This document shows positions 1 to 64,000 of a stretch of 64,000 nucleotides of DNA, piece after piece; within the stretch, counting starts at the first letter, position 1, and the number at the start of each line of letters is the position of its first letter. The position numbers and the translations under genes are program-made. The notes below the pieces were generated by a model. The model saw only the letters and a program-made list of their open reading frames with translations, did no database searches and was not told the DNA's origin. Location of the stretch: the NCBI GenBank assembly GCA_003151975.1, contig PLZD01000054.1:87177-151176 (forward strand), given 5' to 3'. The stretch comes from Elusimicrobiota bacterium. GTDB taxonomy: Bacteria > Elusimicrobiota > Elusimicrobia > UBA1565 > UBA9628.

Positions 1-1
1 T

Positions 2-615
<614 letters not shown>

Positions 616-619
<4 letters not shown>

Positions 620-1299
620 GGCGATATTACCTCGCCGCCGCGTGCCTCTTTTGCTTTGGGCCGTCGCTGCGGGCCGCGGATCGCGACCCTTCTCTGCCGC
701 CGCCCGCCGCGGGCTACGGCGGAAACCTGCAGCCCGACCCGTCACAGAAGACAGTCCCCGCCGCCGGGATGGGCGCCGACATGACGCCGGACCCCGACCA
801 GAAGCGGCCGATCATCGTCGGCGTCGGCGGGCTCAACACCGCCGTGGAACCGCAGGCCGAAGCTCCTACGAAGGCCCCGGCCGCCGCAACGCCGGCACAG
901 AACGATATTCCCGGGATCTACCGAAGCCTGCGCCGGCAGGCGGGCGATGAGGGCTCGCAGGCCGGTGGGTCGAAGGCGGCCCCCAAGAAGCGCAAGGCCG
1001 CGGCGACCTTGAGCGACGCCAAAGAGACCTTGCCCTCGCTCATCGGATCCTACGTCGACACGCACGGCAAGAACGGCGCGATCTCCCTCAAAGGCGGCGG
1101 CTCGAGCCTCCTGCGTTTCTCCGCTCTCGACCACGGCACCGTCAAGGCGCTCGCCCGTCGACGCTTCACGGCCACTGCGATCTTCACCGACGGCGCCGGA
1201 CGAGACGTGAAAGTCCGGGTGGACGCCGATTTCTCGGGAAACGACTGGAAGGTGACGCGCCTCTCAGCGGTCTCGGTCGTGAAGCGGCGAAGGAAGTAG
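616..1299 (+). CDS. Secreted hypothetical protein, Ala/Pro-rich
   Basis: A protein of 227 aa that I do not recognise. The ATG at 616 is chosen because it forms an ATGA overlap with the kinase stop and begins a clear signal peptide (MRRYYLAAACLFCFGPSLRA, likely cleaved near residues 20-21). A Pro/Ala/Asp-rich, probably disordered region follows (about residues 22-120), containing two similar stretches, NLQPDPSQK and DMTPDPDQK. A more structured basic C-terminal part ends in KRRRK. The reading frame is also open further upstream, but that extension lies inside the kinase gene. The 3' end overlaps the convergent TldD gene by 36 bp. Export is inferred and the function is unknown. Confidence 0.75.
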
Positions 1300-2916
1300 C
1301 GGCGGGCGCGCACGGTCCTCGGGCAGCCGCTGCAGCTCGATCTCGGAAACTAAAACGCTGGGCGCGATCTGCGCGACGGGAACGCGGCCGGATTCCGCGC
1401 CGCAGGTGTAGTTGTTCCCGAGGTATGGATCGTCGCCCACGGCCGCGATGCGGTTTAGAACCACGAGCGGCGTTCCCACCATCGAGACGCCGCGCACCAT
1501 GGTCTGCTCGCCGGTCTTGGCGTCGATGCGATAGACCAAGCGCGGGCGCACCTCGAGGGTCTGCGCCTGACCGCGGCCGACCGGATTGTCCCCGCCGAAA
1601 GCGCCGACCAGGAGAAAGCCGTAGGGCTTGCCCGCTTTGCGAGCGAGCTCCATAAGTCTCTTCGTAAGTTCCGCGCGCGGCACCGGCGACTCGGCCTTGA
1701 CGGTCAGGTTGGCCATGCGACCCGTCGGCCGCATGGACGACTCCGCGCGACCGTGGCCGTTGGAGCGCGAAAAGCCCTTGATAGGCCAGCGTGACATCAG
1801 GAAATTACGCAGCACCCCGCGCTCCACCAGAGCCACGCTCTGAGCCGCGACGCCTTCCGAATCGAAGCGGTAAGAGCCGTGCAGCGGCTCCCCGCGCCAT
1901 TCCTTGAGCGTCGGGTCGTCGATCACGCTCAAGAATTCCGGGATGATGCGCTTTCCCACCATGTCCTTGAAGAGCTGGCTTTGCTGGGGGTCGCGCTGAC
2001 GCTGGCCCTCGAGCTTGTGGCCGAGCGCTTCGTGGAACAGAACCCCCGTGAGTTCTCCGTCGAGTATCGCCGGAGCCGAAAGCGGCGCCTGCACGGGCGC
2101 GCCGCGCATCTGCTCGAGCTCGGCGGCCACTTTCTCGGCCGCGGCCTCGAGCGTCGCGGTCTTCGGTAGATCGTCGAGGCCGCGGATCGCCCAGCTCGCC
2201 ATGTCGTCGAGGCGCATGCCGTCGTCGGCGCGCGTCATGGCGAAGGCGTAGAGGCTCGACGGCACGCTCTCGGCGGGAGTCGCGATGCGCGCGCCCTCCG
2301 ACGTCAACAGATACCGGCGCGACCACTCGAGTCGCATCACCGCACGGCTGTCGAATATCAGCGAATGCTTTTTGAAAACCGCGCTGAGCTTCTCCACGAT
2401 GTCTTTCGCGCGGTCCCGATCGAAAGCCGAGTCCGGCTGCGGCTCGAAATACGACGTGGCGCTTTCCACGGTGAAATCGTCGAGCACGTCGGGGATGAAT
2501 TCAGTGGCCCGCTTGGCCTTCTTTTCCAAATACCCCGACAGGGCTCCTTTATACGCCCCGTCGGTGAGGCTCCAGAGGTTTTGCCGCAGGACCTCCGGCG
2601 AACGCGCGGCGTTGCCGTGCCAGCCCTGATAGTTCAGGTCGGTGTTGTCGAGCGTCCGGTCGCCGTAGCGCGCCTCGACGAACAAAGTCCGGTAATCGTC
2701 GTCGCCCTCCGAGATCGTCCCGCCGAAGGCCGCCGCGGCCTCGTAAGATTTCTCGTCGACCAGCCGGTAAGCGAGAAAATACGGCGGCCCGAAATCGTCG
2801 AGCTTAAGGCGCGAGAGCGAGCGGTCCATCTCGATTTTCATCGGGCCGAACACATCGGGCTCGAAGTCGGCGGCCGAAAGCGGCGCCGCCAGGAGGAACA
2901 ACAGCAGGAGCTTCAC
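1264..2916 (-). CDS. tldD: Exported TldD/PmbA-family metalloprotease-like protein
   Basis: A 550-residue member of the TldD/PmbA (peptidase U62) family. The zinc-binding motif HEALGH lies at about residues 295-300 and matches the family HExxxH pattern; downstream blocks such as G-R-M-A-N-L and C-G-A-E-S-G-R-V-P also fit. The GTG start at 2916 overlaps the upstream glycosyltransferase stop (GTGA) and opens a signal peptide (KLLLLFLLAAPLSA followed by AD), so the product is probably periplasmic, unlike E. coli TldD, which is cytoplasmic. The frame extends 14 codons further upstream, but that stretch lies in the preceding gene. It is last in the rfbF operon. The substrate is unknown, and a link to glycan synthesis is only contextual. 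Confidence 0.9.
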   Translation of the reverse strand: MKLLLLFLLAAPLSAADFEPDVFGPMKIEMDRSLSRLKLDDFGPPYFLAYRLVDEKSYEAAAAFGGTISEGDDDYRTLFVEARYGDRTLDNTDLNYQGWHGNAARSPEVLRQNLWSLTDGAYKGALSGYLEKKAKRATEFIPDVLDDFTVESATSYFEPQPDSAFDRDRAKDIVEKLSAVFKKHSLIFDSRAVMRLEWSRRYLLTSEGARIATPAESVPSSLYAFAMTRADDGMRLDDMASWAIRGLDDLPKTATLEAAAEKVAAELEQMRGAPVQAPLSAPAILDGELTGVLFHEALGHKLEGQRQRDPQQSQLFKDMVGKRIIPEFLSVIDDPTLKEWRGEPLHGSYRFDSEGVAAQSVALVERGVLRNFLMSRWPIKGFSRSNGHGRAESSMRPTGRMANLTVKAESPVPRAELTKRLMELARKAGKPYGFLLVGAFGGDNPVGRGQAQTLEVRPRLVYRIDAKTGEQTMVRGVSMVGTPLVVLNRIAAVGDDPYLGNNYTCGAESGRVPVAQIAPSVLVSEIELQRLPEDRARPPLLPSPLHDRDR

Positions 2917-3686
2917 TTGAAGTCGAACTTGTCGATCTTGAGCAGGCCCTTCGACCAAAGCCAGTACTCGCTCATCGAGCGCAGCACATTGAGGCCGTAC
3001 TTGACGACGTTGACGCCGGATTTTTCCTTGCCGTAATAGGTCGGGATGGGCATCTCCTTGATGCGCAGGCCCTTGATCTTAAATTGAATGATGATGTCCG
3101 TGTCGAAGTGGTAGTCGTCGGCGCAGCGCTGAAAGGGAACCTGCTTGAGGGCCGCGCACTTGAAGACGCGAAAGCCCGAGTGAAACTCCGTGAGGTTCAT
3201 GCCGAGCACCCAGTTCTGGATCGTGGTCAGGAACTTGTTGCCGAGAAATTTATAGAGCGGCATGCCGCCTTTGAGCGGAAGGCCCGCGATGCGCGAGCCG
3301 AAGACCATGTCCGCCTGGTCGTTCTCGAAAGGCTCGAGAAGAAAGGGAATCTTCTCAGGCGCGTACTGCGCGTCGCCGTGGAGCATGACGACCACGTCGA
3401 AGCCGTTGGCGATGGCGTACTGGTAGGCGCGCTTCTGCGAGCCGCCATAGCCGCGATTGGTTTCGTTGCGGAAGACCTCGAGCTTGTCCAAGCCCTTGGC
3501 CTCGCGATAGCCGATGCCCATGAGATACGTATTGTCGGGACTCGCGTTGTCGATGACGAAAATCTGCTGTACGCGTTCTTTGATCTCGGCGGGAATGCGG
3601 TCCAGGACGGCCGGCAGCGTGTACGCCGCGTTATACGCCGGGATGAAGATCGCGATCTTGAGGTCGGTTTTTTTGGCCGCGCTCAT
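2913..3686 (-). CDS. Family 2 glycosyltransferase (polyprenyl-phosphate sugar transferase type)
   Basis: A soluble GT-A glycosyltransferase of 257 aa, similar to dolichol/undecaprenyl-phosphate mannosyl- or glucosyltransferases. The N-terminal nucleotide-binding strand IAIFIPAYNAAYTLPAVLDR is followed by VIDNASPDNT and the metal-binding segment LHGDAQYAPEKIP (the acidic DxQ version common in this subfamily). The acceptor region contains T-E-F-H-S-G-F-R-V-F. No convincing membrane segments are seen. It overlaps the upstream fusion gene (ATGA) and the downstream tldD gene (GTGA), so it is translated within the rfbF operon. It probably transfers a sugar, possibly the CDP-sugar made upstream, to a lipid carrier or growing chain. 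The donor is not known. Confidence 0.92.
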   Translation of the reverse strand: MSAAKKTDLKIAIFIPAYNAAYTLPAVLDRIPAEIKERVQQIFVIDNASPDNTYLMGIGYREAKGLDKLEVFRNETNRGYGGSQKRAYQYAIANGFDVVVMLHGDAQYAPEKIPFLLEPFENDQADMVFGSRIAGLPLKGGMPLYKFLGNKFLTTIQNWVLGMNLTEFHSGFRVFKCAALKQVPFQRCADDYHFDTDIIIQFKIKGLRIKEMPIPTYYGKEKSGVNVVKYGLNVLRSMSEYWLWSKGLLKIDKFDFK

Positions 3687-5896
3687 TTCTGCCTCGCGAA
3701 GAACTCGTCGAAAGTCTTGAGCATATGGCTGATCATCTCGTCGGTCAGGCCCGGATAGACGCCGATGAAAAACGTGTCGCGCATGATGCGGTCGGTTTCG
3801 AGGAGTTTACCCGATACGCGCGCCTTGATGCCGAGAAAGGCCGGCTGCTTGAGGATGTTGCCGCCAAAGAGCTCCCGCGTCTCGATGTTGGCGTTCTCAA
3901 GATGCGCGGTCAGCTCGCGCCGCGTGATGCCGCCCATCACCGTGATGGGGAACGCGAACCACGAAGGCTCGGCGCGGGGGTCCCAACGCGGCAGGATGAG
4001 CTGCCTTTCATACCTTTTGAGGCCGTCGTAAAGCGTTTGGAAGTTCTGGCGGCGCGCGGCGACGAAATCCGGTATGCGATCGGCCTGCGCCTGGCCCACG
4101 GCGGCCTGCATGTCGGTCGGCTTGAAGTTGTAGCCGAGGTTCGAGTAAACGTACTTGTGATCGTAGCCCGGCGGCAGCTGCCCGAGCTGCCAGCCGAAGC
4201 GGCGGCCGCAAGTGTTGGATTCTCCCGGCGCGCACCAGCAGTCGCGGCCCCAGTCGCGCACCGAGCGCGCCACGCGCGAGAGCCGGGGATTGTTGACGAT
4301 GACGCCTCCGCCCTCGCCCATCGTGATGTGGTGCGCGGGATAGAAGCTTAAAGTGGCGAGGTCGCCGAAGGTGCCGGTCGGCTTCTTGCGCCAAGTCGAG
4401 CCCAGCGCGTCGCAGTTGTCCTCGATAAGCCAAAGTCCTTTTTTCTTAGCGAGATCGGTCAAAACATCGAGGTCGCAGGGATTGCCCAGCGTGTGCGGCA
4501 CCATGATCGCGCGCGTCTTTTTGCCGATCGCCTTGGCGATCAGTGCCGGATTGATGTTGTAGGTCCCCGTCTCGCAGTCGACAAACACCGGAACGAGCCC
4601 CGCGTGCACGAGCGGCGTGAGCGTGGTCGGGAAGGTCACCGCGGGCGTGATGACCTCGTCACCCGGCTTCAAGTGGTCCTCGACCTGATTGGATGTGAGC
4701 GTCATGACCGCGGTGAGATTTGCCGTCGAGCCCGAGTTGACCGCGAGAAAGTCGGCGGACTTAAAGAACTTCTTCATCTTGCCTTCGAAGAGCTCGGCGT
4801 AAGGACCCATCGTCAGCCAAAAATCGAGCGCGGAGTCGGCGAGTGCCGTCATCTCCTCTGGCCCGAAGACCCGGCCCGAGTACTGGACCCTCGATTTGAA
4901 TGGGACGAAAGGCTTTGGCTTGTGCACGAGGTCGTAATACTTGGCGACCTTATCCAGTATGTCGCGGCGCAAAGTCTCGGCCTCGGACGAGACTTGCTTC
5001 TTGGCGGGCGCGTCGTGCGTGTCGCCGCGCCAATGCCGCCTGAAGCGATTGAGAGAGTCCTTCATGTCCCACGGCTCGGTGCCGAGGATCTTGGTCAGCT
5101 TGTCCGTCTTGAGACCGCCTCTTAGGGGACGCTGCGCCGATTGGCCCAGGGCGCTGGTGTCGACCGGAGAGATCAAAGCAGGATCGAGCAGCATCGTCTT
5201 GGCCAGGCTCACCGCGAAATCGGAGCGCGAGACGAGGTCGCGTCCGACGACGTTGACGACGCCGTCGATGCCCAAGTCGACCAGGCGCACGGCGGCCTCG
5301 GCCAAATAGTCCGCCAAGGTCGGATTGCACATCTGATCCTGCGGAACCTGCATGGTCTTGCCCGCCGAGAGCTTCTCCCAGACCTGCATCGCGAAATTCT
5401 TGGACTGTCGGCCCCACGAATAGACGGCGGTCGTCCTGATGATGAGCGGCTTGCCGCAAATCTCGACGGCGAGCTCTTCAGCCTCGCGCTTGACGCGAGC
5501 GTAGACGGAGATGGGATCGGTCTCGGCGTCTTCGGAATAGGGTCCGTTGCGGCCGTCGAAGACGTAGTCCGTCGAGAAATAGACGAGCTTGGCCGATCTC
5601 TTCGCGCAGGCCTCGAAGATGTTCTTGGCGCCGCGCACGTGGATGTCCTTGGCCTCGTCCTGGTGCTCCTCGCACCAGTCGACGCCGCCGGGGTTGTTGA
5701 CGCACCAGAAGACGACGTCGGGTGCTGCGTGGCTAAAGGCCGCGCGCACGGCGGAAGAGTCGCGGACATCGAGCGAAAGCGAGCCCGGATGCGCGTGCGT
5801 GCGGAAAGTGCCCACGGCGGAGACGCCGGAGTGTTCGAGCGCTCCCAACAGCGCGGCGCCCAGCTGTCCCGATGCGCCGACGACGAGCGCCTTCAC
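3683..5896 (-). CDS. rfbH: Fusion: RmlD-like SDR reductase + RfbH-type CDP-4-keto-6-deoxyglucose 3-dehydrase
   Basis: A two-domain protein of 737 aa. Residues 1 to about 300 form an SDR resembling dTDP-4-dehydrorhamnose reductase (VVGASGQLG near the N-terminus, STDYVFDG, Y-A-R-V-K at 132-136). Residues about 330-737 form a DegT/RfbH-fold enzyme. The PLP-lysine position holds His (P-A-H-H-I-T-M-G-E-G-G, about 522). Cysteines 495, 553, 555 and 563 give exactly C-x57-C-x1-C-x7-C, the [2Fe-2S] ligand pattern of the E1 dehydrase of CDP-ascarylose and related pathways. The GTG at 5896 is chosen because it lies 1 nt after the upstream stop, with AAGGGGG about 8 nt before it. Inferred role: C3 deoxygenation plus 4-keto reduction of a CDP-6-deoxyhexose. 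An E3 reductase partner is required by family precedent and is not in this window. Confidence 0.93.
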   Translation of the reverse strand: MKALVVGASGQLGAALLGALEHSGVSAVGTFRTHAHPGSLSLDVRDSSAVRAAFSHAAPDVVFWCVNNPGGVDWCEEHQDEAKDIHVRGAKNIFEACAKRSAKLVYFSTDYVFDGRNGPYSEDAETDPISVYARVKREAEELAVEICGKPLIIRTTAVYSWGRQSKNFAMQVWEKLSAGKTMQVPQDQMCNPTLADYLAEAAVRLVDLGIDGVVNVVGRDLVSRSDFAVSLAKTMLLDPALISPVDTSALGQSAQRPLRGGLKTDKLTKILGTEPWDMKDSLNRFRRHWRGDTHDAPAKKQVSSEAETLRRDILDKVAKYYDLVHKPKPFVPFKSRVQYSGRVFGPEEMTALADSALDFWLTMGPYAELFEGKMKKFFKSADFLAVNSGSTANLTAVMTLTSNQVEDHLKPGDEVITPAVTFPTTLTPLVHAGLVPVFVDCETGTYNINPALIAKAIGKKTRAIMVPHTLGNPCDLDVLTDLAKKKGLWLIEDNCDALGSTWRKKPTGTFGDLATLSFYPAHHITMGEGGGVIVNNPRLSRVARSVRDWGRDCWCAPGESNTCGRRFGWQLGQLPPGYDHKYVYSNLGYNFKPTDMQAAVGQAQADRIPDFVAARRQNFQTLYDGLKRYERQLILPRWDPRAEPSWFAFPITVMGGITRRELTAHLENANIETRELFGGNILKQPAFLGIKARVSGKLLETDRIMRDTFFIGVYPGLTDEMISHMLKTFDEFFARQK

Positions 5897-5897
5897 T

Positions 5898-6353
5898 TCA
5901 GCAGCCCCCTTTGCACTTGCCCCAATCGTAGGGGATATCCGTGCCGAACGGGTCGAGCCGCAGAATTTCCTTAAAATCGTGCTCGTGGGTGGCGCAGTTG
6001 GCCACGACCGCGGGTTCCTTGCCGAGTCCCTTGAAGCCGTTCCACACACCGGGCGGTATGGTGACGAGGAAATAATTGTCGAGGCTCAGGACGAATTTCT
6101 GGAACTTGCCGCGCGTCTTGGAGCGCGTGCGCGCGTCGTAGAGAACGAGCTGGGCCTTGCCGCTGACGATCGCGTAGTTGAGCGTCATGCGCGTGTGGAT
6201 GTGCCAGCCTTTGACCCAGCCGGGGTTGACGACCGAGAAGTAAATCTCGCCGAAGCGCGTGTAGCTGGGGTCGGAGCGCTTGAGCATGTGCCGGACCTCG
6301 CCGCGAGAGTCCTTGATGCGCTTGAGCGGCCGCACGACGACGCCGGAGATCAT
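5898..6353 (-). CDS. RmlC-like cupin, probable nucleotide-4-keto-sugar epimerase
   Basis: A 151-residue single-domain cupin related to dTDP-4-dehydrorhamnose 3,5-epimerase (RmlC/RfbC). Visible family features are the start G-V-V-V-R-P-L-K-R-I, the histidine-containing core V-K-G-W-H-I-H-T-R-M-T, and the second half with I-P-P-G-V-W-N-G-F and L-D-P-F-G-T-D-I-P-Y-D-W. It is shorter than classical RmlC (about 180 aa). It sits between rfbF (4 nt gap) and the dehydrase-reductase fusion (1 nt gap). That is the position and role expected of an AscE-like 5-epimerase in CDP-L-ascarylose-type synthesis. The assignment to a CDP-linked substrate comes from context; an isomerase for another NDP-sugar is possible. 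Confidence 0.88.
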   Translation of the reverse strand: MISGVVVRPLKRIKDSRGEVRHMLKRSDPSYTRFGEIYFSVVNPGWVKGWHIHTRMTLNYAIVSGKAQLVLYDARTRSKTRGKFQKFVLSLDNYFLVTIPPGVWNGFKGLGKEPAVVANCATHEHDFKEILRLDPFGTDIPYDWGKCKGGC

Positions 6354-6357
6354 CCGG

Positions 6358-7131
6358 CTACTCCGTCCAGGTCTTCCAGGGAGCTTTGCCCGAATCCCAG
6401 AGACCTTCGAGCAGGCGCAGATCGCGCAAAGTATCCATGCACTGCCAGAAGCCTTCGTGCTTGTAGGCCGCCAGCTGTCCCTGCTTGGCCAAACGCTCGA
6501 GCGGCTCGCGCTCGAAGAAAGTGCGGTCGCCGTCGATGTAGGCCGAGACCTTGGGTTCGAGCACGAAGAACCCGCCGTTGACCCAGCCTTCGCCGATCTG
6601 CGGCTTCTCGGTGAATTTGCTCACGAGATCGCCAGAGAACTGAAGACCACCGAAGCGCGCCGGCGGCCGCACTGCCGTCACGGTCGCGGCCTTGGCGTGA
6701 GCCTTGTGAAACTTGATGAGCGCGCCCACGTCGACGTTCGAGACGCCGTCGCCGTAGGTCAGTAGAATGGGTTCCTTCCCGGCGTACTGCATGATGCGCT
6801 TGACGCGTCCGCCGGTCATCGAGTCCTCGCCTGTGTCGAGCAGATTGATCGTCCAATCCTCGCAGTGGCTGTTGTGCACGATGACCTTGCCGCTTTTCAG
6901 CGAAACGACCATGCTGCTTTGGTGGTACCGATAATTAAGGAAGTAATCTTTAATCAAGTCGCCCTTGTGGCCGAGCGCGAGGATGAATTCCTTGACGCCG
7001 TGCGCGGCGTAGCCCTTCATGATGTGCCAAAGGATCGGCTTGCCGCCGACCTCGACCATCGGCTTAGGAATGCTGTCGGTGACTTCGGAGAGGCGCGTGC
7101 CGAGACCGCCGGCTAGTATGGCCGCTTTCAT
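6358..7131 (-). CDS. rfbF: Glucose-1-phosphate cytidylyltransferase
   Basis: Makes CDP-glucose from glucose-1-phosphate and CTP, the entry step to CDP-3,6-dideoxyhexoses. The 257-aa length matches RfbF/AscA. The N-terminal nucleotide-binding loop AGGLGTRL is followed by K-P-M-V-E-V-G-G-K-P-I-L-W-H-I-M. Also present are the family-specific T-G-E-D-S-M-T-G-G-R-V-K-R, L-T-Y-G-D-G-V-S-N-V-D and the catalytic-lysine region K-H-E-G-F-W-Q-C-M-D-T. It is the first gene of a five-gene operon (rfbF, epimerase, fusion dehydrase, GT2, tldD). The 96-bp upstream gap contains two inverted repeats. The next pathway enzyme, CDP-glucose 4,6-dehydratase (rfbG), is not adjacent and was not found in the window. 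Confidence 0.95.
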   Translation of the reverse strand: MKAAILAGGLGTRLSEVTDSIPKPMVEVGGKPILWHIMKGYAAHGVKEFILALGHKGDLIKDYFLNYRYHQSSMVVSLKSGKVIVHNSHCEDWTINLLDTGEDSMTGGRVKRIMQYAGKEPILLTYGDGVSNVDVGALIKFHKAHAKAATVTAVRPPARFGGLQFSGDLVSKFTEKPQIGEGWVNGGFFVLEPKVSAYIDGDRTFFEREPLERLAKQGQLAAYKHEGFWQCMDTLRDLRLLEGLWDSGKAPWKTWTE

Positions 7132-7143
7132 GGACTTAACTTA

Positions 7144-7153
7144 CCAAATTTGG
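7144..7153. repeat. 10-bp perfect palindrome CCAAATTTGG upstream of rfbF
   Basis: CCAAATTTGG reads identically on both strands and lies 12 nt before the rfbF start codon, in one of the few AT-rich spots of the region. It could be an operator half of a promoter region. It is too short to exclude chance. Confidence 0.35.
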
Positions 7154-7161
7154 CGAGGGAC

Positions 7162-7183
7162 TTATCCGCGGCGCGGCGGATAA
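7162..7183. repeat. Inverted repeat (8-bp arms, 6-nt loop) between the GT39-like gene and rfbF
   Basis: The arms are TTATCCGC (7162-7169) and GCGGATAA (7176-7183), with loop GGCGCG. The arms match perfectly. No T-run follows on either strand, so it is not a classical intrinsic terminator. It may be an operator for the rfbF operon or a weak end-of-transcript hairpin for the gene that stops at 7228. Confidence 0.4.
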
Positions 7184-7227
7184 CTGCACTCGCATACAGT
7201 CGACCGTGGTCGGCCTCAGTTGCCCCA

Positions 7228-8454
7228 CTACTCACCCGTGGGATGAAGCAAGTTTTTTGCGCGAACCAGCGTCAACGCGGCAAGAAGTATCAGCCACGGC
7301 ATCACGGGAATACGGTAGCGCAGGATAAAGAAGATCATCGCGTAGACGAGATTGACGGATGCGACGAAGGCCGGCACGAAGACGGCGTCCGCAGGCCGCA
7401 AGCGCCAGAAGAACAGGCCGATCAAACCCAGCGGCACGATCCAGCCGTCCGACAGAAGCCCAACCCACCACAGAAGCCGGTACGAGGTGTCGTAGTTCCT
7501 CGGCCGCGGGATCACGCGCCAAGCGTCGACGAAAAATCTCTTGGCCACGAGCCGCGCGTACCGCGCGGGATCCTCTTTGATGCGCTCAACACCTTTCTTC
7601 CAGAAGAATTTCTCGCGCGCGACCAAATCCATCATGCCGCCCGCCTCGGTCATGACGGGATCATTGGCCAAGATCTGATGCTCCTCCTCCGTACCGCCGA
7701 CTTCGGAAGGGACGACTTGGTTGGTGTAGAACACGGCGCCGGCACCCGCGCTCGTGCCGATGATCAGTTGATGGTAGACGCGATAATTGCGCAAGGGCCA
7801 CAGCGAGTAAAGCATGACGAAGAACAGCGCGTAAACCAAGGTCAACTTCAACGCTTGCGCGGGTTTCTTGCGGCCAAGCCAGAGCAACAGCACGGGCGCC
7901 GTCCCGATGCCGAACGGGAAATACGTCGTGCTGGAAAGCGCAAGCCCCGCGTTGACCAAACCGGCCGCGGCGGAAGTCTTGAGCCCCCCCTTCGCGGCGC
8001 GCACAAGCCACAGCACCGACAGCACGCTCATAAAAACGAGCCCGATCTCGCGCCTTGGCTGCGAGGCGTAATAAATAAATGGCGGATAGAACGCCGCGAT
8101 GACCGCCGCAAGAAGCCCGACAGACTCTCCAAACAGTTCCGCGCCGACGAAGAACAGTCCCAGCACCGCGCCGGAGGCGAGCAGACCGTTGAGTACGTAA
8201 AACGCGGCGCTGTTGTGGCCGAGTACTTTATAGAAGATGCCCAGCATAGTCGGATAGCCCGGCTCGCGGATCGCCGACGGCGTGATCCCGTCCTCGGAGA
8301 GCATGCCCTTCACCGCGAGGTTGCTCGCCACGAGGTCGTAGTCGTCGGGGTTGGCCATCGAGGCGTGATGCGTGCCGTAAAGAATCGGAAGAACGAAAGC
8401 GGCCGCCATCGCGGCGGCCAAAACGATCTTACGGCTTGACGGGGTGGAACTCAT
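7228..8454 (-). CDS. GT39-like (PMT/ArnT-type) polytopic membrane glycosyltransferase
   Basis: A hydrophobic protein of 408 aa with about nine membrane segments. It has the layout of lipid-phosphate-sugar-dependent GT-C enzymes: a first TM followed by a periplasmic loop with the acidic motif M-A-N-P-D-D-Y-D (about 33-40), then R-E-P-G-Y-P, L-N-G-L-L and a helix-rich core including A-A-F-Y-P-P-F-I-Y-Y. It would use a polyprenyl-phosphate sugar to modify a lipid-linked glycan on the periplasmic side. The start at 8454 lies 26 bp inside the end of the upstream O-antigen ligase gene, so the two are co-expressed. Donor and acceptor are unknown, and the family is assigned from overall pattern rather than a unique signature. 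Confidence 0.85.
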   Translation of the reverse strand: MSSTPSSRKIVLAAAMAAAFVLPILYGTHHASMANPDDYDLVASNLAVKGMLSEDGITPSAIREPGYPTMLGIFYKVLGHNSAAFYVLNGLLASGAVLGLFFVGAELFGESVGLLAAVIAAFYPPFIYYASQPRREIGLVFMSVLSVLWLVRAAKGGLKTSAAAGLVNAGLALSSTTYFPFGIGTAPVLLLWLGRKKPAQALKLTLVYALFFVMLYSLWPLRNYRVYHQLIIGTSAGAGAVFYTNQVVPSEVGGTEEEHQILANDPVMTEAGGMMDLVAREKFFWKKGVERIKEDPARYARLVAKRFFVDAWRVIPRPRNYDTSYRLLWWVGLLSDGWIVPLGLIGLFFWRLRPADAVFVPAFVASVNLVYAMIFFILRYRIPVMPWLILLAALTLVRAKNLLHPTGE

Positions 8455-11197
8455 TGGCTCCGGCGGGCAAGAGCACAGACGGCGGAGGGGTCGGTGGAAT
8501 CATGGGCATGGGCATTTGAATCTTGCCGTGGTTCTTGCGGGTCTGCTCGAGCACCACCAAGTTGCGCTTGGCCTGGTCGAAGGTCGGTTCGAGCTCGAGC
8601 GCCTTGCGATAGGCCTTCTCGGCCTCGTCGAATTTTTGTCCCAGCAGGTAGGCGTTGCCGAGGTTGGTGTAAGCTTCGCCGCTCTCGTGGCGGTGCACGG
8701 GATAAGGCAGATCCGGCTCGTTGACGTAAGTGTGATAGGAGAGGATCGTCTTCATGAGCAGCTTGTTCTTGGCCAAGCTCGGATCGACCTGGCACTTGGG
8801 CGCCATGATGTTGTCGAGCTCGGTCTGGGCCATCTCGTCGAACTTGCGCTCCATCATGTAGACCTGGCCCATCTGGTAGTAGTTGGGCGGAAAGACCGGA
8901 TCGATCTGCTGGTAGAGCCGGTAGCGGTTGATCGCGCGGTCGAGGTAGAACTGCACCTCCTCGGGGTGGCCGTTGTTCATGGCCCACATCGCGCGCTTCA
9001 AGTGCAAGGTGCCGACCTGGTGGTGCATCTGGACGTAGTTGGGCGCTAGGCGCCGGACTTCGTTGTAAGAATCCAGAGCACGCTCGTAGTCGTCGCGGAC
9101 CTGGCCCGGCGCGTCGCCCCATTTCGGCTCGCTGATCTTGCGCATGTCGAAGCGGTCGTTGAAGACGTTGCCCATGAAGTACTCGGACATGACAAAATCC
9201 GGGTTGAGCTTGTGGACGGTCATGTAGTGATCCAGCGCCACGTCCCACTTGCGGTCCTTCGAGAAGAAAATAGCGATGTTATGGTGAATGTCGGCCTTAA
9301 AATAGCCCCAGAACCAATAGAGCGGCTTGAGCGCCAGAATGACGGCAAGCGCCAGCGCAGGATTATCCGAGAGATAGATAAGCCAGCAGAACGCCGCGCC
9401 AAGGCCCACGGTGCAGCCCACGAGCGTTCCCCAGGAGAGCCACCACTGCAGAACTTCCCCGGCGATATTAAGCCGCTCGACGGGGCCCTGCAGGAAATTA
9501 AACTCGGTCAAGATTTTGCCGCAGGTGTAGATCAGCAGGCACCAGGCGGCCAGCCGCGCGGGCCAGATCAGAAACTCGGAGAGCACCGTCCACAAACCCG
9601 GGCCGTCATCCGCCGCGGAGACGGAGGCGACCGTCGTCCCGGGCGGCAGGACCGCCGGCTTGCGGTCGTCGCGCATGTCGTGCAGCTCGTAGAGGCCGCG
9701 GCCGCGAGAGAGGTTGACGATCATGCCCGAGAGCAGTCCCAAGTAGACGCCGGACGAGACGAAGCGCAGGCTCACGTCGAAGAAGTTGTGGCCGAGCATG
9801 CCCATGAAGGCGACGAGGTAGCCGATCAGGTCGTAGGCCCGAGGCGGCGCGCGGCCGTCTTTCGTCCTTTGCATGGTCGTGAGTTGACCAAGCGAGCGAA
9901 AACCTACGACGAGCGTGCTGAAAATCAGCCAGATGAACACGCCGAATCCTAGTATGCCGTTATCAAAGAGCTCCTCGAGGTACTCGTCCTCCGCGTGGTC
10001 GGTCTCGGTGTTGTGCTTGCCCTCGATGTGGAAGATCGGCGGCCGGCGGAATGCCGGATAAATCGGAGGGAAGGAGCCTATGCCGGTTCCGATCCACGGC
10101 TGGGTCATGATCATCTCCCAGGTAGCCTCCCACGTGAACAAGCGGAAGTTGATCGACACGACGCGAGTCTCCAAATCGCGGGCGGTCATCGCGACGAATG
10201 CTCCCACGCCTCCGGCGACGACCCCGAGGACCAACCTCCTGTAATTGTACTCGGGTATTCCTCTAAAAAATCGGAATACGATCCCGGCAAGCAGCACCAC
10301 CGCTCCGATGGCGAGCTTCTTGTGCCCGAGCATCACTCCCGCCACGATCAGGGCGACAAGTCCGACGGTCGAGAACACGAACAGGACTTTGACCAGCAGG
10401 CGGGGAACGATGGCGTCGGTCAGCTCCTTGAAGTAAATGAACGTGATCACCCCGAAGAGGAAGATGACCAGCGCAAATCCCAGCCACGCGCCCTTGGTGC
10501 CCGTGGCGTAAAGATCGACGAGCAGCATGCCCATGAGCAGCATCAACGACCAGCGCCGGGTCCGCATGAACTGCGTCAGCAGGATCGGGAAGATGATGAC
10601 GAGGAAATCGGCGTAAAAGTTCGGATTGCCGTAGGTCGAGAAAATACGCTCGCCGAAGGCCCCGCGCCAGATGAACGGGTCCATGCCGTTGCCCACGCCC
10701 GGCGGGAAGGACTTCATGTCGACGTACTGCAGAAAGCCGTAGCCGATGGCGACCCAGCCCGTGACGATCAGAATCTTGGTCAGCCTGTCGGTGGCTTCCT
10801 GATTGAACTCGTAAATGACGATGAGCGCCGCGGTCATGAAAAAGAAATGGCGCAGGAAGAAATCCGTGCTGGCCATGTGATACGGCGCGTGGATGTAGGA
10901 CAGGATGCCTACGAGCAGATACGCGATAAACGGCGACATGCAGACGAGATCGTCCCGGGTGAAGGCCTTGACGCCGGCTTGAAGCAGGCGGCAGATCCAC
11001 AGGGTCAGCAGGGCGAGGCCGCCCATCTGCATGACGGTGATCTTGACCTGGGCCGAGTCGTAGGTGCGCAGGTAGAATAGGGAAGAAATCAGGAAATAGA
11101 GGATCGGCAGCCACCAGACGATGACCTGGTGGACGAAATTTTCGGCGCGATCGTCTACGGCCGCGGCTTTGCCGCCCTTGGCGCTCTTATCTACCAT
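8429..11197 (-). CDS. O-antigen ligase (WaaL/Wzy_C)-like membrane protein with C-terminal TPR
   Basis: A 922-residue protein. The N-terminal half has about a dozen TM segments and the Wzy_C-type periplasmic region: I-G-T-G-I-G-S-F-P-P-I-Y-P followed by H-A-E-D-E-Y-L-E-E-L-F-D-N-G-I-L-G-F. More TM segments lie near residues 530-640. The C-terminal third is soluble and helical, with TPR-like units; the clearest (about 840-873) reads A-Y-T-N-L-G-N-A-Y followed by A-E-K-A-Y-R-K-A-L-E-L-E-P. A Pro/Met-rich tail ends the protein. It would join or polymerise lipid-linked glycan in the periplasm. It lies in an operon with hddA, hddC and two other membrane proteins. Ligase and polymerase (Wzy) activity cannot be told apart from sequence alone. 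Confidence 0.88.
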   Translation of the reverse strand: MVDKSAKGGKAAAVDDRAENFVHQVIVWWLPILYFLISSLFYLRTYDSAQVKITVMQMGGLALLTLWICRLLQAGVKAFTRDDLVCMSPFIAYLLVGILSYIHAPYHMASTDFFLRHFFFMTAALIVIYEFNQEATDRLTKILIVTGWVAIGYGFLQYVDMKSFPPGVGNGMDPFIWRGAFGERIFSTYGNPNFYADFLVIIFPILLTQFMRTRRWSLMLLMGMLLVDLYATGTKGAWLGFALVIFLFGVITFIYFKELTDAIVPRLLVKVLFVFSTVGLVALIVAGVMLGHKKLAIGAVVLLAGIVFRFFRGIPEYNYRRLVLGVVAGGVGAFVAMTARDLETRVVSINFRLFTWEATWEMIMTQPWIGTGIGSFPPIYPAFRRPPIFHIEGKHNTETDHAEDEYLEELFDNGILGFGVFIWLIFSTLVVGFRSLGQLTTMQRTKDGRAPPRAYDLIGYLVAFMGMLGHNFFDVSLRFVSSGVYLGLLSGMIVNLSRGRGLYELHDMRDDRKPAVLPPGTTVASVSAADDGPGLWTVLSEFLIWPARLAAWCLLIYTCGKILTEFNFLQGPVERLNIAGEVLQWWLSWGTLVGCTVGLGAAFCWLIYLSDNPALALAVILALKPLYWFWGYFKADIHHNIAIFFSKDRKWDVALDHYMTVHKLNPDFVMSEYFMGNVFNDRFDMRKISEPKWGDAPGQVRDDYERALDSYNEVRRLAPNYVQMHHQVGTLHLKRAMWAMNNGHPEEVQFYLDRAINRYRLYQQIDPVFPPNYYQMGQVYMMERKFDEMAQTELDNIMAPKCQVDPSLAKNKLLMKTILSYHTYVNEPDLPYPVHRHESGEAYTNLGNAYLLGQKFDEAEKAYRKALELEPTFDQAKRNLVVLEQTRKNHGKIQMPMPMIPPTPPPSVLLPAGANEFHPVKP

Positions 11198-11209
11198 TCG
11201 AGATCATGG

Positions 11210-11237
11210 ATTGTACAATACTATCGGACCTCGTAAA
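11210..11237 (-). promoter_or_regulatory. Possible promoter for the O-antigen ligase gene
   Basis: On the minus strand TTTACG (11232-11237), a 16-nt spacer and TACAAT (11210-11215) precede the ATG at 11197 by 12 nt. The -10 matches the sigma-70 consensus at 5 of 6 positions and the -35 at 4 of 6. It overlaps the 3' end of the preceding gene and would be internal to the operon. Confidence 0.33.
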
Positions 11238-13152
11238 GAACCAGCGGCCCGTCGCGCCCGACCTCGCGCATCGGCCAGAGCTTCATCGCTTCCTTAAGAG
11301 ACGCCGGCAGCATGTCTTCATCTTCAACGACGTATCTTAGACGCCAATCCCGGAAAAATCGTTCCATCGCGGCGGGATTGCGTAGAAGAGGCCCCGGCTC
11401 GGCGCCGTCCTGCGCTTTGAGCAAGCCCGAGAACATCGGATCGTTCATGTAGAAATCGTAAGTCCGCCGCGCCGAGCGCGAGAGCGTACCCCCCACGCTG
11501 GGCTTTTCGTTGATGACCTGGGCCATCATGTTGTTGAAGAATTCCTTGCCGACATAGCCGTAAGGCACGGTCAGGTGGAACATCGCCGAGACCGGAACCG
11601 AGAGCACGGCACCGTCCGGCCGCTCGCGCAGGCTCGCGACCAGCGGAGGCACCTCGATTTTATAGAGCGGCGTCGCTCCATGCAGGGATTCAAAAGCGAG
11701 CGCGCCCAGAAGCGCTAGCGCCGCCGCCTTGCCCTTCTTGACCTCGAGCTCCTTGCAGGCGAGCGCCACGATGGGCGCCAGGAAGAGCGTGGCGCACGCG
11801 TTGAAGTACTGCCCGTTGGGGAAATTCGAGAACACCGGCAGCAGATGTAGGAAATAAAACGGCAGCGGCAGGTAGAGATGCTCGCCGAAGAGCTTGAGCC
11901 AGGGCCCAAGCATCAGCAGGAAGAAGAACGCGAAGCACGCGGTCCACACCTTGAGCCATTCGTCTTTAGACCGGCGGCTCCAAAGCCAGATCGCCGCCGC
12001 CAGAGCGACGAGGCCCATCGGCGGCGGCTGCATCGGAATTTTTAAACCGGTCCAAACATGGCTTGTCAGCGGGTTGACCTCGCTCGGAAGGATCGTCGTC
12101 ATGAGGTCGAGCGGATTGCCGCCGCCGCGCCAGCGCTTTTGCGGCGCGCCGTAATCGCCGGTCGCCATCAAGACCACGACCGTGCCGATCATCGGCCAAT
12201 TGAGCGCGGCCCAGCACGAGGAAACCGCGGCATACGGCGAAAGTTCGCGCCAGCTCAGAGCGGGCCAGTTGATCTTGAGCCGGGGCTTGAAGGCGAGCGC
12301 GAGCCGGCATGCGAGAACGCCCCAGAATATTATGTAAGGCAAAACGTAGACGACGAGCTGTTTTGTCGAGCCGCTGCCATGGAACTCGAACTGGCCCGAG
12401 GCCAAGCGCTTGGCCATCCAAACGCCGCTGAGCGCCAGAGCGAAATTCAACGCCGACTTCGCCCACGCAGGCGACGATCTCTTATCGAGACCCAGTGAGA
12501 CGGGGTTGGACTTCACGGCCCACAAGAAAGGGATCAGAAGGCAGCACGCCATGAAGTAGTAATAGTTGTAGGTGAACTCAACGGAGAGCGCCAGCGCCGC
12601 CAGCACGGAGGCGGCGAGGCTTTGGTCGCGGATCGCGCGGGACAGCGACCACAAATATAGCGGCAGGACCCAGAGGCTGACGAATTCCATGCCCTGGCCG
12701 CAGGTCAGATGCCAGCCCGCGACCGGCGAGAAGGCGAAATAAAATCCGCCGGCAAACGCCGCAAGCCCGGGAAGCTTCCAGTCTCGCAAGAACAGGTACA
12801 TAAAGAAGCCCGAAAGCGCAAAGAAAGAGATGAAGAGCAGGTTGTGCGTCGCGGCTAGGCCCAGCAAAGGCAGAAGGTAGAAGGCGAGCGCGTCGTTGAA
12901 CAGCGTGTAATGGTGCAGCAGGAGATTGGCGCCGAGCGGCCAGAATTGGTAGTCGGACCACAAAGGATTTTCATGCAGGACCGCGATGTTGTTTCGGAAG
13001 TGCCACATGTTCCACGGATTGTTCTGGGACTCCGTCGGCAGCCCCGGATAGTCGGTCCCGAAATGCGCGATCAAAGGATAAGTGAAGAGAACCGCCAGGA
13101 CGGCGAACAACAAAAGAATGACCGCGTTCGCGCCGATCTTTTTTGAGGTCAC
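11221..13152 (-). CDS. Large polytopic membrane protein, GT-C-like, function unknown
   Basis: A 643-aa protein with roughly 12 predicted TM helices and a soluble C-terminal portion (about 500-643). It starts with a TM helix (V-I-L-L-L-F-A-V-L-A-V-L-F-T-Y-P-L) followed by a loop with H-F-G-T-D-Y-P-G. That first-loop acidic arrangement, and the large loop around W-S-D-Y-Q-F-W-P-L-G-A-N, recall GT-C glycosyltransferases and YfhO-like proteins, but no diagnostic motif is certain. It overlaps the end of hddC (ATGA) and precedes the ligase gene by 23 nt. Its likely role is adding a sugar to a lipid-linked glycan, or another periplasmic glycan step. Confidence 0.85.
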   Translation of the reverse strand: MTSKKIGANAVILLLFAVLAVLFTYPLIAHFGTDYPGLPTESQNNPWNMWHFRNNIAVLHENPLWSDYQFWPLGANLLLHHYTLFNDALAFYLLPLLGLAATHNLLFISFFALSGFFMYLFLRDWKLPGLAAFAGGFYFAFSPVAGWHLTCGQGMEFVSLWVLPLYLWSLSRAIRDQSLAASVLAALALSVEFTYNYYYFMACCLLIPFLWAVKSNPVSLGLDKRSSPAWAKSALNFALALSGVWMAKRLASGQFEFHGSGSTKQLVVYVLPYIIFWGVLACRLALAFKPRLKINWPALSWRELSPYAAVSSCWAALNWPMIGTVVVLMATGDYGAPQKRWRGGGNPLDLMTTILPSEVNPLTSHVWTGLKIPMQPPPMGLVALAAAIWLWSRRSKDEWLKVWTACFAFFFLLMLGPWLKLFGEHLYLPLPFYFLHLLPVFSNFPNGQYFNACATLFLAPIVALACKELEVKKGKAAALALLGALAFESLHGATPLYKIEVPPLVASLRERPDGAVLSVPVSAMFHLTVPYGYVGKEFFNNMMAQVINEKPSVGGTLSRSARRTYDFYMNDPMFSGLLKAQDGAEPGPLLRNPAAMERFFRDWRLRYVVEDEDMLPASLKEAMKLWPMREVGRDGPLVLYEVR

Positions 13153-13847
13153 AATCCTTGCAATACTTGCGCGCGGAATCTCTCGAGGCGCTCGGGCGTG
13201 CCTATGTCGTAGAGGGGCGCCTCCGTTGTGAAGCCCCGTAAGCCGCCCTTTAGGAATTTTGGAAGTATCTCGCGCTCAAGCGAGCAGAACTTGCCCCCAG
13301 GCAGTGCTTTGAAAATCTTGGGGCCGAGCGCGAGAATCCCTGCATTGATCCAGGTCCCGCCCTTCGGGTCCTTCTCGGCGAATGTGACGATCTTGTCGTC
13401 GCTGTCGAGCGAGACAAAGCCCCCGTCGGTGCGATTGACCGACTCGGTCAAGGCGACGGTGGCGACAGCATCTCTCTCTTCGTGGAGATCCAGGACGGCT
13501 TGAAGGTCCACAGCACAGTAGGAATCGCCGTTCAAGACGAGCGCCGTCTCGCTTTTGCGCGATTTCTCGCAGAGCTTCAGCGCGCCGCCGGTGCCGAGAG
13601 GTTCTTTTTCGACCGAGAAGACATATTCGCGGCCAAAACGCGGAGCGAAGTAAGCGCTCACGGTCTCCGCCATGTGCCCGGTGCAAAAAATAAAGCGCTT
13701 GGCGCCCTGCGCCGCGGCCCATTCAACCAGGATGTCGAGAAACGGCTTGCCGTTGATGTCGACCATCGGCTTCGGGACGTCGGGAAGGTTCAACCGCGTG
13801 CCGAGCCCGCCGCAAAGAATGATGAGATCGGTCTCGGGAAGCTTCAA
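13149..13847 (-). CDS. hddC: D-glycero-alpha-D-manno-heptose 1-phosphate guanylyltransferase
   Basis: A nucleotidyltransferase of 232 aa, the size of HddC. The N-terminal loop CGGLGTRLN is followed by V-P-K-P-M-V-D-I-N-G-K-P-F-L-D. Then come P-L-G-T-G-G-A-L and V-L-N-G-D-S-Y (metal-binding D), and I-N-A-G-I-L-A and D-I-G-T-P-E-R-L typical of the family. It is expected to make GDP-D-glycero-D-manno-heptose from the 1-phosphate and GTP. Its position 6 nt after hddA supports the heptose assignment over a hexose uridylyltransferase. The other two pathway enzymes, GmhA and GmhB, are not in the window. Confidence 0.88.
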   Translation of the reverse strand: MKLPETDLIILCGGLGTRLNLPDVPKPMVDINGKPFLDILVEWAAAQGAKRFIFCTGHMAETVSAYFAPRFGREYVFSVEKEPLGTGGALKLCEKSRKSETALVLNGDSYCAVDLQAVLDLHEERDAVATVALTESVNRTDGGFVSLDSDDKIVTFAEKDPKGGTWINAGILALGPKIFKALPGGKFCSLEREILPKFLKGGLRGFTTEAPLYDIGTPERLERFRAQVLQGL

Positions 13848-13853
13848 GAGCCT

Positions 13854-14855
13854 CTACCTTTGCTCAGGAGCGATCTCGGGTTGGTATAAGAGAATGTGGC
13901 TGCCGTCGTTCTCGAAGCGGAACGGAATGCGCAGCAGCTTGTGCAGGCGCTCCTTGACCTTGGGCTGGTCCTGCGGCCGCGCGAAGACAATCATGAATCC
14001 GCCGCCGCCGGCGCCGAGCAGCTTCCCGCCCAAAGCGCCCGCCGATTTTGCCGCGTCGTACATCTCGTCGATGGCGGGAGTGGAAATCTTCGAGCTGAGC
14101 GTCCTTTTTAGCTTCCAGGTCTCGTCCAAAAGCTTGCCGAAGTCCGCCACATCGCCCGAGGTCAAGGTCTTGACCGACTCGTCGACCATCTCGCGCATGC
14201 GCGCGAGCTCCGACTGCCGCGATGGAATTTTCTCGAGCTGTTCCTTAACGATGACCGAGGCGATGCGTGAGAAGCCCGTAAAGTAGAGCATGATGTGGTC
14301 CTGCAAGGCCTCGAGCTTCTCGCGGCCGATCGTGATCGGATTGGCGCGGATCTCGCCGCTGGGCAGAAAATCTATTTTCTGAAAACCGCCGACGGCCGCG
14401 ATGACCTGGTCCTGGCAGCCGACGTTCTCCTTGAGCATGGCCTGCTCGATGTGGATGGCTTCCTTGGCCAAGTCCATCTTGTCGCGCATCTTGTTCTGCA
14501 TCGCGTAGAGCGCGTGCAAAAGGCCGACCGCGAACGACGAGGACGAACCCAAGCCCGTACGAGCGGGCAGGTCGCCGTCGTGATGGATCTCGACGCCTTC
14601 CTTAATCTTGAGGTGGTCGAGGATCGCGCGCACCGCGGGGTGCTCGATCTTCTCATTGTCCATGACCGTCTCGACTTTCGAATAGAGGATACGGGAGCGG
14701 TAGTCGAAGAACGGCGGCAGGTAGCGGCAGGTGATGTAGCAGTACTTGTCGATCGTGGTGGACACGACCGAGCCGCCGTGCTCTTTGAACCAAGCGGGGT
14801 AATCGGTGCCGCCTCCGAAGAAGGACATGCGAAACGGCGTGCGGGAGATGATCAT
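13854..14855 (-). CDS. hddA: D-glycero-alpha-D-manno-heptose 7-phosphate kinase (GHMP family)
   Basis: A kinase of 333 aa. It begins with the HddA-type R-T-P-F-R-M-S-F-F-G-G-G-T-D-Y-P. The GHMP ATP-binding loop is L-P-A-R-T-G-L-G-S-S-S-S-F-A-V-G (near residue 100), and the C-terminal motif L-L-G-A-G-G-G-G-F-M-I-V is present. It phosphorylates heptose-7-phosphate at C1 on the route to GDP-heptose. It is the first gene of a minus-strand operon running to 7228 and is followed 6 nt later by hddC. The start is 72 bp from the divergent DUF2079-Sel1 gene, with a -10-like TAGAAT at 14865-14870. Confidence 0.93.
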   Translation of the reverse strand: MIISRTPFRMSFFGGGTDYPAWFKEHGGSVVSTTIDKYCYITCRYLPPFFDYRSRILYSKVETVMDNEKIEHPAVRAILDHLKIKEGVEIHHDGDLPARTGLGSSSSFAVGLLHALYAMQNKMRDKMDLAKEAIHIEQAMLKENVGCQDQVIAAVGGFQKIDFLPSGEIRANPITIGREKLEALQDHIMLYFTGFSRIASVIVKEQLEKIPSRQSELARMREMVDESVKTLTSGDVADFGKLLDETWKLKRTLSSKISTPAIDEMYDAAKSAGALGGKLLGAGGGGFMIVFARPQDQPKVKERLHKLLRIPFRFENDGSHILLYQPEIAPEQR

Positions 14856-14864
14856 TGGCCTGAG

Positions 14865-14870
14865 ATTCTA
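14865..14870 (-). promoter_or_regulatory. -10-like element upstream of hddA
   Basis: TAGAAT on the minus strand (5 of 6 to TATAAT), 9 nt before the hddA ATG. No good -35 box is seen at 16-18 nt; GAGACA occurs at a 19-nt spacing. It would give a near-leaderless transcript. Confidence 0.3.
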
Positions 14871-14887
14871 TACAAAAGTCGCTCGCG

Positions 14888-14919
14888 TTGTCTCACCGCA
14901 TCGAACGATGTTATATGAT
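14888..14919 (+). promoter_or_regulatory. Possible promoter of the DUF2079-Sel1 gene
   Basis: TTGTCT (14888-14893) is followed by the overlapping -10 candidates TATATG (14912-14917, spacing 18) and TATGAT (14914-14919, spacing 20). The ATG at 14928 lies 8-10 nt further on, and no Shine-Dalgarno sequence intervenes. Confidence 0.3.
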
Positions 14920-14927
14920 GCACTCCC

Positions 14928-17438
14928 ATGTCCAAGAAGAAGCATCAGAACAAAGGCGCCGCGGAAAGCCCGAATATCCCCGCCGGAACTTATCTCCCCT
15001 TTCCCGTCCTGATCCTCTGCGCGCTGGCTCCCGCCGCCATGCTGCTCTCGTTTCAAAAGTATTGGTTCACCGATCAAGCCGTCAAGGCGGGCGCCCAAAT
15101 GAGCGTCTTTGGGATCGCGGCCAGCGCCTTGCTTGCGCTGGCGCTGCTGGTCTGGCCGCCGGCGCGCGTGAAAATCGTCGATCATCTCGAAGCTTTCGGC
15201 CGCTTGGACCGGCCGCGACGAATCAAGTGGCTTGCCGCGGGCTCGGCCGGCCTCTTCGCTTTTCTCTACTTCATCAAATACTGCCAGTACCGCGGCTTTC
15301 AGTTCACGATGGACACGACCGCCACGGCCAATCTCGTTTATCACGCCGCGCATCTTTGGAATCTCGAATCGTCGGTCTGGGGCGTGCCGAGCTACTTGGC
15401 GATCCACTTCATGCCGGCGGTCATCACCTGGGCGCCCATCCTGCTTGCCTGGAACAACCTGCAAAGCCTCATGATCGCGCAGACTTTGCTCGTAGCATCC
15501 GTGCCGGTGGCGGCCTACATGCTCGCCTTCAGAAGGTCGGGCTCCTCGGCGTGCGCCTGGTCGGCGCTGTGGCTGGTCTTCACGAGCCCTTTTTTTCTAA
15601 ACCTCGCGGCGGCCAACATCGTCTTCCAGCTGGGACTGCCGGCAGTCTTCCTGTGGGGCGCGTATTTCGCGGAGACCCAGCGCTGGAAGTCCGCGGCGTT
15701 GTGCGCCTTGCTGCTGGTTTTGACCATCGAGCAGACTCCCGTTCTTTTTTTTGGATTGGGGCTCTACCTGATCTTTAAGCTCGACTGGCGCACCGCGCGC
15801 GCCTGGCTTGCCGGAAGCGGCGTGTGCCTGGCCTCCCTCGTCCTGTTTGCGCTCGAGCTGCGTCTGATTCACTCATATCCTCGGGGCGGGACCTTGATGG
15901 GCGCGGGGTTTACCCACTTGGCGCCGACCTTGCCGGCGCTCGCCCGACGCATCGCCCACGAACCGCTCGCCGTCGCCCGCGCGGTGATCTTTCCGCTGAG
16001 CAATCTGCGCTCGCTCTGGGAACTGCTCGCCTCCGGCGGCGGGCTGTATTTCTTGTCACCGCTCGAATTGATGGTCTGGGCCGTGAACTTCATACCGCAT
16101 CTGCTCAGCGAAGGCTACTACCACGACCTGCGCCTGCATTACTCGGCCTACGTCATGGGGCCGTTCTGGTGGGCGACGGTCTTGGGGTTGGTGCGCGCGC
16201 AGTTGTGGCTTGCGGGCAAGAACAAGGCGTACCTACTCGTGGTTTTTTCCTTGCTGCTCGGCTCGTACAACCTATCGCGCCAGTCCACCGTCCTGCTGCA
16301 AGGCTGGAACAAGACCTTGTTCGGTGAAGCTCCGGAAATTCTGCCGCTGATCCCGGATGAGGCCTCGGTCTGGGCGCACGAGTTCATATCGCCGCGCGTG
16401 GCGTGCCGTCCTTACGTTTGGGCGATGCTGCCGGGCTCGGACTTCGCCACGCCGGGCCTATTCGTGCCCGACTACGTTCTGCTGGTTCGTGAATACGTCG
16501 TCACGACGCCTCCGTTTAAAGGCCAGGCAGAAAGCCGCGAGCGGCTGATGACGTTTCTCGCGCGGGAGAAATACTCCAAGGTCGCGGAGCGCTCGTCGCT
16601 GATCCTTCTGCGCCACCCGCGAGCGCCGCTGGCGCAGAGCGGCGGACGCCCGCCGCTGTTTGTCGCTCCCACGCCCGATCCGCAGGCGGCGGCGGCTTAC
16701 GCGCTGATGCTGGCCCGCAACGACTCGTCGGCCGAAACGACGCGGCTGCTGCGCAGCCTGGCCGAGCGGGACGACGCCGAGTCGCAATACAACCTCGGGG
16801 TCGCGTACTCGCTCGGCCAGGGCGTCGCCCCGGACGCCGACGAGGCGATCAAATGGTGGACGCTGGCGGCCGAGCAGGGCATGGCCGACGCGAAAAACAA
16901 CCTGGGCTCGCATTACGCGCAGCGCGGCGACTGGGCCAACGCCGCGAAGTTTTTTCAAGGCGCGGCCGAGCAAGGCGTGCCTGACGCCGAGAAAAATCTG
17001 GGCGTGCTGTACACCCGCGGGCTCGGCGTTCCGCAGAACGACCAAGAGGGGCTGCGCTGGCTCATGAAGGCGGCGGGACACGGCTCGGCCGACGCGCAGA
17101 CGGAGCTTGGCGCCATGTACGCGGGCGGGCATGGCGTGGCAAAGGATATCGAGGAAGGCCTGCGCTGGTGGATGAAAGCGGCGGGCCAGGGCTATCCCAA
17201 AGCCGAGACCAACCTCGGCACGTATGCCGCAAGCCGCGGCGACTGGCTTGACGCGGTGTCGTGGTTTCGCAAGGCCGCAGCACGGGGCTACGGCCCGGCG
17301 CAGCTCAGCCTCGGGTTGTGCCTCATCAAGGCCCCGCCGCCGATCCGCAGCGTCGACGAGGCGGTCTTCTGGCTGCGCAAAGCCGCGGCGCAGGGAAGCC
17401 AAGACGCGCGGACCGTGCTCAAACAGCTGGCCCGCTAG
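14928..17438 (+). CDS. DUF2079-like polytopic membrane protein fused to Sel1-like repeats
   Basis: An 836-residue protein. Residues about 25-520 are membrane-embedded and resemble DUF2079, a GT-C-like family: F-T-M-D-T-T-A-T-A-N-L near the first loop, then I-H-F-M-P-A-V-I-T-W-A-P. From about residue 615 to 830 there are five to six Sel1-like repeats, each with A-x-x-x-L-G-x-x-Y and A-x-x-W-W-x-x-A-A-x-x-G (for example A-I-K-W-W-T-L-A-A-E-Q-G). The repeats should form a helical solenoid, probably periplasmic or cytosolic, for protein contacts. The gene stands alone, divergent from hddA, and ends 2 bp from the convergent SDR gene. The substrate is unknown. Confidence 0.88.
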   Translation: MSKKKHQNKGAAESPNIPAGTYLPFPVLILCALAPAAMLLSFQKYWFTDQAVKAGAQMSVFGIAASALLALALLVWPPARVKIVDHLEAFGRLDRPRRIKWLAAGSAGLFAFLYFIKYCQYRGFQFTMDTTATANLVYHAAHLWNLESSVWGVPSYLAIHFMPAVITWAPILLAWNNLQSLMIAQTLLVASVPVAAYMLAFRRSGSSACAWSALWLVFTSPFFLNLAAANIVFQLGLPAVFLWGAYFAETQRWKSAALCALLLVLTIEQTPVLFFGLGLYLIFKLDWRTARAWLAGSGVCLASLVLFALELRLIHSYPRGGTLMGAGFTHLAPTLPALARRIAHEPLAVARAVIFPLSNLRSLWELLASGGGLYFLSPLELMVWAVNFIPHLLSEGYYHDLRLHYSAYVMGPFWWATVLGLVRAQLWLAGKNKAYLLVVFSLLLGSYNLSRQSTVLLQGWNKTLFGEAPEILPLIPDEASVWAHEFISPRVACRPYVWAMLPGSDFATPGLFVPDYVLLVREYVVTTPPFKGQAESRERLMTFLAREKYSKVAERSSLILLRHPRAPLAQSGGRPPLFVAPTPDPQAAAAYALMLARNDSSAETTRLLRSLAERDDAESQYNLGVAYSLGQGVAPDADEAIKWWTLAAEQGMADAKNNLGSHYAQRGDWANAAKFFQGAAEQGVPDAEKNLGVLYTRGLGVPQNDQEGLRWLMKAAGHGSADAQTELGAMYAGGHGVAKDIEEGLRWWMKAAGQGYPKAETNLGTYAASRGDWLDAVSWFRKAAARGYGPAQLSLGLCLIKAPPPIRSVDEAVFWLRKAAAQGSQDARTVLKQLAR

Positions 17439-17440
17439 TT

Positions 17441-18373
17441 CTAATAGTTCCCGTACGGATTGCGGCGCAGAATCTTATAGGCCTTGACCAGCTCCTTGAT
17501 GCCCCTGGCCAGGGGCCACTCGGGCTTGTAGCCCGTCGACAGGATGCGCTTGTTCGAGACGATGTAGTCGCGCTTGTCGGGGTCCTCGCCGATCGGCGCT
17601 TCCATGAAGACAAAGCCCGGCACGATCTTTTTGATCTCGGCGCAGAGCTCGAGCTTCGAGAGGTTCGCATCCTCAAGACCGACATTGTAGGGCCGGCCCT
17701 TCATCTTGTCGAAGTGCTCGATGCCGTGCGCGAACGCCTTGGCGATGTCGCGCGCGTGGATGTAATTGCGCTTGAAGTGTCCCTCAAAGATGACCACCGC
17801 GCGGTCGGTCACGGCGCGGTAGACGAAGTCGTTAACAAGCAAATCCGTCCTCATTCGCGGTGAGGCGCCAAACGCCGTCGCGAGCCTGAAGGTGATCGCA
17901 TGGCCCGAATCGAGCGCGATCTTCTCGGCCTCGACTTTCGTTTTCCCGTAGAACGAGATGGGCTTCAAGGGCGAGTCTTCCGTGCAGAACTTGCCTTTCT
18001 GGCCGATGCCGTAACCGGAATTGGTCGTCGGGTACAAGATCAGCTGATTTCTCGAGGTGTTCTCGATGACGAGCTCCACGGCGTCGCGGTTGGTCGACTG
18101 GGCGGCCAGACGATCGCGGTCGCAGAGCGGAGCTCCGACGAGCGCTGCGAGCGAAATAATCGCGTCGTGCTTTTTCAAAAGCGGCAGCATCGTCTGCGAG
18201 TCCCGGCAGTCGCCGCGCACGATCTCGAAGGACTCGTGGCCGCACATGTCGAGCAGGCTCGTCTGATTGTAAAGGAAGTTGTCGAGCACGGTGACCTTGT
18301 GGCCCTTGTCCAACAAATACGGCGTCATGACCGAGCCGAGATAACCGGCGCCGCCCGTGATCAAAATCTTCAT
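17441..18373 (-). CDS. Extended SDR, similar to GDP-heptose C4-oxidase/reductase type (Cj1427-like)
   Basis: A 310-residue NAD(P)-dependent SDR with N-terminal GGAGYLGS and an intact Y-G-K-T-K. Blocks such as S-L-A-A-L-V-G-A-P-L-C, T-T-N-S-G-Y-G-I-G, D-L-L-V-N-D-F-V-Y-R-A and G-E-D-P-D-K-R-D-Y-I-V-S-N are, from memory, those of the Campylobacter Cj1427 group acting on GDP-D-glycero-D-manno-heptose. That fits hddA and hddC nearby and the GDP-sugar dehydratase directly upstream, whose stop abuts this start. It is the last gene of a six-gene operon starting at 24432. The exact reaction (C4 oxidation, reduction or epimerisation) is not decidable by eye. Confidence 0.88.
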   Translation of the reverse strand: MKILITGGAGYLGSVMTPYLLDKGHKVTVLDNFLYNQTSLLDMCGHESFEIVRGDCRDSQTMLPLLKKHDAIISLAALVGAPLCDRDRLAAQSTNRDAVELVIENTSRNQLILYPTTNSGYGIGQKGKFCTEDSPLKPISFYGKTKVEAEKIALDSGHAITFRLATAFGASPRMRTDLLVNDFVYRAVTDRAVVIFEGHFKRNYIHARDIAKAFAHGIEHFDKMKGRPYNVGLEDANLSKLELCAEIKKIVPGFVFMEAPIGEDPDKRDYIVSNKRILSTGYKPEWPLARGIKELVKAYKILRRNPYGNY

Positions 18374-19372
18374 TTACGCTTCCCCTCCGCGGCGAGACAC
18401 CTCGCGGCGCCAGTGCTTGAGCAAGTGCTTCAAGCTCTCGTCGAAATCGTAAATCGGCTTCCAGCCGGTCGCCCGACGGAACTTCGCGGTGTCGGGGATC
18501 TGCAAGGTGACGTCCGAGGGCCGCACGAGCGCCGGGTCGATCCGCGTCGGAATGTCCGCGGCGCTCAAAGCCTTCAAGCGCTTGAGGCAGTCGCCGACGG
18601 TCATCGTCGTCGTGCCGCCGATGTTGTAGGCCTCGCCGGGCTCGCAGTAGAGGATCGCGTCCCAGTAGGCGCGCACCGCGTCGCGCACGTCGATGAAAGT
18701 GCGCACCGAGGCGAGATTGCCGTGGCGCAGCTCTTTTTGAAAGCCCCCCTCAATGAGCGCCACCTGGCGCGCGAACGAGGTCGCGAAGAGATCCGTGCGG
18801 CGAGGGTTGAAGTAGGTGAACATGCGCGTACGGATGATCTTCATGCCCCAGCTCTTGAAGTACGAGAAGCCGAGCAAGTCCTGCGCCGTCTTGCTGACGG
18901 CATAGGGACTCACGGGCCTCAGCGCGCAGTTTTCATTGATCGGAATGTCCTTCTTGGTCACCTGGCCGTAGACCTCGGAAGTGCTGCAGAGCTGAATCCA
19001 CGGGTCGAGGTCACTGAGCCGCAGCGCCTCGAGCAGGTTCGTGGTGCCCACGACATTGTTGGACATGACCGCGGTCGGCTCTATGAACGAGACCCGCACG
19101 TTGGCGTGCGCCGCCAAATGAAAAACGGCGTCGGGCTTGGACTCCTTGATCGCCGCCAGCGTGGAAGAGAAATCCATGAGGTCGCACTCGTGCATCTCGA
19201 TCTTCGCCGACAGCGCTCGAGGGCCGTGCGCGGCGCTGTGCCAGCGCGAGAGGCCGTGCACCTCGACCTGCGGGTGGTTCTCGAGTATGTGCTCGGCGAG
19301 ATATGAGCCGCCCGAGCCCGTGGCTCCCGTGATCAGCACGCGCCGGATGCGGCGCGAAGAGCGCTTCTTCAT
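18374..19372 (-). CDS. GDP-sugar 4,6-dehydratase (GMD family; possibly acting on GDP-heptose)
   Basis: A 332-residue extended SDR with N-terminal ITGATGSGGSYLAEH, H-L-A-A-H-A-N-V-R-V-S-F, S-T-S-E-V-Y-G-Q-V and catalytic P-Y-A-V-S-K. The C-terminal R-P-S-D-V-T-L-Q-I-P-D-T-A-K-F-R-R-A-T-G-W signature is typical of GDP-mannose 4,6-dehydratase and its relatives. With hddA and hddC nearby and a Cj1427-like SDR next door, a GDP-heptose 4,6-dehydratase role (as for DmhA or WcbK) is at least as likely as GDP-mannose. The start overlaps the ColD-like gene end by 4 bp (ATGA). The expected product is a GDP-4-keto-6-deoxy sugar, which would be the substrate of the neighbouring ColD-like enzyme. Confidence 0.92.
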   Translation of the reverse strand: MKKRSSRRIRRVLITGATGSGGSYLAEHILENHPQVEVHGLSRWHSAAHGPRALSAKIEMHECDLMDFSSTLAAIKESKPDAVFHLAAHANVRVSFIEPTAVMSNNVVGTTNLLEALRLSDLDPWIQLCSTSEVYGQVTKKDIPINENCALRPVSPYAVSKTAQDLLGFSYFKSWGMKIIRTRMFTYFNPRRTDLFATSFARQVALIEGGFQKELRHGNLASVRTFIDVRDAVRAYWDAILYCEPGEAYNIGGTTTMTVGDCLKRLKALSAADIPTRIDPALVRPSDVTLQIPDTAKFRRATGWKPIYDFDESLKHLLKHWRREVSRRGGEA

Positions 19373-20541
19373 TTCATGGCCCCCAGAACGACGTCGCAGA
19401 TGAAATCCACGTCCTCAAGCGAGAGTGACGGGTGATTAGGCAAGAAGAAACCGGTGTGATGGATGCGGTCGGCCATCGGGAAGCTGGCCTTGCCGTAGCG
19501 CTCGTACCAGAACGGGTGCAGGCCGAGATTGCCCGCCGAGAATATCCGCGTTTCGATGCCGTGCTCTTCGAGCGCCTTGACGATCTTGCGGCGCTCCTCG
19601 CGATCCTTGGCCAGCGCCCCGAAATGGATGGAGCAGATGCGCGAGGCGCCGGGCGAGCGCTGGTAGGCGAGCCTTGTGGCCAGGCGCTCCTTGAAGCGCC
19701 GGTGATTGCGCTCTCTCGCGTCGATGATCGAGTCGAGCTTGGCGAGCTGTCCCAGGCCGATGAACGCGTTGAGGTCGGTCGAGCGCACGTTGAAGCCCGG
19801 GATGTAAAAAACGAACGGCGAGTGAAAGTCGTCGATCTTATACTTTTTGGTGAGCGCCGCATGCGCCGGCTTATCCAAGTCCTTGCTCCAGCCGTGCGCG
19901 CGCAGCATCAGCAGAAGGTCATAGAGCTTCTTGTCATCGGTCGAGACCATGCCGCCCTCGATCGTCGAGAACTGGTGGCCGAAGTAAAACGAGAATGACG
20001 CCATATCGCCGAAGGTGCCGACCTTGCGGTCCTTATAATAGGCGCCGATCGCCGCGCAGGCGTCTTCCATGAGATAGAATCCGTACTTCTTCTGGAGGGC
20101 CAGCATCTCGTTCATCTTATGGGGAACGCCGAGCACCTGGACCATCATGACGGCGCCGGGCCTGTGCTTTTTGAGAAGCTTCTCAAGATGGACCAGGTCG
20201 AGGCCGTACGTGTCCTTGTCGGCCTCGCACATGATGGGCTCAAAGCCAAATTGGATCGCGGGAGCGATCGACGTCACCCAGCCGACCGAGGGCACGATGA
20301 CCTTCTTGTTCTTAAGCCGCCCCGAGAGCAGCAAGGCGTAGTACATCAGGAGATTGGCGGACGAGCCCGAGTTGTTGAAGACCGAATATTTCACGCCCAG
20401 CCACTTGCTCCAACCTTCCTCGAACTCAACCGTCAGCGCGCCCTTGGTCAGGCGCGGGTAGCTCTTCAGCCAGGCCGCGAGCTTGTCTATGTCGCGGTCG
20501 TCGATCGTGTCCTCGGCCAGGTGATACTTTATGTTTTTCAA
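19369..20541 (-). CDS. ColD-like PLP enzyme: GDP-4-keto-6-deoxy-sugar 3-dehydratase
   Basis: A 390-residue DegT-fold protein, close to the 388 aa of ColD. His189 stands where aminotransferases have the PLP lysine, in S-F-Y-F-G-H-Q-F-S-T-I-E-G-G, as in ColD (His188). There is no C-x-C iron-sulfur motif, so it should not need an E3 reductase. The TTG at 20541 is chosen: it overlaps the E1-beta stop (TTGA), AAGGGG lies about 5 nt upstream, and translation from it starts KNIKYHLAED. The frame stays open to 21270, but that is antisense-like sequence inside E1-beta. Inferred role: C3 deoxygenation of the GDP-4-keto-6-deoxy-mannose or -heptose made by the next gene. Confidence 0.9.
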   Translation of the reverse strand: MKNIKYHLAEDTIDDRDIDKLAAWLKSYPRLTKGALTVEFEEGWSKWLGVKYSVFNNSGSSANLLMYYALLLSGRLKNKKVIVPSVGWVTSIAPAIQFGFEPIMCEADKDTYGLDLVHLEKLLKKHRPGAVMMVQVLGVPHKMNEMLALQKKYGFYLMEDACAAIGAYYKDRKVGTFGDMASFSFYFGHQFSTIEGGMVSTDDKKLYDLLLMLRAHGWSKDLDKPAHAALTKKYKIDDFHSPFVFYIPGFNVRSTDLNAFIGLGQLAKLDSIIDARERNHRRFKERLATRLAYQRSPGASRICSIHFGALAKDREERRKIVKALEEHGIETRIFSAGNLGLHPFWYERYGKASFPMADRIHHTGFFLPNHPSLSLEDVDFICDVVLGAMK

Positions 20542-21572
20542 AAGGGCCCCTTGAAGGTGGAAGTTAGAACCGGCACGTTGACGTCGGGAAACGCGCGGCC
20601 GAGCATCGAGAAGGCTTCCATGGCGATCGTGCGCGCGCTCGGGTAGAAGGCGTTCTCGAGCGGCTTGCTGACGGGACACGGCGTGGGCTGCATCCCCAGA
20701 CGACGCACGGGCTGCTTGAGGCAATCGAAGGCGCGCTCGGCTGCAATCGCTGCGATCTCGGCCGAGACGCCGCACGCGGTCCAGCTCGTGTCGACGACGA
20801 TCAGGCGTCCGGTCTTTCTGACCGAGGCCACGATCGTCTCGCGGTCGAGCGGCACGAGGCTCACGGGGTCCACGACCTCGGCCGAGATGCCCTGCGTCTC
20901 GAGAAATTCCGCGGCCTTCAATGACTCCACGACCATGTACGAGTTGGCCACGATCGTGAGGTCCTTGCCCGCGCGACGGATGTACGCCTTCCCCAAGGGT
21001 GCCGCGACCGGCGGATCGGGGACGTCGCCGACGATGTCGTAGAGCAGGCGATGCTCGAGGATAAAGACGGGATTCGGATCGTTGATCGCGGCCAACGTCA
21101 GTCCCTGCGCGTCGGCGGGCGTGGTCGGCATGACGACCTTCCATCCGGGGACATGCATAAAGAAACTCTGCAGGCTCTGCGAGTGCTGCGCTCCCTGCCC
21201 CCACGAACGGCCGATCACGGCGCGCACGACCAGCGGCACGTTCATGCGGCCGCCGAACATATAGCGCCACTTCGCCGCGATATTAAAAAGTTGGTCCATC
21301 GCGAGATACAGGAAATCCGAGCGGATGTGCACGTGCACGGGTTTAAGGCCGTTGACGGCCGCCCCAACGGCCACTCCCGTCATCGCGGCTTCAGAAATCG
21401 GGGTATCGAAAACGCGCTCGGGCCCGAATTTCTCAGCGAGGCCCGTCAACGAGCCGAAGATCGCCCGGTGATCGTCCACGCCGAGGCCGAAGACGAAGAC
21501 CTTCGGGTCGTGCTCCATCGCGTGGAAGAGCGCGGTGCGTATCGCTTCGCCGTATTTCATCCGTTTGGTCAT
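20538..21572 (-). CDS. TPP-dependent 2-oxoacid dehydrogenase-like E1 beta subunit
   Basis: A 344-residue E1-beta (AcoB/PdhB-like) subunit. It shows the conserved glutamate region F-D-T-P-I-S-E-A-A-M-T-G-V-A-V-G-A-A, then R-S-D-F-L-Y-L-A-M-D-Q-L-F-N-I-A-A-K, G-A-Q-H-S-Q-S-L and a transketolase C-domain with L-T-I-V-A-N-S-Y. With the alpha subunit it would decarboxylate a 2-oxoacid on thiamine diphosphate. No E2 lipoyl transferase or E3 is nearby, so a normal dehydrogenase complex is unlikely from this locus. E1 pairs in sugar clusters (AviB1/AviB2 of avilamycin) attach two-carbon branches. That role is inferred here from the adjacent 3-dehydratase. Confidence 0.92.
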   Translation of the reverse strand: MTKRMKYGEAIRTALFHAMEHDPKVFVFGLGVDDHRAIFGSLTGLAEKFGPERVFDTPISEAAMTGVAVGAAVNGLKPVHVHIRSDFLYLAMDQLFNIAAKWRYMFGGRMNVPLVVRAVIGRSWGQGAQHSQSLQSFFMHVPGWKVVMPTTPADAQGLTLAAINDPNPVFILEHRLLYDIVGDVPDPPVAAPLGKAYIRRAGKDLTIVANSYMVVESLKAAEFLETQGISAEVVDPVSLVPLDRETIVASVRKTGRLIVVDTSWTACGVSAEIAAIAAERAFDCLKQPVRRLGMQPTPCPVSKPLENAFYPSARTIAMEAFSMLGRAFPDVNVPVLTSTFKGPF

Positions 21573-22570
21573 AGCGACTCCGCGTAAACGTCCTGGAAAA
21601 GATTTTCCACGGTCGGAAACGGGCTTTTCTCGGCGAAGTCCACGGCCTCGTCAACCTCGCGCCTGAGTTCGGCCTCCCACTGCGCGAAAAGCTCCGGCTT
21701 GACCTTGCAGCGCTTCGTCAAATCCGCCTTGGCGAGCTTGAGCGGGTCGTTCTTTTGCGCCAGCGCCTGCTCGTTCTTGCGGCGATATGACTCGTGGAAG
21801 TCCACGCCGGGCCCCACGTGCTCATGCCAGCGATAAGCCGTAAATTCAAGGAGCCTCGGCCCTCCGCCCTTGCGGATCGACGCGACGGCGGCTGAGGCTG
21901 CATTGTATACAGTGGACGCGTCGTTGCCGTCGAATTTCTCGCCGGTCAGGCCCAGTCCTTCGGCCACGCGATAGAGGTCCAGCTGCTTGCGGCGCTCGGG
22001 CACCTTCGAGTGGATCGCGTACCAGTTATTCTCGAGCACGTAGATGATCGGCAGTTTTTTTAAGACCGCGAAATTGACGCTCTCGAAAAACACGCCTTCG
22101 TCGATGGCCCCGTCGCCGAACACCGAGACGACGACGCGCTTGCGCCCCTGGCGCGAACTCGCGTACGCGTCGCCAGTCGCGACAGGTATCGTGCTCGCGA
22201 CGATCGCGGAACAAGACATCAGCCCCGCGTCAGGATCGGCGAGATGCATGGATCCCCCTTTGCCGCGCGCGCAGCCCGTGTCCTTGCCGTAGAGCTCCGC
22301 GAACATGCGCTTCATGTCTCCACCCTTGGCGATATAAAAAGCGTGGCCGCGGTAGGTGCCGTGGACGTGATCGCCGTGCGCGAGCGCCCCGCAGACGCCG
22401 GCCGCGATGGCCTCCTGGCCGACCGAGAGATGGATTGGGCTTTGGATCTTGTCGGTCGGGTAGACCTCGGTGATCTTCTGCTCAGCCAGTCGAATGCGCA
22501 GCATGGTCCGATAGAGCTCGATGGACGTGGCGGCGTCGGGACGCTTCATCTTGTTTTTTTTCTTGATCAT
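21569..22570 (-). CDS. TPP-dependent 2-oxoacid dehydrogenase-like E1 alpha subunit
   Basis: A 333-residue E1-alpha protein. The thiamine-diphosphate motif runs from G-D-G-A-I-D-E-G to L-E-N-N-W-Y. The start region P-I-H-L-S-V-G-Q-E-A and G-T-Y-R-G-H-A-F-Y are typical. The loop that in pyruvate dehydrogenase reads Y-R-x-H-G-H-S is here Y-R-W-H-E-H-V-G-P. The start ATG at 22570 overlaps the upstream membrane-protein stop (TAATG). The stop overlaps E1-beta (ATGA), so the two subunits are translationally coupled. Partners and the inferred role are given under the beta subunit. An acetoin- or branched-chain-type dehydrogenase is the alternative reading. Confidence 0.92.
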   Translation of the reverse strand: MIKKKNKMKRPDAATSIELYRTMLRIRLAEQKITEVYPTDKIQSPIHLSVGQEAIAAGVCGALAHGDHVHGTYRGHAFYIAKGGDMKRMFAELYGKDTGCARGKGGSMHLADPDAGLMSCSAIVASTIPVATGDAYASSRQGRKRVVVSVFGDGAIDEGVFFESVNFAVLKKLPIIYVLENNWYAIHSKVPERRKQLDLYRVAEGLGLTGEKFDGNDASTVYNAASAAVASIRKGGGPRLLEFTAYRWHEHVGPGVDFHESYRRKNEQALAQKNDPLKLAKADLTKRCKVKPELFAQWEAELRREVDEAVDFAEKSPFPTVENLFQDVYAESL

Positions 22571-24432
22571 TAGCTCACCTTGAATATCGCGACCGTCGCA
22601 TTTTCATAGAGAGGCCGCCCCAACGATTTGAACCGCTTGGGGCCCATGAGCTCGCGCTCGAACGGTCCGACCCACAAATAATCCGCCTCTTCCGTCAGCC
22701 CGGCACTGGCCCGTTGAAGACGGCTGACTACCTCTTCGCGCGGAAGAGTCTGCGTGTAGAAGGTATAAAAATTCTTCCACTCGCGCGCCTGCCAATCGAC
22801 GCGGTCTCCCCACAAAGCCGTCATCCAGCGCTCCATGCCCTGGGGATTGAGCCACTCCGGCTCGGACAGGCGCCGTACCAGCACCGAGCTCGGGATGCCG
22901 TAATGATGCGTGGCGTCGGCGATGCGGTCGATCATCTCGTGCACGGGAATGTCGCAGGTCATGTTGTAGCCGCTGCCGATGAGCGTCTTGTTGTGCGTAT
23001 ACACGGGAATCAGCATCGTCTCTTGCGCCCCCAACGAGACGACGACGGAATCGTTCGGCGTGCTTTCGTTCAAGAATTTAAAAGCCGCCTCCAAATCGCT
23101 CGGCAAACCTTGATAGGGATAGCGCTGGGCCGCGTAGCTGACCGTGCGCCCCGCGCCCAGAATGAAGACGGCGGCCGTGAGGTAAAGCCAATGCCGCGAC
23201 TCCTGCGCCTTGCGCCCAAGGACGCCGGCCAGCGCGATGAAAGCGACGATCAGGCCCAGCGAGTTAAAGCGCATCAGGTTGACGCTGTAGCCGGTCAGCA
23301 CCTGCGCCTCGACTGCGGCAAAAATCGCGCCGAAGATGGCGGCCGCGAAGATCACGCCCGGATGCTTGCCGGAGAAATACAGGCACGCGGCACTCAGCAC
23401 CGCAAACAAAAGTCCCGACGGGTTGACCGCGTGCGTGAACACGCCGCCGGCCCGCTCGAGCACCTCGGGGTCCATCGGGTAATTGGCCGTGATCCACGGC
23501 AGGCTCAGCAAAAACGCGACGGCAAAAGTCCCCCAAACCGGCCAAACGATCTTTTTTTGCGCGAAGCTCCAGAGCACGCAGAACAGGCCCATCGCCGCCA
23601 TGTAGATGTGCCAGACGTCAGGATGGATATAGGCGAGAGCGCCGCCCGCGATGCCGCCGACCACCGCCCAAGTCCAAGACTCGCGCGCGGCCTTCCACGC
23701 CGCGAACGCCGCGAAGAAGAACGGCGGGTGATTGAGCCCCGGCGAGATCATGCGCGAGGCGCCGAAGTTCGCCTGATAATTACCGAGCAGCCAAAACGCG
23801 TGGATGACCATGTAGCGCATCGCCGGAAGGATCACGCCGAAGCCGTACCTGGGCGAGAACGCGGCGATGACCGGCCACAGCACGTCGACAAACAGCTCGT
23901 AGAACAAAGTCAGGAACGTCGCCGCGCAGAGCGCCATGCGCCGTCGTCCGGAGATGTCCGAGATCATGGCGTAGAGGCTCAAGACCCACATGACGCCGCA
24001 CAAGCCGCGCGCCAAAAGCCAGCCGCGGCTGATGTCGCCCGTCAAGCGCTCGCACGCGCCCAAGAACATGAAGCTCAAAGTGTCGGTCATCGCCAGGCGG
24101 CGGCTGTGGTTTTCCTTGACGTTGGGGTCCATCGGCCAAAAATGGCGTGCCGCTTCGTGCGCGCGCGCGGCGTAAGAATTGGCGTCGGGATCATCGTACG
24201 GCGCAATCGCCGTGAAGCGCCCGTTGAGCGGCCAAAGTGCTACGGCCTCGGGAAAATGCCGCGCGTAAAAGCGCCGGTGCTGGAGGATCAAAAGGTCGGG
24301 CAGGCAAAAAATGAAACCCGCGAGCATTGCGGCGCCCAAAACTCCCGCGGGCCAGGCCGAAAAATCGAAAAAGCGCCCTTCCCAGCTGGATTTTTGCCGA
24401 GCCACGATGGGCAGTAAACCTTTTTTGGCCAT
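22570..24432 (-). CDS. Polytopic GT-C-like membrane protein, unknown function
   Basis: A 620-aa protein with about ten TM helices and a soluble C-terminal region (about 475-620). After the first TM a periplasmic loop contains P-Y-D-D-P-D-A-N-S-Y-A-A-R-A-H-E-A-A-R-H, which parallels E-A-A-Y-A-S-M-A-H-E-I-L-R-H in the divergent neighbour at 24493, so the two look like paralogues of nearly equal length. ATG 24432 (MAKKGLLPIVARQK) is chosen; an in-frame ATG at 24486 would add 18 residues and collide with the divergent promoter. The frame remains open far upstream, but that is antisense to the neighbour. It is first in the operon with the E1 pair and the GDP-sugar enzymes. Confidence 0.82.
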   Translation of the reverse strand: MAKKGLLPIVARQKSSWEGRFFDFSAWPAGVLGAAMLAGFIFCLPDLLILQHRRFYARHFPEAVALWPLNGRFTAIAPYDDPDANSYAARAHEAARHFWPMDPNVKENHSRRLAMTDTLSFMFLGACERLTGDISRGWLLARGLCGVMWVLSLYAMISDISGRRRMALCAATFLTLFYELFVDVLWPVIAAFSPRYGFGVILPAMRYMVIHAFWLLGNYQANFGASRMISPGLNHPPFFFAAFAAWKAARESWTWAVVGGIAGGALAYIHPDVWHIYMAAMGLFCVLWSFAQKKIVWPVWGTFAVAFLLSLPWITANYPMDPEVLERAGGVFTHAVNPSGLLFAVLSAACLYFSGKHPGVIFAAAIFGAIFAAVEAQVLTGYSVNLMRFNSLGLIVAFIALAGVLGRKAQESRHWLYLTAAVFILGAGRTVSYAAQRYPYQGLPSDLEAAFKFLNESTPNDSVVVSLGAQETMLIPVYTHNKTLIGSGYNMTCDIPVHEMIDRIADATHHYGIPSSVLVRRLSEPEWLNPQGMERWMTALWGDRVDWQAREWKNFYTFYTQTLPREEVVSRLQRASAGLTEEADYLWVGPFERELMGPKRFKSLGRPLYENATVAIFKVS

Positions 24433-24457
24433 GGCCCGCAAGGTCGCCGCCCCCGGC

Positions 24458-24486
24458 TGGACAGGCCAAGGGGAATTGGCTAACAT
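24458..24486 (+). promoter_or_regulatory. Promoter-like element directly before the GTG of the GT-C gene at 24493
   Basis: TGGACA (24458-24463), exactly 17 nt, then TAACAT (24481-24486). The start codon GTG begins 6 nt later, so a standard sigma-70 start would fall on the GTG itself and give a leaderless mRNA. No Shine-Dalgarno sequence is present. Confidence 0.48.
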
Positions 24487-24492
24487 GCGCGG

Positions 24493-26346
24493 GTGAAACG
24501 GCGCGTCGATGGGCTCGCTTTGGCTGCCGCGGCGGGAGTCTTCTGCCTTCTGCTTCTGCGGCCGCTCTACATGGTCCACCTGCGCGATCAAATGCGGAGG
24601 GATACTCCCGAAGCCTGGCAAAATCTGCCGACCAACGGGCGCTTCTCGCTGCTGCTCCCGTTTCTTTTCAACCGCTATCACGACGAGGCCGCCTACGCCT
24701 CGATGGCTCACGAGATCCTGCGCCACGGCGTGCCGCGCAATCCCTGGTGGCCTGAAGAGCGCGGATTTGGAAGCTGGATACAGAATTGCGTGGCGCTCTA
24801 CCCTCTCGCGGGCCTGAGCTGGCTCTTCGACGGCAACATGACGGCGGCGTGGTGTCTCGGCGTGGCGCTCATCGGCGCGGGCTGGCTGCTCCTCTTCTAC
24901 CGCGTCTTCTATTGGTGGTCGCAAAAGTCCGAGGTCGCGTTGCCGCTGGCGCTGTTCTGCGCGCTGTTTCCCGACGTCAACATGTGGCTCCTGGACATCA
25001 ACTTCAATCCCCGGATCAACTTCGAGCGCTACGCGGCCGCCTTCTTCCAGCATCAGGCCAACCTGCGGCCGCATTTCTACCGTTTGCCGTCGGGGTTTTT
25101 GACGCTGTTTCTCATGTGCTGGCTTTTCTTGGGCGTGTGGCGGCTTCTCTGCGAGGAACGCAAGCGGACTTTGCCCGCGATGGTCTTGGGGGCGGGAGTC
25201 GCGCTCCTCGCCTGGGTGCATCCGTTTGAGTTCGTGTTCGGCATGGCGACGCTCATGGTGCTCTTCTTCGCCCATTGGATTTGGCCGGCGCACGCCGCGC
25301 GCAAGTGGAACATCACCGCCGCTTTCTTGACGGCGCTGCCGGTCGGATTTTTCTGCATGGGCCTGATCTCGCACACGGTCAATCCCCAGGCCTGGCACGA
25401 GCATCTCGAGCTCTTGGGCATCGAGTACACCCGCAGGCCCTATCTGATCACAGCGATCCACTTGATCTTCGCGGGAGGCGGCTTTTATCTTTTCTCTCGC
25501 GAAAAAGATCCAAAACGCAGGGCGGCCTGGCTATTTTTGACCTGCGCACAGATCGCCATCTTCCTGTGCCGCAACCAGCATGTCTTGCTTGGATTTACAG
25601 TGGAACCCTTCCATTACATTCCCCTGGGCAGTCTGCTGGGAGCGCTCATGCTTTATCTGTGCCTTTCCGATTGGATGGCAAGCTCCCGAAATTGGACGCC
25701 GCGCGCGGGTGCTGTGGCGTGCGGCGTGATTCTTTGCTGGGCGCTCTTCAACGAGAAGACCTCGGCGGAGCGGATGTATCGGATGTTCGGCATGCCGCAG
25801 GAGAAAGAGGCGGCCTTCGACTGGGCGCGCGAGAACATCCCAGGAGATGCGCTGCTGCTCTCGACCTCGATGATGACCAACGAGGCCATTCCGCTCTACA
25901 CCAACGCCCAAGTCTTCGGCGCGCCGCTCGGGCTCATCACGACGCCCTTCACTTTGGACGCCTACTTCAAGAAGATGGCCGTCCTGCTCAAATCCTGCCA
26001 CGCCGACGCGGAGCGCTTCATCACGCAGCGCTGGCTGTTGCCCGAGACGCGCCACGCCCTGCAGGCGCAAACCGTCATCGAGCAGCACGAGCTGGGTGAG
26101 GTGAATCTCCGCAACTTCGACGCGGAGGAGTGGTTCTACTCCTTCCACCGCGACTTCAAGACCTTTGAGGGCGTACGCAGGCGGCAGGACGAGTTCCGCA
26201 AGGACATCGAAGACGCCAAGCCGCTCGAGGGGCCTTATTACGTGTGGCTCGATTCGGACGATGCGTCCCTGCTCACCGGTCCTCTCGAAAAATACGGCGG
26301 CGCGCGCGTCTTCGGAAACGGAGCCGTCTCGATCTATCGTTTTTAG
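24493..26346 (+). CDS. Polytopic GT-C-like membrane protein (paralogue of the divergent neighbour)
   Basis: A 617-residue membrane protein with about ten TM segments and a soluble C-terminal domain (about 430-617). The N-terminal TM is followed by a loop with F-N-R-Y-H-D-E-A-A-Y-A-S-M-A-H-E, which resembles the acidic first loop of GT-C enzymes and the matching loop of the protein encoded at 22570-24432. The GTG start at 24493 is the first in-frame start after a promoter-like element and appears leaderless. It stands alone and converges with the GT2 gene (stops overlap by 4 bp). A lipid-linked glycan transferase role is plausible but not proven. Confidence 0.83.
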   Translation: MKRRVDGLALAAAAGVFCLLLLRPLYMVHLRDQMRRDTPEAWQNLPTNGRFSLLLPFLFNRYHDEAAYASMAHEILRHGVPRNPWWPEERGFGSWIQNCVALYPLAGLSWLFDGNMTAAWCLGVALIGAGWLLLFYRVFYWWSQKSEVALPLALFCALFPDVNMWLLDINFNPRINFERYAAAFFQHQANLRPHFYRLPSGFLTLFLMCWLFLGVWRLLCEERKRTLPAMVLGAGVALLAWVHPFEFVFGMATLMVLFFAHWIWPAHAARKWNITAAFLTALPVGFFCMGLISHTVNPQAWHEHLELLGIEYTRRPYLITAIHLIFAGGGFYLFSREKDPKRRAAWLFLTCAQIAIFLCRNQHVLLGFTVEPFHYIPLGSLLGALMLYLCLSDWMASSRNWTPRAGAVACGVILCWALFNEKTSAERMYRMFGMPQEKEAAFDWARENIPGDALLLSTSMMTNEAIPLYTNAQVFGAPLGLITTPFTLDAYFKKMAVLLKSCHADAERFITQRWLLPETRHALQAQTVIEQHELGEVNLRNFDAEEWFYSFHRDFKTFEGVRRRQDEFRKDIEDAKPLEGPYYVWLDSDDASLLTGPLEKYGGARVFGNGAVSIYRF

Positions 26347-27290
26347 GACTCGAAGCCGATGGCTTCGCGCACGATGTAGGGTGGGCGCCCGCGCACGTCC
26401 TTGTAGACGCGCATGACGTAATAGCCGACCACGCCGACGGCCGCGAGCAAAGTGCTCCAGCAGAAAAAGATCAGCGCGAAGATCCAATAGCCGTCGGAAA
26501 CTTCCGTGCCGCAAACGGCGGCCACACCGCCTGCCGCCGCGAGCAGAAGCGCGAGCAGCGCTGAAGCGATACCGACGCTCAAGACGGCGAAGATCGGAAA
26601 GAAAGTGAAGCCCGTAAGCGCCGCCGCGAAAAACTTGAACGCGGTTGAACTCAAAACGCCCCGCGTCGATTGCCCCGCGGCGCGCGCCTCGCGCTCGTAT
26701 TCGACGGAGACCTGCGCGTAGCCGATCCAGACGGCCAAGCCCCGGAAATAAAGGTCGCTCTCCCGGAATGAGAGAATGTGATCCACGCAGCGGCGCGACA
26801 GAAGCTTGTAGTCTCCCGACTCGACCGGCAGCGGGATTTCAGAGACGCGCGCGAGGATCCGGTAGGCCAGCAATGTCAGCGCGAGCCGCAGCGCGCTCTC
26901 GCCGTGGCGCTTGGTGCGCACCGTGTGCACGACGTCGGAGCCCTCGCGCCAAGCTTTGAGCATCTTCGGGACGACCTCGGGCGGGTCCTGCAAGTCCGAG
27001 TCCATGTAGATAACGGCGTCGCCGCGCGATCGGCTCAACCCCGCCATCAGGCACTCGTAGACGCCGAAGGTGCGCGACATGTCGACGATCTTGATGCGCG
27101 CGTTGTCCTTGCGCAAGCCCTTGAGCGTCTCGAGCGAGCCGTCGGTGGAGGCGTCGTTGACGAAAATCAGTTCGTAGTCCTCGGGCTCGTTCTTGAGCAC
27201 CGCGACCGTGCGCGAGACCAAAAGGGGAAGGGTCTTCTGCTCGTTCTTGAAAGAGAAAACGATCGAGACCAGTTTCGGCATGCGGTCCAT
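26343..27290 (-). CDS. Membrane-anchored GT2, GtrB/ArnC type
   Basis: A 315-aa enzyme. The N-terminal GT-A domain (about 1-225) contains V-S-I-V-F-S-F-K-N-E, F-V-N-D-A-S-T-D-G-S and the metal site Y-M-D-S-D-L-Q-D-P-P-E. Two C-terminal TM helices (about 230-262 and 270-300) are typical of undecaprenyl-phosphate glucose or 4-amino-arabinose transferases. It would charge undecaprenyl-phosphate with a sugar for use by the GT39/GT-C proteins of the locus. ATG 27290 is used; M4 at 27281 is an alternative. TATTCT lies 5 nt before the ATG. It is 24 nt downstream of the SDR gene and may belong to its operon. Confidence 0.92.
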   Translation of the reverse strand: MDRMPKLVSIVFSFKNEQKTLPLLVSRTVAVLKNEPEDYELIFVNDASTDGSLETLKGLRKDNARIKIVDMSRTFGVYECLMAGLSRSRGDAVIYMDSDLQDPPEVVPKMLKAWREGSDVVHTVRTKRHGESALRLALTLLAYRILARVSEIPLPVESGDYKLLSRRCVDHILSFRESDLYFRGLAVWIGYAQVSVEYEREARAAGQSTRGVLSSTAFKFFAAALTGFTFFPIFAVLSVGIASALLALLLAAAGGVAAVCGTEVSDGYWIFALIFFCWSTLLAAVGVVGYYVMRVYKDVRGRPPYIVREAIGFES

Positions 27291-27314
27291 GTTACAGAAT
27301 AGGAATCGGCCTGT

Positions 27315-28295
27315 CTAGGACGCCGGCTTATCGAAGAGCTCGTACCGGGCGGAGGTCTCGCTTTGGTGCGCCCGGTACCAGTCGACAGTTTCGCTCACAC
27401 CGCGCTCGATGGAGATTTCCTGAGAGAAGCCCATTTTTTTGGCGCGGGCCATGTCCATTATGCGCACTTTGTCGCCCGCGGGTTTGCTCGCGTCCCAGAC
27501 GACCTTGGGTTTCTTATCCAAGCACGAGACGATGATCTCGACGAGTTTTTTTATCGACATCCCGACGCCCGAGCCCAGGTTATAGATGCCGCCCGCGCCC
27601 TTGTCGACGGCGAGCAGCATGCCGCGCGCCACGTCGTCGGCGTGGATGAAGTCGCGCTCGGGCGAGCCGTCGCCCCAAACCGCCAGCGGGTCCTCGCCGG
27701 AGACGGCCCGCTTTATCAAGGACGGCACGACCATCGCGTTGATCGAATCGAAATTATCATAAGGACCGTAGACGTTGGCTGGGCGCACGATCGTGACGTC
27801 CTTCCAGCCGTACTCGATGCGGTAAGCCTCCACCTGCAGCTCGCCCATGCGCTTGGCCCAGCCCGCGAAACGGTCGTTGGGCGAGGGAAAGGTCTTCCAG
27901 ACGTCGTCCTCGTGAAAGACGGGCGCCGGCGAGTAGACGCCCACCGAGCTCGTGTACAAATAGCCGCCGACCTTGGCCAGGCGCGCGGCCTCGAGGAGAT
28001 TTGTATTAAAGAGCACCATCGGCGTGAACAAGCTGGCGGGCCGGGTCATCGTGATCGCGGGCGAGCCCTTCACGCAGAGCAGGTTGAAGACGAAATCCAT
28101 GTCCCGGCACGCCTTGCTGCAATTCTCAAGCTCGCGCAGATCAAGCTTCAGGAATTCCGCCTTCGAGTGAGCGCGCGAAGGCGCGTCGAGCGAGCTGATG
28201 CGCACGGACGCTCCCTGCGCCAAAAGGCGCTCGACCAGGAACCTCCCGACAAGGCCCGTGCCGCCGGCGACCAGCACGCTCTTGCCTTTAAACAT
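27315..28295 (-). CDS. Extended SDR (NDP-sugar epimerase/reductase fold) lacking the catalytic Tyr
   Basis: A 326-residue extended SDR. The NAD-binding start is V-L-V-A-G-G-T-G-L-V-G-R. Also present are Y-L-Y-T-S-S-V-G-V-Y, R-P-A-N-V-Y-G-P-Y-D-N-F and V-W-G-D-G-S-P-E-R-D-F-I-H. The YxxxK motif is altered: F-A-G-W-A-K-R-M-G-E puts Ala144 where Tyr is expected, while Lys148 is kept. It is closely similar to the SDRs at 30298 and 33309. It lies 2 nt after the B12-radical-SAM gene, on whose other side is another Tyr-less SDR. By fold it would act on an NDP-sugar; without Tyr the usual proton transfer is doubtful. Confidence 0.92.
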   Translation of the reverse strand: MFKGKSVLVAGGTGLVGRFLVERLLAQGASVRISSLDAPSRAHSKAEFLKLDLRELENCSKACRDMDFVFNLLCVKGSPAITMTRPASLFTPMVLFNTNLLEAARLAKVGGYLYTSSVGVYSPAPVFHEDDVWKTFPSPNDRFAGWAKRMGELQVEAYRIEYGWKDVTIVRPANVYGPYDNFDSINAMVVPSLIKRAVSGEDPLAVWGDGSPERDFIHADDVARGMLLAVDKGAGGIYNLGSGVGMSIKKLVEIIVSCLDKKPKVVWDASKPAGDKVRIMDMARAKKMGFSQEISIERGVSETVDWYRAHQSETSARYELFDKPAS

Positions 28296-28297
28296 GC

Positions 28298-30301
28298 TCA
28301 GTGGTGCCCCGCGATCTGACCGGCGGCGTCGGTTTTTCCCGTGCCGTAGAGATAGGCGCCCTTCTTATTGCCGTACCAGATCACCTTTTGGCACCACTCG
28401 TCCCAGGAGTTCCAAGCCTCGCTCGTGCGATCGATATGGTAGCGCGACGGCTTGTGCTCGAGCGAGATCGGACGGCCCAGGCGTGCGGCTTTATAGAACT
28501 CGCCGACGTTGTGATTCAGTTCGAGATCGAGGTCCTCCTTCTGGAAGGGCTGCTTGAGCAGGCTTTGATTGAGCAGGATGGCTTCCTTAAGAACCGCGGA
28601 CGAAACGCCGCCGCCGTACTCGCGCAGCAGAAGGCCGAAGGCTGACTCGGCCTCTTTGCAGAACGCCTCGAGTTTCCCCTCGCGGCAGATCTTGATGAGC
28701 ATGTACTCGTCGGCCGGCCACCAGATGTCGAGCCATTCCTTGGAATGGCAGTACTCCACGCCGCCGTTCTGGATCTCGGCCGCCTTCTCGAGGAAGAAGC
28801 GGCGGATCTCCGCGAGGATCGGGAATTTCCCCGGCGCGCCGCCGGGCAAGGTCTCGAAGAGTCCCTCCGAGAACAGCTCGAGCAAGGTCCGGTAGCGAAG
28901 ATCGGCGACCTCGTGCAGCACGATCAAAGGGATCTGGAGCACCTTGTTGAAATGCAGAAGGCCCGCGGTCCAGCAGAAGGCCCGGGCCCGGACCCAGTCG
29001 GGCTTGGGCATGGACTCGGTCGCGATCACGAGTTCCTGGGTCTCCTCGATGTCGCCGATCGTATGCGACAGACCTCCGTGCATGTTCGCGACGTGGCTCT
29101 CGACGGTGATCATGCCGTAGCGTTTGAGATATTCGGGGTCTCCCATCTCGGCATTGGGCAGGATCGAGAGATTGTTGAATTGGATGCGGTTGTGCTGGCC
29201 CTTGCCGATGACCATCGACACGCCGTCGACGAACGAGTCGTACGTTTCTTCGGGAAGCCCGAGTATGAGGTCGGTCATCGTCTCGATGCCGCGCGCCGTG
29301 AACCGCCGCTGGATCTCGTGATAGGTCGCCAGGGAAATATTGTCGCGCTTGATGGCCTTGAGGGTCTTGGCGTCGACCGACTGCAATGAGACGACCACGC
29401 CTTTGTTGAGGCCCGAGTCCGAGAGAATCTTCTGCACCTCGTACGAGCGCTCGGTTGCGTTTTTGGTGTTCTGCACCGACATGGCCTGCGGGTAGCCGAA
29501 GCGGCTCTTGGTCTGCGCGCAGTACTGCGCGATCTCGATGTCGCGCGGCAGTATGCCGAAATTGGCGTCGGCGCAGAAGATAAACTCGATCTTGTGCCCG
29601 CCAAACCAGTCCATCTCGCGCTTGAGGCGCTCGACGTCCCAGGCGTTGACTTTGTTGGCGACCGCCGAGCCCCAGTCGCAGAAGGTGCACGAGAACGGAC
29701 AGCCGCGGTTGGTCTCCCAAACGACGATCCAATGCTCGTCGGGATTGGCCTTCATGAGCGGATCGAAAACGCCCGTGAGAAACGGCGACGGCACGTCGGT
29801 GAGGTCCTTGAGGCGCGGCGCGCGCTCGGTGCGGCCGATGGAGCCGTCAGGCTTGATCCAACTGAGCGAAGGAACTTTAAACCAGTCTCTTCGGCCCGCG
29901 TTCTCGAGCAGGGACACGAAGACCTGCTCGCCCTCTCCGTGACAGGCCAGGTCGATGAACGGGTTCTTGCGCAGGAAGGGCTCGACGCGGTCGGGCACGT
30001 GCGGCCCGCCGAAGACGATCACGGTCTCAGGCGAGCGTTTTTTGAGCGCCTCGGCGATCTTGAGCGAGATCTGCGCGTTCCAAACATAGAGGCTGAAGGC
30101 GGCCACGTCGGCTCCCGCGAGCTGGGCGACCGCCTTCTCGACGGGGATGCGCGAGTAGATCGGCAGCAGGAATTCGCAAGCCTTGGGGTCCGCAAGGTGC
30201 ATCATGGCGTAGGCCTGCAGCGACGCGACCGATGTCGGAAAATAATTCTGGCCCGAAAAACTATTGTTGATTTGGACGAGTCCGACTTTCAACGAGCTCA
30301 T
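28298..30301 (-). CDS. Cobalamin-binding-domain radical SAM enzyme
   Basis: A 667-residue protein. The N-terminal ~150 residues resemble a B12-binding domain (V-G-L-V-Q-I-N-N at the start, then F-G-G-P-H-V-P and A-C-H-G-E-G-E). The radical-SAM core has C-P-F-S-C-T-F-C at residues 201-208 (CxxxCxxC), and a long C-terminal region of about 250 residues follows. The ATG at 30301 overlaps the upstream SDR stop (ATGA). Members of this class methylate unactivated carbons or rearrange lipids and sugars. Being sandwiched between two NDP-sugar SDRs in one operon suggests a nucleotide-sugar or lipid-linked-sugar substrate, which is inference. Confidence 0.9.
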   Translation of the reverse strand: MSSLKVGLVQINNSFSGQNYFPTSVASLQAYAMMHLADPKACEFLLPIYSRIPVEKAVAQLAGADVAAFSLYVWNAQISLKIAEALKKRSPETVIVFGGPHVPDRVEPFLRKNPFIDLACHGEGEQVFVSLLENAGRRDWFKVPSLSWIKPDGSIGRTERAPRLKDLTDVPSPFLTGVFDPLMKANPDEHWIVVWETNRGCPFSCTFCDWGSAVANKVNAWDVERLKREMDWFGGHKIEFIFCADANFGILPRDIEIAQYCAQTKSRFGYPQAMSVQNTKNATERSYEVQKILSDSGLNKGVVVSLQSVDAKTLKAIKRDNISLATYHEIQRRFTARGIETMTDLILGLPEETYDSFVDGVSMVIGKGQHNRIQFNNLSILPNAEMGDPEYLKRYGMITVESHVANMHGGLSHTIGDIEETQELVIATESMPKPDWVRARAFCWTAGLLHFNKVLQIPLIVLHEVADLRYRTLLELFSEGLFETLPGGAPGKFPILAEIRRFFLEKAAEIQNGGVEYCHSKEWLDIWWPADEYMLIKICREGKLEAFCKEAESAFGLLLREYGGGVSSAVLKEAILLNQSLLKQPFQKEDLDLELNHNVGEFYKAARLGRPISLEHKPSRYHIDRTSEAWNSWDEWCQKVIWYGNKKGAYLYGTGKTDAAGQIAGHH

Positions 30302-31287
30302 GTGAAGGCCGTCTTCCTCGGGCCCACGCGCTCGTGATTGTCGCGATACCACTCGACCGTTTCCTTAATGCCGTCGTCCAGGGAAACCTGGGGTTCGAAG
30401 CCCAGCAGTTTGCGGGCGCGCGAGATGTCGGCAACCCGGTACTTCTCGCCGGAGGGCCGGTCCTCGTCCCAGACGATCTTAGGGACCTTGCCCGAGACCT
30501 TGAGGATGGCGTTCACGATCTCGCGCACCGAGAACCCCTTGCCCGAGCCGAGATTGATCGGCGTGCCGTCGGCCGATTTCTCCAAGGCGAGCAGCATGCC
30601 GCGCGCGGCGTCGCGGCAATGCAGGAAATCGCGCACGGCCGTGCCGTCCCCCCAGACCGTCAGCGGGTCCTCGCCGCCGAGCACGCGGGCGATCAAGGCG
30701 GGAATGACGAGCGCCGTCTTGGGATCGAAATTGTCGTAAGGCCCGTAGGTGTTGACCGGCCTAACGATTGCGACCTTGTCCCAGCCGTACTGCGCCTTGT
30801 AGGCCAGGGCCTGCATCTCGCCCATGCGCTTGGACCAGCCGGCGAAGGCGTCGGATTCGTGCGGCGGCGCGGCCCAGGCCTGGTCCTCGACGAAGACCTT
30901 GGCCGGCGCGTAGACGCAGATGGAGCTCGCAAACAAATAGCGTTCGACGACGGCCAGCCTCGCCTGCTCCATCATATTGGTGTTCATGAGCAGGGGCCGC
31001 ACGAAGAAATCGGCCGCGCGCTTGCGGCCCACGCCGACCGAGCCCGTCACGCTGGCCAGGTGAAAGACGAAGCGCATGCCCTTGACGACCTCTTTGCAGA
31101 AGTCCCGGCTCATGAGGTCGCCGCGGTGGTACTCCACGCCGGGCGCAGGATCCACCGGCTCGTGGTGGCAGGCCACGCGCACGCGCGCGCCCGCCTCAGC
31201 CAAGAGCTTGACCAGCGCGCGGCCGATCAGGCCGGTGCCGCCGGTCACCAAAACTCTCTCGTGACGATACATGCATGTATTTACCAT
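30298..31287 (-). CDS. Extended SDR (NDP-sugar epimerase/reductase fold) lacking the catalytic Tyr
   Basis: A 329-residue extended SDR, paralogous to those at 27315 and 33309. It has R-V-L-V-T-G-G-T-G-L-I-G-R, V-F-H-L-A-S-V-T-G-S, Y-L-F-A-S-S-I-C-V-Y and N-T-Y-G-P-Y-D-N-F-D. The motif is F-A-G-W-S-K-R-M-G-E, with Ala149 in place of Tyr and Lys153 kept. The start at 31287 has a strong GGAGGAG 7 nt upstream. M6 at 31272 aligns better with the paralogues and could be used by a leaderless transcript from the TTGACA/TAAATA element. It is first in the operon SDR, B12-radical-SAM, SDR, GT2. Confidence 0.9.
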   Translation of the reverse strand: MVNTCMYRHERVLVTGGTGLIGRALVKLLAEAGARVRVACHHEPVDPAPGVEYHRGDLMSRDFCKEVVKGMRFVFHLASVTGSVGVGRKRAADFFVRPLLMNTNMMEQARLAVVERYLFASSICVYAPAKVFVEDQAWAAPPHESDAFAGWSKRMGEMQALAYKAQYGWDKVAIVRPVNTYGPYDNFDPKTALVIPALIARVLGGEDPLTVWGDGTAVRDFLHCRDAARGMLLALEKSADGTPINLGSGKGFSVREIVNAILKVSGKVPKIVWDEDRPSGEKYRVADISRARKLLGFEPQVSLDDGIKETVEWYRDNHERVGPRKTAFT

Positions 31288-31307
31288 GAGAAGTCTCCTC
31301 CTGTCAA
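31278..31307 (-). promoter_or_regulatory. TTGACA/-10-like element and strong RBS at the start of the SDR gene at 31287
   Basis: On the minus strand TTGACA (31302-31307) runs into GGAGGAG (31295-31301), 7 nt before ATG 31287. The same TTGACA stands 18 nt before TAAATA (31278-31283), which is 5 nt before the in-frame ATG 31272. The element is thus either a good ribosome site for the first ATG or a promoter for the second. The two readings conflict, and a TSS map would decide. Confidence 0.35.
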
Positions 31308-31337
31308 CGCCCCTCCGATGAACGGCTCCAAGAAGGT

Positions 31338-31343
31338 TATAAT
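31338..31343 (+). promoter_or_regulatory. Perfect TATAAT -10 box 6 nt before a GTG start
   Basis: TATAAT at 31338-31343 precedes the GTG at 31350 by 6 nt, which places the expected transcription start on the start codon. No -35 match lies at 16-18 nt and there is no extended TGn, so activator dependence is possible. No Shine-Dalgarno sequence follows. Confidence 0.45.
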
Positions 31344-31349
31344 GCTTGC

Positions 31350-32588
31350 GTGCCGCGCAAGCTGACCGACTTGCAGGAAAAATACTGGCTGGCCCTGGCT
31401 TTTCTACTGCGCCTAGGTTTCGCCCTGCGCCTGGGCGGCGGACTTTACCAAGCCGACGAGAACGGCAACGAGCTTTCGGCCTGGCTTATGGCGCAAAACC
31501 GCGCCTTCGTCGGCCTCGATGGAAAGCCGCTTGTAGCACCCCCGCTCACTACTTTCCAGATCGCCGTCTTCTACGAGATTTTCGGCCGCCACCCGCTGAT
31601 CGCGCGGCTCGGACTTTCCGTTTTGAGCACCGCCGTGGTCTGGGTCGTCGGACGCTTCGTCCGCGACATCACCGACTCCCCAAAGAACGGCAAGCTCGCC
31701 TTGATCTTGGCCGCGGTCTACCCCTTCTTCATCTATTACGGCGGCATGCTGATGTCGGATCTTCAGTACGTTTTCTTCATCACGATCGGATTGTGGCTGC
31801 TCGCCCGCGGCCTGCGCGAACGCGGCGCACCAGTTTGGGAGTCGGCCGGCGCGGGTTTGGCTCTGGGCTTCGCCGGGCTCTGCCGCTCGGAGGGCATCGG
31901 CATCTTCCTTGTCATTTTTCCGCTGCTTCTTATTTTCTTGCGGGAGTATCGCCGGCCGGTGGCGGTGGCGCTGCTCTTTTTCCTGCTTCCCTTGGCAGGT
32001 TGGGCGACCCGAAACGCGGCCGTCGACGGTCATTGGAGCCTCATCCACGATCATCATTCGGGCACGAGCCTTCTGCACGGCACGGTCGTCTTCGACCAGA
32101 ATGAAGTGGATACCGGCGAGGCGATGGAGTCCCTGCACAAGATGCCCTTCTGGCAGGACGGCTGGAAGATGCCCGAGCACGAGCGCGAGGAGTCTTTCAC
32201 GAAAGTCGCGATCCAATACATCCGCGATAATCCCGGCAAGTATGCCTACGAGTGCCTTTACAAATTTTTTGGCTTCTGGCGATTTTACCCGAGAGCCGAC
32301 AAAAGCTACACCGCGTCTGCGGGCAACAACCCCGCGGCCGGCGCCAAACGCTGGCTGCTCACCATCGTGAGCCTGATTTTCGAGCCCGCGCTGATCGTCT
32401 GCGGCCTGTGGGGCCTCTGGTCGCTGGGCCGGCGCGCCGAACTTTTGCCGCTGTGGCTTTTTCTGCTCGGCACCAACGCCGTGCACGCGCTGACGGTGAG
32501 CCAAATGCGCTACCGCCTGCCCGTGATGCCGGTCCTGATGCTGGGCTTTTGCGCCTGGCTCGGCAGGCTCCGACGGATAAATATATAA
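31350..32588 (+). CDS. GT39-like (PMT/ArnT-type) membrane glycosyltransferase
   Basis: A 412-residue protein with about ten TM helices. The first helix is followed by a loop with L-Y-Q-A-D-E-N-G-N-E-L, the acidic catalytic-loop position of PMT/ArnT proteins. Then come A-P-P-L-T-T-F-Q and the helix block Y-P-F-F-I-Y-Y-G-G-M-L-M-S-D, which is strongly reminiscent of family members. The soluble loop (about 225-320) contains W-S-L-I-H-D-H-H-S-G. It is the first gene of a six-gene plus-strand operon ending with a caspase gene. It should add a sugar from a polyprenyl-phosphate donor to the glycan in the periplasm. Confidence 0.9.
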   Translation: MPRKLTDLQEKYWLALAFLLRLGFALRLGGGLYQADENGNELSAWLMAQNRAFVGLDGKPLVAPPLTTFQIAVFYEIFGRHPLIARLGLSVLSTAVVWVVGRFVRDITDSPKNGKLALILAAVYPFFIYYGGMLMSDLQYVFFITIGLWLLARGLRERGAPVWESAGAGLALGFAGLCRSEGIGIFLVIFPLLLIFLREYRRPVAVALLFFLLPLAGWATRNAAVDGHWSLIHDHHSGTSLLHGTVVFDQNEVDTGEAMESLHKMPFWQDGWKMPEHEREESFTKVAIQYIRDNPGKYAYECLYKFFGFWRFYPRADKSYTASAGNNPAAGAKRWLLTIVSLIFEPALIVCGLWGLWSLGRRAELLPLWLFLLGTNAVHALTVSQMRYRLPVMPVLMLGFCAWLGRLRRINI

Positions 32589-32589
32589 T
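32584..32589 (+). promoter_or_regulatory. TATAAT box at the gene junction before the GT2 at 32599
   Basis: TATAAT (32584-32589) overlaps the stop codon of the upstream gene and is 9 nt before the next ATG. No -35 was found. It may be an internal promoter or just an AT-rich junction. Confidence 0.3.
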
Positions 32590-32598
32590 GGCGGCTAG

Positions 32599-33303
32599 AT
32601 GAAAGTGACTTTGCTCGTGCCGACCCTCAACGAGATCATCGGCCTCAAACAGATCATGCCGCTGGTCAAAAAAGAGTGGTACGACCAGCTTCTGATTCTG
32701 GATGGCGGCTCGACCGACGGCACCGTCGAGTACGCCAAATCCCAGGGCTGGCAGGTCTACGTCCAGAAACAGCGCGGCATGCGTCACGCCTACGCCGAGG
32801 CCCTTCCCCTCATCACAGGCGACGTCGTGGTCACCTTCAGCCCAGACGGCAACTGCGTGCCCGAGCGCATACCCGATCTCGTCGCGAAAATGAAAGAAGG
32901 CTACGACATGGTGATTGTCTCCCGGTATTTGGACGACGCGCACAGCGATGACGACGATGCGGTCACCGGCTTTGGCAACTGGCTTTTCACGAAAACCGTC
33001 AACGTGCTCCACGGCGGCCACTACACCGATTTCATGGGCATCTACCGGGCGTATCGCACCCAGCTCATTTACGACCTCGACCTGCAGAACGAGGACGGCT
33101 ACGCGAGCGCGGAATCGCTGTTTGGCACGAAGATCAGCTGGGAACCCCTGCTTTCGATCCGCGCCGCCAAAAGACGGCTCAGGATCGGCGAGATTCCGGG
33201 AGACGAGCCCAAACGCGTCGGCGGCGAGCGCAAGCTGCAGGTCTGGCGTTGGGGCGCGGCCTTCATCTACCAGATATGGCGCGAGAAGTTTCTCTGGAAA
33301 TAA
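32599..33303 (+). CDS. Family 2 glycosyltransferase (short, soluble)
   Basis: A 234-residue GT-A enzyme beginning V-T-L-L-V-P-T-L-N-E, with L-I-L-D-G-G-S-T-D-G-T. The usual DxD region reads V-T-F-S-P-D-G-N-C-V-P-E-R-I-P, so only the second acidic residue is in its usual place. It is clearly paralogous to the GT2 at 35068 in the same operon: both have F-S-P-D-G-N, E-G-Y-D-M-V, V-S-R-Y and I-P-G-D-E-P-K-R-V-G. No TM segments were seen. It lies 10 nt after the GT39-like gene. Donor and acceptor are unknown. Confidence 0.9.
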   Translation: MKVTLLVPTLNEIIGLKQIMPLVKKEWYDQLLILDGGSTDGTVEYAKSQGWQVYVQKQRGMRHAYAEALPLITGDVVVTFSPDGNCVPERIPDLVAKMKEGYDMVIVSRYLDDAHSDDDDAVTGFGNWLFTKTVNVLHGGHYTDFMGIYRAYRTQLIYDLDLQNEDGYASAESLFGTKISWEPLLSIRAAKRRLRIGEIPGDEPKRVGGERKLQVWRWGAAFIYQIWREKFLWK

Positions 33304-33308
33304 AACAC

Positions 33309-34316
33309 ATGGCGAACCTCTACAAGGGCAAGAACATACTCGTGACCGGCGGCACCGGCATGATCGGCAAGTACCTCGTCGAGAAATTGCTCGCGCTCGG
33401 CGCCAAGGTCCGCGTGGCCTCTCTCGACGACGCGTCCCGCGCCGACCCCAAGTCCGAGTTCCTGCGCACCGACCTGACCTCGTTTGAGGCCTGCATGGCC
33501 GCCTGCGCGGGCCAAGAAATCGTGTTTCACTTGGCCGGCATCAAGGGCTCGCCGCTCATGGCCGCCAAGAAGCCGGCCTCCTTCTTTGTGCCGACCTTGG
33601 CCTTCGACACGAACATGATGGAGGCCGCGCGCCAATGCGGCGCCGCGAAATATCTCTACACGAGCTCGATCGGCGTCTATCACCCCGCCGACGTGTTCTT
33701 CGAGGACTCGGTCTGGAGCACCTACCCCTCTCAAAAGGACGAGTTCGGCGGCTGGGCCAAGCGCATGGGCGAGCTGCAGGCCTCGGCCTATCGCATCGAG
33801 CACGGCTGGAAAGGCATCGCGATCGCGCGCCCGGCCAACGTGTACGGCCGTTTTGATAACTTCAATCCGGACAACGCGATGGTCATACCGAGCTTGATCA
33901 AGCGCGCCATGGACGGCGAAGACCCTCTCACGGTATGGGGCGACGGCACGCCGATCCGCGATTTCATCCACGCCTCCGACGTGGCCGCCGGCATGCTCTT
34001 GCTCGTCGCTAAAGGAGAAGAGCGCCCGGTCAACCTCGGCTCCGGCACGGGTGTTACGATCAAGAAGATCGTCGAGATCATCGTCGCCAATCTCGATAAG
34101 AAGCCCAAGCTCGTCTGGGACTCCTCCAAACCGGCGGGAGACAAAATGCGCGTCATGGACACCGCGCGCGCCAAGTCCATCGGCTTCTCGCCGTCGATGT
34201 CGATCGAGGAAGGCATCAAGGACACGATGGCTTGGTACAAGGCCAACCGCGCCGCGGTCGACAAGCGCTACAACGTTTTCACGGAAAAAAAGCTCATGTC
34301 CTCCAAGGCGCAATGA
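33309..34316 (+). CDS. Extended SDR (NDP-sugar epimerase/reductase fold) lacking the catalytic Tyr
   Basis: A 335-residue extended SDR, third of a close paralogous set with 27315 and 30298. It has N-I-L-V-T-G-G-T-G-M-I-G-K, V-F-H-L-A-G-I-K-G-S-P, Y-L-Y-T-S-S-I-G-V-Y-H-P and V-W-G-D-G-T-P-I-R-D-F-I-H. The YxxxK position reads F-G-G-W-A-K-R-M-G-E: Gly147 replaces Tyr and Lys151 is kept. ATG 33309 is chosen because it gives the same N-terminal length as the paralogues; the frame is open upstream inside the GT2 gene. It sits 5 nt after that gene and overlaps the next SDR by ATGA. Confidence 0.92.
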   Translation: MANLYKGKNILVTGGTGMIGKYLVEKLLALGAKVRVASLDDASRADPKSEFLRTDLTSFEACMAACAGQEIVFHLAGIKGSPLMAAKKPASFFVPTLAFDTNMMEAARQCGAAKYLYTSSIGVYHPADVFFEDSVWSTYPSQKDEFGGWAKRMGELQASAYRIEHGWKGIAIARPANVYGRFDNFNPDNAMVIPSLIKRAMDGEDPLTVWGDGTPIRDFIHASDVAAGMLLLVAKGEERPVNLGSGTGVTIKKIVEIIVANLDKKPKLVWDSSKPAGDKMRVMDTARAKSIGFSPSMSIEEGIKDTMAWYKANRAAVDKRYNVFTEKKLMSSKAQ

Positions 34317-35071
34317 AGCTCTTGATCACGGGCGCCGGTTCCGGCCTCGGGCGGCATCTGCATGCCAAATTCGGAGGCTACGGCCTCACGCGCGAGAACT
34401 CGGCCGAGCTTCTCAGGACGGCGGGCAAGACGGGCGTCGACACGATCATCCACTGCGCGGCCTCCTCCAAGCGCGGCGTCAGCTCGGACCCGCTCTACGC
34501 CTATCTCGAGGACAATCTGTTCTTGGCGCAAAGCCTGTCGCGCCTGCCGCACAAGAAATTTATTTTTCTTTCGACCGTCTCCGTCTACCCGGACACTCCG
34601 GGGCCGCACCGCGAGGACGACTACATCCCCGCCGACGAGGTCGGCGGCGGCGTCTACGGCACGACCAAGCTGATGTCGGAAGCGATCATCAACTCCGTCG
34701 CGGCAGACCCCCTGATCATTCGCGCCGTCTTCCTGCTGGGCCGCGACTCCCGGCCGGGAAATCTCATGCGCGTGCTGACGGACAAGGCCCCCACGCTTGA
34801 TCTCTCGGGCAAGTCGACCTTCAACTGCGTCAGCCACGAAGACATCGCGGCCTTCATCGAATTGGGCCTCAAGAAAAATCTGAAGGGAACCTACAACGCC
34901 GCGGCCAACGACGCCGTCACTTTGACCGCAGCCGCCAAGATCGCGGGAAAGAAGCCGAAGTTCGGCAAGGGACTTTACAAAGTCCCCGCCATCGACAACG
35001 CCAAGATCAAGGCCGTCTGCCCGCGCTTCGACAAGAGCTCCGCCGACACGATCCGGGAGTTCCTGAAATGA
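34313..35071 (+). CDS. Short extended-type SDR with intact YxxxK
   Basis: A 252-residue SDR starting M-K-L-L-I-T-G-A-G-S-G-L-G-R, with T-I-I-H-C-A-A-S-S, F-L-S-T-V-S-V-Y-P and Y-G-T-T-K-L-M-S-E. The catalytic Tyr and Lys are therefore present, unlike in the SDR gene just upstream. It is shorter than typical extended SDRs because the C-terminal substrate domain is reduced. ATG 34313 overlaps the upstream stop (ATGA), and its own end overlaps the GT2 at 35068. It is likely a reductase or epimerase acting on an NDP-sugar; a Tyr-less and a Tyr-bearing SDR translated in tandem could work as a pair. Confidence 0.88.
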   Translation: MKLLITGAGSGLGRHLHAKFGGYGLTRENSAELLRTAGKTGVDTIIHCAASSKRGVSSDPLYAYLEDNLFLAQSLSRLPHKKFIFLSTVSVYPDTPGPHREDDYIPADEVGGGVYGTTKLMSEAIINSVAADPLIIRAVFLLGRDSRPGNLMRVLTDKAPTLDLSGKSTFNCVSHEDIAAFIELGLKKNLKGTYNAAANDAVTLTAAAKIAGKKPKFGKGLYKVPAIDNAKIKAVCPRFDKSSADTIREFLK

Positions 35072-35739
35072 GAAAGACGCTGCTGATGCCGACGGTCAAC
35101 GAGATCACGGGCCTCAAGCTCATGACGCCCCGCCTCAAGCCCGAGTGGTTCGACGAGGTCGTCGTCATCGACCTGCACTCCACCGACGGCACCATCGAGT
35201 TCTGCAAGGCCCAGGGCTGGCGCGTCATCGATCAGAAAACGCCGGGCATCACCAACGCCTACCGCGAGGCGCTCGAACACATCACCGGCGACGCGGTGGT
35301 GGCCTTCAGCCCCGACGGCAACTCGCTGCCCGAGCGCATCCCCGATCTATTGGCCAAGATGGAGGAAGGCTACGACATGGTGGTCGTCTCGCGCTATGTC
35401 GACGGCGCCAAGAGCGAGGACGACGACTTCGTGACGGGCCTGGGCAACTGGATGTTCACGACGATCATCAACGTGTTTTTCGGCGGGCGCTACACCGACT
35501 CGCTGGTCATGTTCCGCGCGTTTCGCAAGGACATCGCCGTCGGCCTGCCGACCGACCTGCCGCGCGCGGGACTCGAGCCGTTTCTCTCGATTCTCTGCGC
35601 CAAGAAGGGCCTCAAGGTCTGCGACATTCCCGGCGACGAGCCCAAGCGCGTGGGCAGCGCGCGAAAAATGAGCCCGATCCTCAACGGGCTAGATATTCTG
35701 CAGCTGATTCTTCGTGAACGCTTTGGGAGAGCTTCATGA
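35068..35739 (+). CDS. Family 2 glycosyltransferase (short, soluble), paralogue of 32599
   Basis: A 223-residue GT-A enzyme with T-L-L-M-P-T-V-N-E-I-T-G-L, V-I-D-L-H-S-T-D-G-T, V-V-A-F-S-P-D-G-N-S-L-P-E-R-I-P, D-M-V-V-V-S-R-Y and the C-terminal I-P-G-D-E-P-K-R-V-G. It shares nearly all of these with the GT2 at 32599, which indicates duplication within the operon. The start overlaps the SDR stop (ATGA) and the end overlaps the caspase start (ATGA). Probably cytoplasmic. Donor unknown. Confidence 0.9.
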   Translation: MRKTLLMPTVNEITGLKLMTPRLKPEWFDEVVVIDLHSTDGTIEFCKAQGWRVIDQKTPGITNAYREALEHITGDAVVAFSPDGNSLPERIPDLLAKMEEGYDMVVVSRYVDGAKSEDDDFVTGLGNWMFTTIINVFFGGRYTDSLVMFRAFRKDIAVGLPTDLPRAGLEPFLSILCAKKGLKVCDIPGDEPKRVGSARKMSPILNGLDILQLILRERFGRAS

Positions 35740-37418
35740 TCAAACTCGCCTTGCTTGTCGTCTTGCTCGTTCCCTGCGCGCCGGCCCACGCCGCGGATGA
35801 CCCGGCCATCCTCCAGTCGATCTACTACGACCAATGGGACGAGTTCCAGCGGTTGCTGGCCGCCGACAAGGGCCATATCCTCGACGTTGACAAGGACGGC
35901 GAAACAGCGCTCATGCGGGCCGCTCGCCGGAGCGATCCCAAGTGGGTCAAGGCCCTGCTGACCGCCGGCGCGCGCGTCGATGACCACGACAACTCCGGCG
36001 AGACGCCGCTGATGATCGCCGCGACACAAGCCAGCTCGGCGACCATAGCCGTCTTATTGAAAGCCGGCGCCAATCCCAATCAAGCCGATTTCAACGGCGT
36101 GACCGCATTAATGTATTCCGAGATTGACTGCTGCCCAGCCACCGCCGCCGCGCTACTCAAAGCCGGCGCGAAGGTCAAGGCGCGCACGACCGATTTATAC
36201 ATAATGGTGGAGCACGGGAGCGTCCGAGACTGGACTTACTGGACGAACGCAGAGAAGGCCGGCAAGGCCACTGCCAGCCAGCAAAAGGATATCGAGGCGA
36301 TCGGCTGGACGCCGTTGTTCTTCACCGCCCGATTCGACTGCGGCACCGCACAGGCTGAGATGACGGACGCCCTGGTCGCGGCCGGAGCCAACGTCGACGC
36401 CCAGGATTCAAACGGCCTGACGCCGCTGATGGTCGCGGCGCACTACGGCAGGGCCGGGGCCGCGCAGGGACTGCTCGACGCCGGCGCCGATCCCGGGATC
36501 AAGAACACGGCTGGACAAACCGCACTGGACATGGCGCAGGGTGCCGCGCGCGGCGTGCTGATGGGCGCCAAGAAGAAAGTCGGCGCGCCGCCTCCCACGC
36601 CCATCGCTCAAGTGCCGGCGCCCGCGGTCCCGGACCAGAAGCTCACTTCCGACGTCGACGCGCCGACTTATCACCGCCCCGAGGACGCGCGCAAGTTTGC
36701 GGTCGTCGTCGGCATCGAGAAATACAAAAGCCTGCCCGCGGCGGAATTTGCCGAGCGTGACGCGCAGGCCGTGCGCGCTCACCTCGAGGCGCTCGGCTTC
36801 CAAAAGCGCCACATCATCTATCTCTCCGGCGACAGCGCCACGCGCAGCGCGATAGCGGGCTATCTAAAATCTTGGCTGCCCAAGAACGTCAAGCCGGACT
36901 CCGAGGTCTTTTTCTACTTCTCCGGCCATGGCGCGCCCGACGTCGACACCAAGAAAGCCTATCTCGTGCCGTGGGACGGCTCGCCGCAATTCCTAAGCGA
37001 CACCGGCTACGCCCTCGACGACCTCTACGCCCAACTCGGAAAGCTCAAGGCCGCGCGCGTGACCGTGGCTCTCGACTCGTGCTTCTCGGGGGCGGGAGGG
37101 CGCTCGGTGCTGGCGGCCGACGCGCGCCCGCTGGTGACCAAAGTGGATCTCGGCGCAGCGTCCTCGGAAAAGCTGGTCGTTCTGGCCGCCGCTTCCGGCG
37201 ACCAGATCACGGGTGCCGCCGAGGGCCAGGGGCATGGACTCTTCACCTACTACCTGCTCAAGGGTCTCGACCAGGCAAAGGGCGACATCAGCGTGGAAGG
37301 TCTCTACGAGTTTGCCTTGCCTAAGGTCATGGACGACGCGCATCTGGGCAATCGCGAGCAGACGCCGCAACTGCTTCCGGCGGGCGCCGCAAAGCGCGCG
37401 GCGAACTTCAAGCTCTAG
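35736..37418 (+). CDS. Secreted ankyrin-repeat protein with C-terminal caspase (peptidase C14) domain
   Basis: A 560-residue protein. Residues 1-19 (MIKLALLVVLLVPCAPAHA) form a signal peptide. Residues about 35-270 hold ankyrin repeats (G-E-T-A-L-M-R-A-A-R-R, G-E-T-P-L-M-I-A-A, G-L-T-P-L-M-V-A-A-H-Y, G-Q-T-A-L-D-M-A), and a Pro-rich linker runs about 283-300. Residues about 320-545 form a caspase-like domain with the catalytic dyad His398 (F-S-G-H-G-A) and Cys449 (A-L-D-S-C-F-S-G), so the protease looks active. The start overlaps the GT2 stop (ATGA). Export, repeats and protease suggest a periplasmic or extracellular protein-processing or damage-response role. The link to glycan synthesis is unknown. 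Confidence 0.92.
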   Translation: MIKLALLVVLLVPCAPAHAADDPAILQSIYYDQWDEFQRLLAADKGHILDVDKDGETALMRAARRSDPKWVKALLTAGARVDDHDNSGETPLMIAATQASSATIAVLLKAGANPNQADFNGVTALMYSEIDCCPATAAALLKAGAKVKARTTDLYIMVEHGSVRDWTYWTNAEKAGKATASQQKDIEAIGWTPLFFTARFDCGTAQAEMTDALVAAGANVDAQDSNGLTPLMVAAHYGRAGAAQGLLDAGADPGIKNTAGQTALDMAQGAARGVLMGAKKKVGAPPPTPIAQVPAPAVPDQKLTSDVDAPTYHRPEDARKFAVVVGIEKYKSLPAAEFAERDAQAVRAHLEALGFQKRHIIYLSGDSATRSAIAGYLKSWLPKNVKPDSEVFFYFSGHGAPDVDTKKAYLVPWDGSPQFLSDTGYALDDLYAQLGKLKAARVTVALDSCFSGAGGRSVLAADARPLVTKVDLGAASSEKLVVLAAASGDQITGAAEGQGHGLFTYYLLKGLDQAKGDISVEGLYEFALPKVMDDAHLGNREQTPQLLPAGAAKRAANFKL

Positions 37419-37421
37419 GAC

Positions 37422-37703
37422 TCACTGCAGATCGTCGACGACCGTCTTCCACCCGAACCGCTCGGCCGTACCCGCGTAGGACTTCAAGAAGGTCGGAGTC
37501 TCTTGGGCCGAGAGCCCCGACTCCACGCAGCGATAATAGATCTCCTGGCCGGGCAGCCAATGCGCTATGGACTCCGGCAGATGCTCCTGATGGCGCCGCT
37601 CGATGATGGACAGCGGCAGGGAGGTGGCTCCGACGAACGACTCGTGCAAAGTGTCGTTGATGGCCTCGAAGACCAGCATCAGCTTCTGCGTGCGCATCTC
37701 CAT
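37422..37703 (-). CDS. Small hypothetical protein (93 aa)
   Basis: A 93-residue protein I do not recognise. It is mostly alpha-helical in appearance and acidic, with a conserved-looking block L-P-L-S-I-I-E-R-R-H-Q-E-H-L-P and no signal peptide or TM segment. It is kept because it has its own promoter-like element on the minus strand, codon use like its neighbours, and fills the gap to within 3 bp of the convergent caspase gene. It is monocistronic. It could be regulatory, but nothing in the sequence proves that. Confidence 0.6.
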   Translation of the reverse strand: MEMRTQKLMLVFEAINDTLHESFVGATSLPLSIIERRHQEHLPESIAHWLPGQEIYYRCVESGLSAQETPTFLKSYAGTAERFGWKTVVDDLQ

Positions 37704-37709
37704 GCTGAT

Positions 37710-37738
37710 AGCTTAAGCCCGCCGACCGTCAGAGTCAA
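37710..37738 (-). promoter_or_regulatory. Promoter-like element of the small gene at 37422-37703
   Basis: TTGACT (37733-37738), 17 nt, TAAGCT (37710-37715), then 6 nt to the ATG at 37703. The -35 is strong (5 of 6) and the -10 weak (3 of 6). The spacing again predicts a leaderless mRNA. Confidence 0.35.
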
Positions 37739-37767
37739 TATGAAACGGCCTTTTTTACCGGTTTTTC

Positions 37768-37779
37768 ACAAAATTTTGT
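37768..37779. repeat. 12-bp perfect palindrome in the longest intergenic gap
   Basis: ACAAAATTTTGT is self-complementary and lies in the AT-richer 126-bp gap 37704-37829 between two divergent genes. The gap also has several T-runs and an ACCGGT palindrome (37757-37762). It is a candidate operator for a divergent pair; no terminator or RNA gene was recognised there. Confidence 0.4.
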
Positions 37780-37818
37780 CAGCGGTTTCGTCCCCTTTTT
37801 TCCGCGCTTCAAATGTTC

Positions 37819-37824
37819 AATAAT
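37819..37824 (+). promoter_or_regulatory. -10-like AATAAT before the SDR gene at 37830
   Basis: AATAAT ends 5 nt before the ATG at 37830. No clear -35 was found. The position matches the short-leader pattern of other transcription units here. Confidence 0.25.
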
Positions 37825-37829
37825 GCCCC

Positions 37830-38792
37830 ATGCCCTCGAAGATGCTGCTCTGCGGCGCGACCGGCTTCATCGGCAGGAACCTGCTCGAGCGCTTCCTGCA
37901 GGACGAGCAATACCGGATCCTCGCGCCCTACAACACGACCAAGCCGCCGCGCGAGCTGGTAAAGCATCCGCGCGTCAAGTTCTTCAAGGCCGACCTGCGC
38001 GACCCCAAAGCCGTCGATAAGGCGGTCCGCGGCATGGACGTCGTCATCCAAGCGGCGGCCACGACCTCGGGCTCCAAGGACATCGTTACGCGCCCCTATC
38101 ACCACGTCACCGATAACGCCGTCATGAACTCGCTTTTGTTCCGGGCCTGCCACGAGCATCAGGTCGAGCGCGTGGTCTTCTTCTCATGCACCGTCATGTA
38201 CCCTTCGCGGGATTTGCCCGTGCGCGAGGAGGATTTCTCGGGGCAGATCACGGACAAATATTTCGGCGTCGGCTGGACCAAGGTCTATCTCGAGAAGATG
38301 TCCGAATTCTACTCGCGCCTGGGGCCGACGCAGTACACCGTGATCCGCCACTCCAACATCTACGGTCCGCACGACAAGTACGATCTCGAAAAATCCCACG
38401 TCTTCGGCGCGACGGTGGCCAAGGTCATGAACGCCAAGGGCGGCAAGGTCGTCGTCTGGGGCGATGGAAGCGAGGCACGGGATCTGCTTTACGTAGACGA
38501 TCTGACCGATCTCGTGGCGCTTTCCCTTAAGATCCAAAGCACGCCGTTTGAGCTCGTCAACGTGGGCACGGGCGTGGCGACTTCCGTGGACGCTTTGGTC
38601 AGGAAGATCATCGCGGCTTCCGGCCGCGACCTCAAAATCGAGTACGACAAGACCAAGCCCAGCATCCCATTCAAGCTGGCCGTCGATTACGCGCGCGCGA
38701 CGAAGGTCTTCGGCTGGGAGCCGCGCATAAAACTGGAAGAGGGCATCGAGAAAAGCCTGGCCTGGTACCGCGTCAACTGTCCGAGCCGCTGA
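37830..38792 (+). CDS. Extended SDR resembling GDP-L-fucose synthase/WcaG, without catalytic Tyr
   Basis: A 320-residue SDR. It has L-L-C-G-A-T-G-F-I-G-R-N, A-A-A-T-T-S-G-S-K-D-I, F-F-S-C-T-V-M-Y-P (compare the S-S-C-x-Y-P of GDP-fucose synthase), N-I-Y-G-P-H-D-K-Y-D and V-W-G-D-G-S-E-A-R-D-L-L-Y-V-D-D. In F-G-V-G-W-T-K-V-Y-L-E the Tyr position (K minus 4) is Val147, with Lys151 kept, so it joins the three other Tyr-less SDRs of the window. The gene is alone on its strand and its stop abuts the convergent SDR at 38793. The substrate is probably a GDP- or other NDP-4-keto sugar. Confidence 0.9.
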   Translation: MPSKMLLCGATGFIGRNLLERFLQDEQYRILAPYNTTKPPRELVKHPRVKFFKADLRDPKAVDKAVRGMDVVIQAAATTSGSKDIVTRPYHHVTDNAVMNSLLFRACHEHQVERVVFFSCTVMYPSRDLPVREEDFSGQITDKYFGVGWTKVYLEKMSEFYSRLGPTQYTVIRHSNIYGPHDKYDLEKSHVFGATVAKVMNAKGGKVVVWGDGSEARDLLYVDDLTDLVALSLKIQSTPFELVNVGTGVATSVDALVRKIIAASGRDLKIEYDKTKPSIPFKLAVDYARATKVFGWEPRIKLEEGIEKSLAWYRVNCPSR

Positions 38793-39776
38793 CTACTTTT
38801 TCTTTCCCGCCAGCCGCCCGCGGTACCAGCTGATCGTGCGCGACAGGCCCTCGCGCAGGGGCACGCGCGCGGAAAATCCGACGGTCTTCTTGGCCTTCTC
38901 GGTCGCGCAGTAGCGCCGCAGCTGGCCGGCGGGCTTGGAGCGGTCAAATGAGAGCCGCGCCGATGAGCCGGACAATTCAAGAATAAGCTCGGCGAGCTCC
39001 TTGATCGAGATCTCCTCGTCCGAGCCCAAGTTGAGCGGGTCGGCGGCGGGGTAGCGCTCGGTCACGTCGAGCAGGCCGCGCGCGATGTCGTCGACGAAGA
39101 GGAAATTGCGTTTGGGCGCGCCGTCGCCCCAGACCGTGACCGGGTTCTCGCCGCGCACGGCGCGACGGATGAGCGAGGCTACGACATGCGCGTCGGGCGT
39201 GTCGAAATGATCGCGCGGGCCGTAGGCGTTGGAAGGCCGGGCGATGGCGACCTTCATGCCGAATTCTTTTTGATAGGCCGCGCCGAGATACTCCGACATG
39301 CGCTTGGCCCAGCCGTAGCCCTGGGAAGCCGGCTCTGGAGTATCGCGCAGCCCTTCTTCTTCCGGCGTAGGCACGCTGCAATCGTGCGGATAGACGCACG
39401 CCGAGCTCACGACCAGGAACCGGCCGCAGCCCGCCTGCCGCGCGGCCTCGATCATGTGCGAACCGATCAGCATATTGTCGTGGAACATCGAGCCGTGATG
39501 CTGGGAGTTAAACCCCACGCCCGCGACCTTGGCCGCGAGATTCAAGACGACCTCCTGCCCCGCGCACGCCTTGCGGCACTGCGCGGACGAGAGGAAATCG
39601 GTCGGCACGAGCTTCACCTGGCCGCGCACGGATTTCAAATTCTCGCGGCGCGAAGGGCTCAGGCGGTCGGCGACGGTGACCTTGCTGCCGCGCTTGAGGA
39701 GTTCCTCGACGACGTGGCTGCCGATAAATCCGGCGCCGCCAGCGACGACGACCTTCTTGCCTTCCCAGAAACCCAT
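38793..39776 (-). CDS. Extended SDR, NDP-sugar epimerase/GDP-fucose synthase-like, intact YxxxK
   Basis: A 327-residue SDR with V-V-V-A-G-G-A-G-F-I-G-S-H, L-A-A-K-V-A-G-V-G-F-N, V-V-S-S-A-C-V-Y-P-H, an intact Y154-G-W-A-K158, P-S-N-A-Y-G-P-R-D-H-F and V-W-G-D-G-A-P-K-R-N-F-L. The neighbouring G-W-A-K-R-M-S-E shows it is related to the Tyr-less set and marks which residue they lost. ATG 39776 is 1 nt after the upstream stop; the frame is open 8 codons further into that gene. It is last in the operon with a GT2 and another SDR. Confidence 0.92.
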   Translation of the reverse strand: MGFWEGKKVVVAGGAGFIGSHVVEELLKRGSKVTVADRLSPSRRENLKSVRGQVKLVPTDFLSSAQCRKACAGQEVVLNLAAKVAGVGFNSQHHGSMFHDNMLIGSHMIEAARQAGCGRFLVVSSACVYPHDCSVPTPEEEGLRDTPEPASQGYGWAKRMSEYLGAAYQKEFGMKVAIARPSNAYGPRDHFDTPDAHVVASLIRRAVRGENPVTVWGDGAPKRNFLFVDDIARGLLDVTERYPAADPLNLGSDEEISIKELAELILELSGSSARLSFDRSKPAGQLRRYCATEKAKKTVGFSARVPLREGLSRTISWYRGRLAGKKK

Positions 39777-39777
39777 G

Positions 39778-40950
39778 TTACGGCTTCTTGCCGGTCTCAA
39801 GCGCCGCGGGCAAATGGGCGACGAGGCCCAAGGTCACGCCGAAAGCCGCGAAGACCGTGCCGAGGATCACGCAGAGGCCGCCGGTCAGGACATAAACCCA
39901 GGGCGTCTGGATGTGGCGCGTCGTGGCGTACTCCATGATCGTGCGGGAGTTGAGCACGACGCCGCCCAACGCCAGCACACCGCCCAAGGCGACGGCCGCG
40001 TAGCGCACGCGGCTCTCGTCCAACCAGCTCGGCGGGCGCCGCACGCTAAGGTCCGAGACCTTCTGCGCGATGAGGCCGAAGGCCAGCGCCGTCATGCCGC
40101 AGACCGAGAGCGTCATGATGGTCAGCAGGCGGTAAATCATCCACTCCTCGAGGTGTTGATGGGACAGGTAGTAGTACACGGGATAAGCGCCGATGGCAAG
40201 CGAGGTGAGCAAAAAGAAAATGCCGACGGGCCCGAAGATGCGCAGCGGGTAGTAAGCGAAGATAATGCCGAGGATCACCTCGAGAAAGCGCAGGCCGTCG
40301 CCCACGACGCTGAGCTTGCTCTGCCCCTGGCGCTCGGCGTAGGGAATAGGCGTCTCGACGATCTTGGCGCCCATGCAGGCCGCGCGCGCCGTCATGGCCG
40401 GAGTGAAATGCAAGCCTGACGGCAGCGGCGAGAGCCGCGGCAGCAGGGACTTCCTAAAAATGCGCATGCCGCTGGCCGTATCCGAGACGCTCACCCCCGA
40501 GAGCCAGGAGATGACGGCCGCGTAGAAGCGGTTGCCGACCTCTCGGATGGCGGGCATCTTGGAGCCCTCGTGCAGGCGGTTGCCGACGGCCATGTCCGCG
40601 TGATTTTTATCCAGCGCGAGATAGAGCTTCGAGAAGGCCAGCGGATCGCAGGTCCCGTCGCCGTCGAGAAATCCCAGATATTCACCCGAGGCCGCCTCAA
40701 AGCCCGTCATCAGCGCGCGGCCGTAGCCCTGATTGTGCGGATGCCAGATGAGCTTGGCGTCCGCGAGCTTGGAGACGATCTCGCGCGTCTTGTCCTTTGA
40801 TCCGTCGTCGACGACGATGATCTCGACGGAAGTCAGGCCCGCTTCGCGGCAGATTTTCTCGCGGGCCTCGAGGCACCGCGTGACCGTGTCCTTGATCGCT
40901 TCTTCTTCGTTGTAAGCCGGTATGACGACCGAGAGGACGCCGGGCTTCAC
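39778..40950 (-). CDS. GT2 with multi-helix membrane C-terminus (polyprenyl-phosphate sugar transferase type)
   Basis: A 390-residue protein. The GT-A domain (about 1-225) contains S-V-V-I-P-A-Y-N-E-E, V-V-D-D-G-S-K-D-K-T and the metal site G-F-L-D-G-D-G-T-C-D-P. From about residue 228 to 380 there are four to five TM helices, more than the two of GtrB-type enzymes. It would load a lipid carrier or extend a lipid-linked glycan at the membrane. The start overlaps the end of the SDR at 40947 (ATGA), and the downstream SDR follows after 1 nt, so the enzyme may use the sugar made by its neighbours. Confidence 0.92.
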   Translation of the reverse strand: MKPGVLSVVIPAYNEEEAIKDTVTRCLEAREKICREAGLTSVEIIVVDDGSKDKTREIVSKLADAKLIWHPHNQGYGRALMTGFEAASGEYLGFLDGDGTCDPLAFSKLYLALDKNHADMAVGNRLHEGSKMPAIREVGNRFYAAVISWLSGVSVSDTASGMRIFRKSLLPRLSPLPSGLHFTPAMTARAACMGAKIVETPIPYAERQGQSKLSVVGDGLRFLEVILGIIFAYYPLRIFGPVGIFFLLTSLAIGAYPVYYYLSHQHLEEWMIYRLLTIMTLSVCGMTALAFGLIAQKVSDLSVRRPPSWLDESRVRYAAVALGGVLALGGVVLNSRTIMEYATTRHIQTPWVYVLTGGLCVILGTVFAAFGVTLGLVAHLPAALETGKKP

Positions 40951-41930
40951 GAGGGACGCGCGAGCGCCGCTCTTTCGTGGTCGATGACGCTCTGCAGAAT
41001 CTGGTCGAGGGTGGCGCGCGGCCTGTAGCCGACGAGCTTTTTGATGCGCGAAAGATCCGGCACGCGCCGGCGCATGTCCTCGAAGCCCTCTTCGTAGGCC
41101 TTGGCGTAGGGCACCTTGACGATCTTGGACTTCGAACCGGTCAGCGCCTTGATGCGCTTGGCAAGATCAATGATCGTGACCTCGTGGGAATTGCCGATGT
41201 TGACGGCAATGCCGTGCGACTTGGGGCAATCGAGCAAATCCGCCAGCGCGACGACGACTTCGGTGACGAGAGCAAAGCACCGGCTCTGCTTGCCGTCGCC
41301 GTAGACGGTCATCGGCTTTCCCTTGAGGGCCTGGCCGACGAGCGAGGGGATCACCATGCCGTACTGGCCGGTTTGCCGCGGGCCGACGGTATTAAATAAG
41401 CGCACGACGGTCGTGGGGACCTGCTTCTGCTTCCAATACGCCAAAGCCAAGAACTCATCGATGGCCTTCGAGCAGGCGTAGGCCCAGCGCGATTTGCTGG
41501 TCGCGCCGAAAACGAGGTCGTCGTCCTCGGAAAACGGCTTCTTGCCGCCGCCGCCCTTGCCGTAGACTTCGGAAGTCGAGGTCATGATGACGCGGCGCTT
41601 CTTCTTGGCGGCCAGGCGCAGGACGTTCTCGGTGCCGTGCACATTGGTCTCGATCGTGCGCACGGGGTCCTCGACGATGAGCTTCACGCCGACGGCGGCG
41701 GCCAGGTGATAGATCGCGTCCGACCAATCCACGAGCTCGGCCAAGCCCGCGCTGTCGAAGATGGAGGCGATGGTATAGCGGAACTCGTGATGGGCTTTCA
41801 GGTGCTCGATGTTGCCGATCGAGCCCGTGGAGAGGTCGTCGATGACGTGCACCGAGTGCCCGCGCTTGAGGAGCTCCTCGGACAGGTGCGAGCCGATGAA
41901 CCCCGCCCCGCCGGTGATGAGGATGTTCAC
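40947..41930 (-). CDS. Extended SDR: UDP-glucose 4-epimerase / UDP-glucuronate decarboxylase-like
   Basis: A 327-residue SDR with M-N-I-L-I-T-G-G-A-G-F-I-G-S-H, I-D-D-L-S-T-G, H-L-A-A-A-V-G-V-K-L-I, T-S-T-S-E-V-Y-G-K, catalytic Y-A-C-S-K, R-L-F-N-T-V-G-P-R-Q-T and V-Y-G-D-G-K-Q-S-R-C-F. The block N-T-V-G-P-R-Q and the H-L-A-A segment resemble UDP-sugar epimerases and UXS-type decarboxylases, so the donor may be UDP-linked. It is first in a three-gene operon with a membrane GT2 and an SDR. The precise reaction is unresolved. Confidence 0.92.
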   Translation of the reverse strand: MNILITGGAGFIGSHLSEELLKRGHSVHVIDDLSTGSIGNIEHLKAHHEFRYTIASIFDSAGLAELVDWSDAIYHLAAAVGVKLIVEDPVRTIETNVHGTENVLRLAAKKKRRVIMTSTSEVYGKGGGGKKPFSEDDDLVFGATSKSRWAYACSKAIDEFLALAYWKQKQVPTTVVRLFNTVGPRQTGQYGMVIPSLVGQALKGKPMTVYGDGKQSRCFALVTEVVVALADLLDCPKSHGIAVNIGNSHEVTIIDLAKRIKALTGSKSKIVKVPYAKAYEEGFEDMRRRVPDLSRIKKLVGYRPRATLDQILQSVIDHERAALARPS

Positions 41931-41948
41931 GCGAATAGCTTAACCTTT

Positions 41949-41977
41949 TTGACAACCCGGCGGCAAAGGCGTAAAGT
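41949..41977 (+). promoter_or_regulatory. Promoter TTGACA-N17-TAAAGT before the methyltransferase at 41986
   Basis: A perfect TTGACA (41949-41954) with a 17-nt spacer to TAAAGT (41972-41977), 8 nt before the ATG. No Shine-Dalgarno sequence lies between, so the mRNA leader would be 0-2 nt. It lies in the 55-bp divergent gap to the SDR at 41930. Confidence 0.5.
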
Positions 41978-41985
41978 AGCTATTA

Positions 41986-42819
41986 ATGCCTTCTCTTTGC
42001 TGCGGCGCGGCGCTCGCGCCCTACGCCGACACGCCCAAAGTCGAGGTCTTCCGCTGCCGGAGTTGCGGGACTTATGCCGCGCGCTTCAAGCAAAAACGGC
42101 CCGAAGCACCCGATTCGTGGCGCGATCCCTCGATCACGGACAATTTCCTCAAGGCGCTCAAATACCGGCGCGAGCTTCAAAGCGAGCTAATCCTTACAAG
42201 CTTGAGCGATGTCTTTTCGCGCAGTCCCGCCCTCGATTACGCCTGCGGCCAGGGCGATTTCCTCGCGCAGGCGCTCGCGCGCGGCATCGACTGCGACGGC
42301 TGCGAGCTTGGCATCGCCGAAAAAGATCATCTCTTCAAGCTCACCTCGGCCTGGACCTTCCCCAAGAACGCCCGCCGCTACGAGACCCTGCTCCTGCTCG
42401 ACGTGCTCGAGCATCATCCAGACCCCGGCGCTTTTTTGAGAGACCTCAAGAGCCGCGGGATCAAGAATCTCATCATCAAGGTCCCCCTCAATACCGGCCC
42501 CATCGCGCTCGTCTCGCGTGCTCTCGCTTGCATCGGTCGGACATCCTTGCTCGAGCGGCTGCTGCTCGTCGATGAGCCCTCGCCGCATCTCTTCTTTTTC
42601 TCGACCGAAGGCCTCAAGAACCTCGTCGCGCGCGAGGGGTTTAAGTTCAAGGGCGTCTTGCCCCTGGCCGAGGTCGGCTGCGAACTGCCGCAAAGGCTGC
42701 GCCGTGAGCCGACCGGCGTCGTCCGTCTCTTTCTCTCGTTCGCCGGCTGGAAATTAGCCGCGCTGTCCACCATCTGGCCCGACACGGCAGTGCTGCTTTT
42801 TGAGGCGAGCGCCGCATGA
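41986..42819 (+). CDS. SAM-dependent methyltransferase-like protein with N-terminal zinc ribbon
   Basis: A 277-residue protein. The N-terminus has paired cysteines, C-C-G-A-A-L (5-6) and F-R-C-R-S-C-G-T-Y, forming a probable zinc ribbon. A class I methyltransferase core follows, with motif I A-L-D-Y-A-C-G-Q-G-D-F-L and L-L-L-D-V-L-E-H-H-P-D-P-G-A-F. A later segment, P-H-L-F-F-F-S-T-E-G-L-K-N-L, is typical of Methyltransf_23/UbiG-like proteins in glycan clusters. It probably O- or N-methylates a glycan or sugar. The end overlaps the GT39-like gene (ATGA). Confidence 0.88.
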   Translation: MPSLCCGAALAPYADTPKVEVFRCRSCGTYAARFKQKRPEAPDSWRDPSITDNFLKALKYRRELQSELILTSLSDVFSRSPALDYACGQGDFLAQALARGIDCDGCELGIAEKDHLFKLTSAWTFPKNARRYETLLLLDVLEHHPDPGAFLRDLKSRGIKNLIIKVPLNTGPIALVSRALACIGRTSLLERLLLVDEPSPHLFFFSTEGLKNLVAREGFKFKGVLPLAEVGCELPQRLRREPTGVVRLFLSFAGWKLAALSTIWPDTAVLLFEASAA

Positions 42820-44567
42820 GCAAGGATTTCAAAAAGCTCTGGCCGGTCCTGCTCGGAGCCCTCATTCTCTATCTAATCGGCATGAGCTGGGGCTTGCCCT
42901 CAACCGAGCGCGCCGAGCGCGTCTTGGCTCCGGAGCAGCGAACGGACGCATTCTACAAGACGCTCGAAGACAATCGCCGCGCGATGTACCAGCGCATCGG
43001 CCTCAACATCACGGCCACTTACGGCCGCGGGCAGTGGAACGGCGAGCTTCTGCCCTCGACGACGGCCTTCCGCCAGATCCGCTACCTCGCGGGTAAAGCG
43101 CCCAACGAGACGCTCATGCACGGCTACAGCTCCTTCATCCTGCGCTCCGTCGAGCAGGATGAGCAGTTCACGCTCAACGCCTTGAGCCGCATGAAGCCGA
43201 AGCACCTGGACTTCAACTCGCACCAGACCGCCAACGGCGGCGCTTTCCTCTATCCCGTCGCGGCGGTGATGGCGACGCTCCACATCGTCGGCTACACGCA
43301 CCTGACGACCGATCCTTTGTTCTATTACCGCAATCCCGATGAGCTCGCGCGGCTCTTCAAGGCCGGGCGCTTGTTCTCGGTGCTCTGCGGACTGGGCTGT
43401 GTCGTCATGGTATTCCTGATTGGCCGCCTGCTCTACGACGAGCGCGTGGGACTGTGGTCTGCGGCTCTCTTTGGACTTTCGCCGACGGTCGTCGCCTACA
43501 CGCACATCATGAAGCCGCACGTGCCCGCCGCCTTCCTCTCTCTTTGGTGCTTGTTCTACTGCCTCAAAGGCGCCAAAGAAAAAAGGCCGCGCGAGTTCTT
43601 CGCGGCGAATCTCCTTTTTGGTCTGGCGGTCAGCGCGGCGAAGTATTGTTGGATCTTGGCCGCGCCGATGTGGCTATGCTGGTGGCTCTCAAACGGCAAG
43701 AAGCTCTCCGTCCGGCAATTCCTGACGCTTGCCGGCTGGAACGCTTTGGCCGTAGCGGTCTATGGCGCCACCAACATATTCGCTTTGCTCGACTGGCGCG
43801 ATTTGCTCGCCGAGATGCACGCGGAAGGCGCGTGGTATCACTCCACGCTCAACCCCGCGGCGATCTTCCATCTGCTCGGCCGGCCGATGCGGCTGGGTTT
43901 GAGCGACGGCGCGTGGCTTGTCGGAATTTGCGGTCTTCTCGGCGCCCTATACAAGCGCGGCCCGTCCGAGCGGCTGCTGTTGATCGTCTTCTTGCCGCTG
44001 ATCGCGTGCCTGTCGTTTCTCGTCAGCAGCGCGGCCGGAGAACCCGCGACGATCCGCTTCTGCATGGGCCCCGCCGCGATCTTGGTGCTGTTGTCCGTCG
44101 GCTGGATTTCAAAGCAGAGCCCGCTCAAGGACACGCCTTGGCTCAACCTCGTTCTCGCCGTCGCGCTGATCGTCACCGTAGGCAAGTCCGCGCTGTTTGA
44201 CGCCAATTTCCTGCGCGACAGCATGAACGAGTCGAATGCGTTTGCCGCCGCGCGCTGGATCGAGGCCCGCGCGCCGAAATTCGGCGAGCTCGGCTTTGCC
44301 ACGCCCGCGCCCATGCTCGACCGCTTCCCCCCCGTACGCTTCCTCAACTACGATCTCGTCTATCTCAACGACGGCCCCGTCTCGCCTGCCGACGAGAAAA
44401 AGCTCCCGCAATATTTCATCACGAGCGGCCGCCAGCTCGAAGACCTGCCTCAGAACGCCCAGCGTTATTACGAGGTCCTCCAAAAGTTCAACGCCATGGG
44501 CTCCTTCGCGGACCCTTTCACTTCGGCCAACTATCCGCTGCTCCTGCTGTCCAAAAAGGCCCGCTAA
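42816..44567 (+). CDS. GT39-like polytopic membrane glycosyltransferase
   Basis: A 583-residue protein with about eleven TM helices. The first TM is followed by an unusually long loop (about 25-155). The block R-L-F-S-V-L-C-G-L-G-C-V-V-M-V and L-L-Y-D-E-R-V-G-L-W-S-A-A-L-F-G-L-S-P-T-V-V follows, then Y-T-H-I-M-K-P-H-V-P-A, a layout seen in PMT/GT39-like proteins of bacterial glycan loci. The acidic first-loop motif is not as clear as in the protein at 31350. It is co-translated with the methyltransferase (ATGA) and followed by the deacetylase after 18 nt. Confidence 0.86.
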   Translation: MSKDFKKLWPVLLGALILYLIGMSWGLPSTERAERVLAPEQRTDAFYKTLEDNRRAMYQRIGLNITATYGRGQWNGELLPSTTAFRQIRYLAGKAPNETLMHGYSSFILRSVEQDEQFTLNALSRMKPKHLDFNSHQTANGGAFLYPVAAVMATLHIVGYTHLTTDPLFYYRNPDELARLFKAGRLFSVLCGLGCVVMVFLIGRLLYDERVGLWSAALFGLSPTVVAYTHIMKPHVPAAFLSLWCLFYCLKGAKEKRPREFFAANLLFGLAVSAAKYCWILAAPMWLCWWLSNGKKLSVRQFLTLAGWNALAVAVYGATNIFALLDWRDLLAEMHAEGAWYHSTLNPAAIFHLLGRPMRLGLSDGAWLVGICGLLGALYKRGPSERLLLIVFLPLIACLSFLVSSAAGEPATIRFCMGPAAILVLLSVGWISKQSPLKDTPWLNLVLAVALIVTVGKSALFDANFLRDSMNESNAFAAARWIEARAPKFGELGFATPAPMLDRFPPVRFLNYDLVYLNDGPVSPADEKKLPQYFITSGRQLEDLPQNAQRYYEVLQKFNAMGSFADPFTSANYPLLLLSKKAR

Positions 44568-44571
44568 GAGC

Positions 44572-44577
44572 TAGAAT
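44572..44577 (+). promoter_or_regulatory. -10-like TAGAAT before the deacetylase gene
   Basis: TAGAAT (5 of 6 to TATAAT) ends 8 nt before the ATG at 44586. No convincing -35 was found. It may give the deacetylase its own transcript. Confidence 0.28.
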
Positions 44578-44585
44578 CCTGCGTC

Positions 44586-45452
44586 ATGGAACGGGCCCCG
44601 CGGCTTTTTCTTTCCGTCGACGTCGAGGAGTGGTTCACTTCGACGAAGGTCGCCGCGTTCAAGAACGATCGCGACTTCCGCAAGGACAGCGATATCTTCG
44701 AGACCACGACGGCGATCCTGGATTCCTTCAAGCGCGCGGGCATGGTCGGCTCGTTCTTCTTCATCCGCGAGATCGCCGAGCGCCACCCCGAGCTCGTCGA
44801 GCGCATGAAGAGCGAGGGCCACGAGATCGCCCTGCACGGCGAGAACCACGAACACTTGAGCCGCGTGACCGACGACGATTTCAAAGCCATGCTGGCTCGC
44901 TCGCAAGAATTTTTCGGGAAGCGCTTCGGCGTGAAGCTCGCGGGCTACCGCGCGCCTTACTTCTCAATGAACGACGACAAGCTCGCGGTGCTCAAAGCCA
45001 GCGGCCTCAGCTACGATACCTCGGTCGTCCCGTGTCTGCCGATTCCCGGCTGGTACGGCTCGTGGCGCGCGCCGCTGACCCCTTATCGCATCGGGAACGA
45101 GCTTGATTCTTCCGACCCCAAAGGCGAGTTTCTCGAATTCCCGATGAGCGTGCATCCAACGCTGCGAATTCCCGGTTTGGGCGGCTATTACTTCCGCAAC
45201 TTGGGATTGGGTTGGAGCACGCACATTCTGAGGAGCTGTCTCGCGAAGCTCGGCTACTGCATGTTCTATATTCACCCCTGGGAACTTTCCGACAAGCTGC
45301 CGAAGGACGTCGGCATGCCGTTCTACATGAGCCGCCGCGCGGGCTCCTGGACGCGCGAGGCGTTGGACCGGCTGCTTGCCGCCGCCAAGGAAGTCGAAGG
45401 CCTCAAAACCACGACTCTGTCGGCTTATCTTCGCGAGCAGGCCGCGCGCTAA
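44586..45452 (+). CDS. Polysaccharide deacetylase (NodB fold, DUF3473 type)
   Basis: A 288-residue NodB-fold carbohydrate esterase. Motif 1 is L-S-V-D-V-E-E-W (catalytic Asp-Glu). Motif 2 is A-L-H-G-E-N-H-E-H (metal His pair). Motif 3 is G-Y-R-A-P-Y-F-S (Arg-Ala-Pro). The C-terminal Y-I-H-P-W-E-L resembles the DUF3473 extension of XrtA/EPS-associated deacetylases. It would remove N-acetyl groups from the glycan or its lipid-linked precursor. No signal peptide is evident, so action on a cytoplasmic-side precursor is possible. It converges with pgpA with a 4-bp overlap. Confidence 0.92.
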   Translation: MERAPRLFLSVDVEEWFTSTKVAAFKNDRDFRKDSDIFETTTAILDSFKRAGMVGSFFFIREIAERHPELVERMKSEGHEIALHGENHEHLSRVTDDDFKAMLARSQEFFGKRFGVKLAGYRAPYFSMNDDKLAVLKASGLSYDTSVVPCLPIPGWYGSWRAPLTPYRIGNELDSSDPKGEFLEFPMSVHPTLRIPGLGGYYFRNLGLGWSTHILRSCLAKLGYCMFYIHPWELSDKLPKDVGMPFYMSRRAGSWTREALDRLLAAAKEVEGLKTTTLSAYLREQAAR

Positions 45453-45934
45453 CGCGCGAGGAACGACAGGATCAAGCGCGCGCCGACGTTGACGTAGATG
45501 CCCGCGACGATGTCGTCGCCCATGATCGCAAGCCCGCCTTTCAGATGCTTCTCGATCATGTTCAGCGGGAAGATCTTAAGATTGTCCACGACGCGAAAGG
45601 CAAACCAAAGCCCGAGCAGCAGATCGACGCGGCCCTGCTGGAAGCCGTAGATCGAAATCAGAAGGCCGACCACGTCGTCGATGACGATCGTGCTGCAGTC
45701 CTTCTCGCCGAAAAGCTTCTCGGCGGCCCCGCAGACCCAGAACCCGACGGTCGCGACAATCGCAATCGTCAACGCGAAGCCGTCATTGACCAGCCAGCTG
45801 TCGCGCATGAGCAAGACGCCCAAGAGCGCCGTGAAGCTCGCCACCGCAGCGGGCGCCACGCGGGAATATCCCGTGTACGCCCAAGTGGCGAGAAACAGCG
45901 TGACTTCTTTGGGCTCGAGACGCTTTGGGCTCAT
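45449..45934 (-). CDS. pgpA: Phosphatidylglycerophosphatase A
   Basis: A 161-residue membrane phosphatase of the PgpA family, which dephosphorylates phosphatidylglycerol-phosphate. Family blocks visible: A-Y-T-G-Y-S-R-V-A-P near the start, I-V-I-D-D-V-V-G-L, L-W-F-A-F-R-V-V-D-N-L-K-I-F-P, and G-G-L-A-I-M-G-D-D-I-V-A-G-I-Y. Three to four TM segments are seen. It is the last gene after ATP-grasp, SDR and radical-SAM genes (4-bp overlap with the ATP-grasp end). A housekeeping lipid gene is unusual inside a sugar locus; it might act on another lipid phosphate. Confidence 0.9.
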   Translation of the reverse strand: MSPKRLEPKEVTLFLATWAYTGYSRVAPAAVASFTALLGVLLMRDSWLVNDGFALTIAIVATVGFWVCGAAEKLFGEKDCSTIVIDDVVGLLISIYGFQQGRVDLLLGLWFAFRVVDNLKIFPLNMIEKHLKGGLAIMGDDIVAGIYVNVGARLILSFLAR

Positions 45935-47121
45935 TTGCGAGCGCTCTTCTCACGGAAAATAAAATCCCGCCACTGCGCCGGATCGAGGCTGTGGGCCATG
46001 AGCCATAGTAGCCAAAAAAACAGCGGCCGCCAATCGTCGCGGTCGATGAACTCGTCGTAAGTGTCCGGGTCGAAGAAATTAAAGAACGAAGGCTTCAGAT
46101 GAAAGCGGTTAGGATTGGCCAGAAAATGCAGGAAATCCGCCGGGATCAGCCAGCGGCAGCGCACGCCGGCCTTGTAGTCGAGCACGGGCTTGGCCTTCCC
46201 GTCGACATAAAGCTCATATAGTATCTGCGGGATCGGCACGCCGCTCAAATAGCTCAAGCGCGTCGAGGCGTTGAGCCGCTCGTTGATCTCGATGACCTTC
46301 GGCACGCCGTCGCGGTTGTCGCGCCGGAACTCGACCATGCCGATGCCCGTCCAGCCGATGCCCTGGAGGAGTTTGACCGCGATGTCCTCCTGGTCCTTGC
46401 GCTTGACGCTCTCGACAAGCGTCGAGGCGCCGGCCGCGACCGGGAACTCGCGCAGGCGTACATAGCTGAAAGCGCAGAGCACTTCCTGCTTAACGCCAAG
46501 AATGACGACCGTGACGTTGCCCCCCTCATCCGAGGGGATGTATTCCTGAAGAACGGGCCACGCGTAGCGCCCGTGCGTTTGCAGATAAGTCTCGCGCAGG
46601 AGCGCGCGGTCTTTCACGATGGATAAGCCGCGCGCGCCCGAGGCCACGCGCGGCTTGATGACGATGGGAAGGTCTTTGATCTCGGCGAGCGCCGCGTCGA
46701 GCTCGCTCTCGCTTTGGGGCGACCAAGTGCGCGGATTGGGCACGCCGGCTTTTCTTGCCGCGACATTGGTTTGCGCCTTGTCCATCGCGTAGATGAGTTT
46801 GTCCTTGGGCGGCAGAGCGAAGCGGGAGAGCTTTGCGAGTTCGTCCTCATGCTCGGAGTAAAGATGAACCTCGTACTCGCTGCACGGCAGCACGAAATCG
46901 TATTTCTCGGCCAGCAACAGCGCCTTAAGAAACGCGATGTGCTTTTGCGGCTCGTAGCGCGTCGACGGATAGACGATGCGCTTCTTGCAGTAGCGCGACC
47001 AAAGGCCCGGAGCCAGCGCCGAGCTGTCGCCGACGTGCACCTCGTGGCCGAATTCGGCGAGGCAGCGCGCCGCCGCCAAAGTTTTGCGCTCAAGCCCGCC
47101 CGTGATCAGGACCTTGCCCAT
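45931..47121 (-). CDS. ATP-grasp ligase-like protein
   Basis: A 396-residue ATP-grasp protein. A Rossmann-like pre-ATP domain starts K-V-L-I-T-G-G-L-E-R-K-T. The ATP-binding part contains L-P-I-V-I-K-P-R-V-A-S-G-A-R-G, L-Q-E-Y-I-P-S-D-E-G-G and the metal-binding V-I-E-I-N-E-R-L-N-A-S-T-R-L. It resembles carboxylate-amine ligases related to carbamoyl-phosphate synthase. It would activate a carboxylate as acyl phosphate for an amine or other nucleophile; the substrate is unknown. ATG 47121 is 1 nt after the upstream SDR stop. It could decorate the glycan with an amino acid, but this is speculation. Confidence 0.9.
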   Translation of the reverse strand: MGKVLITGGLERKTLAAARCLAEFGHEVHVGDSSALAPGLWSRYCKKRIVYPSTRYEPQKHIAFLKALLLAEKYDFVLPCSEYEVHLYSEHEDELAKLSRFALPPKDKLIYAMDKAQTNVAARKAGVPNPRTWSPQSESELDAALAEIKDLPIVIKPRVASGARGLSIVKDRALLRETYLQTHGRYAWPVLQEYIPSDEGGNVTVVILGVKQEVLCAFSYVRLREFPVAAGASTLVESVKRKDQEDIAVKLLQGIGWTGIGMVEFRRDNRDGVPKVIEINERLNASTRLSYLSGVPIPQILYELYVDGKAKPVLDYKAGVRCRWLIPADFLHFLANPNRFHLKPSFFNFFDPDTYDEFIDRDDWRPLFFWLLWLMAHSLDPAQWRDFIFREKSARK

Positions 47122-47122
47122 C

Positions 47123-47902
47123 TCAGTCGCGCTCCAAGGACGCGAGCTTGGCCGTATCCAGAAGGAACGAATCATTCATGCGCGCAAGCTTCCCGCTGAA
47201 CATCGTCAGGACACGCGGCAAGTGACGCACGCGCCGGCCGCCGGCGACGCGCTCGACGAGGTCGAACATGCGGTGCGGCTGCGAGTCGGCGACGTTGACG
47301 GTCTGGCCAAACCAGCGTGGGTTTCCCGACGCCGCCAAAATCGTGCGCCGAAAACCCTCGATCGAGAGCATGGAGCGCTCCTGTGCGCCGTCGCCGATCA
47401 CAAAAGGAAAGAGCTTCTTGAAGCCGCGCTCCATCTGCCGCAGGACGTCGTCGCCGGCGCCGTAGACGGTGGCCAAGCGCAGAATCGTGAACGGAATATC
47501 AAGCCGCGCGCACGCCTGCGCGATCTTCTTTTCCGCCGCGAGCTTGCTGGCGCCGTAGGCGGTCCGGGGATTGGGCTCGCTCGTCTCGGCAAGCATTGAT
47601 TGCGAGCGCTCGCCGTAGACGTACATCGTGCTAAGAAAAATAAAGTGCGGCGGAGGCATGATGCGGCTTTGCTCGAGCCACGAGAGCAGGCGTTCCGTGA
47701 ACCCGACGTTGGCCTCGGCAAACTCGCTGGCTTTGCGCGCGCGGTCGTAGCGCAGGCCCGCCATATGCAGCACGACATCGACTTTTCCCGCTTCGCCCGG
47801 GGCTGGAAGATTTCTAGCCAAGGCTTGGACTTCGTGGCCTTTGAGCGCGGGGACCAGCGCTTTGCCCAGATCGCCGGATGAGCCCGTCAACAGAAATCGC
47901 AC
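47123..47902 (-). CDS. Extended SDR, NDP-sugar type, intact YxxxK
   Basis: A 259-residue SDR starting R-F-L-L-T-G-S-S-G-D-L-G-K, with V-L-H-M-A-G-L-R, F-L-S-T-M-Y-V-Y-G-E, catalytic Y-G-A-S-K-L-A-A-E and L-R-L-A-T-V-Y-G-A-G. The C-terminal substrate domain is short. The GTG at 47902 overlaps the radical-SAM stop by one base (TAGTG); the frame stays open to 48610, but only as antisense-like sequence inside that gene. It is followed by ATP-grasp after 1 nt. Probably an NDP-sugar reductase or epimerase; substrate unknown. Confidence 0.88.
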   Translation of the reverse strand: MRFLLTGSSGDLGKALVPALKGHEVQALARNLPAPGEAGKVDVVLHMAGLRYDRARKASEFAEANVGFTERLLSWLEQSRIMPPPHFIFLSTMYVYGERSQSMLAETSEPNPRTAYGASKLAAEKKIAQACARLDIPFTILRLATVYGAGDDVLRQMERGFKKLFPFVIGDGAQERSMLSIEGFRRTILAASGNPRWFGQTVNVADSQPHRMFDLVERVAGGRRVRHLPRVLTMFSGKLARMNDSFLLDTAKLASLERD

Positions 47903-49422
47903 TAGGCTTTGGTCGCAAGCGTCGGCTTGCTGAGCCATTTGTAGCCGCGGTCGAAGAGGCCGCGCAGGGCCTGCTCGGAGCGGCTCTCGAAATGGCCGCT
48001 GGCGAAGTTCCAGATCATGCGCAAGAGGCGCCACGGGCGAATCGTCCACGACACGGCGTAGAAAAACAGGATCGCGATGCCCCGCGCCCACAGCATGCCC
48101 GTCTTGCTCAAGGCGGGCGCGAAGGAATGGGTCTTGGTGATGTCGGAGTACGCGGCCAGGCCGTAGAAATACTCGTCGTCGAGCTCCTTGATCTTGCCTT
48201 CCTTCTTGAGCTGAAAGAAAAGCTCGGATCCGGGGTAAGGAACGAACGTCCAAATGGAGATGTCGTGCACGCCGACGACGGCCATCTTGACCATCAGCCA
48301 GACGTCGGCCCGGATGTGGCTCCAGTTCTCGTGGGGGAAGCCAAAGATGAAATTTGCCTTCGTGTTGAGCCCGCTGAGCACCGCGCCCCGCATCGAGCGA
48401 AGCATCATCGGCATCGAGACTTTTTTCTTGATTTTCGTCAGCGATTCTTCGGAGCCGCTCTCGGGCGCGTAGGAGATATTGCGGCAGCCGGTTTTGTAGA
48501 GCAGGCCGCTGACCTCGGGGTCGATGGCCTCCGAGCGCGTGCCGGAGGGAAGCTGCCAGGTGAACTTCATGCCGCGCGACTCGATGGCGCGGCAGAAGTC
48601 CACGATCCACTGCCTTTTCACGATCACGGTCAGGTCGTAGAAGTCGAAATTGCTGATGTCGTAGGTCTTCTGAAGTGTTGCGAGCTCATTAAGCAGGTCG
48701 TCGATGTCGCGCGCGATCCAGCGCGTGGTCCACATGAAGGGGTTGGAGCAGAAAGTGCACTGATACGGACAGCCGCGCGAGGCCAGCACCGGCATCGAGC
48801 GGCCTCGGTCGACGCCGAAGCCGTAGCGGCGGCTCAAGTATTCCTCGATGGGGATCAAATCCCAAGCCGGGCGCGGAATCTTGTCGATCTCGCGGATGCG
48901 CTCGCCGTGCGCCGTGGGTCCGTCCTTCAAGTGGAGTCCGGCCACTTGCTTGAGGCCCTCGATGCCTTCTTTCTTGTAGGCTCGCGCAAGCTCGCAGACC
49001 GACTCCTCGCCCTCGCCGAGCACGACGGCGTCCAAGGGACTGTCGTGCAGGCAGAGCTCCGGCACGGCCGTCGCGTGCTCGCCGCCGGCGATCAGAAGAA
49101 CCTCAGGAAAGCGCGCGCGGATCAACTTCAGAAGATCGCGAGCGGTCGGCCACTCGTAGGAAAATTGAATCGCGACGCCGATCATGTCGGCGTCTTCGGG
49201 AATCTTTGCTACAAGCTGCTCTAAAGTCAGGCCGTGGAGTATGCCGTGCTCGACCGTCGTGTACTGCTCGATTGAGAGGCCCACCGCGTCGAGAAAGGTC
49301 ACGTCCACGCCTTCGGCCCGAAGCGCTCCCGCGATGTAGGCCGGCCCCAGCGGCGGCACGATGTTGTAGGCCATGTTGAAGGCCGGCATCATGACCGGAG
49401 GCCGAATTATGGTGGCTTTCAT
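47902..49422 (-). CDS. Cobalamin-binding-domain radical SAM enzyme
   Basis: A 506-residue protein. The N-terminal B12-binding-like domain (about 1-150) includes I-V-P-P-L-G-P-A-Y-I-A-G-A-L, G-G-E-H-A-T-A-V-P and V-L-G-E-G-E-E. The radical-SAM core has C-P-Y-Q-C-T-F-C at 218-225 (CxxxCxxC) and Y-A-P-E-S-G-S-E-E. The C-terminal tail contains a hydrophobic segment (about 440-465), so membrane or lipid association is likely. This architecture includes hopanoid and lipid C-methylases. It is first in the operon with SDR, ATP-grasp and pgpA and has a good promoter candidate. The substrate is unknown; a lipid or lipid-linked sugar is favoured by context. Confidence 0.91.
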   Translation of the reverse strand: MKATIIRPPVMMPAFNMAYNIVPPLGPAYIAGALRAEGVDVTFLDAVGLSIEQYTTVEHGILHGLTLEQLVAKIPEDADMIGVAIQFSYEWPTARDLLKLIRARFPEVLLIAGGEHATAVPELCLHDSPLDAVVLGEGEESVCELARAYKKEGIEGLKQVAGLHLKDGPTAHGERIREIDKIPRPAWDLIPIEEYLSRRYGFGVDRGRSMPVLASRGCPYQCTFCSNPFMWTTRWIARDIDDLLNELATLQKTYDISNFDFYDLTVIVKRQWIVDFCRAIESRGMKFTWQLPSGTRSEAIDPEVSGLLYKTGCRNISYAPESGSEESLTKIKKKVSMPMMLRSMRGAVLSGLNTKANFIFGFPHENWSHIRADVWLMVKMAVVGVHDISIWTFVPYPGSELFFQLKKEGKIKELDDEYFYGLAAYSDITKTHSFAPALSKTGMLWARGIAILFFYAVSWTIRPWRLLRMIWNFASGHFESRSEQALRGLFDRGYKWLSKPTLATKA

Positions 49423-49435
49423 TTGCTCCGTCTTA

Positions 49436-49463
49436 AGTATACCCTGAACGGCCGCAAAATCAA
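49436..49463 (-). promoter_or_regulatory. Promoter TTGATT-N16-TATACT before the radical-SAM gene at 49422
   Basis: On the minus strand TTGATT (49458-49463), a 16-nt spacer, TATACT (49436-49441), then 13 nt to the ATG with GGAG just upstream of it. Unlike many neighbours this unit has a short leader with a ribosome site. Confidence 0.45.
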
Positions 49464-49483
49464 GGCTTTGGCCGCGCCCAAGC

Positions 49484-50170
49484 TCAAGAGAAGAAGCGGT
49501 ATTTGAACAGGTAAATTATGGCGTAAATTCCATCAGAAAAGCGGATCTTCTTGCCCTCGACCTTGGTGCGCGGGTGGAAGTTGATGGCGACTTCCTTGAT
49601 CTTGCGGCCCGAGAGCAAGATCTTCGAGGTGATCTCGGGCTCGAACTCGAAACCCACGCAGCGCAGGTTGATCGACTTGATGACGTCGCGCTTGAAGACC
49701 TTGTAGGCGGTCTCCATGTCGGTAATGCGCGAGCCAAACAACACGGTCGTCAAAGTGCTGAGAAACTTGTTGGCGAGAACCGTCTGCAGCGGCATCACAT
49801 TTTTCTGCAAAAAGCGCGAGCCGTAGACGACCTCGGCCTCCCCCGACACCAGCGGCGCGAGGAGTTTGGGATAGTCCTCGGGATCGAGCTCTAAGTCGGC
49901 GTCTTGGATCAGCACGATGTCGCCGGTCGCGTGCTCGAGCGCGAAGCGCACGGCGGCGCCCTTCCCCAAGTTAATAAGGGAAGTGTGGGTTTTGACGACC
50001 GTGTCGCCCTTGTACTGTTCGAGCACTTCCCTCGTTCCGTCGCGCGATCCGTCGTCGGCGACGACGATCTCAAGCTCCAAGCCGCCCAAGTTTACCGCGC
50101 GCACGCGCCGGATGACCTCGGCGATGGTCGATTTTTCGTTGTAGACCGGGATCAACACTGAGAGCTTCAT
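49484..50170 (-). CDS. Family 2 glycosyltransferase (dolichol-phosphate mannosyltransferase-like)
   Basis: A 228-residue soluble GT-A enzyme. It has L-S-V-L-I-P-V-Y-N-E-K, V-A-D-D-G-S-R-D-G-T and the metal site I-Q-D-A-D-L-E-L-D-P-E-D-Y. D-M-E-T-A-Y-K-V-F-K and F-H-P-R-T-K-V-E-G-K-K-I follow, all typical of bacterial DPM1-like polyprenyl-phosphate transferases. It should charge a polyprenyl phosphate with a hexose or related sugar. ATG 50170 overlaps the upstream GT2 stop (ATGA). It is third in the DegT, GT2, GT2 operon. Confidence 0.93.
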   Translation of the reverse strand: MKLSVLIPVYNEKSTIAEVIRRVRAVNLGGLELEIVVADDGSRDGTREVLEQYKGDTVVKTHTSLINLGKGAAVRFALEHATGDIVLIQDADLELDPEDYPKLLAPLVSGEAEVVYGSRFLQKNVMPLQTVLANKFLSTLTTVLFGSRITDMETAYKVFKRDVIKSINLRCVGFEFEPEITSKILLSGRKIKEVAINFHPRTKVEGKKIRFSDGIYAIIYLFKYRFFS

Positions 50171-50859
50171 GGTTTTCGAGTATACAAAACGGCCTTCAAT
50201 CGAAACAGCATGCGAAAGTAAGACGCCGCCAAGGGAAGCACGCGCGCCTTCGACGCGCCCCCGCGCCGCTCGCCGTAGTGAAAGGGAACTTCAGCCGCGG
50301 TTCCGCCCGCCGCGAGTATGTGCGCGAGCGTCTGCTGCTGGATCGTAAAATCCGTCGCGTCAAGCTTGAGCGGCTTGACCGCGGCCGCGCGGTAGATGCG
50401 CAGGCCCGAGGAGGCATCCGAGATTCTCCAGCCAAGCCAGGCGCGGCAGACCGAGTTCAAAATCCAGGACAGTCCGTAGCGAAACGCGCTCATGTCGGCA
50501 GCACCCCCGCTCATGTAGCGCGAGGCGATGACGAGATCGGCGTTTTTGCGCGCCTGCCACATGATGGGCGCCATCTCGGGAGGGTGCGAGCCATCGGCGT
50601 CCATCTCGAGTATGTACTCTCCCTTCGCCGCCGAGATGCCGTCGCGCACGGCGCCGCCAAAACCAAGGCTCTGCTGACGGATCACGCGCGCGCCGTGCTC
50701 TTTGGCGATCGGTTCGGTCGCATCCGTCGAGCCGCCGTCGACGATCAAGAGCTCAAAATCGACGCCGATCATCTCGAGCTGGGACTTGAGCGAGGGAAGA
50801 AAAGTCTTGAGGCTTTCGGCTTCGTTGAGCGCCGGCGAAAGGACCGTTAACTGGGTCAT
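50167..50859 (-). CDS. Family 2 glycosyltransferase (polyprenol monophosphomannose synthase-like)
   Basis: A 230-residue soluble GT-A enzyme with L-T-V-L-S-P-A-L-N-E-A, I-V-D-G-G-S-T-D-A-T, the metal site L-E-M-D-A-D-G-S-H-P-P-E and the C-terminal P-F-H-Y-G-E-R-R-G-G-A-S-K. That last block is the G-x-S-K-type signature of dolichol/polyprenyl-phosphate sugar transferases. It overlaps the DegT-fold gene end and the next GT2 start by 4 bp each. The donor may be a sugar made by the DegT-fold enzyme encoded upstream. Confidence 0.93.
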   Translation of the reverse strand: MTQLTVLSPALNEAESLKTFLPSLKSQLEMIGVDFELLIVDGGSTDATEPIAKEHGARVIRQQSLGFGGAVRDGISAAKGEYILEMDADGSHPPEMAPIMWQARKNADLVIASRYMSGGAADMSAFRYGLSWILNSVCRAWLGWRISDASSGLRIYRAAAVKPLKLDATDFTIQQQTLAHILAAGGTAAEVPFHYGERRGGASKARVLPLAASYFRMLFRLKAVLYTRKP

Positions 50860-52040
50860 CTACCGAAATACGCGCGGACCGTCGCGGCGAGGTAGTCGAT
50901 ATCCTTCTGATTGATGTACTGGTGGCAGCCGACATAGAAGCCCGCGTGGTTGAGGTGCTTGGCGACGGGGAAGCGCGACTCAAGCTCGCCGAACATCCGC
51001 ACGTAGATCGGCTGATTAATGAGCGGCAGCAGGTCGCGCGTCTCAACGCCGCGCTCCTCGAGAAAATTGACGAGTCCCCGCTTGTCGCCGCCGCGCACGA
51101 TGATCGGGTAGAGCATGAACATGTGCTCGCGATCCGGCGGCGTGTAGGGAAGCTGGATTACATCCTCAAGGTCCTTCAAAGCCGAACTTAGTTTTTTCGC
51201 GATGCCCTGCCGCGCTTTCACGATCTTGTCCTTCTCCTCGAGCTGGGCCAAGCCCAGCGCCGCCTCAAATTCCGTCGCGCGAAAGCTGTGGCCGACCGAG
51301 ACGAACGAGAAGCGCTTGGCGACGACTTCGCGAAGTTTTTCGCCCTTCAAGCCCTTGTCGTCGTCGATCTGGAAATAAATCGAGTCGCGCCCGTGGTTCA
51401 TTAAGGAGCGAAGACGAACGGCGAGCTTCGGGTCGTTGGTCGTCGCAAAACCGCCCACGCCCGTGACGATGTAGTGCGCGACATACGTCGAGAAGCAGGC
51501 GATATCGGAAAGCGAGCCCACCTTCCTTCCTTTATAACGCGCGAAAACGGTCTCGCAGGAGTCCTCGATGAGCTTGAGGCTGTACTTGCGCGCGATTTCG
51601 CGGACCTCATCCATGTCGGCCGGCAGGCCCATGAGGTGGACCGGGATGATCGCGCGGGTCTTGGGCGTGATCTTCGCCTCGATGAGCGCGGGGTCGATGT
51701 TGTAGGTGCGGGGGTCGACGTCGACGAAGACGGGCGTCATACGGTTGTGCAGGACGATATTGGCGGTCGCGACAAAGGTGACGGCGGGAACGATGACCTC
51801 GTCGCCGTCGGCCCAGCCGTGCTCTTCCTTGAGCGCGGCAAGCGCGATGTGCAAGGCGCTGGTGCCCGAGTTGCAGAAGAACGCGAAGCGGCAGTCGTGG
51901 GCCTTGGCGAAGGCCGCCTCGAATTTCCGGGAGAACGGGCCGTAGGAGAGGCGGTTGGACCTGATGACCTGATTCAGGTAGCGCTTTTCGCGCGCGCCGA
52001 TCTTGAGGCCGCCGACGTTGATCTCTCGTTTCTTGGGCAT
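50856..52040 (-). CDS. DegT/DnrJ-fold PLP enzyme with His at the lysine position (dehydratase-like)
   Basis: A 394-residue member of the DegT/DnrJ/EryC1/StrS fold. It has C-N-S-G-T-S-A-L-H-I-A-L, V-I-V-P-A-V-T-F-V-A-T-A-N and L-I-E-D-S-C-E-T-V-F-A. The PLP-lysine position is His189 in S-T-Y-V-A-H-Y-I-V-T-G-V-G-G, so a standard sugar aminotransferase reaction is unlikely. There is no C-x-C iron-sulfur motif. By analogy with ColD it may be a 3-dehydratase for a 4-keto-6-deoxy sugar, but the G-V-G-G variant and surrounding residues differ, so the reaction is open. It starts the operon with two GT2 genes and has an extended -10 promoter. Confidence 0.9.
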   Translation of the reverse strand: MPKKREINVGGLKIGAREKRYLNQVIRSNRLSYGPFSRKFEAAFAKAHDCRFAFFCNSGTSALHIALAALKEEHGWADGDEVIVPAVTFVATANIVLHNRMTPVFVDVDPRTYNIDPALIEAKITPKTRAIIPVHLMGLPADMDEVREIARKYSLKLIEDSCETVFARYKGRKVGSLSDIACFSTYVAHYIVTGVGGFATTNDPKLAVRLRSLMNHGRDSIYFQIDDDKGLKGEKLREVVAKRFSFVSVGHSFRATEFEAALGLAQLEEKDKIVKARQGIAKKLSSALKDLEDVIQLPYTPPDREHMFMLYPIIVRGGDKRGLVNFLEERGVETRDLLPLINQPIYVRMFGELESRFPVAKHLNHAGFYVGCHQYINQKDIDYLAATVRAYFGR

Positions 52041-52054
52041 GCTTGTCGACGGGA

Positions 52055-52063
52055 ATTATAGCA
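52055..52063 (-). promoter_or_regulatory. Extended -10 promoter TGCTATAAT for the DegT-fold gene
   Basis: On the minus strand TGC directly precedes a perfect TATAAT (52055-52060), 14 nt before the ATG at 52040. No -35 match was found, as is usual for extended -10 promoters. It faces the divergent TGATATACT promoter. Confidence 0.52.
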
Positions 52064-52076
52064 TTCCACTTTCATT

Positions 52077-52085
52077 TGATATACT
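52077..52085 (+). promoter_or_regulatory. Extended -10 promoter TGATATACT for the GT9 gene
   Basis: TGA directly precedes TATACT (52080-52085, 5 of 6), which ends 7 nt before the ATG at 52093. The predicted start is at or one base before the ATG, giving a leaderless transcript. Confidence 0.5.
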
Positions 52086-52092
52086 TCGGCCA

Positions 52093-53337
52093 ATGGGCAA
52101 ACTCGCTCAGGGTGCGGCATTCTTGCGCGATTACGCGCGCCTGGCCATCGGCCTGCCGGGCGCGGCCGTGCCCATTCATTCCGCGCCAAAGCGCGTCTTG
52201 TTTCTCGGCTACGCGGCCGTCGGCGACCTCATCTTCCTTCTTCCGGCGCTCAAAGCCTTGCGGCTGGCCCTGCCCGAGGCGCGCGTGACTTTCGTCGGCG
52301 ACCACGACCCGGGGGCCACCGAGCTGCTGCCCGCGACGCATCTGGCCGACGAGATCTGGACCTACACGCATCCCGCGCTGGCCACCGAGAGCGTGCGCGC
52401 CGAGATCGCGACCCGCGTCTGGGATCAAAACTTCGACGCGGTCATCGTAGGCCAAGCCACGCCCTTGCGGCCTTTCGCGCGCGCGATCCTGCCCATACCG
52501 CTGCGCATCGCGCACTGCCGGCCGATCGAGGCCCCGGCCCAGGGCTGGTCGGCGCCGCGCTACGCTCTTTGGAAGCTCCGCCGCGGGGTCATCTCGTCCG
52601 AGTTCGAGCGGCGCTGGGTCATCAACCGGCCCGTTTGGGTCGCCGAGGAAAGCGAGCATGCGGTTACGCGCAATTTAAGACTGACCGCGGCCCTGGGCGC
52701 CGCCATTGCCCAGCCCGCCGCGTCAAGGCCCGAGATTCCGCTTCCCGACGCGGCGCTGGCCTGGGCGCGCACGCACCTGCCTGACGTCGGTGGCAAGACC
52801 GTCGGCATACACCTCGGCTCGCCGCAAAGCCAGTACAACAAGATCTGGGCGCCCCGGAATTGGGGCGACGTGGCCTCCGAGCTCGCGCGCGACTTCAATG
52901 TGCGCATCGTCGTCCTCGGCGGTCCCGCGGAGGCGCGCGAGGTCTCCGCCTTCAGGAGCGCCTATCCCGGTGAGTTCGTCGACCTCGTGGGCAAGGGCGG
53001 TCTTCTCGAGTCATTCGCGGCGATCTCGAAATGCGATCTGTTCCTCTCCTCGGACACCGGGCTCTCGAAAGCGGCGCAGGCGATGCAGGTGCCGACGATC
53101 TCGGTCTGGGGCCCGATCTCGCGGCGCGACACGGGCGCCATTTGGGACCCGCACCTGCACACGGAAGTCTCCCTCGATCTTTCATGCTCTCCGTGCGTTT
53201 CGATGGCCCTGCGCAAGGAAGGCCCCGGCGTGCTCAACTACGACAACTGCGGCCACCACAACTGCTTGAACCAGCTCACCTCGAACATGGTGTATGGCCA
53301 GATCGTGCGCCACCACGGAGCGCGGCTGCGTGGCTAA
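52093..53337 (+). CDS. GT9 family glycosyltransferase (heptosyltransferase-like)
   Basis: A 414-residue GT-B enzyme of the ADP-heptose:LPS heptosyltransferase family. It contains R-V-L-F-L-G-Y-A-A-V-G-D-L-I-F (the G-D-x-x-x N-terminal motif), V-G-I-H-L-G-S-P and K-I-W-A-P-R-N-W-G-D-V. The donor-binding C-terminal block follows: L-F-L-S-S-D-T-G-L-S-K-A-A-Q-A and V-W-G-P-I. The C-terminus has Cys-rich C-S-P-C and C-G-H-H-N-C, common in GT9 proteins. ATG 52093 follows a promoter-like element; an upstream in-frame start at 52003 would overlap the divergent gene. It may transfer heptose; the nearby hddA and hddC suggest a GDP-linked donor instead of ADP-heptose. Confidence 0.9.
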   Translation: MGKLAQGAAFLRDYARLAIGLPGAAVPIHSAPKRVLFLGYAAVGDLIFLLPALKALRLALPEARVTFVGDHDPGATELLPATHLADEIWTYTHPALATESVRAEIATRVWDQNFDAVIVGQATPLRPFARAILPIPLRIAHCRPIEAPAQGWSAPRYALWKLRRGVISSEFERRWVINRPVWVAEESEHAVTRNLRLTAALGAAIAQPAASRPEIPLPDAALAWARTHLPDVGGKTVGIHLGSPQSQYNKIWAPRNWGDVASELARDFNVRIVVLGGPAEAREVSAFRSAYPGEFVDLVGKGGLLESFAAISKCDLFLSSDTGLSKAAQAMQVPTISVWGPISRRDTGAIWDPHLHTEVSLDLSCSPCVSMALRKEGPGVLNYDNCGHHNCLNQLTSNMVYGQIVRHHGARLRG

Positions 53338-54283
53338 CGACTGCCCGCTCTGCGCCGGCGCGCGCGAAAAGAAAGAGCTGGCGCCCTGGCGCACCTGGCG
53401 CTGGTGGGATTGCGCCGAGTGCGGCATCGCGTTTTGCACGCCTTTCAAAAACCCCGGTGCGGGATTTTATCAGGATTACGCTGATCTCTATCCCGTCGAG
53501 GCCACCGGCGCGCCGGACGCGATGTCCTTCGAGTACCGCGAGTGCCTGCGCTCGTTTTCCGGCTCCGTCGATGGGAAAAAACTGCTCGACGTCGGCTGCG
53601 GCTCGGGCGGCTTTCTGAACTGGGCGCGCAAGCGAGGCTTTACCGTCACCGGCCTCGACTTCGACGCGGCGCGGCTCGATCTCGTCAAAAGCAAGCTGCG
53701 CATATTCGACGTGCACCAGGGATCTCTGCTCGATTTTCTAGCCTCGCACGTCGGCCAGAACTACGACGTCGTCACGATGTTCCAGGTGCTCGAGCACCTC
53801 GACCAGCCCGGCGCGTGGCTTGAGTCAGCGAAGATTCTGCTGGGGCCCGGCGGGCGCTTGTTTCTGGGCACGCCCAACCGCGACCGCACCTTCGACCCGT
53901 TCGTCGACGGCATGGCCCAGGTCGACAATCCGCCCAACCATCTGACGCGCTGGCGTGAGTCCTCCCTCAAGGCGTTCCTAGAAAAATGCGGGTTCAAGAT
54001 CGTCGAGATCAGAAGTCTGCCCGTGCCTCTGCCGCTGTACGCGCTTATGCTCCGCAACAAGCTGCGCTTCGGGCTTGCGGCCCAGACGCTGTCCGCGGCT
54101 CAAGCAAGCTCCGAGGCGCCGAAAACTCCAAGCGGTAAGACCGGCGCCGTCCGAACTCTGGTCAAGATCAAGGAATTCCTCATCAACGCGCTTGCTTGGA
54201 TTTCCTATCCTCTTTTTCGAGCGGCCTTCAAGATTCTCGGCTGGGAAGGCGTCGTGCTGTACTGCGTGGCCGAGGCCAAATAG
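53330..54283 (+). CDS. Class I SAM methyltransferase with N-terminal zinc ribbon
   Basis: A 317-residue protein. The N-terminal zinc ribbon is C-P-L-C (5-8) with C-A-E-C-G-I-A-F-C. The methyltransferase core has K-L-L-D-V-G-C-G-S-G-G-F-L, V-T-G-L-D-F-D, F-Q-V-L-E-H-L-D-Q-P and G-R-L-F-L-G-T-P-N. This is the common polysaccharide-locus methyltransferase architecture. The GTG at 53330 overlaps the GT9 end by 8 bp and starts A-N-D-C-P-L-C, placing the first Cys pair at the N-terminus as in relatives. It probably methylates a glycan terminus or sugar. Confidence 0.91.
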   Translation: MANDCPLCAGAREKKELAPWRTWRWWDCAECGIAFCTPFKNPGAGFYQDYADLYPVEATGAPDAMSFEYRECLRSFSGSVDGKKLLDVGCGSGGFLNWARKRGFTVTGLDFDAARLDLVKSKLRIFDVHQGSLLDFLASHVGQNYDVVTMFQVLEHLDQPGAWLESAKILLGPGGRLFLGTPNRDRTFDPFVDGMAQVDNPPNHLTRWRESSLKAFLEKCGFKIVEIRSLPVPLPLYALMLRNKLRFGLAAQTLSAAQASSEAPKTPSGKTGAVRTLVKIKEFLINALAWISYPLFRAAFKILGWEGVVLYCVAEAK

Positions 54284-54295
54284 CCTCGACGGGCA

Positions 54296-54324
54296 TTGAC
54301 AAACGCCGCCCCCCCTGGCATCCT
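54296..54324 (+). promoter_or_regulatory. Possible promoter (TTGACA with weak -10) before the SPASM radical-SAM gene
   Basis: A perfect TTGACA (54296-54301) is followed after 17 nt by CATCCT (54319-54324), only 3 of 6 to TATAAT. TTAAGGT (54324-54330), 5 nt before the GTG at 54336, could serve as ribosome site. The spacer is a C-run. Confidence 0.3.
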
Positions 54325-54335
54325 TAAGGTCTCCG

Positions 54336-55367
54336 GTGATCAATATTCTCAAATCCGTCTGGCGCGCGCTCGTGCCCGCTCCCGCCCGCGAGAAATTCTC
54401 CGCGGCGCGCCAACGCGCGTCGGTGCGCCTCAACCACGCACTCATGCGCGCGGGTTTGGCCGGCGCGTGGCCGCACACGCTCTACATCGAGGGCACCAAC
54501 ATCTGCAACGCGAAGTGCGCCTTCTGCGCCTATCCGCAGATGCAAAGGCCTTATGCCACGATGCCGCTCGAGCTCTTCAAGAAAGCCGTCGAGCAATATC
54601 TCGAGCTTGGCCCCGGCGAGATCGACCTGACACCGATCGTCGGCGATCCTTTCGTCGACAAGTTTCTCTTTGAGCGCCTCGATTTTCTCTTCCATAACGC
54701 CAAGGTCAGGCGGTTCCACTTTTATTCCAACGCGATCTTGATGAAGCCGGAGCACGCCGAGCGTCTCATGAATTACGGCGAGCGCTTCATGCTCTGCTGC
54801 TCTTTTGGCGGTTTTGACCGCAAGACTTACGCGACTGTGATGGGCGTCGACAAGTTCGACGAGGCCGTCGCCGCGATCAAGAATGTCATCCAGATGAAGA
54901 AGGATAAGCGCGCCAAGATTCGCATTCAGGTGAGCCTGCGCACACCGCGCGGCAACGCCAAGGGCGAGTTCTGGGACTTTCTTTGTAAGATGCGTGAGAC
55001 CGGAATGATCACCATCGAATCCGTGGATGACTTCGACAACTGGGGCGGCGCCATTTCAGACTCGGCGCTGGCCGCGGCGGGACTTGTCCCCAAGCCGCCG
55101 CCCGTGCACACCGGCCCTTGCCGGCGCCTGTTCACGGGCCCGACCGTGCTCTCTGATGGCCGCGTGAATGCCTGCTGCTGCCGGGATGTCGAGGCCACGC
55201 TCGTCATCGGCGACGTCAACACGCAAAGTCTGGGCGAGATTCTTAAAGGCGAGCCGCTGAAAGCGCTCGTCAAGCGGCACGAGCGCGGCGATTTTCCGGA
55301 AATCTGCAAGCTCTGCACGCGCTACGAGGCCGTCAACGCCGTCTGGGGTGAGAGGGACGTGCAATAA
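54336..55367 (+). CDS. Radical SAM protein with SPASM-type C-terminal cysteines
   Basis: A 343-residue radical-SAM protein. The N-terminal ~45 residues are basic and helical. The cluster motif is C-N-A-K-C-A-F-C (57-64), followed by Y-S-N-A-I-L-M. The C-terminal domain has C-R-R-L-F, then A-C-C-C-R-D-V and I-C-K-L-C-T-R-Y-E, as in SPASM/twitch auxiliary-cluster enzymes, with G-D-V-N-T-Q-S-L-G-E-I between. Such proteins modify peptides, cofactors or sugars; the substrate here is unknown. The GTG at 54336 has AAGG 6 nt upstream. Its stop overlaps marC by one base (TAATG). Confidence 0.9.
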   Translation: MINILKSVWRALVPAPAREKFSAARQRASVRLNHALMRAGLAGAWPHTLYIEGTNICNAKCAFCAYPQMQRPYATMPLELFKKAVEQYLELGPGEIDLTPIVGDPFVDKFLFERLDFLFHNAKVRRFHFYSNAILMKPEHAERLMNYGERFMLCCSFGGFDRKTYATVMGVDKFDEAVAAIKNVIQMKKDKRAKIRIQVSLRTPRGNAKGEFWDFLCKMRETGMITIESVDDFDNWGGAISDSALAAAGLVPKPPPVHTGPCRRLFTGPTVLSDGRVNACCCRDVEATLVIGDVNTQSLGEILKGEPLKALVKRHERGDFPEICKLCTRYEAVNAVWGERDVQ

Positions 55368-55996
55368 TGGTCCACTACGCCTTCCTGACCTTCGGCTCCT
55401 TGTTTGCAATTATTGATCCGTTCGCGGCCGTGCCGGCCTTCCTCGCGCTAACCGCGCGCGACACGGTCGAGCAGAAGCGGCGCATGGCCAAGACGGCCTG
55501 CTTTGTCTGCTGGCTCGTCATGACGGTGTTCGCCACCCTTGGGCCCATTATCTTCGAGTTTCTCGGCATCACCTTGCCGGCCTTCCAGATCGCGGGCGGC
55601 CTCGTTCTCTTGCTCTCGTCTCTGGATATGCTCCGCGCCAAGCGCTCCTCGTTGAAGGAAACACAGGAAGAGATGCAGGAAGGCTTGAGCAAAGAGGACA
55701 TCGCGATCACCCCGCTGGCCGTGCCGATGCTCTCCGGCCCCGGCGCGATCACGACCGCGATCGTTCTCGCAAGCCAAACCCCCAACCTCGCGCACCGCGC
55801 GATCTTCTACGCGGCGCTGGCCGCCGCCGCCTTTGCGACTTACATCATCCTAACGGTCTCGGCGACCGGCGCGCACAAGCTCTCGGGAACCGTGCTCAAC
55901 ATCATCACGCGCCTCATGGGTCTTCTGCTTGCCGCCGTCGGCGTGCAGTTTATCTTGAACGCCTTCAAGTCGATGGGCGTGCTCTCCTGGGGCTGA
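55367..55996 (+). CDS. MarC (UPF0056) family integral membrane protein
   Basis: A 209-residue protein with six TM helices, the size and layout of MarC. Family features: F-A-I-I-D-P-F-A-A-V-P-A-F-L-A-L-T after the first helix, I-T-P-L-A-V-P-M-L-S-G-P-G-A-I-T-T, and N-I-I-T-R-L-M-G-L-L-L-A-A-V-G-V-Q-F-I. The function of the family is not established. It overlaps the SPASM radical-SAM stop by one base, so the two are co-translated; this could hint at transport of the radical-SAM product, but that is speculation. Confidence 0.93.
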   Translation: MVHYAFLTFGSLFAIIDPFAAVPAFLALTARDTVEQKRRMAKTACFVCWLVMTVFATLGPIIFEFLGITLPAFQIAGGLVLLLSSLDMLRAKRSSLKETQEEMQEGLSKEDIAITPLAVPMLSGPGAITTAIVLASQTPNLAHRAIFYAALAAAAFATYIILTVSATGAHKLSGTVLNIITRLMGLLLAAVGVQFILNAFKSMGVLSWG

Positions 55997-56003
55997 GGAT
56001 CAA

Positions 56004-56711
56004 ATGCTTTCAGGCCTGATCGACCGCCTGCGCCAATGGAAGCAGCGCCGACCCCACGGCATGACCCTGCCGGACGGCAATCGAATCACCTACCGCGACG
56101 TCGATCTCTGCATCATCGACGAAATCTACAAAGGCAAAGCCTACGGCAATCCTGAAGACATAAAGGAAGGCGATGTCGTCATCGACTGCGGCGGCCACAT
56201 CGGCGCTTTCACCCTGTGGGCTGCAAAGCGCGCGGGGCCTTCCGGCCGCGTGCTGACTTTTGAGCCGGCACCCGACAACCTCCGGCTCCTCCGCGCGAAT
56301 GTAAAGAACAACGCGCTGCCGCAAGCGAAGGTTTTTGACTGCGCGCTCGCCGACCGAAACGAGCGAGCCTACTTGTATCTCGCGCCCGCCCACGGCAACC
56401 CGGCGGCCAACACTTTACAGGGCGGCGCGCAGCAAAAGACGGTGCAAATCCAAGTCCGTCGTCTCGACGACATCGTGCTCGAGGAGAAGCTCGCGCGCAT
56501 CGATCTGCTTAAAATCGACGTCGAGGGCGCGGAACTAAAACTTTTGGCGGGCGCGCAGCGGACGCTCGCTTTGACTTTGCGTCTGGTCATGGAGCTGCAC
56601 CCCGAGAAGATCGATCCCTACGCCGCTCTGGCGGTTCTCGAAACGGCCAACTTCAAAGTCGATGTGGTCTCGAAGAAGCCGCACAGCTGGCTCGTCGCCG
56701 CGCGAAAATAG
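56004..56711 (+). CDS. FkbM family methyltransferase
   Basis: A 235-residue SAM methyltransferase of the FkbM family, typically O-methylating sugars. Motif I reads V-V-I-D-C-G-G-H-I-G-A-F-T, followed by V-L-T-F-E-P-A-P-D-N-L-R-L-L and the family signature I-D-L-L-K-I-D-V-E-G-A-E-L-K-L-L. The ATG at 56004 is 7 nt after marC, with GAGG about 8 nt upstream. It is last in the operon starting with the GT9 gene and ends 3 bp from the convergent small membrane protein gene. Confidence 0.93.
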   Translation: MLSGLIDRLRQWKQRRPHGMTLPDGNRITYRDVDLCIIDEIYKGKAYGNPEDIKEGDVVIDCGGHIGAFTLWAAKRAGPSGRVLTFEPAPDNLRLLRANVKNNALPQAKVFDCALADRNERAYLYLAPAHGNPAANTLQGGAQQKTVQIQVRRLDDIVLEEKLARIDLLKIDVEGAELKLLAGAQRTLALTLRLVMELHPEKIDPYAALAVLETANFKVDVVSKKPHSWLVAARK

Positions 56712-56714
56712 CGG

Positions 56715-57080
56715 CTAGCGCTTACGGCCGAAGCCGCGCAGTCCCGACAGCGCGATGATGGCGGCTCCCACGAGAGTGCCCGTGATCGGAAACGGCACTC
56801 CGGCCGCGGTCGCGCCGATAAGCGCTTTCTTTCTCGCCGTTTTGGGAGAATCGCCGTGGAGCTTCTGCTGGATCTTGTTGACCGCCGCGTAGGTCACGCC
56901 GAAAGTCGCCGCCGAAACGACGGCCAGCGCCGTAAATCCCGAGAAAAAGTCGAGCCCGAAGGCCAGCCAGTCTAGGCCCAGGATCACCATGCCGCTGAGC
57001 GGATGGAAGTAGCTCTTCTTTTTGGGGAACCGATCCTCGTCGGAATCAACGAGCTCGCCCTCTTTGGGAATCTCGCTCAT
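56715..57080 (-). CDS. Small membrane protein, unknown function
   Basis: A 121-residue protein with a charged N-terminus (D-S-D-E-D-R-F-P-K-K-K-S). Two hydrophobic segments follow: M-V-I-L-G-L-D-W-L-A-F-G-L-D-F-F plus the adjacent helix (about 33-65), and I-T-G-T-L-V-G-A-A-I-I-A-L (about 95-112). The loop contains G-D-S-P-K-T-A-R-K-K-A. I do not recognise the family. ATG 57080 overlaps the asnB stop (ATGA), which argues for translation; the frame is open further upstream inside asnB. Possibly a scaffold or regulator of the export operon. Confidence 0.78.
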   Translation of the reverse strand: MSEIPKEGELVDSDEDRFPKKKSYFHPLSGMVILGLDWLAFGLDFFSGFTALAVVSAATFGVTYAAVNKIQQKLHGDSPKTARKKALIGATAAGVPFPITGTLVGAAIIALSGLRGFGRKR

Positions 57081-58978
57081 CCGCCGTCCCTCTCGAGGCA
57101 TTGCTCGTGCCAGAGCTCGAGCATCAGCAGCGCCCACAAGCGGTAGCCGTGATCGCGCCGCCCGCTTTGATGCTGGTCCCAGACCTGCGAGAGCGCTGTC
57201 TCGTTGAATATGCCTCGCCCCAGCGCCTTGCTTGAGAGCACATGTGCTTCCCAATATTTCTTGAGCGGCCCGCGGAACCATTTCCCCAGCGGAATGCCGA
57301 AGCCCATCTTGCCGCGGTTGAGGATTTCCTTGGGAAGCTTATCCTCGAACGCCTTCTTCATGATCCACTTGTGGCCGCGTAGGCCTTTGAGCTTCCAGTC
57401 GCCGGACATCGGAAAGACGAGCTCGACGAACTCGTGGTCGAGCAAAGGCGAGCGGCCCTCGAGCGAGGCGGCCATGGTGGCGATGTCGATCTTGGCCATG
57501 AGGCACTCCGGCAAGTAAGTCTTAAAATCGGCGTAGAGCAACTGGTTGATGAAGGATTCTCCCTTGCACCGCTCGAAAGCCTGGGCGAGATAGCGCTGGG
57601 CCGAGCCGCGGCCTGAGCCGAGCCTGTCCGAAAACTCCGGCGTGTAGAGGCCTTCCTTGTCCTCCTCGGAGAAATAGCCGACCATCTTGAGATGGCGCTT
57701 CGGCACATCGGAGAATAGCGCGGACCGAAGGAATCTTTTCAGGCGCCAGGTAAAGCCGTACGGCGCGTTGTATTCGGGCATCCATTCCGCCCCGGCCCTC
57801 AGTGCGGCGCGCGCCGGGGCGGGCAGCACGTCGAACTGCTTGGCGAGCTTCATCGCGAAATAGCGGATGTAGCCAGCGAAATTCTCGTCGCCGCCGTCGC
57901 CGTTCAAGGCGACCGTCACGAATTTACGCGTCTCGCGCGCGACGTAGTAAGAAGGCAGCGCCGAGGCGTCCGCGAAGGGTTCGCCGTAATGCCAGGCGAG
58001 CTTCGGCAGCACGTCGGCCATCTCGGACTTCACGATGAACTCGGTGTGGTCGGTCGCGTATCTCTGCGCCACGAGCTTGGCGAATTTCAGCTCGGAGAAC
58101 TCCTCTTCCTCGAAGCCGATCGAGAAAGTCTTCACGGGACGCGTCGATTGTTCGGCCATGAGCGCCACGATGATCGACGAGTCGACACCGCCCGATAGAA
58201 ACGCGCCCAACGGAACATCCGAAATCATCCGCAGACGGACCGATTCCTTGAGCTTGTCGACGATGAGCGCCTGAGCTTCCTCAATGTCGGTCGTGGCCGG
58301 CTTCTTGCCGAGCGGCAAGTCCCAATAGCGCTCGACGACGACCTTGCCGTCCTGGTAGGTCAGCGTGTGGCCGGGAGGCAGTTTCTTGGCGCGCGCGTAG
58401 ATCGTTCCCGGAGACGGGATGTATTGAAGCGACAGAAATTGGTCGAGCGCCTCGGGGTCCATCTCGCGCGAAAGGCCCCAGACAAAAAGGGTGCGCAATT
58501 CCGAGCCGAAAGCGAAATAGCCCGGCTCATCCGCATAGACCAGCGGCTTCTTGCCGATGCGGTCGCGCGCCAGGAACAGACGCTTCTCGCGCTTGTCCCA
58601 GATCGCGAAGGCAAACATCCCGCGCAGGTGCGAGACGCAGCCGGCGCCGTGGTCCTGGTAGAGCGCGAGGATGGCCTCCGTGTCGGTCGCGGTCTTAAAG
58701 GAGTGGCCGCGCGCTTCGAGCTTCTTGCGCAGTTCTAGATAATTGTAAATCTCGCCGTTGAAGACGATCCAATAGCGGTCGTCGGCGTAGGAGATGGGCT
58801 GGTGGCCCGTGTTGAGGTCGATAATCGCCAAGCGCCGCATCGCCAGGCCCACGGCGCCGTCGATGTGGTACCCTTCGTCGTCGGGCCCGCGGTGCGTGAT
58901 CAAGGTGTTAGCCTTGCGTAGAAGGCCTTCGTCGACCTTCCCGCCGTCCTTGCGCACGACACCCGTGATGCCGCACAT
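57077..58978 (-). CDS. asnB: Glutamine-hydrolysing asparagine synthase-type amidotransferase
   Basis: A 633-residue AsnB-family enzyme. The N-terminal glutaminase domain starts M-C-G-I-T-G-V-V (Cys2 nucleophile), with R-G-P-D-D-E-G and F-N-G-E-I-Y-N-Y. The synthetase domain has L-G-A-F-L-S-G-G-V-D-S-S (PPi loop) and N-G-D-G-G-D-E-N-F-A-G-Y. Glycan loci often carry AsnB paralogues that amidate uronic acids. The NDP-sugar dehydrogenase across the divergent promoter makes that plausible here, but true asparagine synthesis cannot be excluded. It lies 5 nt after the flippase gene. Confidence 0.94.
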   Translation of the reverse strand: MCGITGVVRKDGGKVDEGLLRKANTLITHRGPDDEGYHIDGAVGLAMRRLAIIDLNTGHQPISYADDRYWIVFNGEIYNYLELRKKLEARGHSFKTATDTEAILALYQDHGAGCVSHLRGMFAFAIWDKREKRLFLARDRIGKKPLVYADEPGYFAFGSELRTLFVWGLSREMDPEALDQFLSLQYIPSPGTIYARAKKLPPGHTLTYQDGKVVVERYWDLPLGKKPATTDIEEAQALIVDKLKESVRLRMISDVPLGAFLSGGVDSSIIVALMAEQSTRPVKTFSIGFEEEEFSELKFAKLVAQRYATDHTEFIVKSEMADVLPKLAWHYGEPFADASALPSYYVARETRKFVTVALNGDGGDENFAGYIRYFAMKLAKQFDVLPAPARAALRAGAEWMPEYNAPYGFTWRLKRFLRSALFSDVPKRHLKMVGYFSEEDKEGLYTPEFSDRLGSGRGSAQRYLAQAFERCKGESFINQLLYADFKTYLPECLMAKIDIATMAASLEGRSPLLDHEFVELVFPMSGDWKLKGLRGHKWIMKKAFEDKLPKEILNRGKMGFGIPLGKWFRGPLKKYWEAHVLSSKALGRGIFNETALSQVWDQHQSGRRDHGYRLWALLMLELWHEQCLERDGG

Positions 58979-58983
58979 GGAGC

Positions 58984-60522
58984 TTAGACTCCCCCCAGCG
59001 CCGAGGGTTCCTCGGTGGGAACCGGTTGGCGGCTCAGCAGCGCTTTCAAGAACTGCTTATCGTCGAAATCGAGCAGGAACCAGGTCGAGCCGTAGTAAAG
59101 CCCAAGACCCAGGGCCACCACGGCGATGAGCCGCGTCCAATCCTGCACGAGAGGGTGCGCGGGGAACACAAAAAGGGTCAGCACCAGGGCGCTGGCGACC
59201 GGCGCGTAGAGCGCCTCGCGCATGTAGCGCCCTTCGGCCAGCCGCAGGACGGCCGTGTGCAGCCACAGAAGATAAAGGATCGTAGGCGCCGCCTGCGCGA
59301 TCAGAGAGCCCCAGGCCACGCCCAAGATTCCGTAGCGCGGGATGAGAATCTTCCAAGCCAGCAGCGAGATCACGGCCTGCGACCAGATCATGACCGTCAT
59401 CGCCCACGGCTTTCCGCGGCTGCAGACGACCGCGTTGGGAATCGCGTTCATGATGAAGAAGAGCTTGGCCAGCACGACGAGCCGCGCGGGCCAGACGCCG
59501 CGGTCGCCGAACTCGCCGCCCAGCCACAAAGTCAAGAACTGCGGCATCAGCACGAAGAGCATGATCAACGCGGGCAGCACGGCCCACAACAGGAAGCGCG
59601 AGGACTTCAGATACATCCGCACAAGCGCCTCGTGCGCGCCGTGGCCGTGAAGCTCAGACATCATGGGAAGCACCACCGCCGAAACGACCACTCCCATGAC
59701 TTGCACGCGCTGCAAAAGACCCGAGGGCACCGAGTAGAGCGTCAGGTCCGAGAGCGAGGTGCCGCGCGCCAGGAAGATTTTGTCGAACTGGAACGTCACG
59801 ACCCAAGCGACCAAAGAGAGCCACATGCTGGCGCCGTAGTCGCGAAACGCCGGAAAGCTCAACCCCCGCCCCGCGGCCCGGCCATGATAGGGCTGCAAGA
59901 GCGCCCAGACCGCCGAGAGCCCGGCCGCGGCGGCCGCGGCTGTTAACGCAACGTACCACAATGCCGCGCCCTTGAGCCCGAATCCCCACGCGACCGCGGC
60001 CGCGGCGCCGAACGGCATGACCGCGTTTTGAAGCCCCGAGACGGCGTTGTACCAATCGAAGCGCTGAAGCCCCTGCAAAGTCGAGCCCGCGAAAGAGACG
60101 AGCGCCGCGAGCACCGCGCCCGAGGCCGCGCAGCGCAAGACGAAGCCCGCCTGCGGCAAAAGCTCGCGCGGCACGTGGAAAAGCCGGAAGGCGAAGAACT
60201 CAGAGGCGAAAAACAGCGCGATCGCCGCCGGCACGACGCCCAAAGCGTGAAAGGCCAGCGAATAGCCCAGCGTGTCCTTGAGCGCGCGGCCGTCGCTCGC
60301 GCCGTGATGCTCCGCCACGAACTTGATGGTGGCGTCGGCTGCTCCGAAGGTGAAGAGCAGCAGGTAGCTTGCCACCGTGCTGAGCAGGATGTAGAGCCCG
60401 TACTCGGTCTGGCCGAGGTGCCTGACGAGATAGGGGATGAAAAGGAAGTTTGCCGCGGCCACGACGATCTGGCCCAGCATGTTCCAACTGACATTGCGCG
60501 CGAAGCGATGGGCTTTGCTCAC
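58984..60522 (-). CDS. Wzx-type polysaccharide flippase (MOP superfamily)
   Basis: A 512-residue membrane protein with about 12-14 TM helices, typical of Wzx/RfbX oligosaccharide flippases. The start R-N-V-S-W-N-M-L-G-Q-I-V-V-A-A-A-N-F-L and Y-L-V-R-H-L-G-Q-T-E-Y-G-L-Y (the P/G-E-Y-G block) are family hallmarks. G-L-Q-R-F-D-W-Y-N-A and the repeated G-L in helix 10 fit as well. It translocates undecaprenyl-diphosphate-linked repeat units to the periplasm. GTG 60522 is chosen: it begins S-K-A-H-R-F-A-R-N-V and follows a promoter-like element; an in-frame ATG at 60576 would overlap the divergent start. Confidence 0.92.
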   Translation of the reverse strand: MSKAHRFARNVSWNMLGQIVVAAANFLFIPYLVRHLGQTEYGLYILLSTVASYLLLFTFGAADATIKFVAEHHGASDGRALKDTLGYSLAFHALGVVPAAIALFFASEFFAFRLFHVPRELLPQAGFVLRCAASGAVLAALVSFAGSTLQGLQRFDWYNAVSGLQNAVMPFGAAAAVAWGFGLKGAALWYVALTAAAAAAGLSAVWALLQPYHGRAAGRGLSFPAFRDYGASMWLSLVAWVVTFQFDKIFLARGTSLSDLTLYSVPSGLLQRVQVMGVVVSAVVLPMMSELHGHGAHEALVRMYLKSSRFLLWAVLPALIMLFVLMPQFLTLWLGGEFGDRGVWPARLVVLAKLFFIMNAIPNAVVCSRGKPWAMTVMIWSQAVISLLAWKILIPRYGILGVAWGSLIAQAAPTILYLLWLHTAVLRLAEGRYMREALYAPVASALVLTLFVFPAHPLVQDWTRLIAVVALGLGLYYGSTWFLLDFDDKQFLKALLSRQPVPTEEPSALGGV

Positions 60523-60537
60523 TGAGGACCCAAGGGT

Positions 60538-60566
60538 ATGATACCGTAAAATTAGTATATTCACAA
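60538..60566 (-). promoter_or_regulatory. Promoter of the Wzx operon
   Basis: On the minus strand TTGTGA (60561-60566), a 17-nt spacer, TATCAT (60538-60543), then 15 nt to the GTG at 60522. The -35 overlaps the divergent gene's -10 candidate, so the two promoters would compete. GGTATGATACC here is an inverted repeat with one central base. Confidence 0.4.
60556..60561 (+). promoter_or_regulatory. -10-like TATATT before the NDP-sugar dehydrogenase gene
   Basis: TATATT (5 of 6) ends 8 nt before the ATG at 60570. No -35 was found at standard spacing. It fits the short-leader pattern. Confidence 0.33.
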
Positions 60567-60569
60567 AAG

Positions 60570-61769
60570 ATGCCATCCAAGACTCCCGATATCGCGATTG
60601 TCGGCGGCGCCGGACACGTCGGCCTGCCCCTAGCGCTGGTCTTCGCCTCCAAGGGACGGCGCGTGCTGGCTTACGACATTAATAAGGAGGCGCTCAGGAA
60701 GATCGGCCGCGGGCACATGCCGTTCATGGAGCGGGGCGCGGCCCCTCTGCTCAAAAAGGCGCTGGCCAAGAAGACGTTGCTGCTGTCCTCGAACCCCAAG
60801 GACCTCAAGGGCGTCCCATCTCTCATCGTCACCACGGGAACTCCGGTAGACGAGTTTCTCAACCCGCAGGTCGCCGACATGCTCGCGGTCTTCGAGTCGC
60901 TCTCGCCGGTGCTGTCCGAGGGCCAGTTGATCGTGCTGCGCTCGACGGTCTACCCCGGAACCACGGAATGGCTCGCCCGCACGCTCGCCCGCGGCGGCAA
61001 GCGCCCGGCGCTGGCCTACTGCCCCGAGCGCATCGTCGAAGGCCACGCCATCGACGAGCTGCAAAAATTGCCGCAGATCGTCAGCGGCGTCACGCCCGAC
61101 GCCGAGGCCAAAGCCGCGGCCCTGTTTTCCATCATCGCGCCCGAGGTCGTGCGCACCAAGCCCGCCGAGGCCGAGTTTGCCAAGCTCTTCTCCAACGCCT
61201 ACCGCTACATTCAATTTGCCATCTCGAACCAGCTCTACATGGTCGCCAACTCCGCGGGCCTCGACTACTACCGCATACTTCACGCGATGAAGCATCACTA
61301 CGATCGCATGGCCGACCTTCCCAAGGCGGGTTTCGCCGCGGGGCCCTGCCTGTTCAAGGACACGATGCAGCTCTCGGCTTTCTACCGCCATCAGTTCTCG
61401 CTCGGGCAGACCGCCATGCTCGTCAACGAAGGCCTGCCGCTCTATCTCATCTCGCAAATCAGCCGCCGCCACGACCTCTCCGGCATGACCGTCGGGATTC
61501 TGGGCATGGCATTCAAAGCCGACAGCGACGACCCGCGCTCCTCTCTGAGCTACAAGCTTAAGAAGGAGCTGCGCTTTCGCGCGCGCGCCGTGCTGACCAC
61601 CGACCCGCATGTCCAGGACGATCCCGATCTCAAGCCGCTCGACGAGGTGATCCGCCAATCCGATCTCCTTTTCCTCAGCGCTCCGCACGCCGAGTACCGC
61701 GGCCTCGACCTCAAGGGCAAGCCCGTCGTCGACATCTGGAATTTCTTCGGCAAGGGCGCGCTCGTCTAA
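60570..61769 (+). CDS. UDP-glucose/GDP-mannose dehydrogenase family enzyme (NDP-uronate forming)
   Basis: A 399-residue NAD-dependent four-electron dehydrogenase. Rossmann start I-A-I-V-G-G-A-G-H-V-G-L-P-L-A; S-T-V-Y-P-G-T-T; Y-C-P-E-R-I-V-E-G; E-F-A-K-L-F-S-N-A-Y-R-Y. The catalytic Cys260 lies in A-G-P-C-L-F-K-D-T, followed by L-G-M-A-F-K-A-D-S-D-D-P-R-S-S. It oxidises a UDP- (or GDP-) hexose or HexNAc at C6 to the uronic acid. The Y-C-P-E-R block suits the WecC/WbpA-like group. It is first in the operon with a Gfo/Idh oxidoreductase, an SDR and a C-methyltransferase. Confidence 0.94.
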   Translation: MPSKTPDIAIVGGAGHVGLPLALVFASKGRRVLAYDINKEALRKIGRGHMPFMERGAAPLLKKALAKKTLLLSSNPKDLKGVPSLIVTTGTPVDEFLNPQVADMLAVFESLSPVLSEGQLIVLRSTVYPGTTEWLARTLARGGKRPALAYCPERIVEGHAIDELQKLPQIVSGVTPDAEAKAAALFSIIAPEVVRTKPAEAEFAKLFSNAYRYIQFAISNQLYMVANSAGLDYYRILHAMKHHYDRMADLPKAGFAAGPCLFKDTMQLSAFYRHQFSLGQTAMLVNEGLPLYLISQISRRHDLSGMTVGILGMAFKADSDDPRSSLSYKLKKELRFRARAVLTTDPHVQDDPDLKPLDEVIRQSDLLFLSAPHAEYRGLDLKGKPVVDIWNFFGKGALV

Positions 61770-61770
61770 G

Positions 61771-62745
61771 ATGCCTGCGCGCGTCGCGATCGTCGGCCGT
61801 CAGTTCGGCAGCCGCGTGCTGGCCAAGGCCTTCGCTGACGCCGGCGCCCACATCGTCGGGCTTGCCGGCGGCGACGACTGGAAGGACCTCGTAAGGCTTG
61901 CCGGCATCGACGCGGTCGCCATCTCCGTGCCGGGCGGTGCGCAGAAAGCGGTCGCTCTCGAGGCGCTGAAAGCGGGCAAGGCGATTTTTTGCGAGAAACC
62001 ACTGGCCGAAAATCTCGATTCGGCGCGCGAGATCGCCGCGGCGGCGAGGCGCTCGAAGCGTCCCGCGGTCATCGACTTCGAATTCCCCGAAACGACGGCT
62101 TGGACCCTCGCCGAGAAATTCTCCCACGGAAAGCTGGGGCGATTGCGCCATGCTTCCATCGTCTGGCAGATCGAGACCTACGCCAACGTCCACCGCACGA
62201 ACAACTGGAAGCGCAGGAACGCCTCCGGCGGCGGCACGCTCAACAACTTCGGCTCGCACCTGTTCCACAACGTCGAGTGGCTCTTCGGAAGGATTACCGA
62301 GATCTCGGCCCGCGTCCTTCACGACGGCCCCGGCGACGTCAGCGCCGAGATGATCCTCTCGCTAAAAAATGGCGCGACGGTCTCGGTCTCCTTGGCCGCC
62401 GACGCTTTTCTGGGTTCGGGCCATCGCCTCGAGGCCTACGGTTCGACGGGCTCCTTCATCCTCGACAATCCCCACGCCGATTACATGACGGGCTGGAGCC
62501 TGAGAACCGCGACGCGCAAAAGCCCGAAGTGGAAGCTCATCGTTAAAGGCCGCGCCGCCTTCAAGGGCGAGGATGGACGGATCAAGCCTATCTCGCGGCT
62601 GGCCAAGCGTTTTCTAGAGGCCGTCGCCGCCCGCGGCAAGGCCGAACCGTCGGTGGCCGCCGGCCTGCGCGCGCAGACGCTCATCGACGCCGCGCGCCGC
62701 TCCGACAGACTCAAGCGCGCCGTCAAGGTTCCCCATGGCCGCTAA
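61771..62745 (+). CDS. Gfo/Idh/MocA family oxidoreductase
   Basis: A 324-residue NAD(P)-dependent sugar oxidoreductase. It has an N-terminal Rossmann fold (V-A-I-V-G-R-Q-F-G-S-R), A-I-F-C-E-K-P-L-A-E (catalytic Lys of the E-K-P motif), and N-A-S-G-G-G-T-L-N-N-F-G-S-H-L-F-H. It lies 1 nt after the uronate dehydrogenase. WbpB-type enzymes oxidise C3 of a UDP-GlcNAcA, which would fit, but the closest subfamily is not clear. It overlaps the next SDR by 11 bp. Confidence 0.92.
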   Translation: MPARVAIVGRQFGSRVLAKAFADAGAHIVGLAGGDDWKDLVRLAGIDAVAISVPGGAQKAVALEALKAGKAIFCEKPLAENLDSAREIAAAARRSKRPAVIDFEFPETTAWTLAEKFSHGKLGRLRHASIVWQIETYANVHRTNNWKRRNASGGGTLNNFGSHLFHNVEWLFGRITEISARVLHDGPGDVSAEMILSLKNGATVSVSLAADAFLGSGHRLEAYGSTGSFILDNPHADYMTGWSLRTATRKSPKWKLIVKGRAAFKGEDGRIKPISRLAKRFLEAVAARGKAEPSVAAGLRAQTLIDAARRSDRLKRAVKVPHGR

Positions 62746-63691
62746 GACCGTTCTCGTCACCGGCGGCTCGGGCTTTTTGGGAGCGGCGCTCGTCAAACGC
62801 CTGAGCGCGTCGGGCCAGCGCGTGCGCGTCTTCGACAATTTTTTTCGAGGCCTTCCGGAACGGCTCAAGGGCCTTAAGAACGTCGAGCTCGTGCAAGGCG
62901 ACGTTCGCGACCCTAAGTCAGTGCTGCGCGCCGCGCGCGGCGCCTTCCGCATCTGGCACCTGGCCTTCGTCAACGGCACGCGCTATTTCTATGAGCAGCC
63001 GGGCTTGGTCCTGGAGGTCGGCGTCAAAGGCATGGTCAACGTGCTCGACGCGGCCCTTGCGGCCGGAACCCAGGAGCTCATCGTAGCCTCTAGCTCCGAG
63101 GTCTACCAAACGCCGCTCGTCGTGCCCACGCCGGAGGAAGTGCCGCTCGTCATTCCCAATCCCTGGAACCCGCGCTACTCATACGCCGCCGGCAAGATCA
63201 TCACCGAAATGCTCGCGCTGCACGGCGCGCGGGGCATTAAGCGCGTCGTGCTTTTCCGCCCGCACAACGTGTACGGCCCCGACATGGGCCGCGAGCACGT
63301 GATCCCCCAGCTCTCGCTCAAGATCAAGGGGCTTTGCGCCAAAGAGCACGGGAGCGTGCGGCTGACCGTGCAAGGCACGGGTGCTGAGACCCGTTCATTC
63401 GTCTACATCGACGATTTCACGGACGGACTCATGCTGCTCGAAAAAAAGGGACGTCATCGCTCGATCTACCACATCGGCACCCGCGAGGAGATCTCAATCA
63501 AGCGCTTAGCTGAGGCCATCGGCCGGTGCTTCGGGCGCAAAGTGATCGTCGTGCCCGGTCCCGCGGCCGAAGGCGGCACCCGCCGGCGCTGCCCCGACAC
63601 CACGAAGATCGAGAAACTCGGCTACAAGCCCAAGGTCTCCCTACGCGAAGGCCTGCTCAAGACCGTCCGTTGGTACGCCGCTCAGAAATGA
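62735..63691 (+). CDS. Extended SDR, NDP-sugar epimerase-like, intact YxxxK
   Basis: A 318-residue SDR with V-L-V-T-G-G-S-G-F-L-G-A-A, V-F-D-N-F-F-R-G, I-W-H-L-A-F-V-N-G-T, V-A-S-S-S-E-V-Y-Q-T, catalytic Y-A-A-G-K-I-I-T-E and R-P-H-N-V-Y-G-P-D-M-G-R-E. The last block resembles UDP-sugar epimerases and decarboxylases. It is third in the uronate operon and ends in an ATGA overlap with the C-methyltransferase. It is likely a C4/C5 epimerase or decarboxylase on the uronate. Confidence 0.92.
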   Translation: MAAKTVLVTGGSGFLGAALVKRLSASGQRVRVFDNFFRGLPERLKGLKNVELVQGDVRDPKSVLRAARGAFRIWHLAFVNGTRYFYEQPGLVLEVGVKGMVNVLDAALAAGTQELIVASSSEVYQTPLVVPTPEEVPLVIPNPWNPRYSYAAGKIITEMLALHGARGIKRVVLFRPHNVYGPDMGREHVIPQLSLKIKGLCAKEHGSVRLTVQGTGAETRSFVYIDDFTDGLMLLEKKGRHRSIYHIGTREEISIKRLAEAIGRCFGRKVIVVPGPAAEGGTRRRCPDTTKIEKLGYKPKVSLREGLLKTVRWYAAQK

Positions 63692-64000
63692 AGAAGGAGT
63701 TCACGAGCCGCCCCGTCCTCGCCTGCCAGCTTTGCGCGAATAAGAAGCTCGAACCCGTTTTGTTTCTCGGCTATCTGCCGCCGGTCAATCAGATGCGGAC
63801 GATCGGCGAGACGCCCGTCGAGCAGCCGAGCTACCCCGCGCAACTGCTGCGCTGCCGCCGCTGCGGGCTCTTCCAGTTGGGGCTCGTCGTGTCGGCCAAG
63901 ATCCTCTTCCCGCCGGAGTATCCCTACACAAGCGGCACGACGCGCATACTCCGGGAGAATTTCGCGGAACTGGCAACGGACTACCAGCAGATCATCGCGC
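63688..64000 (+). CDS. Sugar C-methyltransferase, zinc-binding N-terminal part (cut by window edge)
   Basis: The first ~104 residues of a protein that runs off the window. The zinc-binding module of Methyltransf_13-type C-methyltransferases is visible: C-Q-L-C (12-15) and C-R-R-C-G-L-F-Q-L-G, with F-L-G-Y-L-P-P-V-N-Q-M between. P-P-E-Y-P-Y-T-S-G-T-T follows, leading into the SAM domain. Family members (TylC3, NovU and locus homologues) methylate C3 or C5 of NDP-4-keto sugars, making branched sugars. ATG 63688 overlaps the SDR stop (ATGA). The catalytic domain is outside the window. Confidence 0.9.
   Translation, partial: MKKEFTSRPVLACQLCANKKLEPVLFLGYLPPVNQMRTIGETPVEQPSYPAQLLRCRRCGLFQLGLVVSAKILFPPEYPYTSGTTRILRENFAELATDYQQIIA

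Follow-up and report, generated by a model that had tools for sequence, protein, structure and literature searches.

The question raised by this locus is what a cobalamin-binding radical-SAM enzyme does when its gene is translated between two SDR genes whose products have lost the catalytic Tyr. The window, which here means the whole stretch of 64,000 nucleotides that was analyzed from an Elusimicrobiota contig, is a large surface-polysaccharide island with a Wzy_C-type ligase/polymerase with TPRs, a flippase and several glycosyltransferases; a DUF3473 polysaccharide deacetylase and an asparagine synthase likewise belong to it (8429-11197, 44586-45452 and 57077-60576, together with Wzy_C and the flippase). 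The interpretation favored here, to which an even chance is given, is that the three genes form a tailoring module of this surface-glycan locus, in which the B12-radical-SAM enzyme C-methylates an NDP-sugar intermediate and the SDRs bind the sugar nucleotide.

The genes are read from the minus strand in the order SDR (30298-31287), B12/radical-SAM (28298-30301), SDR (27315-28295) and GT2 (26343-27290). The first SDR gene ends with a TGA that overlaps the radical-SAM start codon as ATGA (ttcacATGAgctcg), and only 'gc' separates the radical-SAM stop codon TGA (28300-28298) from the ATG of the second SDR gene, a gap of 2 nt. The listed ORF of the radical-SAM gene starts at a GTG at 30352, which is simply an in-frame codon upstream of the start of the 667 aa protein. 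The tight coupling of the three genes described in the first-pass annotation was exact in its overlap, its gap and all its coordinates. The unit, however, contains a fourth gene that had been left out, since the GT2 gene lies 24 nt downstream of the second SDR gene and closes the unit. At the borders, a convergent gene reaches the 3' end of the GT2 gene at position 26346, and on the other side the unit is followed by a divergent gene that begins at 31350. Full-length relatives of the radical-SAM gene and of both SDR genes were found elsewhere, in several phyla, and therefore the three genes are considered real and spurious ORFs could be ruled out. A promoter and terminator scan gave near-background matches only, and no relative was identified in the viral contigs searched. 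The genes of the unit and those discussed below are collected in Table 1.

Table 1. Predicted genes of the module, the sugar cassette and the further SDRs in the window.
Feature	Position	Strand	Remarks
Clade-A extended SDR without Tyr, opening the unit	30298..31287	-	Ala at the Tyr position of YxxxK, Lys kept
Cobalamin-binding radical-SAM enzyme, TokK/CysS-type, 667 aa	28298..30301	-	Domains, CX3CX2C, W76/W215 equivalents, tree
Second Tyr-less extended SDR, clade A	27315..28295	-	Ala at the Tyr position; 2 nt past the radical-SAM stop
Putative GT2 glycosyltransferase, PgfS/ArnC (polyprenyl-phosphate sugar transferase) type	26343..27290	-	NF047588 196 bits, PRK10714 132 bits; under curated cut-offs
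ThDP enzyme subunit, E1-alpha type	21569..22570	-	
ThDP enzyme subunit, E1-beta type, overlaps E1-alpha	20538..21572	-	PRK09212 310 bits
DegT/DnrJ-type sugar aminotransferase	19369..20541	-	Start approximate, TTG
GDP-mannose-4,6-dehydratase-like NDP-sugar dehydratase	18374..19372	-	
SDR, GalE/epimerase type (SDR12 cluster)	17441..18373	-	Tyr present
GHMP sugar kinase, HddA-like	13854..14855	-	139.7 bits, cut-off 600
Sugar-1-phosphate nucleotidyltransferase, guanylyltransferase/HddC-like	13149..13847	-	122.2 bits, cut-off 300
Third Tyr-less clade-A SDR	33309..34316	+	Gly at the Tyr position
Clade-B Tyr-less SDR	37830..38792	+	Val for Tyr, Cys for Ser/Thr; His179 equivalent present
Canonical SDR relative	38793..39776	-	Ser/Tyr/Lys plus the GDP-fucose-synthase Cys and His

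Both SDRs of the unit matched the Epimerase family at 1e-47 or better, and the cofactor loop GxxGxxG is present in the SDRs as GGTGLIG/GGTGLVG. At the YxxxK site they read FAGWS-K and FAGWA-K, so that they are indeed Tyr-less, as had been proposed from the sequence alone. The residues were read from an alignment with GDP-fucose synthase, and the residue roles in SDRs of this type were taken from PMC12362431 and PMC2279256. Together with the third copy of the window, the two SDRs fall in clade A, which comprises 22 rows from several phyla (support 100) and in which the catalytic Tyr occurs in 0/22 (Ala or Gly in 19, Thr in two, Pro in one). The Lys140-type residue, the Ser/Thr, and Trp202 and Arg209 are each kept in 22/22. 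The epimerization pair is lost as well, with the Cys109-type residue found in one member (30298 only) and the His179-type residue in none. In the sister clade B (28 rows), Tyr is absent from 22 members; Lys is replaced by Arg in the six that have Tyr and by Ser, Tyr or Ala in a few more. Three clade-B SDRs at other loci (L101 2767-3759, L044 16855-17841 and L046 2586-3563) combine Tyr to Val with Lys to Ser, and these replacements are conserved between genomes. Since the canonical SDR in the same window shows Ser-Tyr-Lys together with the Cys and the His, the alignment is considered sound; an alignment slip as the origin of the Tyr loss was ruled out, with Lys, Trp and the flanking residues in register over the 22 sequences.

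The AF2 model of the first SDR (30298; pLDDT 85) showed a complete NDP-sugar epimerase fold, with best fold matches at Z about 40. Because the full fold is modelled and the sugar-nucleotide residues are conserved while Tyr and the epimerization residues are lost, the clade-A SDRs are, judged from alignment and model, folded proteins of the sugar-nucleotide-binding type that occur across phyla and have lost two catalytic residue sets. In the open-access literature no precedent was found for Tyr-less SDRs in GDP-heptose work or for inactive SDR subunits, an absence that carries little weight. Alternatively, the SDRs might be ordinary enzymes in which water or another residue stands in for Tyr; they would then oxidize, reduce or epimerize an NDP-sugar, and the radical-SAM enzyme would methylate their product. 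Such activity would be consistent with the retained Lys, Ser/Thr and cofactor loop and with the full NDP-sugar epimerase fold of the model, and there are parallels in human GDP-fucose synthase Y143F, which retains some activity, and in the reported SMK-type SDRs, which have Met for Tyr (PMC12362431 and PMC2279256). However, the replacement is Ala or Gly in most of clade A, the Cys/His pair is lost too, and the sister clade has members without Lys as well, which makes active SDRs a possible but somewhat unlikely explanation.

The radical-SAM protein contains a B12-binding domain (PF02310, 3.8e-10, residues 56-131) and a Radical_SAM domain (PF04055, 1.2e-14, residues 197-359), the cobalamin-binding domain being N-terminal as in class B methylases. 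The CX3CX2C motif corresponds to C201-C205-C208 and is kept in all orthologs. When compared with PDB sequences, the nearest solved structures were TokK (5.5e-99 over residues 20-474) and CysS (6e-58). These matches and the kept cofactor residues bear out the assignment as a B12-radical-SAM enzyme of the methylase type made in the first-pass annotation, but its term 'GenK-type' found no support as stated, as TokK and then CysS are the nearest characterized relatives among the sequences compared, a set without GenK. The best NCBIfam match was the KedN5 family NF033712 (272.6 bits, under its cut-off of 700). An AF2 model built from four sequences reached a pLDDT of 56.5 and was set aside.

Maximum-likelihood analysis placed the window protein in a clade of 20 rows (support 98/100), apart from TokK/ThnK and CysS. 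The grouping of TokK with the ThnK-like sequence had a support of 100/100; the S. cattleyicolor protein in this tree is taken to be ThnK on the basis of its organism and similarity. A clustering with a well-characterized unrelated family, which had been named beforehand as evidence against the proposal, was not seen. The genome of the window encodes three further paralogs of the TokK fold (31-33% identity), which form a separate group in the tree and have no Trp equivalent to W215; they are located at G000:C26 157241-158545, C26 183334-184653 and C15 11585-12868.

Published residues of TokK and CysS (PMC12846815, PMC9692996) were mapped onto the radical-SAM protein via the alignments. The Trp under the cobalamin, in SLYVWN of the window protein (TokK W76/CysS W75), and the Trp second after the last cluster Cys, in CDWGS (TokK W215/CysS W206), are both kept in 20/20 clade members. 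The position of TokK R280, presumably a substrate residue, and CysS W271 is occupied by Ser throughout the 20-member clade, the window protein included, and the surrounding strand is S-V-Q in this protein, with nearly the same residues in the other members. In CysS, W271, L272 and S273 make up the substrate and gating strand (PMC12846815). As both Trp residues are kept and the substrate strand is unlike that of either TokK or CysS, the protein looks, from these residues, like an enzyme that handles its cofactor as TokK and CysS do and its substrate differently.

In the phylum of the window (341 genomes), relatives of the radical-SAM protein at E 1e-100 or better were found in nine other genomes, eight with 49-60% identity and one more distant with 33% (L048). 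More relatives occur in the phylum of a record named Nitrospiraceae (44-59% identity), and one from Azospirillum sp. TSA2s (WP_136701551.1) is plasmid-encoded. Gene order was compared around 21 radical-SAM loci, 18 of which remained after dereplication. The recurrent neighbors in the 21 loci are the SDR family (18/21), a GMD-like dehydratase (13/21), an HddA-like GHMP kinase (12/21), a nucleotidyltransferase (11/21) and a ThDP enzyme, present as an E1-alpha/beta pair or a split transketolase (14/21). Directly upstream of the radical-SAM gene and in the same orientation, 9 of the 18 dereplicated loci have an SDR of the Tyr-less superclade to which the window SDRs belong, versus 2.0 expected from the local SDR frequency (simulated P 4e-5, with the relatedness of the loci ignored). 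As in the window, SDRs flank the radical-SAM gene at one further locus (L040); at three (L043, L044, L046) its neighbors are other radical-SAM genes and not an SDR, and one (L067) contains no SDR of this family. Hence, both the SDR linkage and the sugar-nucleotide setting proposed for the window recur in relatives, and the missing conservation of the linkage that had been named beforehand as counter-evidence was not seen.

The SDRs are, however, no specific partners of the radical-SAM enzyme. Within the phylum, 14 genomes encode clade-A SDRs, that of the window included, and only two of the other 13 contain a radical-SAM ortholog at E 1e-100 or better. The 11 genomes without it include eight loci with a dehydratase, most of which also have a kinase or a ThDP gene. 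Because clade-A SDRs sit in such cassettes without the radical-SAM gene, the SDRs are assigned to the sugar cassette itself, and the radical-SAM enzyme seems to provide an accessory tailoring step that some versions of the cassette include.

The window counterparts of the recurrent cassette genes lie at 13149-22570. As the ThDP and dehydratase genes are 4-9 kb away from the module, past a plus-strand gene, their membership in a shared pathway is inferred from the relatives. E1-type (alphaKADH2) enzymes act on keto-sugars and make the C2-branched sugars of secondary metabolites, and split transketolases have been proposed as sugar-branching enzymes, those found being all from Streptomycetes (PMC12247030). 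Based on the recurrent cassette and these branching roles, a branched or otherwise unusual NDP-sugar is the likeliest product of the pathway. A heptose identity is not claimed, with the HddA, HddC and GMD models all under their NCBIfam cut-offs. Pairs of split transketolase genes beside NDP-sugar genes were also observed outside Streptomycetes, among others at L008 14802-16516, L049 5456-7097 and L096 6755-8444. Elsewhere in the island, a plus-strand gene at 35736-37418 combines ankyrin repeats with a caspase-like domain (Peptidase_C14, 1.5e-13) in one protein, and a second B12-radical-SAM gene of 506 aa is present at 47902-49422 on the minus strand; at related loci, related radical-SAM genes often stand in rows.

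In the proposed mechanism, one SAM would methylate the cob(I)alamin of the radical-SAM enzyme and a second SAM would give rise to a 5'-deoxyadenosyl radical that takes a hydrogen from an sp3 carbon of the substrate, after which the methyl group of methylcobalamin would be passed to the substrate radical. The substrate would most likely be an NDP-sugar intermediate of the adjoining cassette, which comprises the kinase, nucleotidyltransferase, 4,6-dehydratase, aminotransferase and ThDP two-carbon-branching enzyme, and the methyl would be placed on the ring or on the added two-carbon branch; substrate, position and number of methylations are all inferred. The SDRs probably bind the sugar nucleotide and may act as a non-redox partner, as an isomerase via other residues or as a subunit of a hetero-oligomer. 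The GT2 enzyme could then load the product sugar onto polyprenyl phosphate. An open-access literature search gave no precedent for a B12-radical-SAM enzyme in O-antigen or NDP-sugar work, although little can be concluded from this absence.

Because the same loci hold other B12-radical-SAM genes, the acceptor in the glycan locus may also be a lipid or another carrier. The radical-SAM enzyme would then act on a lipid, polyprenyl or acyl carrier, with the SDRs as mere neighbors. The abundance of other radical-SAM genes and membrane glycosyltransferases in these loci and the orthologs without an adjoining SDR are in line with this, and CysS contacts the pantetheine tail of its own substrate (PMC12846815). 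Nevertheless, it is unlikely in view of the coupling to SDR genes on both sides, by the ATGA overlap and the 2-nt gap, the recurrence of the upstream SDR and a clade-specific substrate strand unlike those of CysS and TokK. A rearrangement, ring contraction or epimerization instead of a methylation is known for some B12-radical-SAM proteins (general statement in PMC13331322), but it is improbable for a protein to which two methylases are closest by far and in which both Trp residues of the cobalamin site are conserved. Finally, SDR genes are common (35 SDR1-family genes in the 21 loci) and clade-A SDRs are also present where the radical-SAM gene is missing, but the upstream adjacency far above expectation and the translationally coupled order in the window make it very unlikely that the genes came into this order by chance, through shuffling in a gene-rich glycan island, without a functional link.

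The C-methylating module thus remains the preferred interpretation; the methylase-type enzyme, the SDR linkage and the sugar-nucleotide setting of the first-pass annotation are part of it, whereas the likeness to GenK has given way to TokK and CysS. Here, an enzyme architecture that is already known appears in a new clade and context, tied to an unusual SDR clade, and the pairing of SDR and methylase in surface-sugar clusters of other phyla suggests an uncharted route to carbon-methylated surface sugars. More speculatively, and with considerable reserve, a large extended SDR clade without proton-relay chemistry could serve as holder or partner of sugar nucleotides for radical and ThDP C-C-bond enzymes, here together with a new B12-radical-SAM clade that C-methylates the branched NDP-sugars of surface glycans. 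If the preferred interpretation is right, radical methylation of the TokK/CysS type would extend from antibiotic pathways to the surface glycans of uncultured bacteria, carbon-methylated or branched surface sugars would have a gene signature, and the SDRs would offer a clean test case for SDR function after loss of the catalytic Tyr. The loci also point to sugar-branching ThDP enzymes, split transketolases included, outside Streptomyces clusters.

Compared with the known methylases, the window protein shares with TokK and ThnK, the iterative methylases of carbapenem C6, the cobalamin-binding, radical-SAM and C-terminal domains, a similar length (667 versus 681 aa), the CX3CX2C motif and the equivalents of W76 and W215. 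In contrast to these, it stands in a separate clade with ∼35% identity to TokK over residues 20-474 only, has Ser for R280, carries the C-terminal motifs WWPADE and WYGNKxGAYLY that are specific to the new clade, and is encoded in a surface-glycan locus and not in a beta-lactam cluster. CysS, the iterative methylase of the cystobactamid methoxy group, has the same architecture and the equivalents of W75 and W206, but is more distant than TokK, and its W271/L272/S273 are replaced by S/V/Q. GenK and GenD1, the methylases of the gentamicin sugar, are similar in the proposed reaction class, C-methylation of a sugar carbon; for GenK, methylation at C-6' is described (PMC4039129).

By sequence, the solved structures nearest to the Tyr-less clade-A SDRs are GDP-L-fucose synthases, epimerase-reductases of the extended SDR type, with which they share the fold and the Lys140, Trp202 and Arg209 equivalents; the clade-A SDRs of the window, however, are without the equivalents of Tyr136, His179 and Cys109, the last being kept in 30298. 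With the alphaKADH2 and split-transketolase branching enzymes of the avilamycin, aldgamycin and miharamycin type, the window shares an E1-alpha/beta pair, and split transketolases or E1 pairs stand beside NDP-sugar genes in 14 of the 21 loci, but here they are found in the surface-glycan loci of other phyla.
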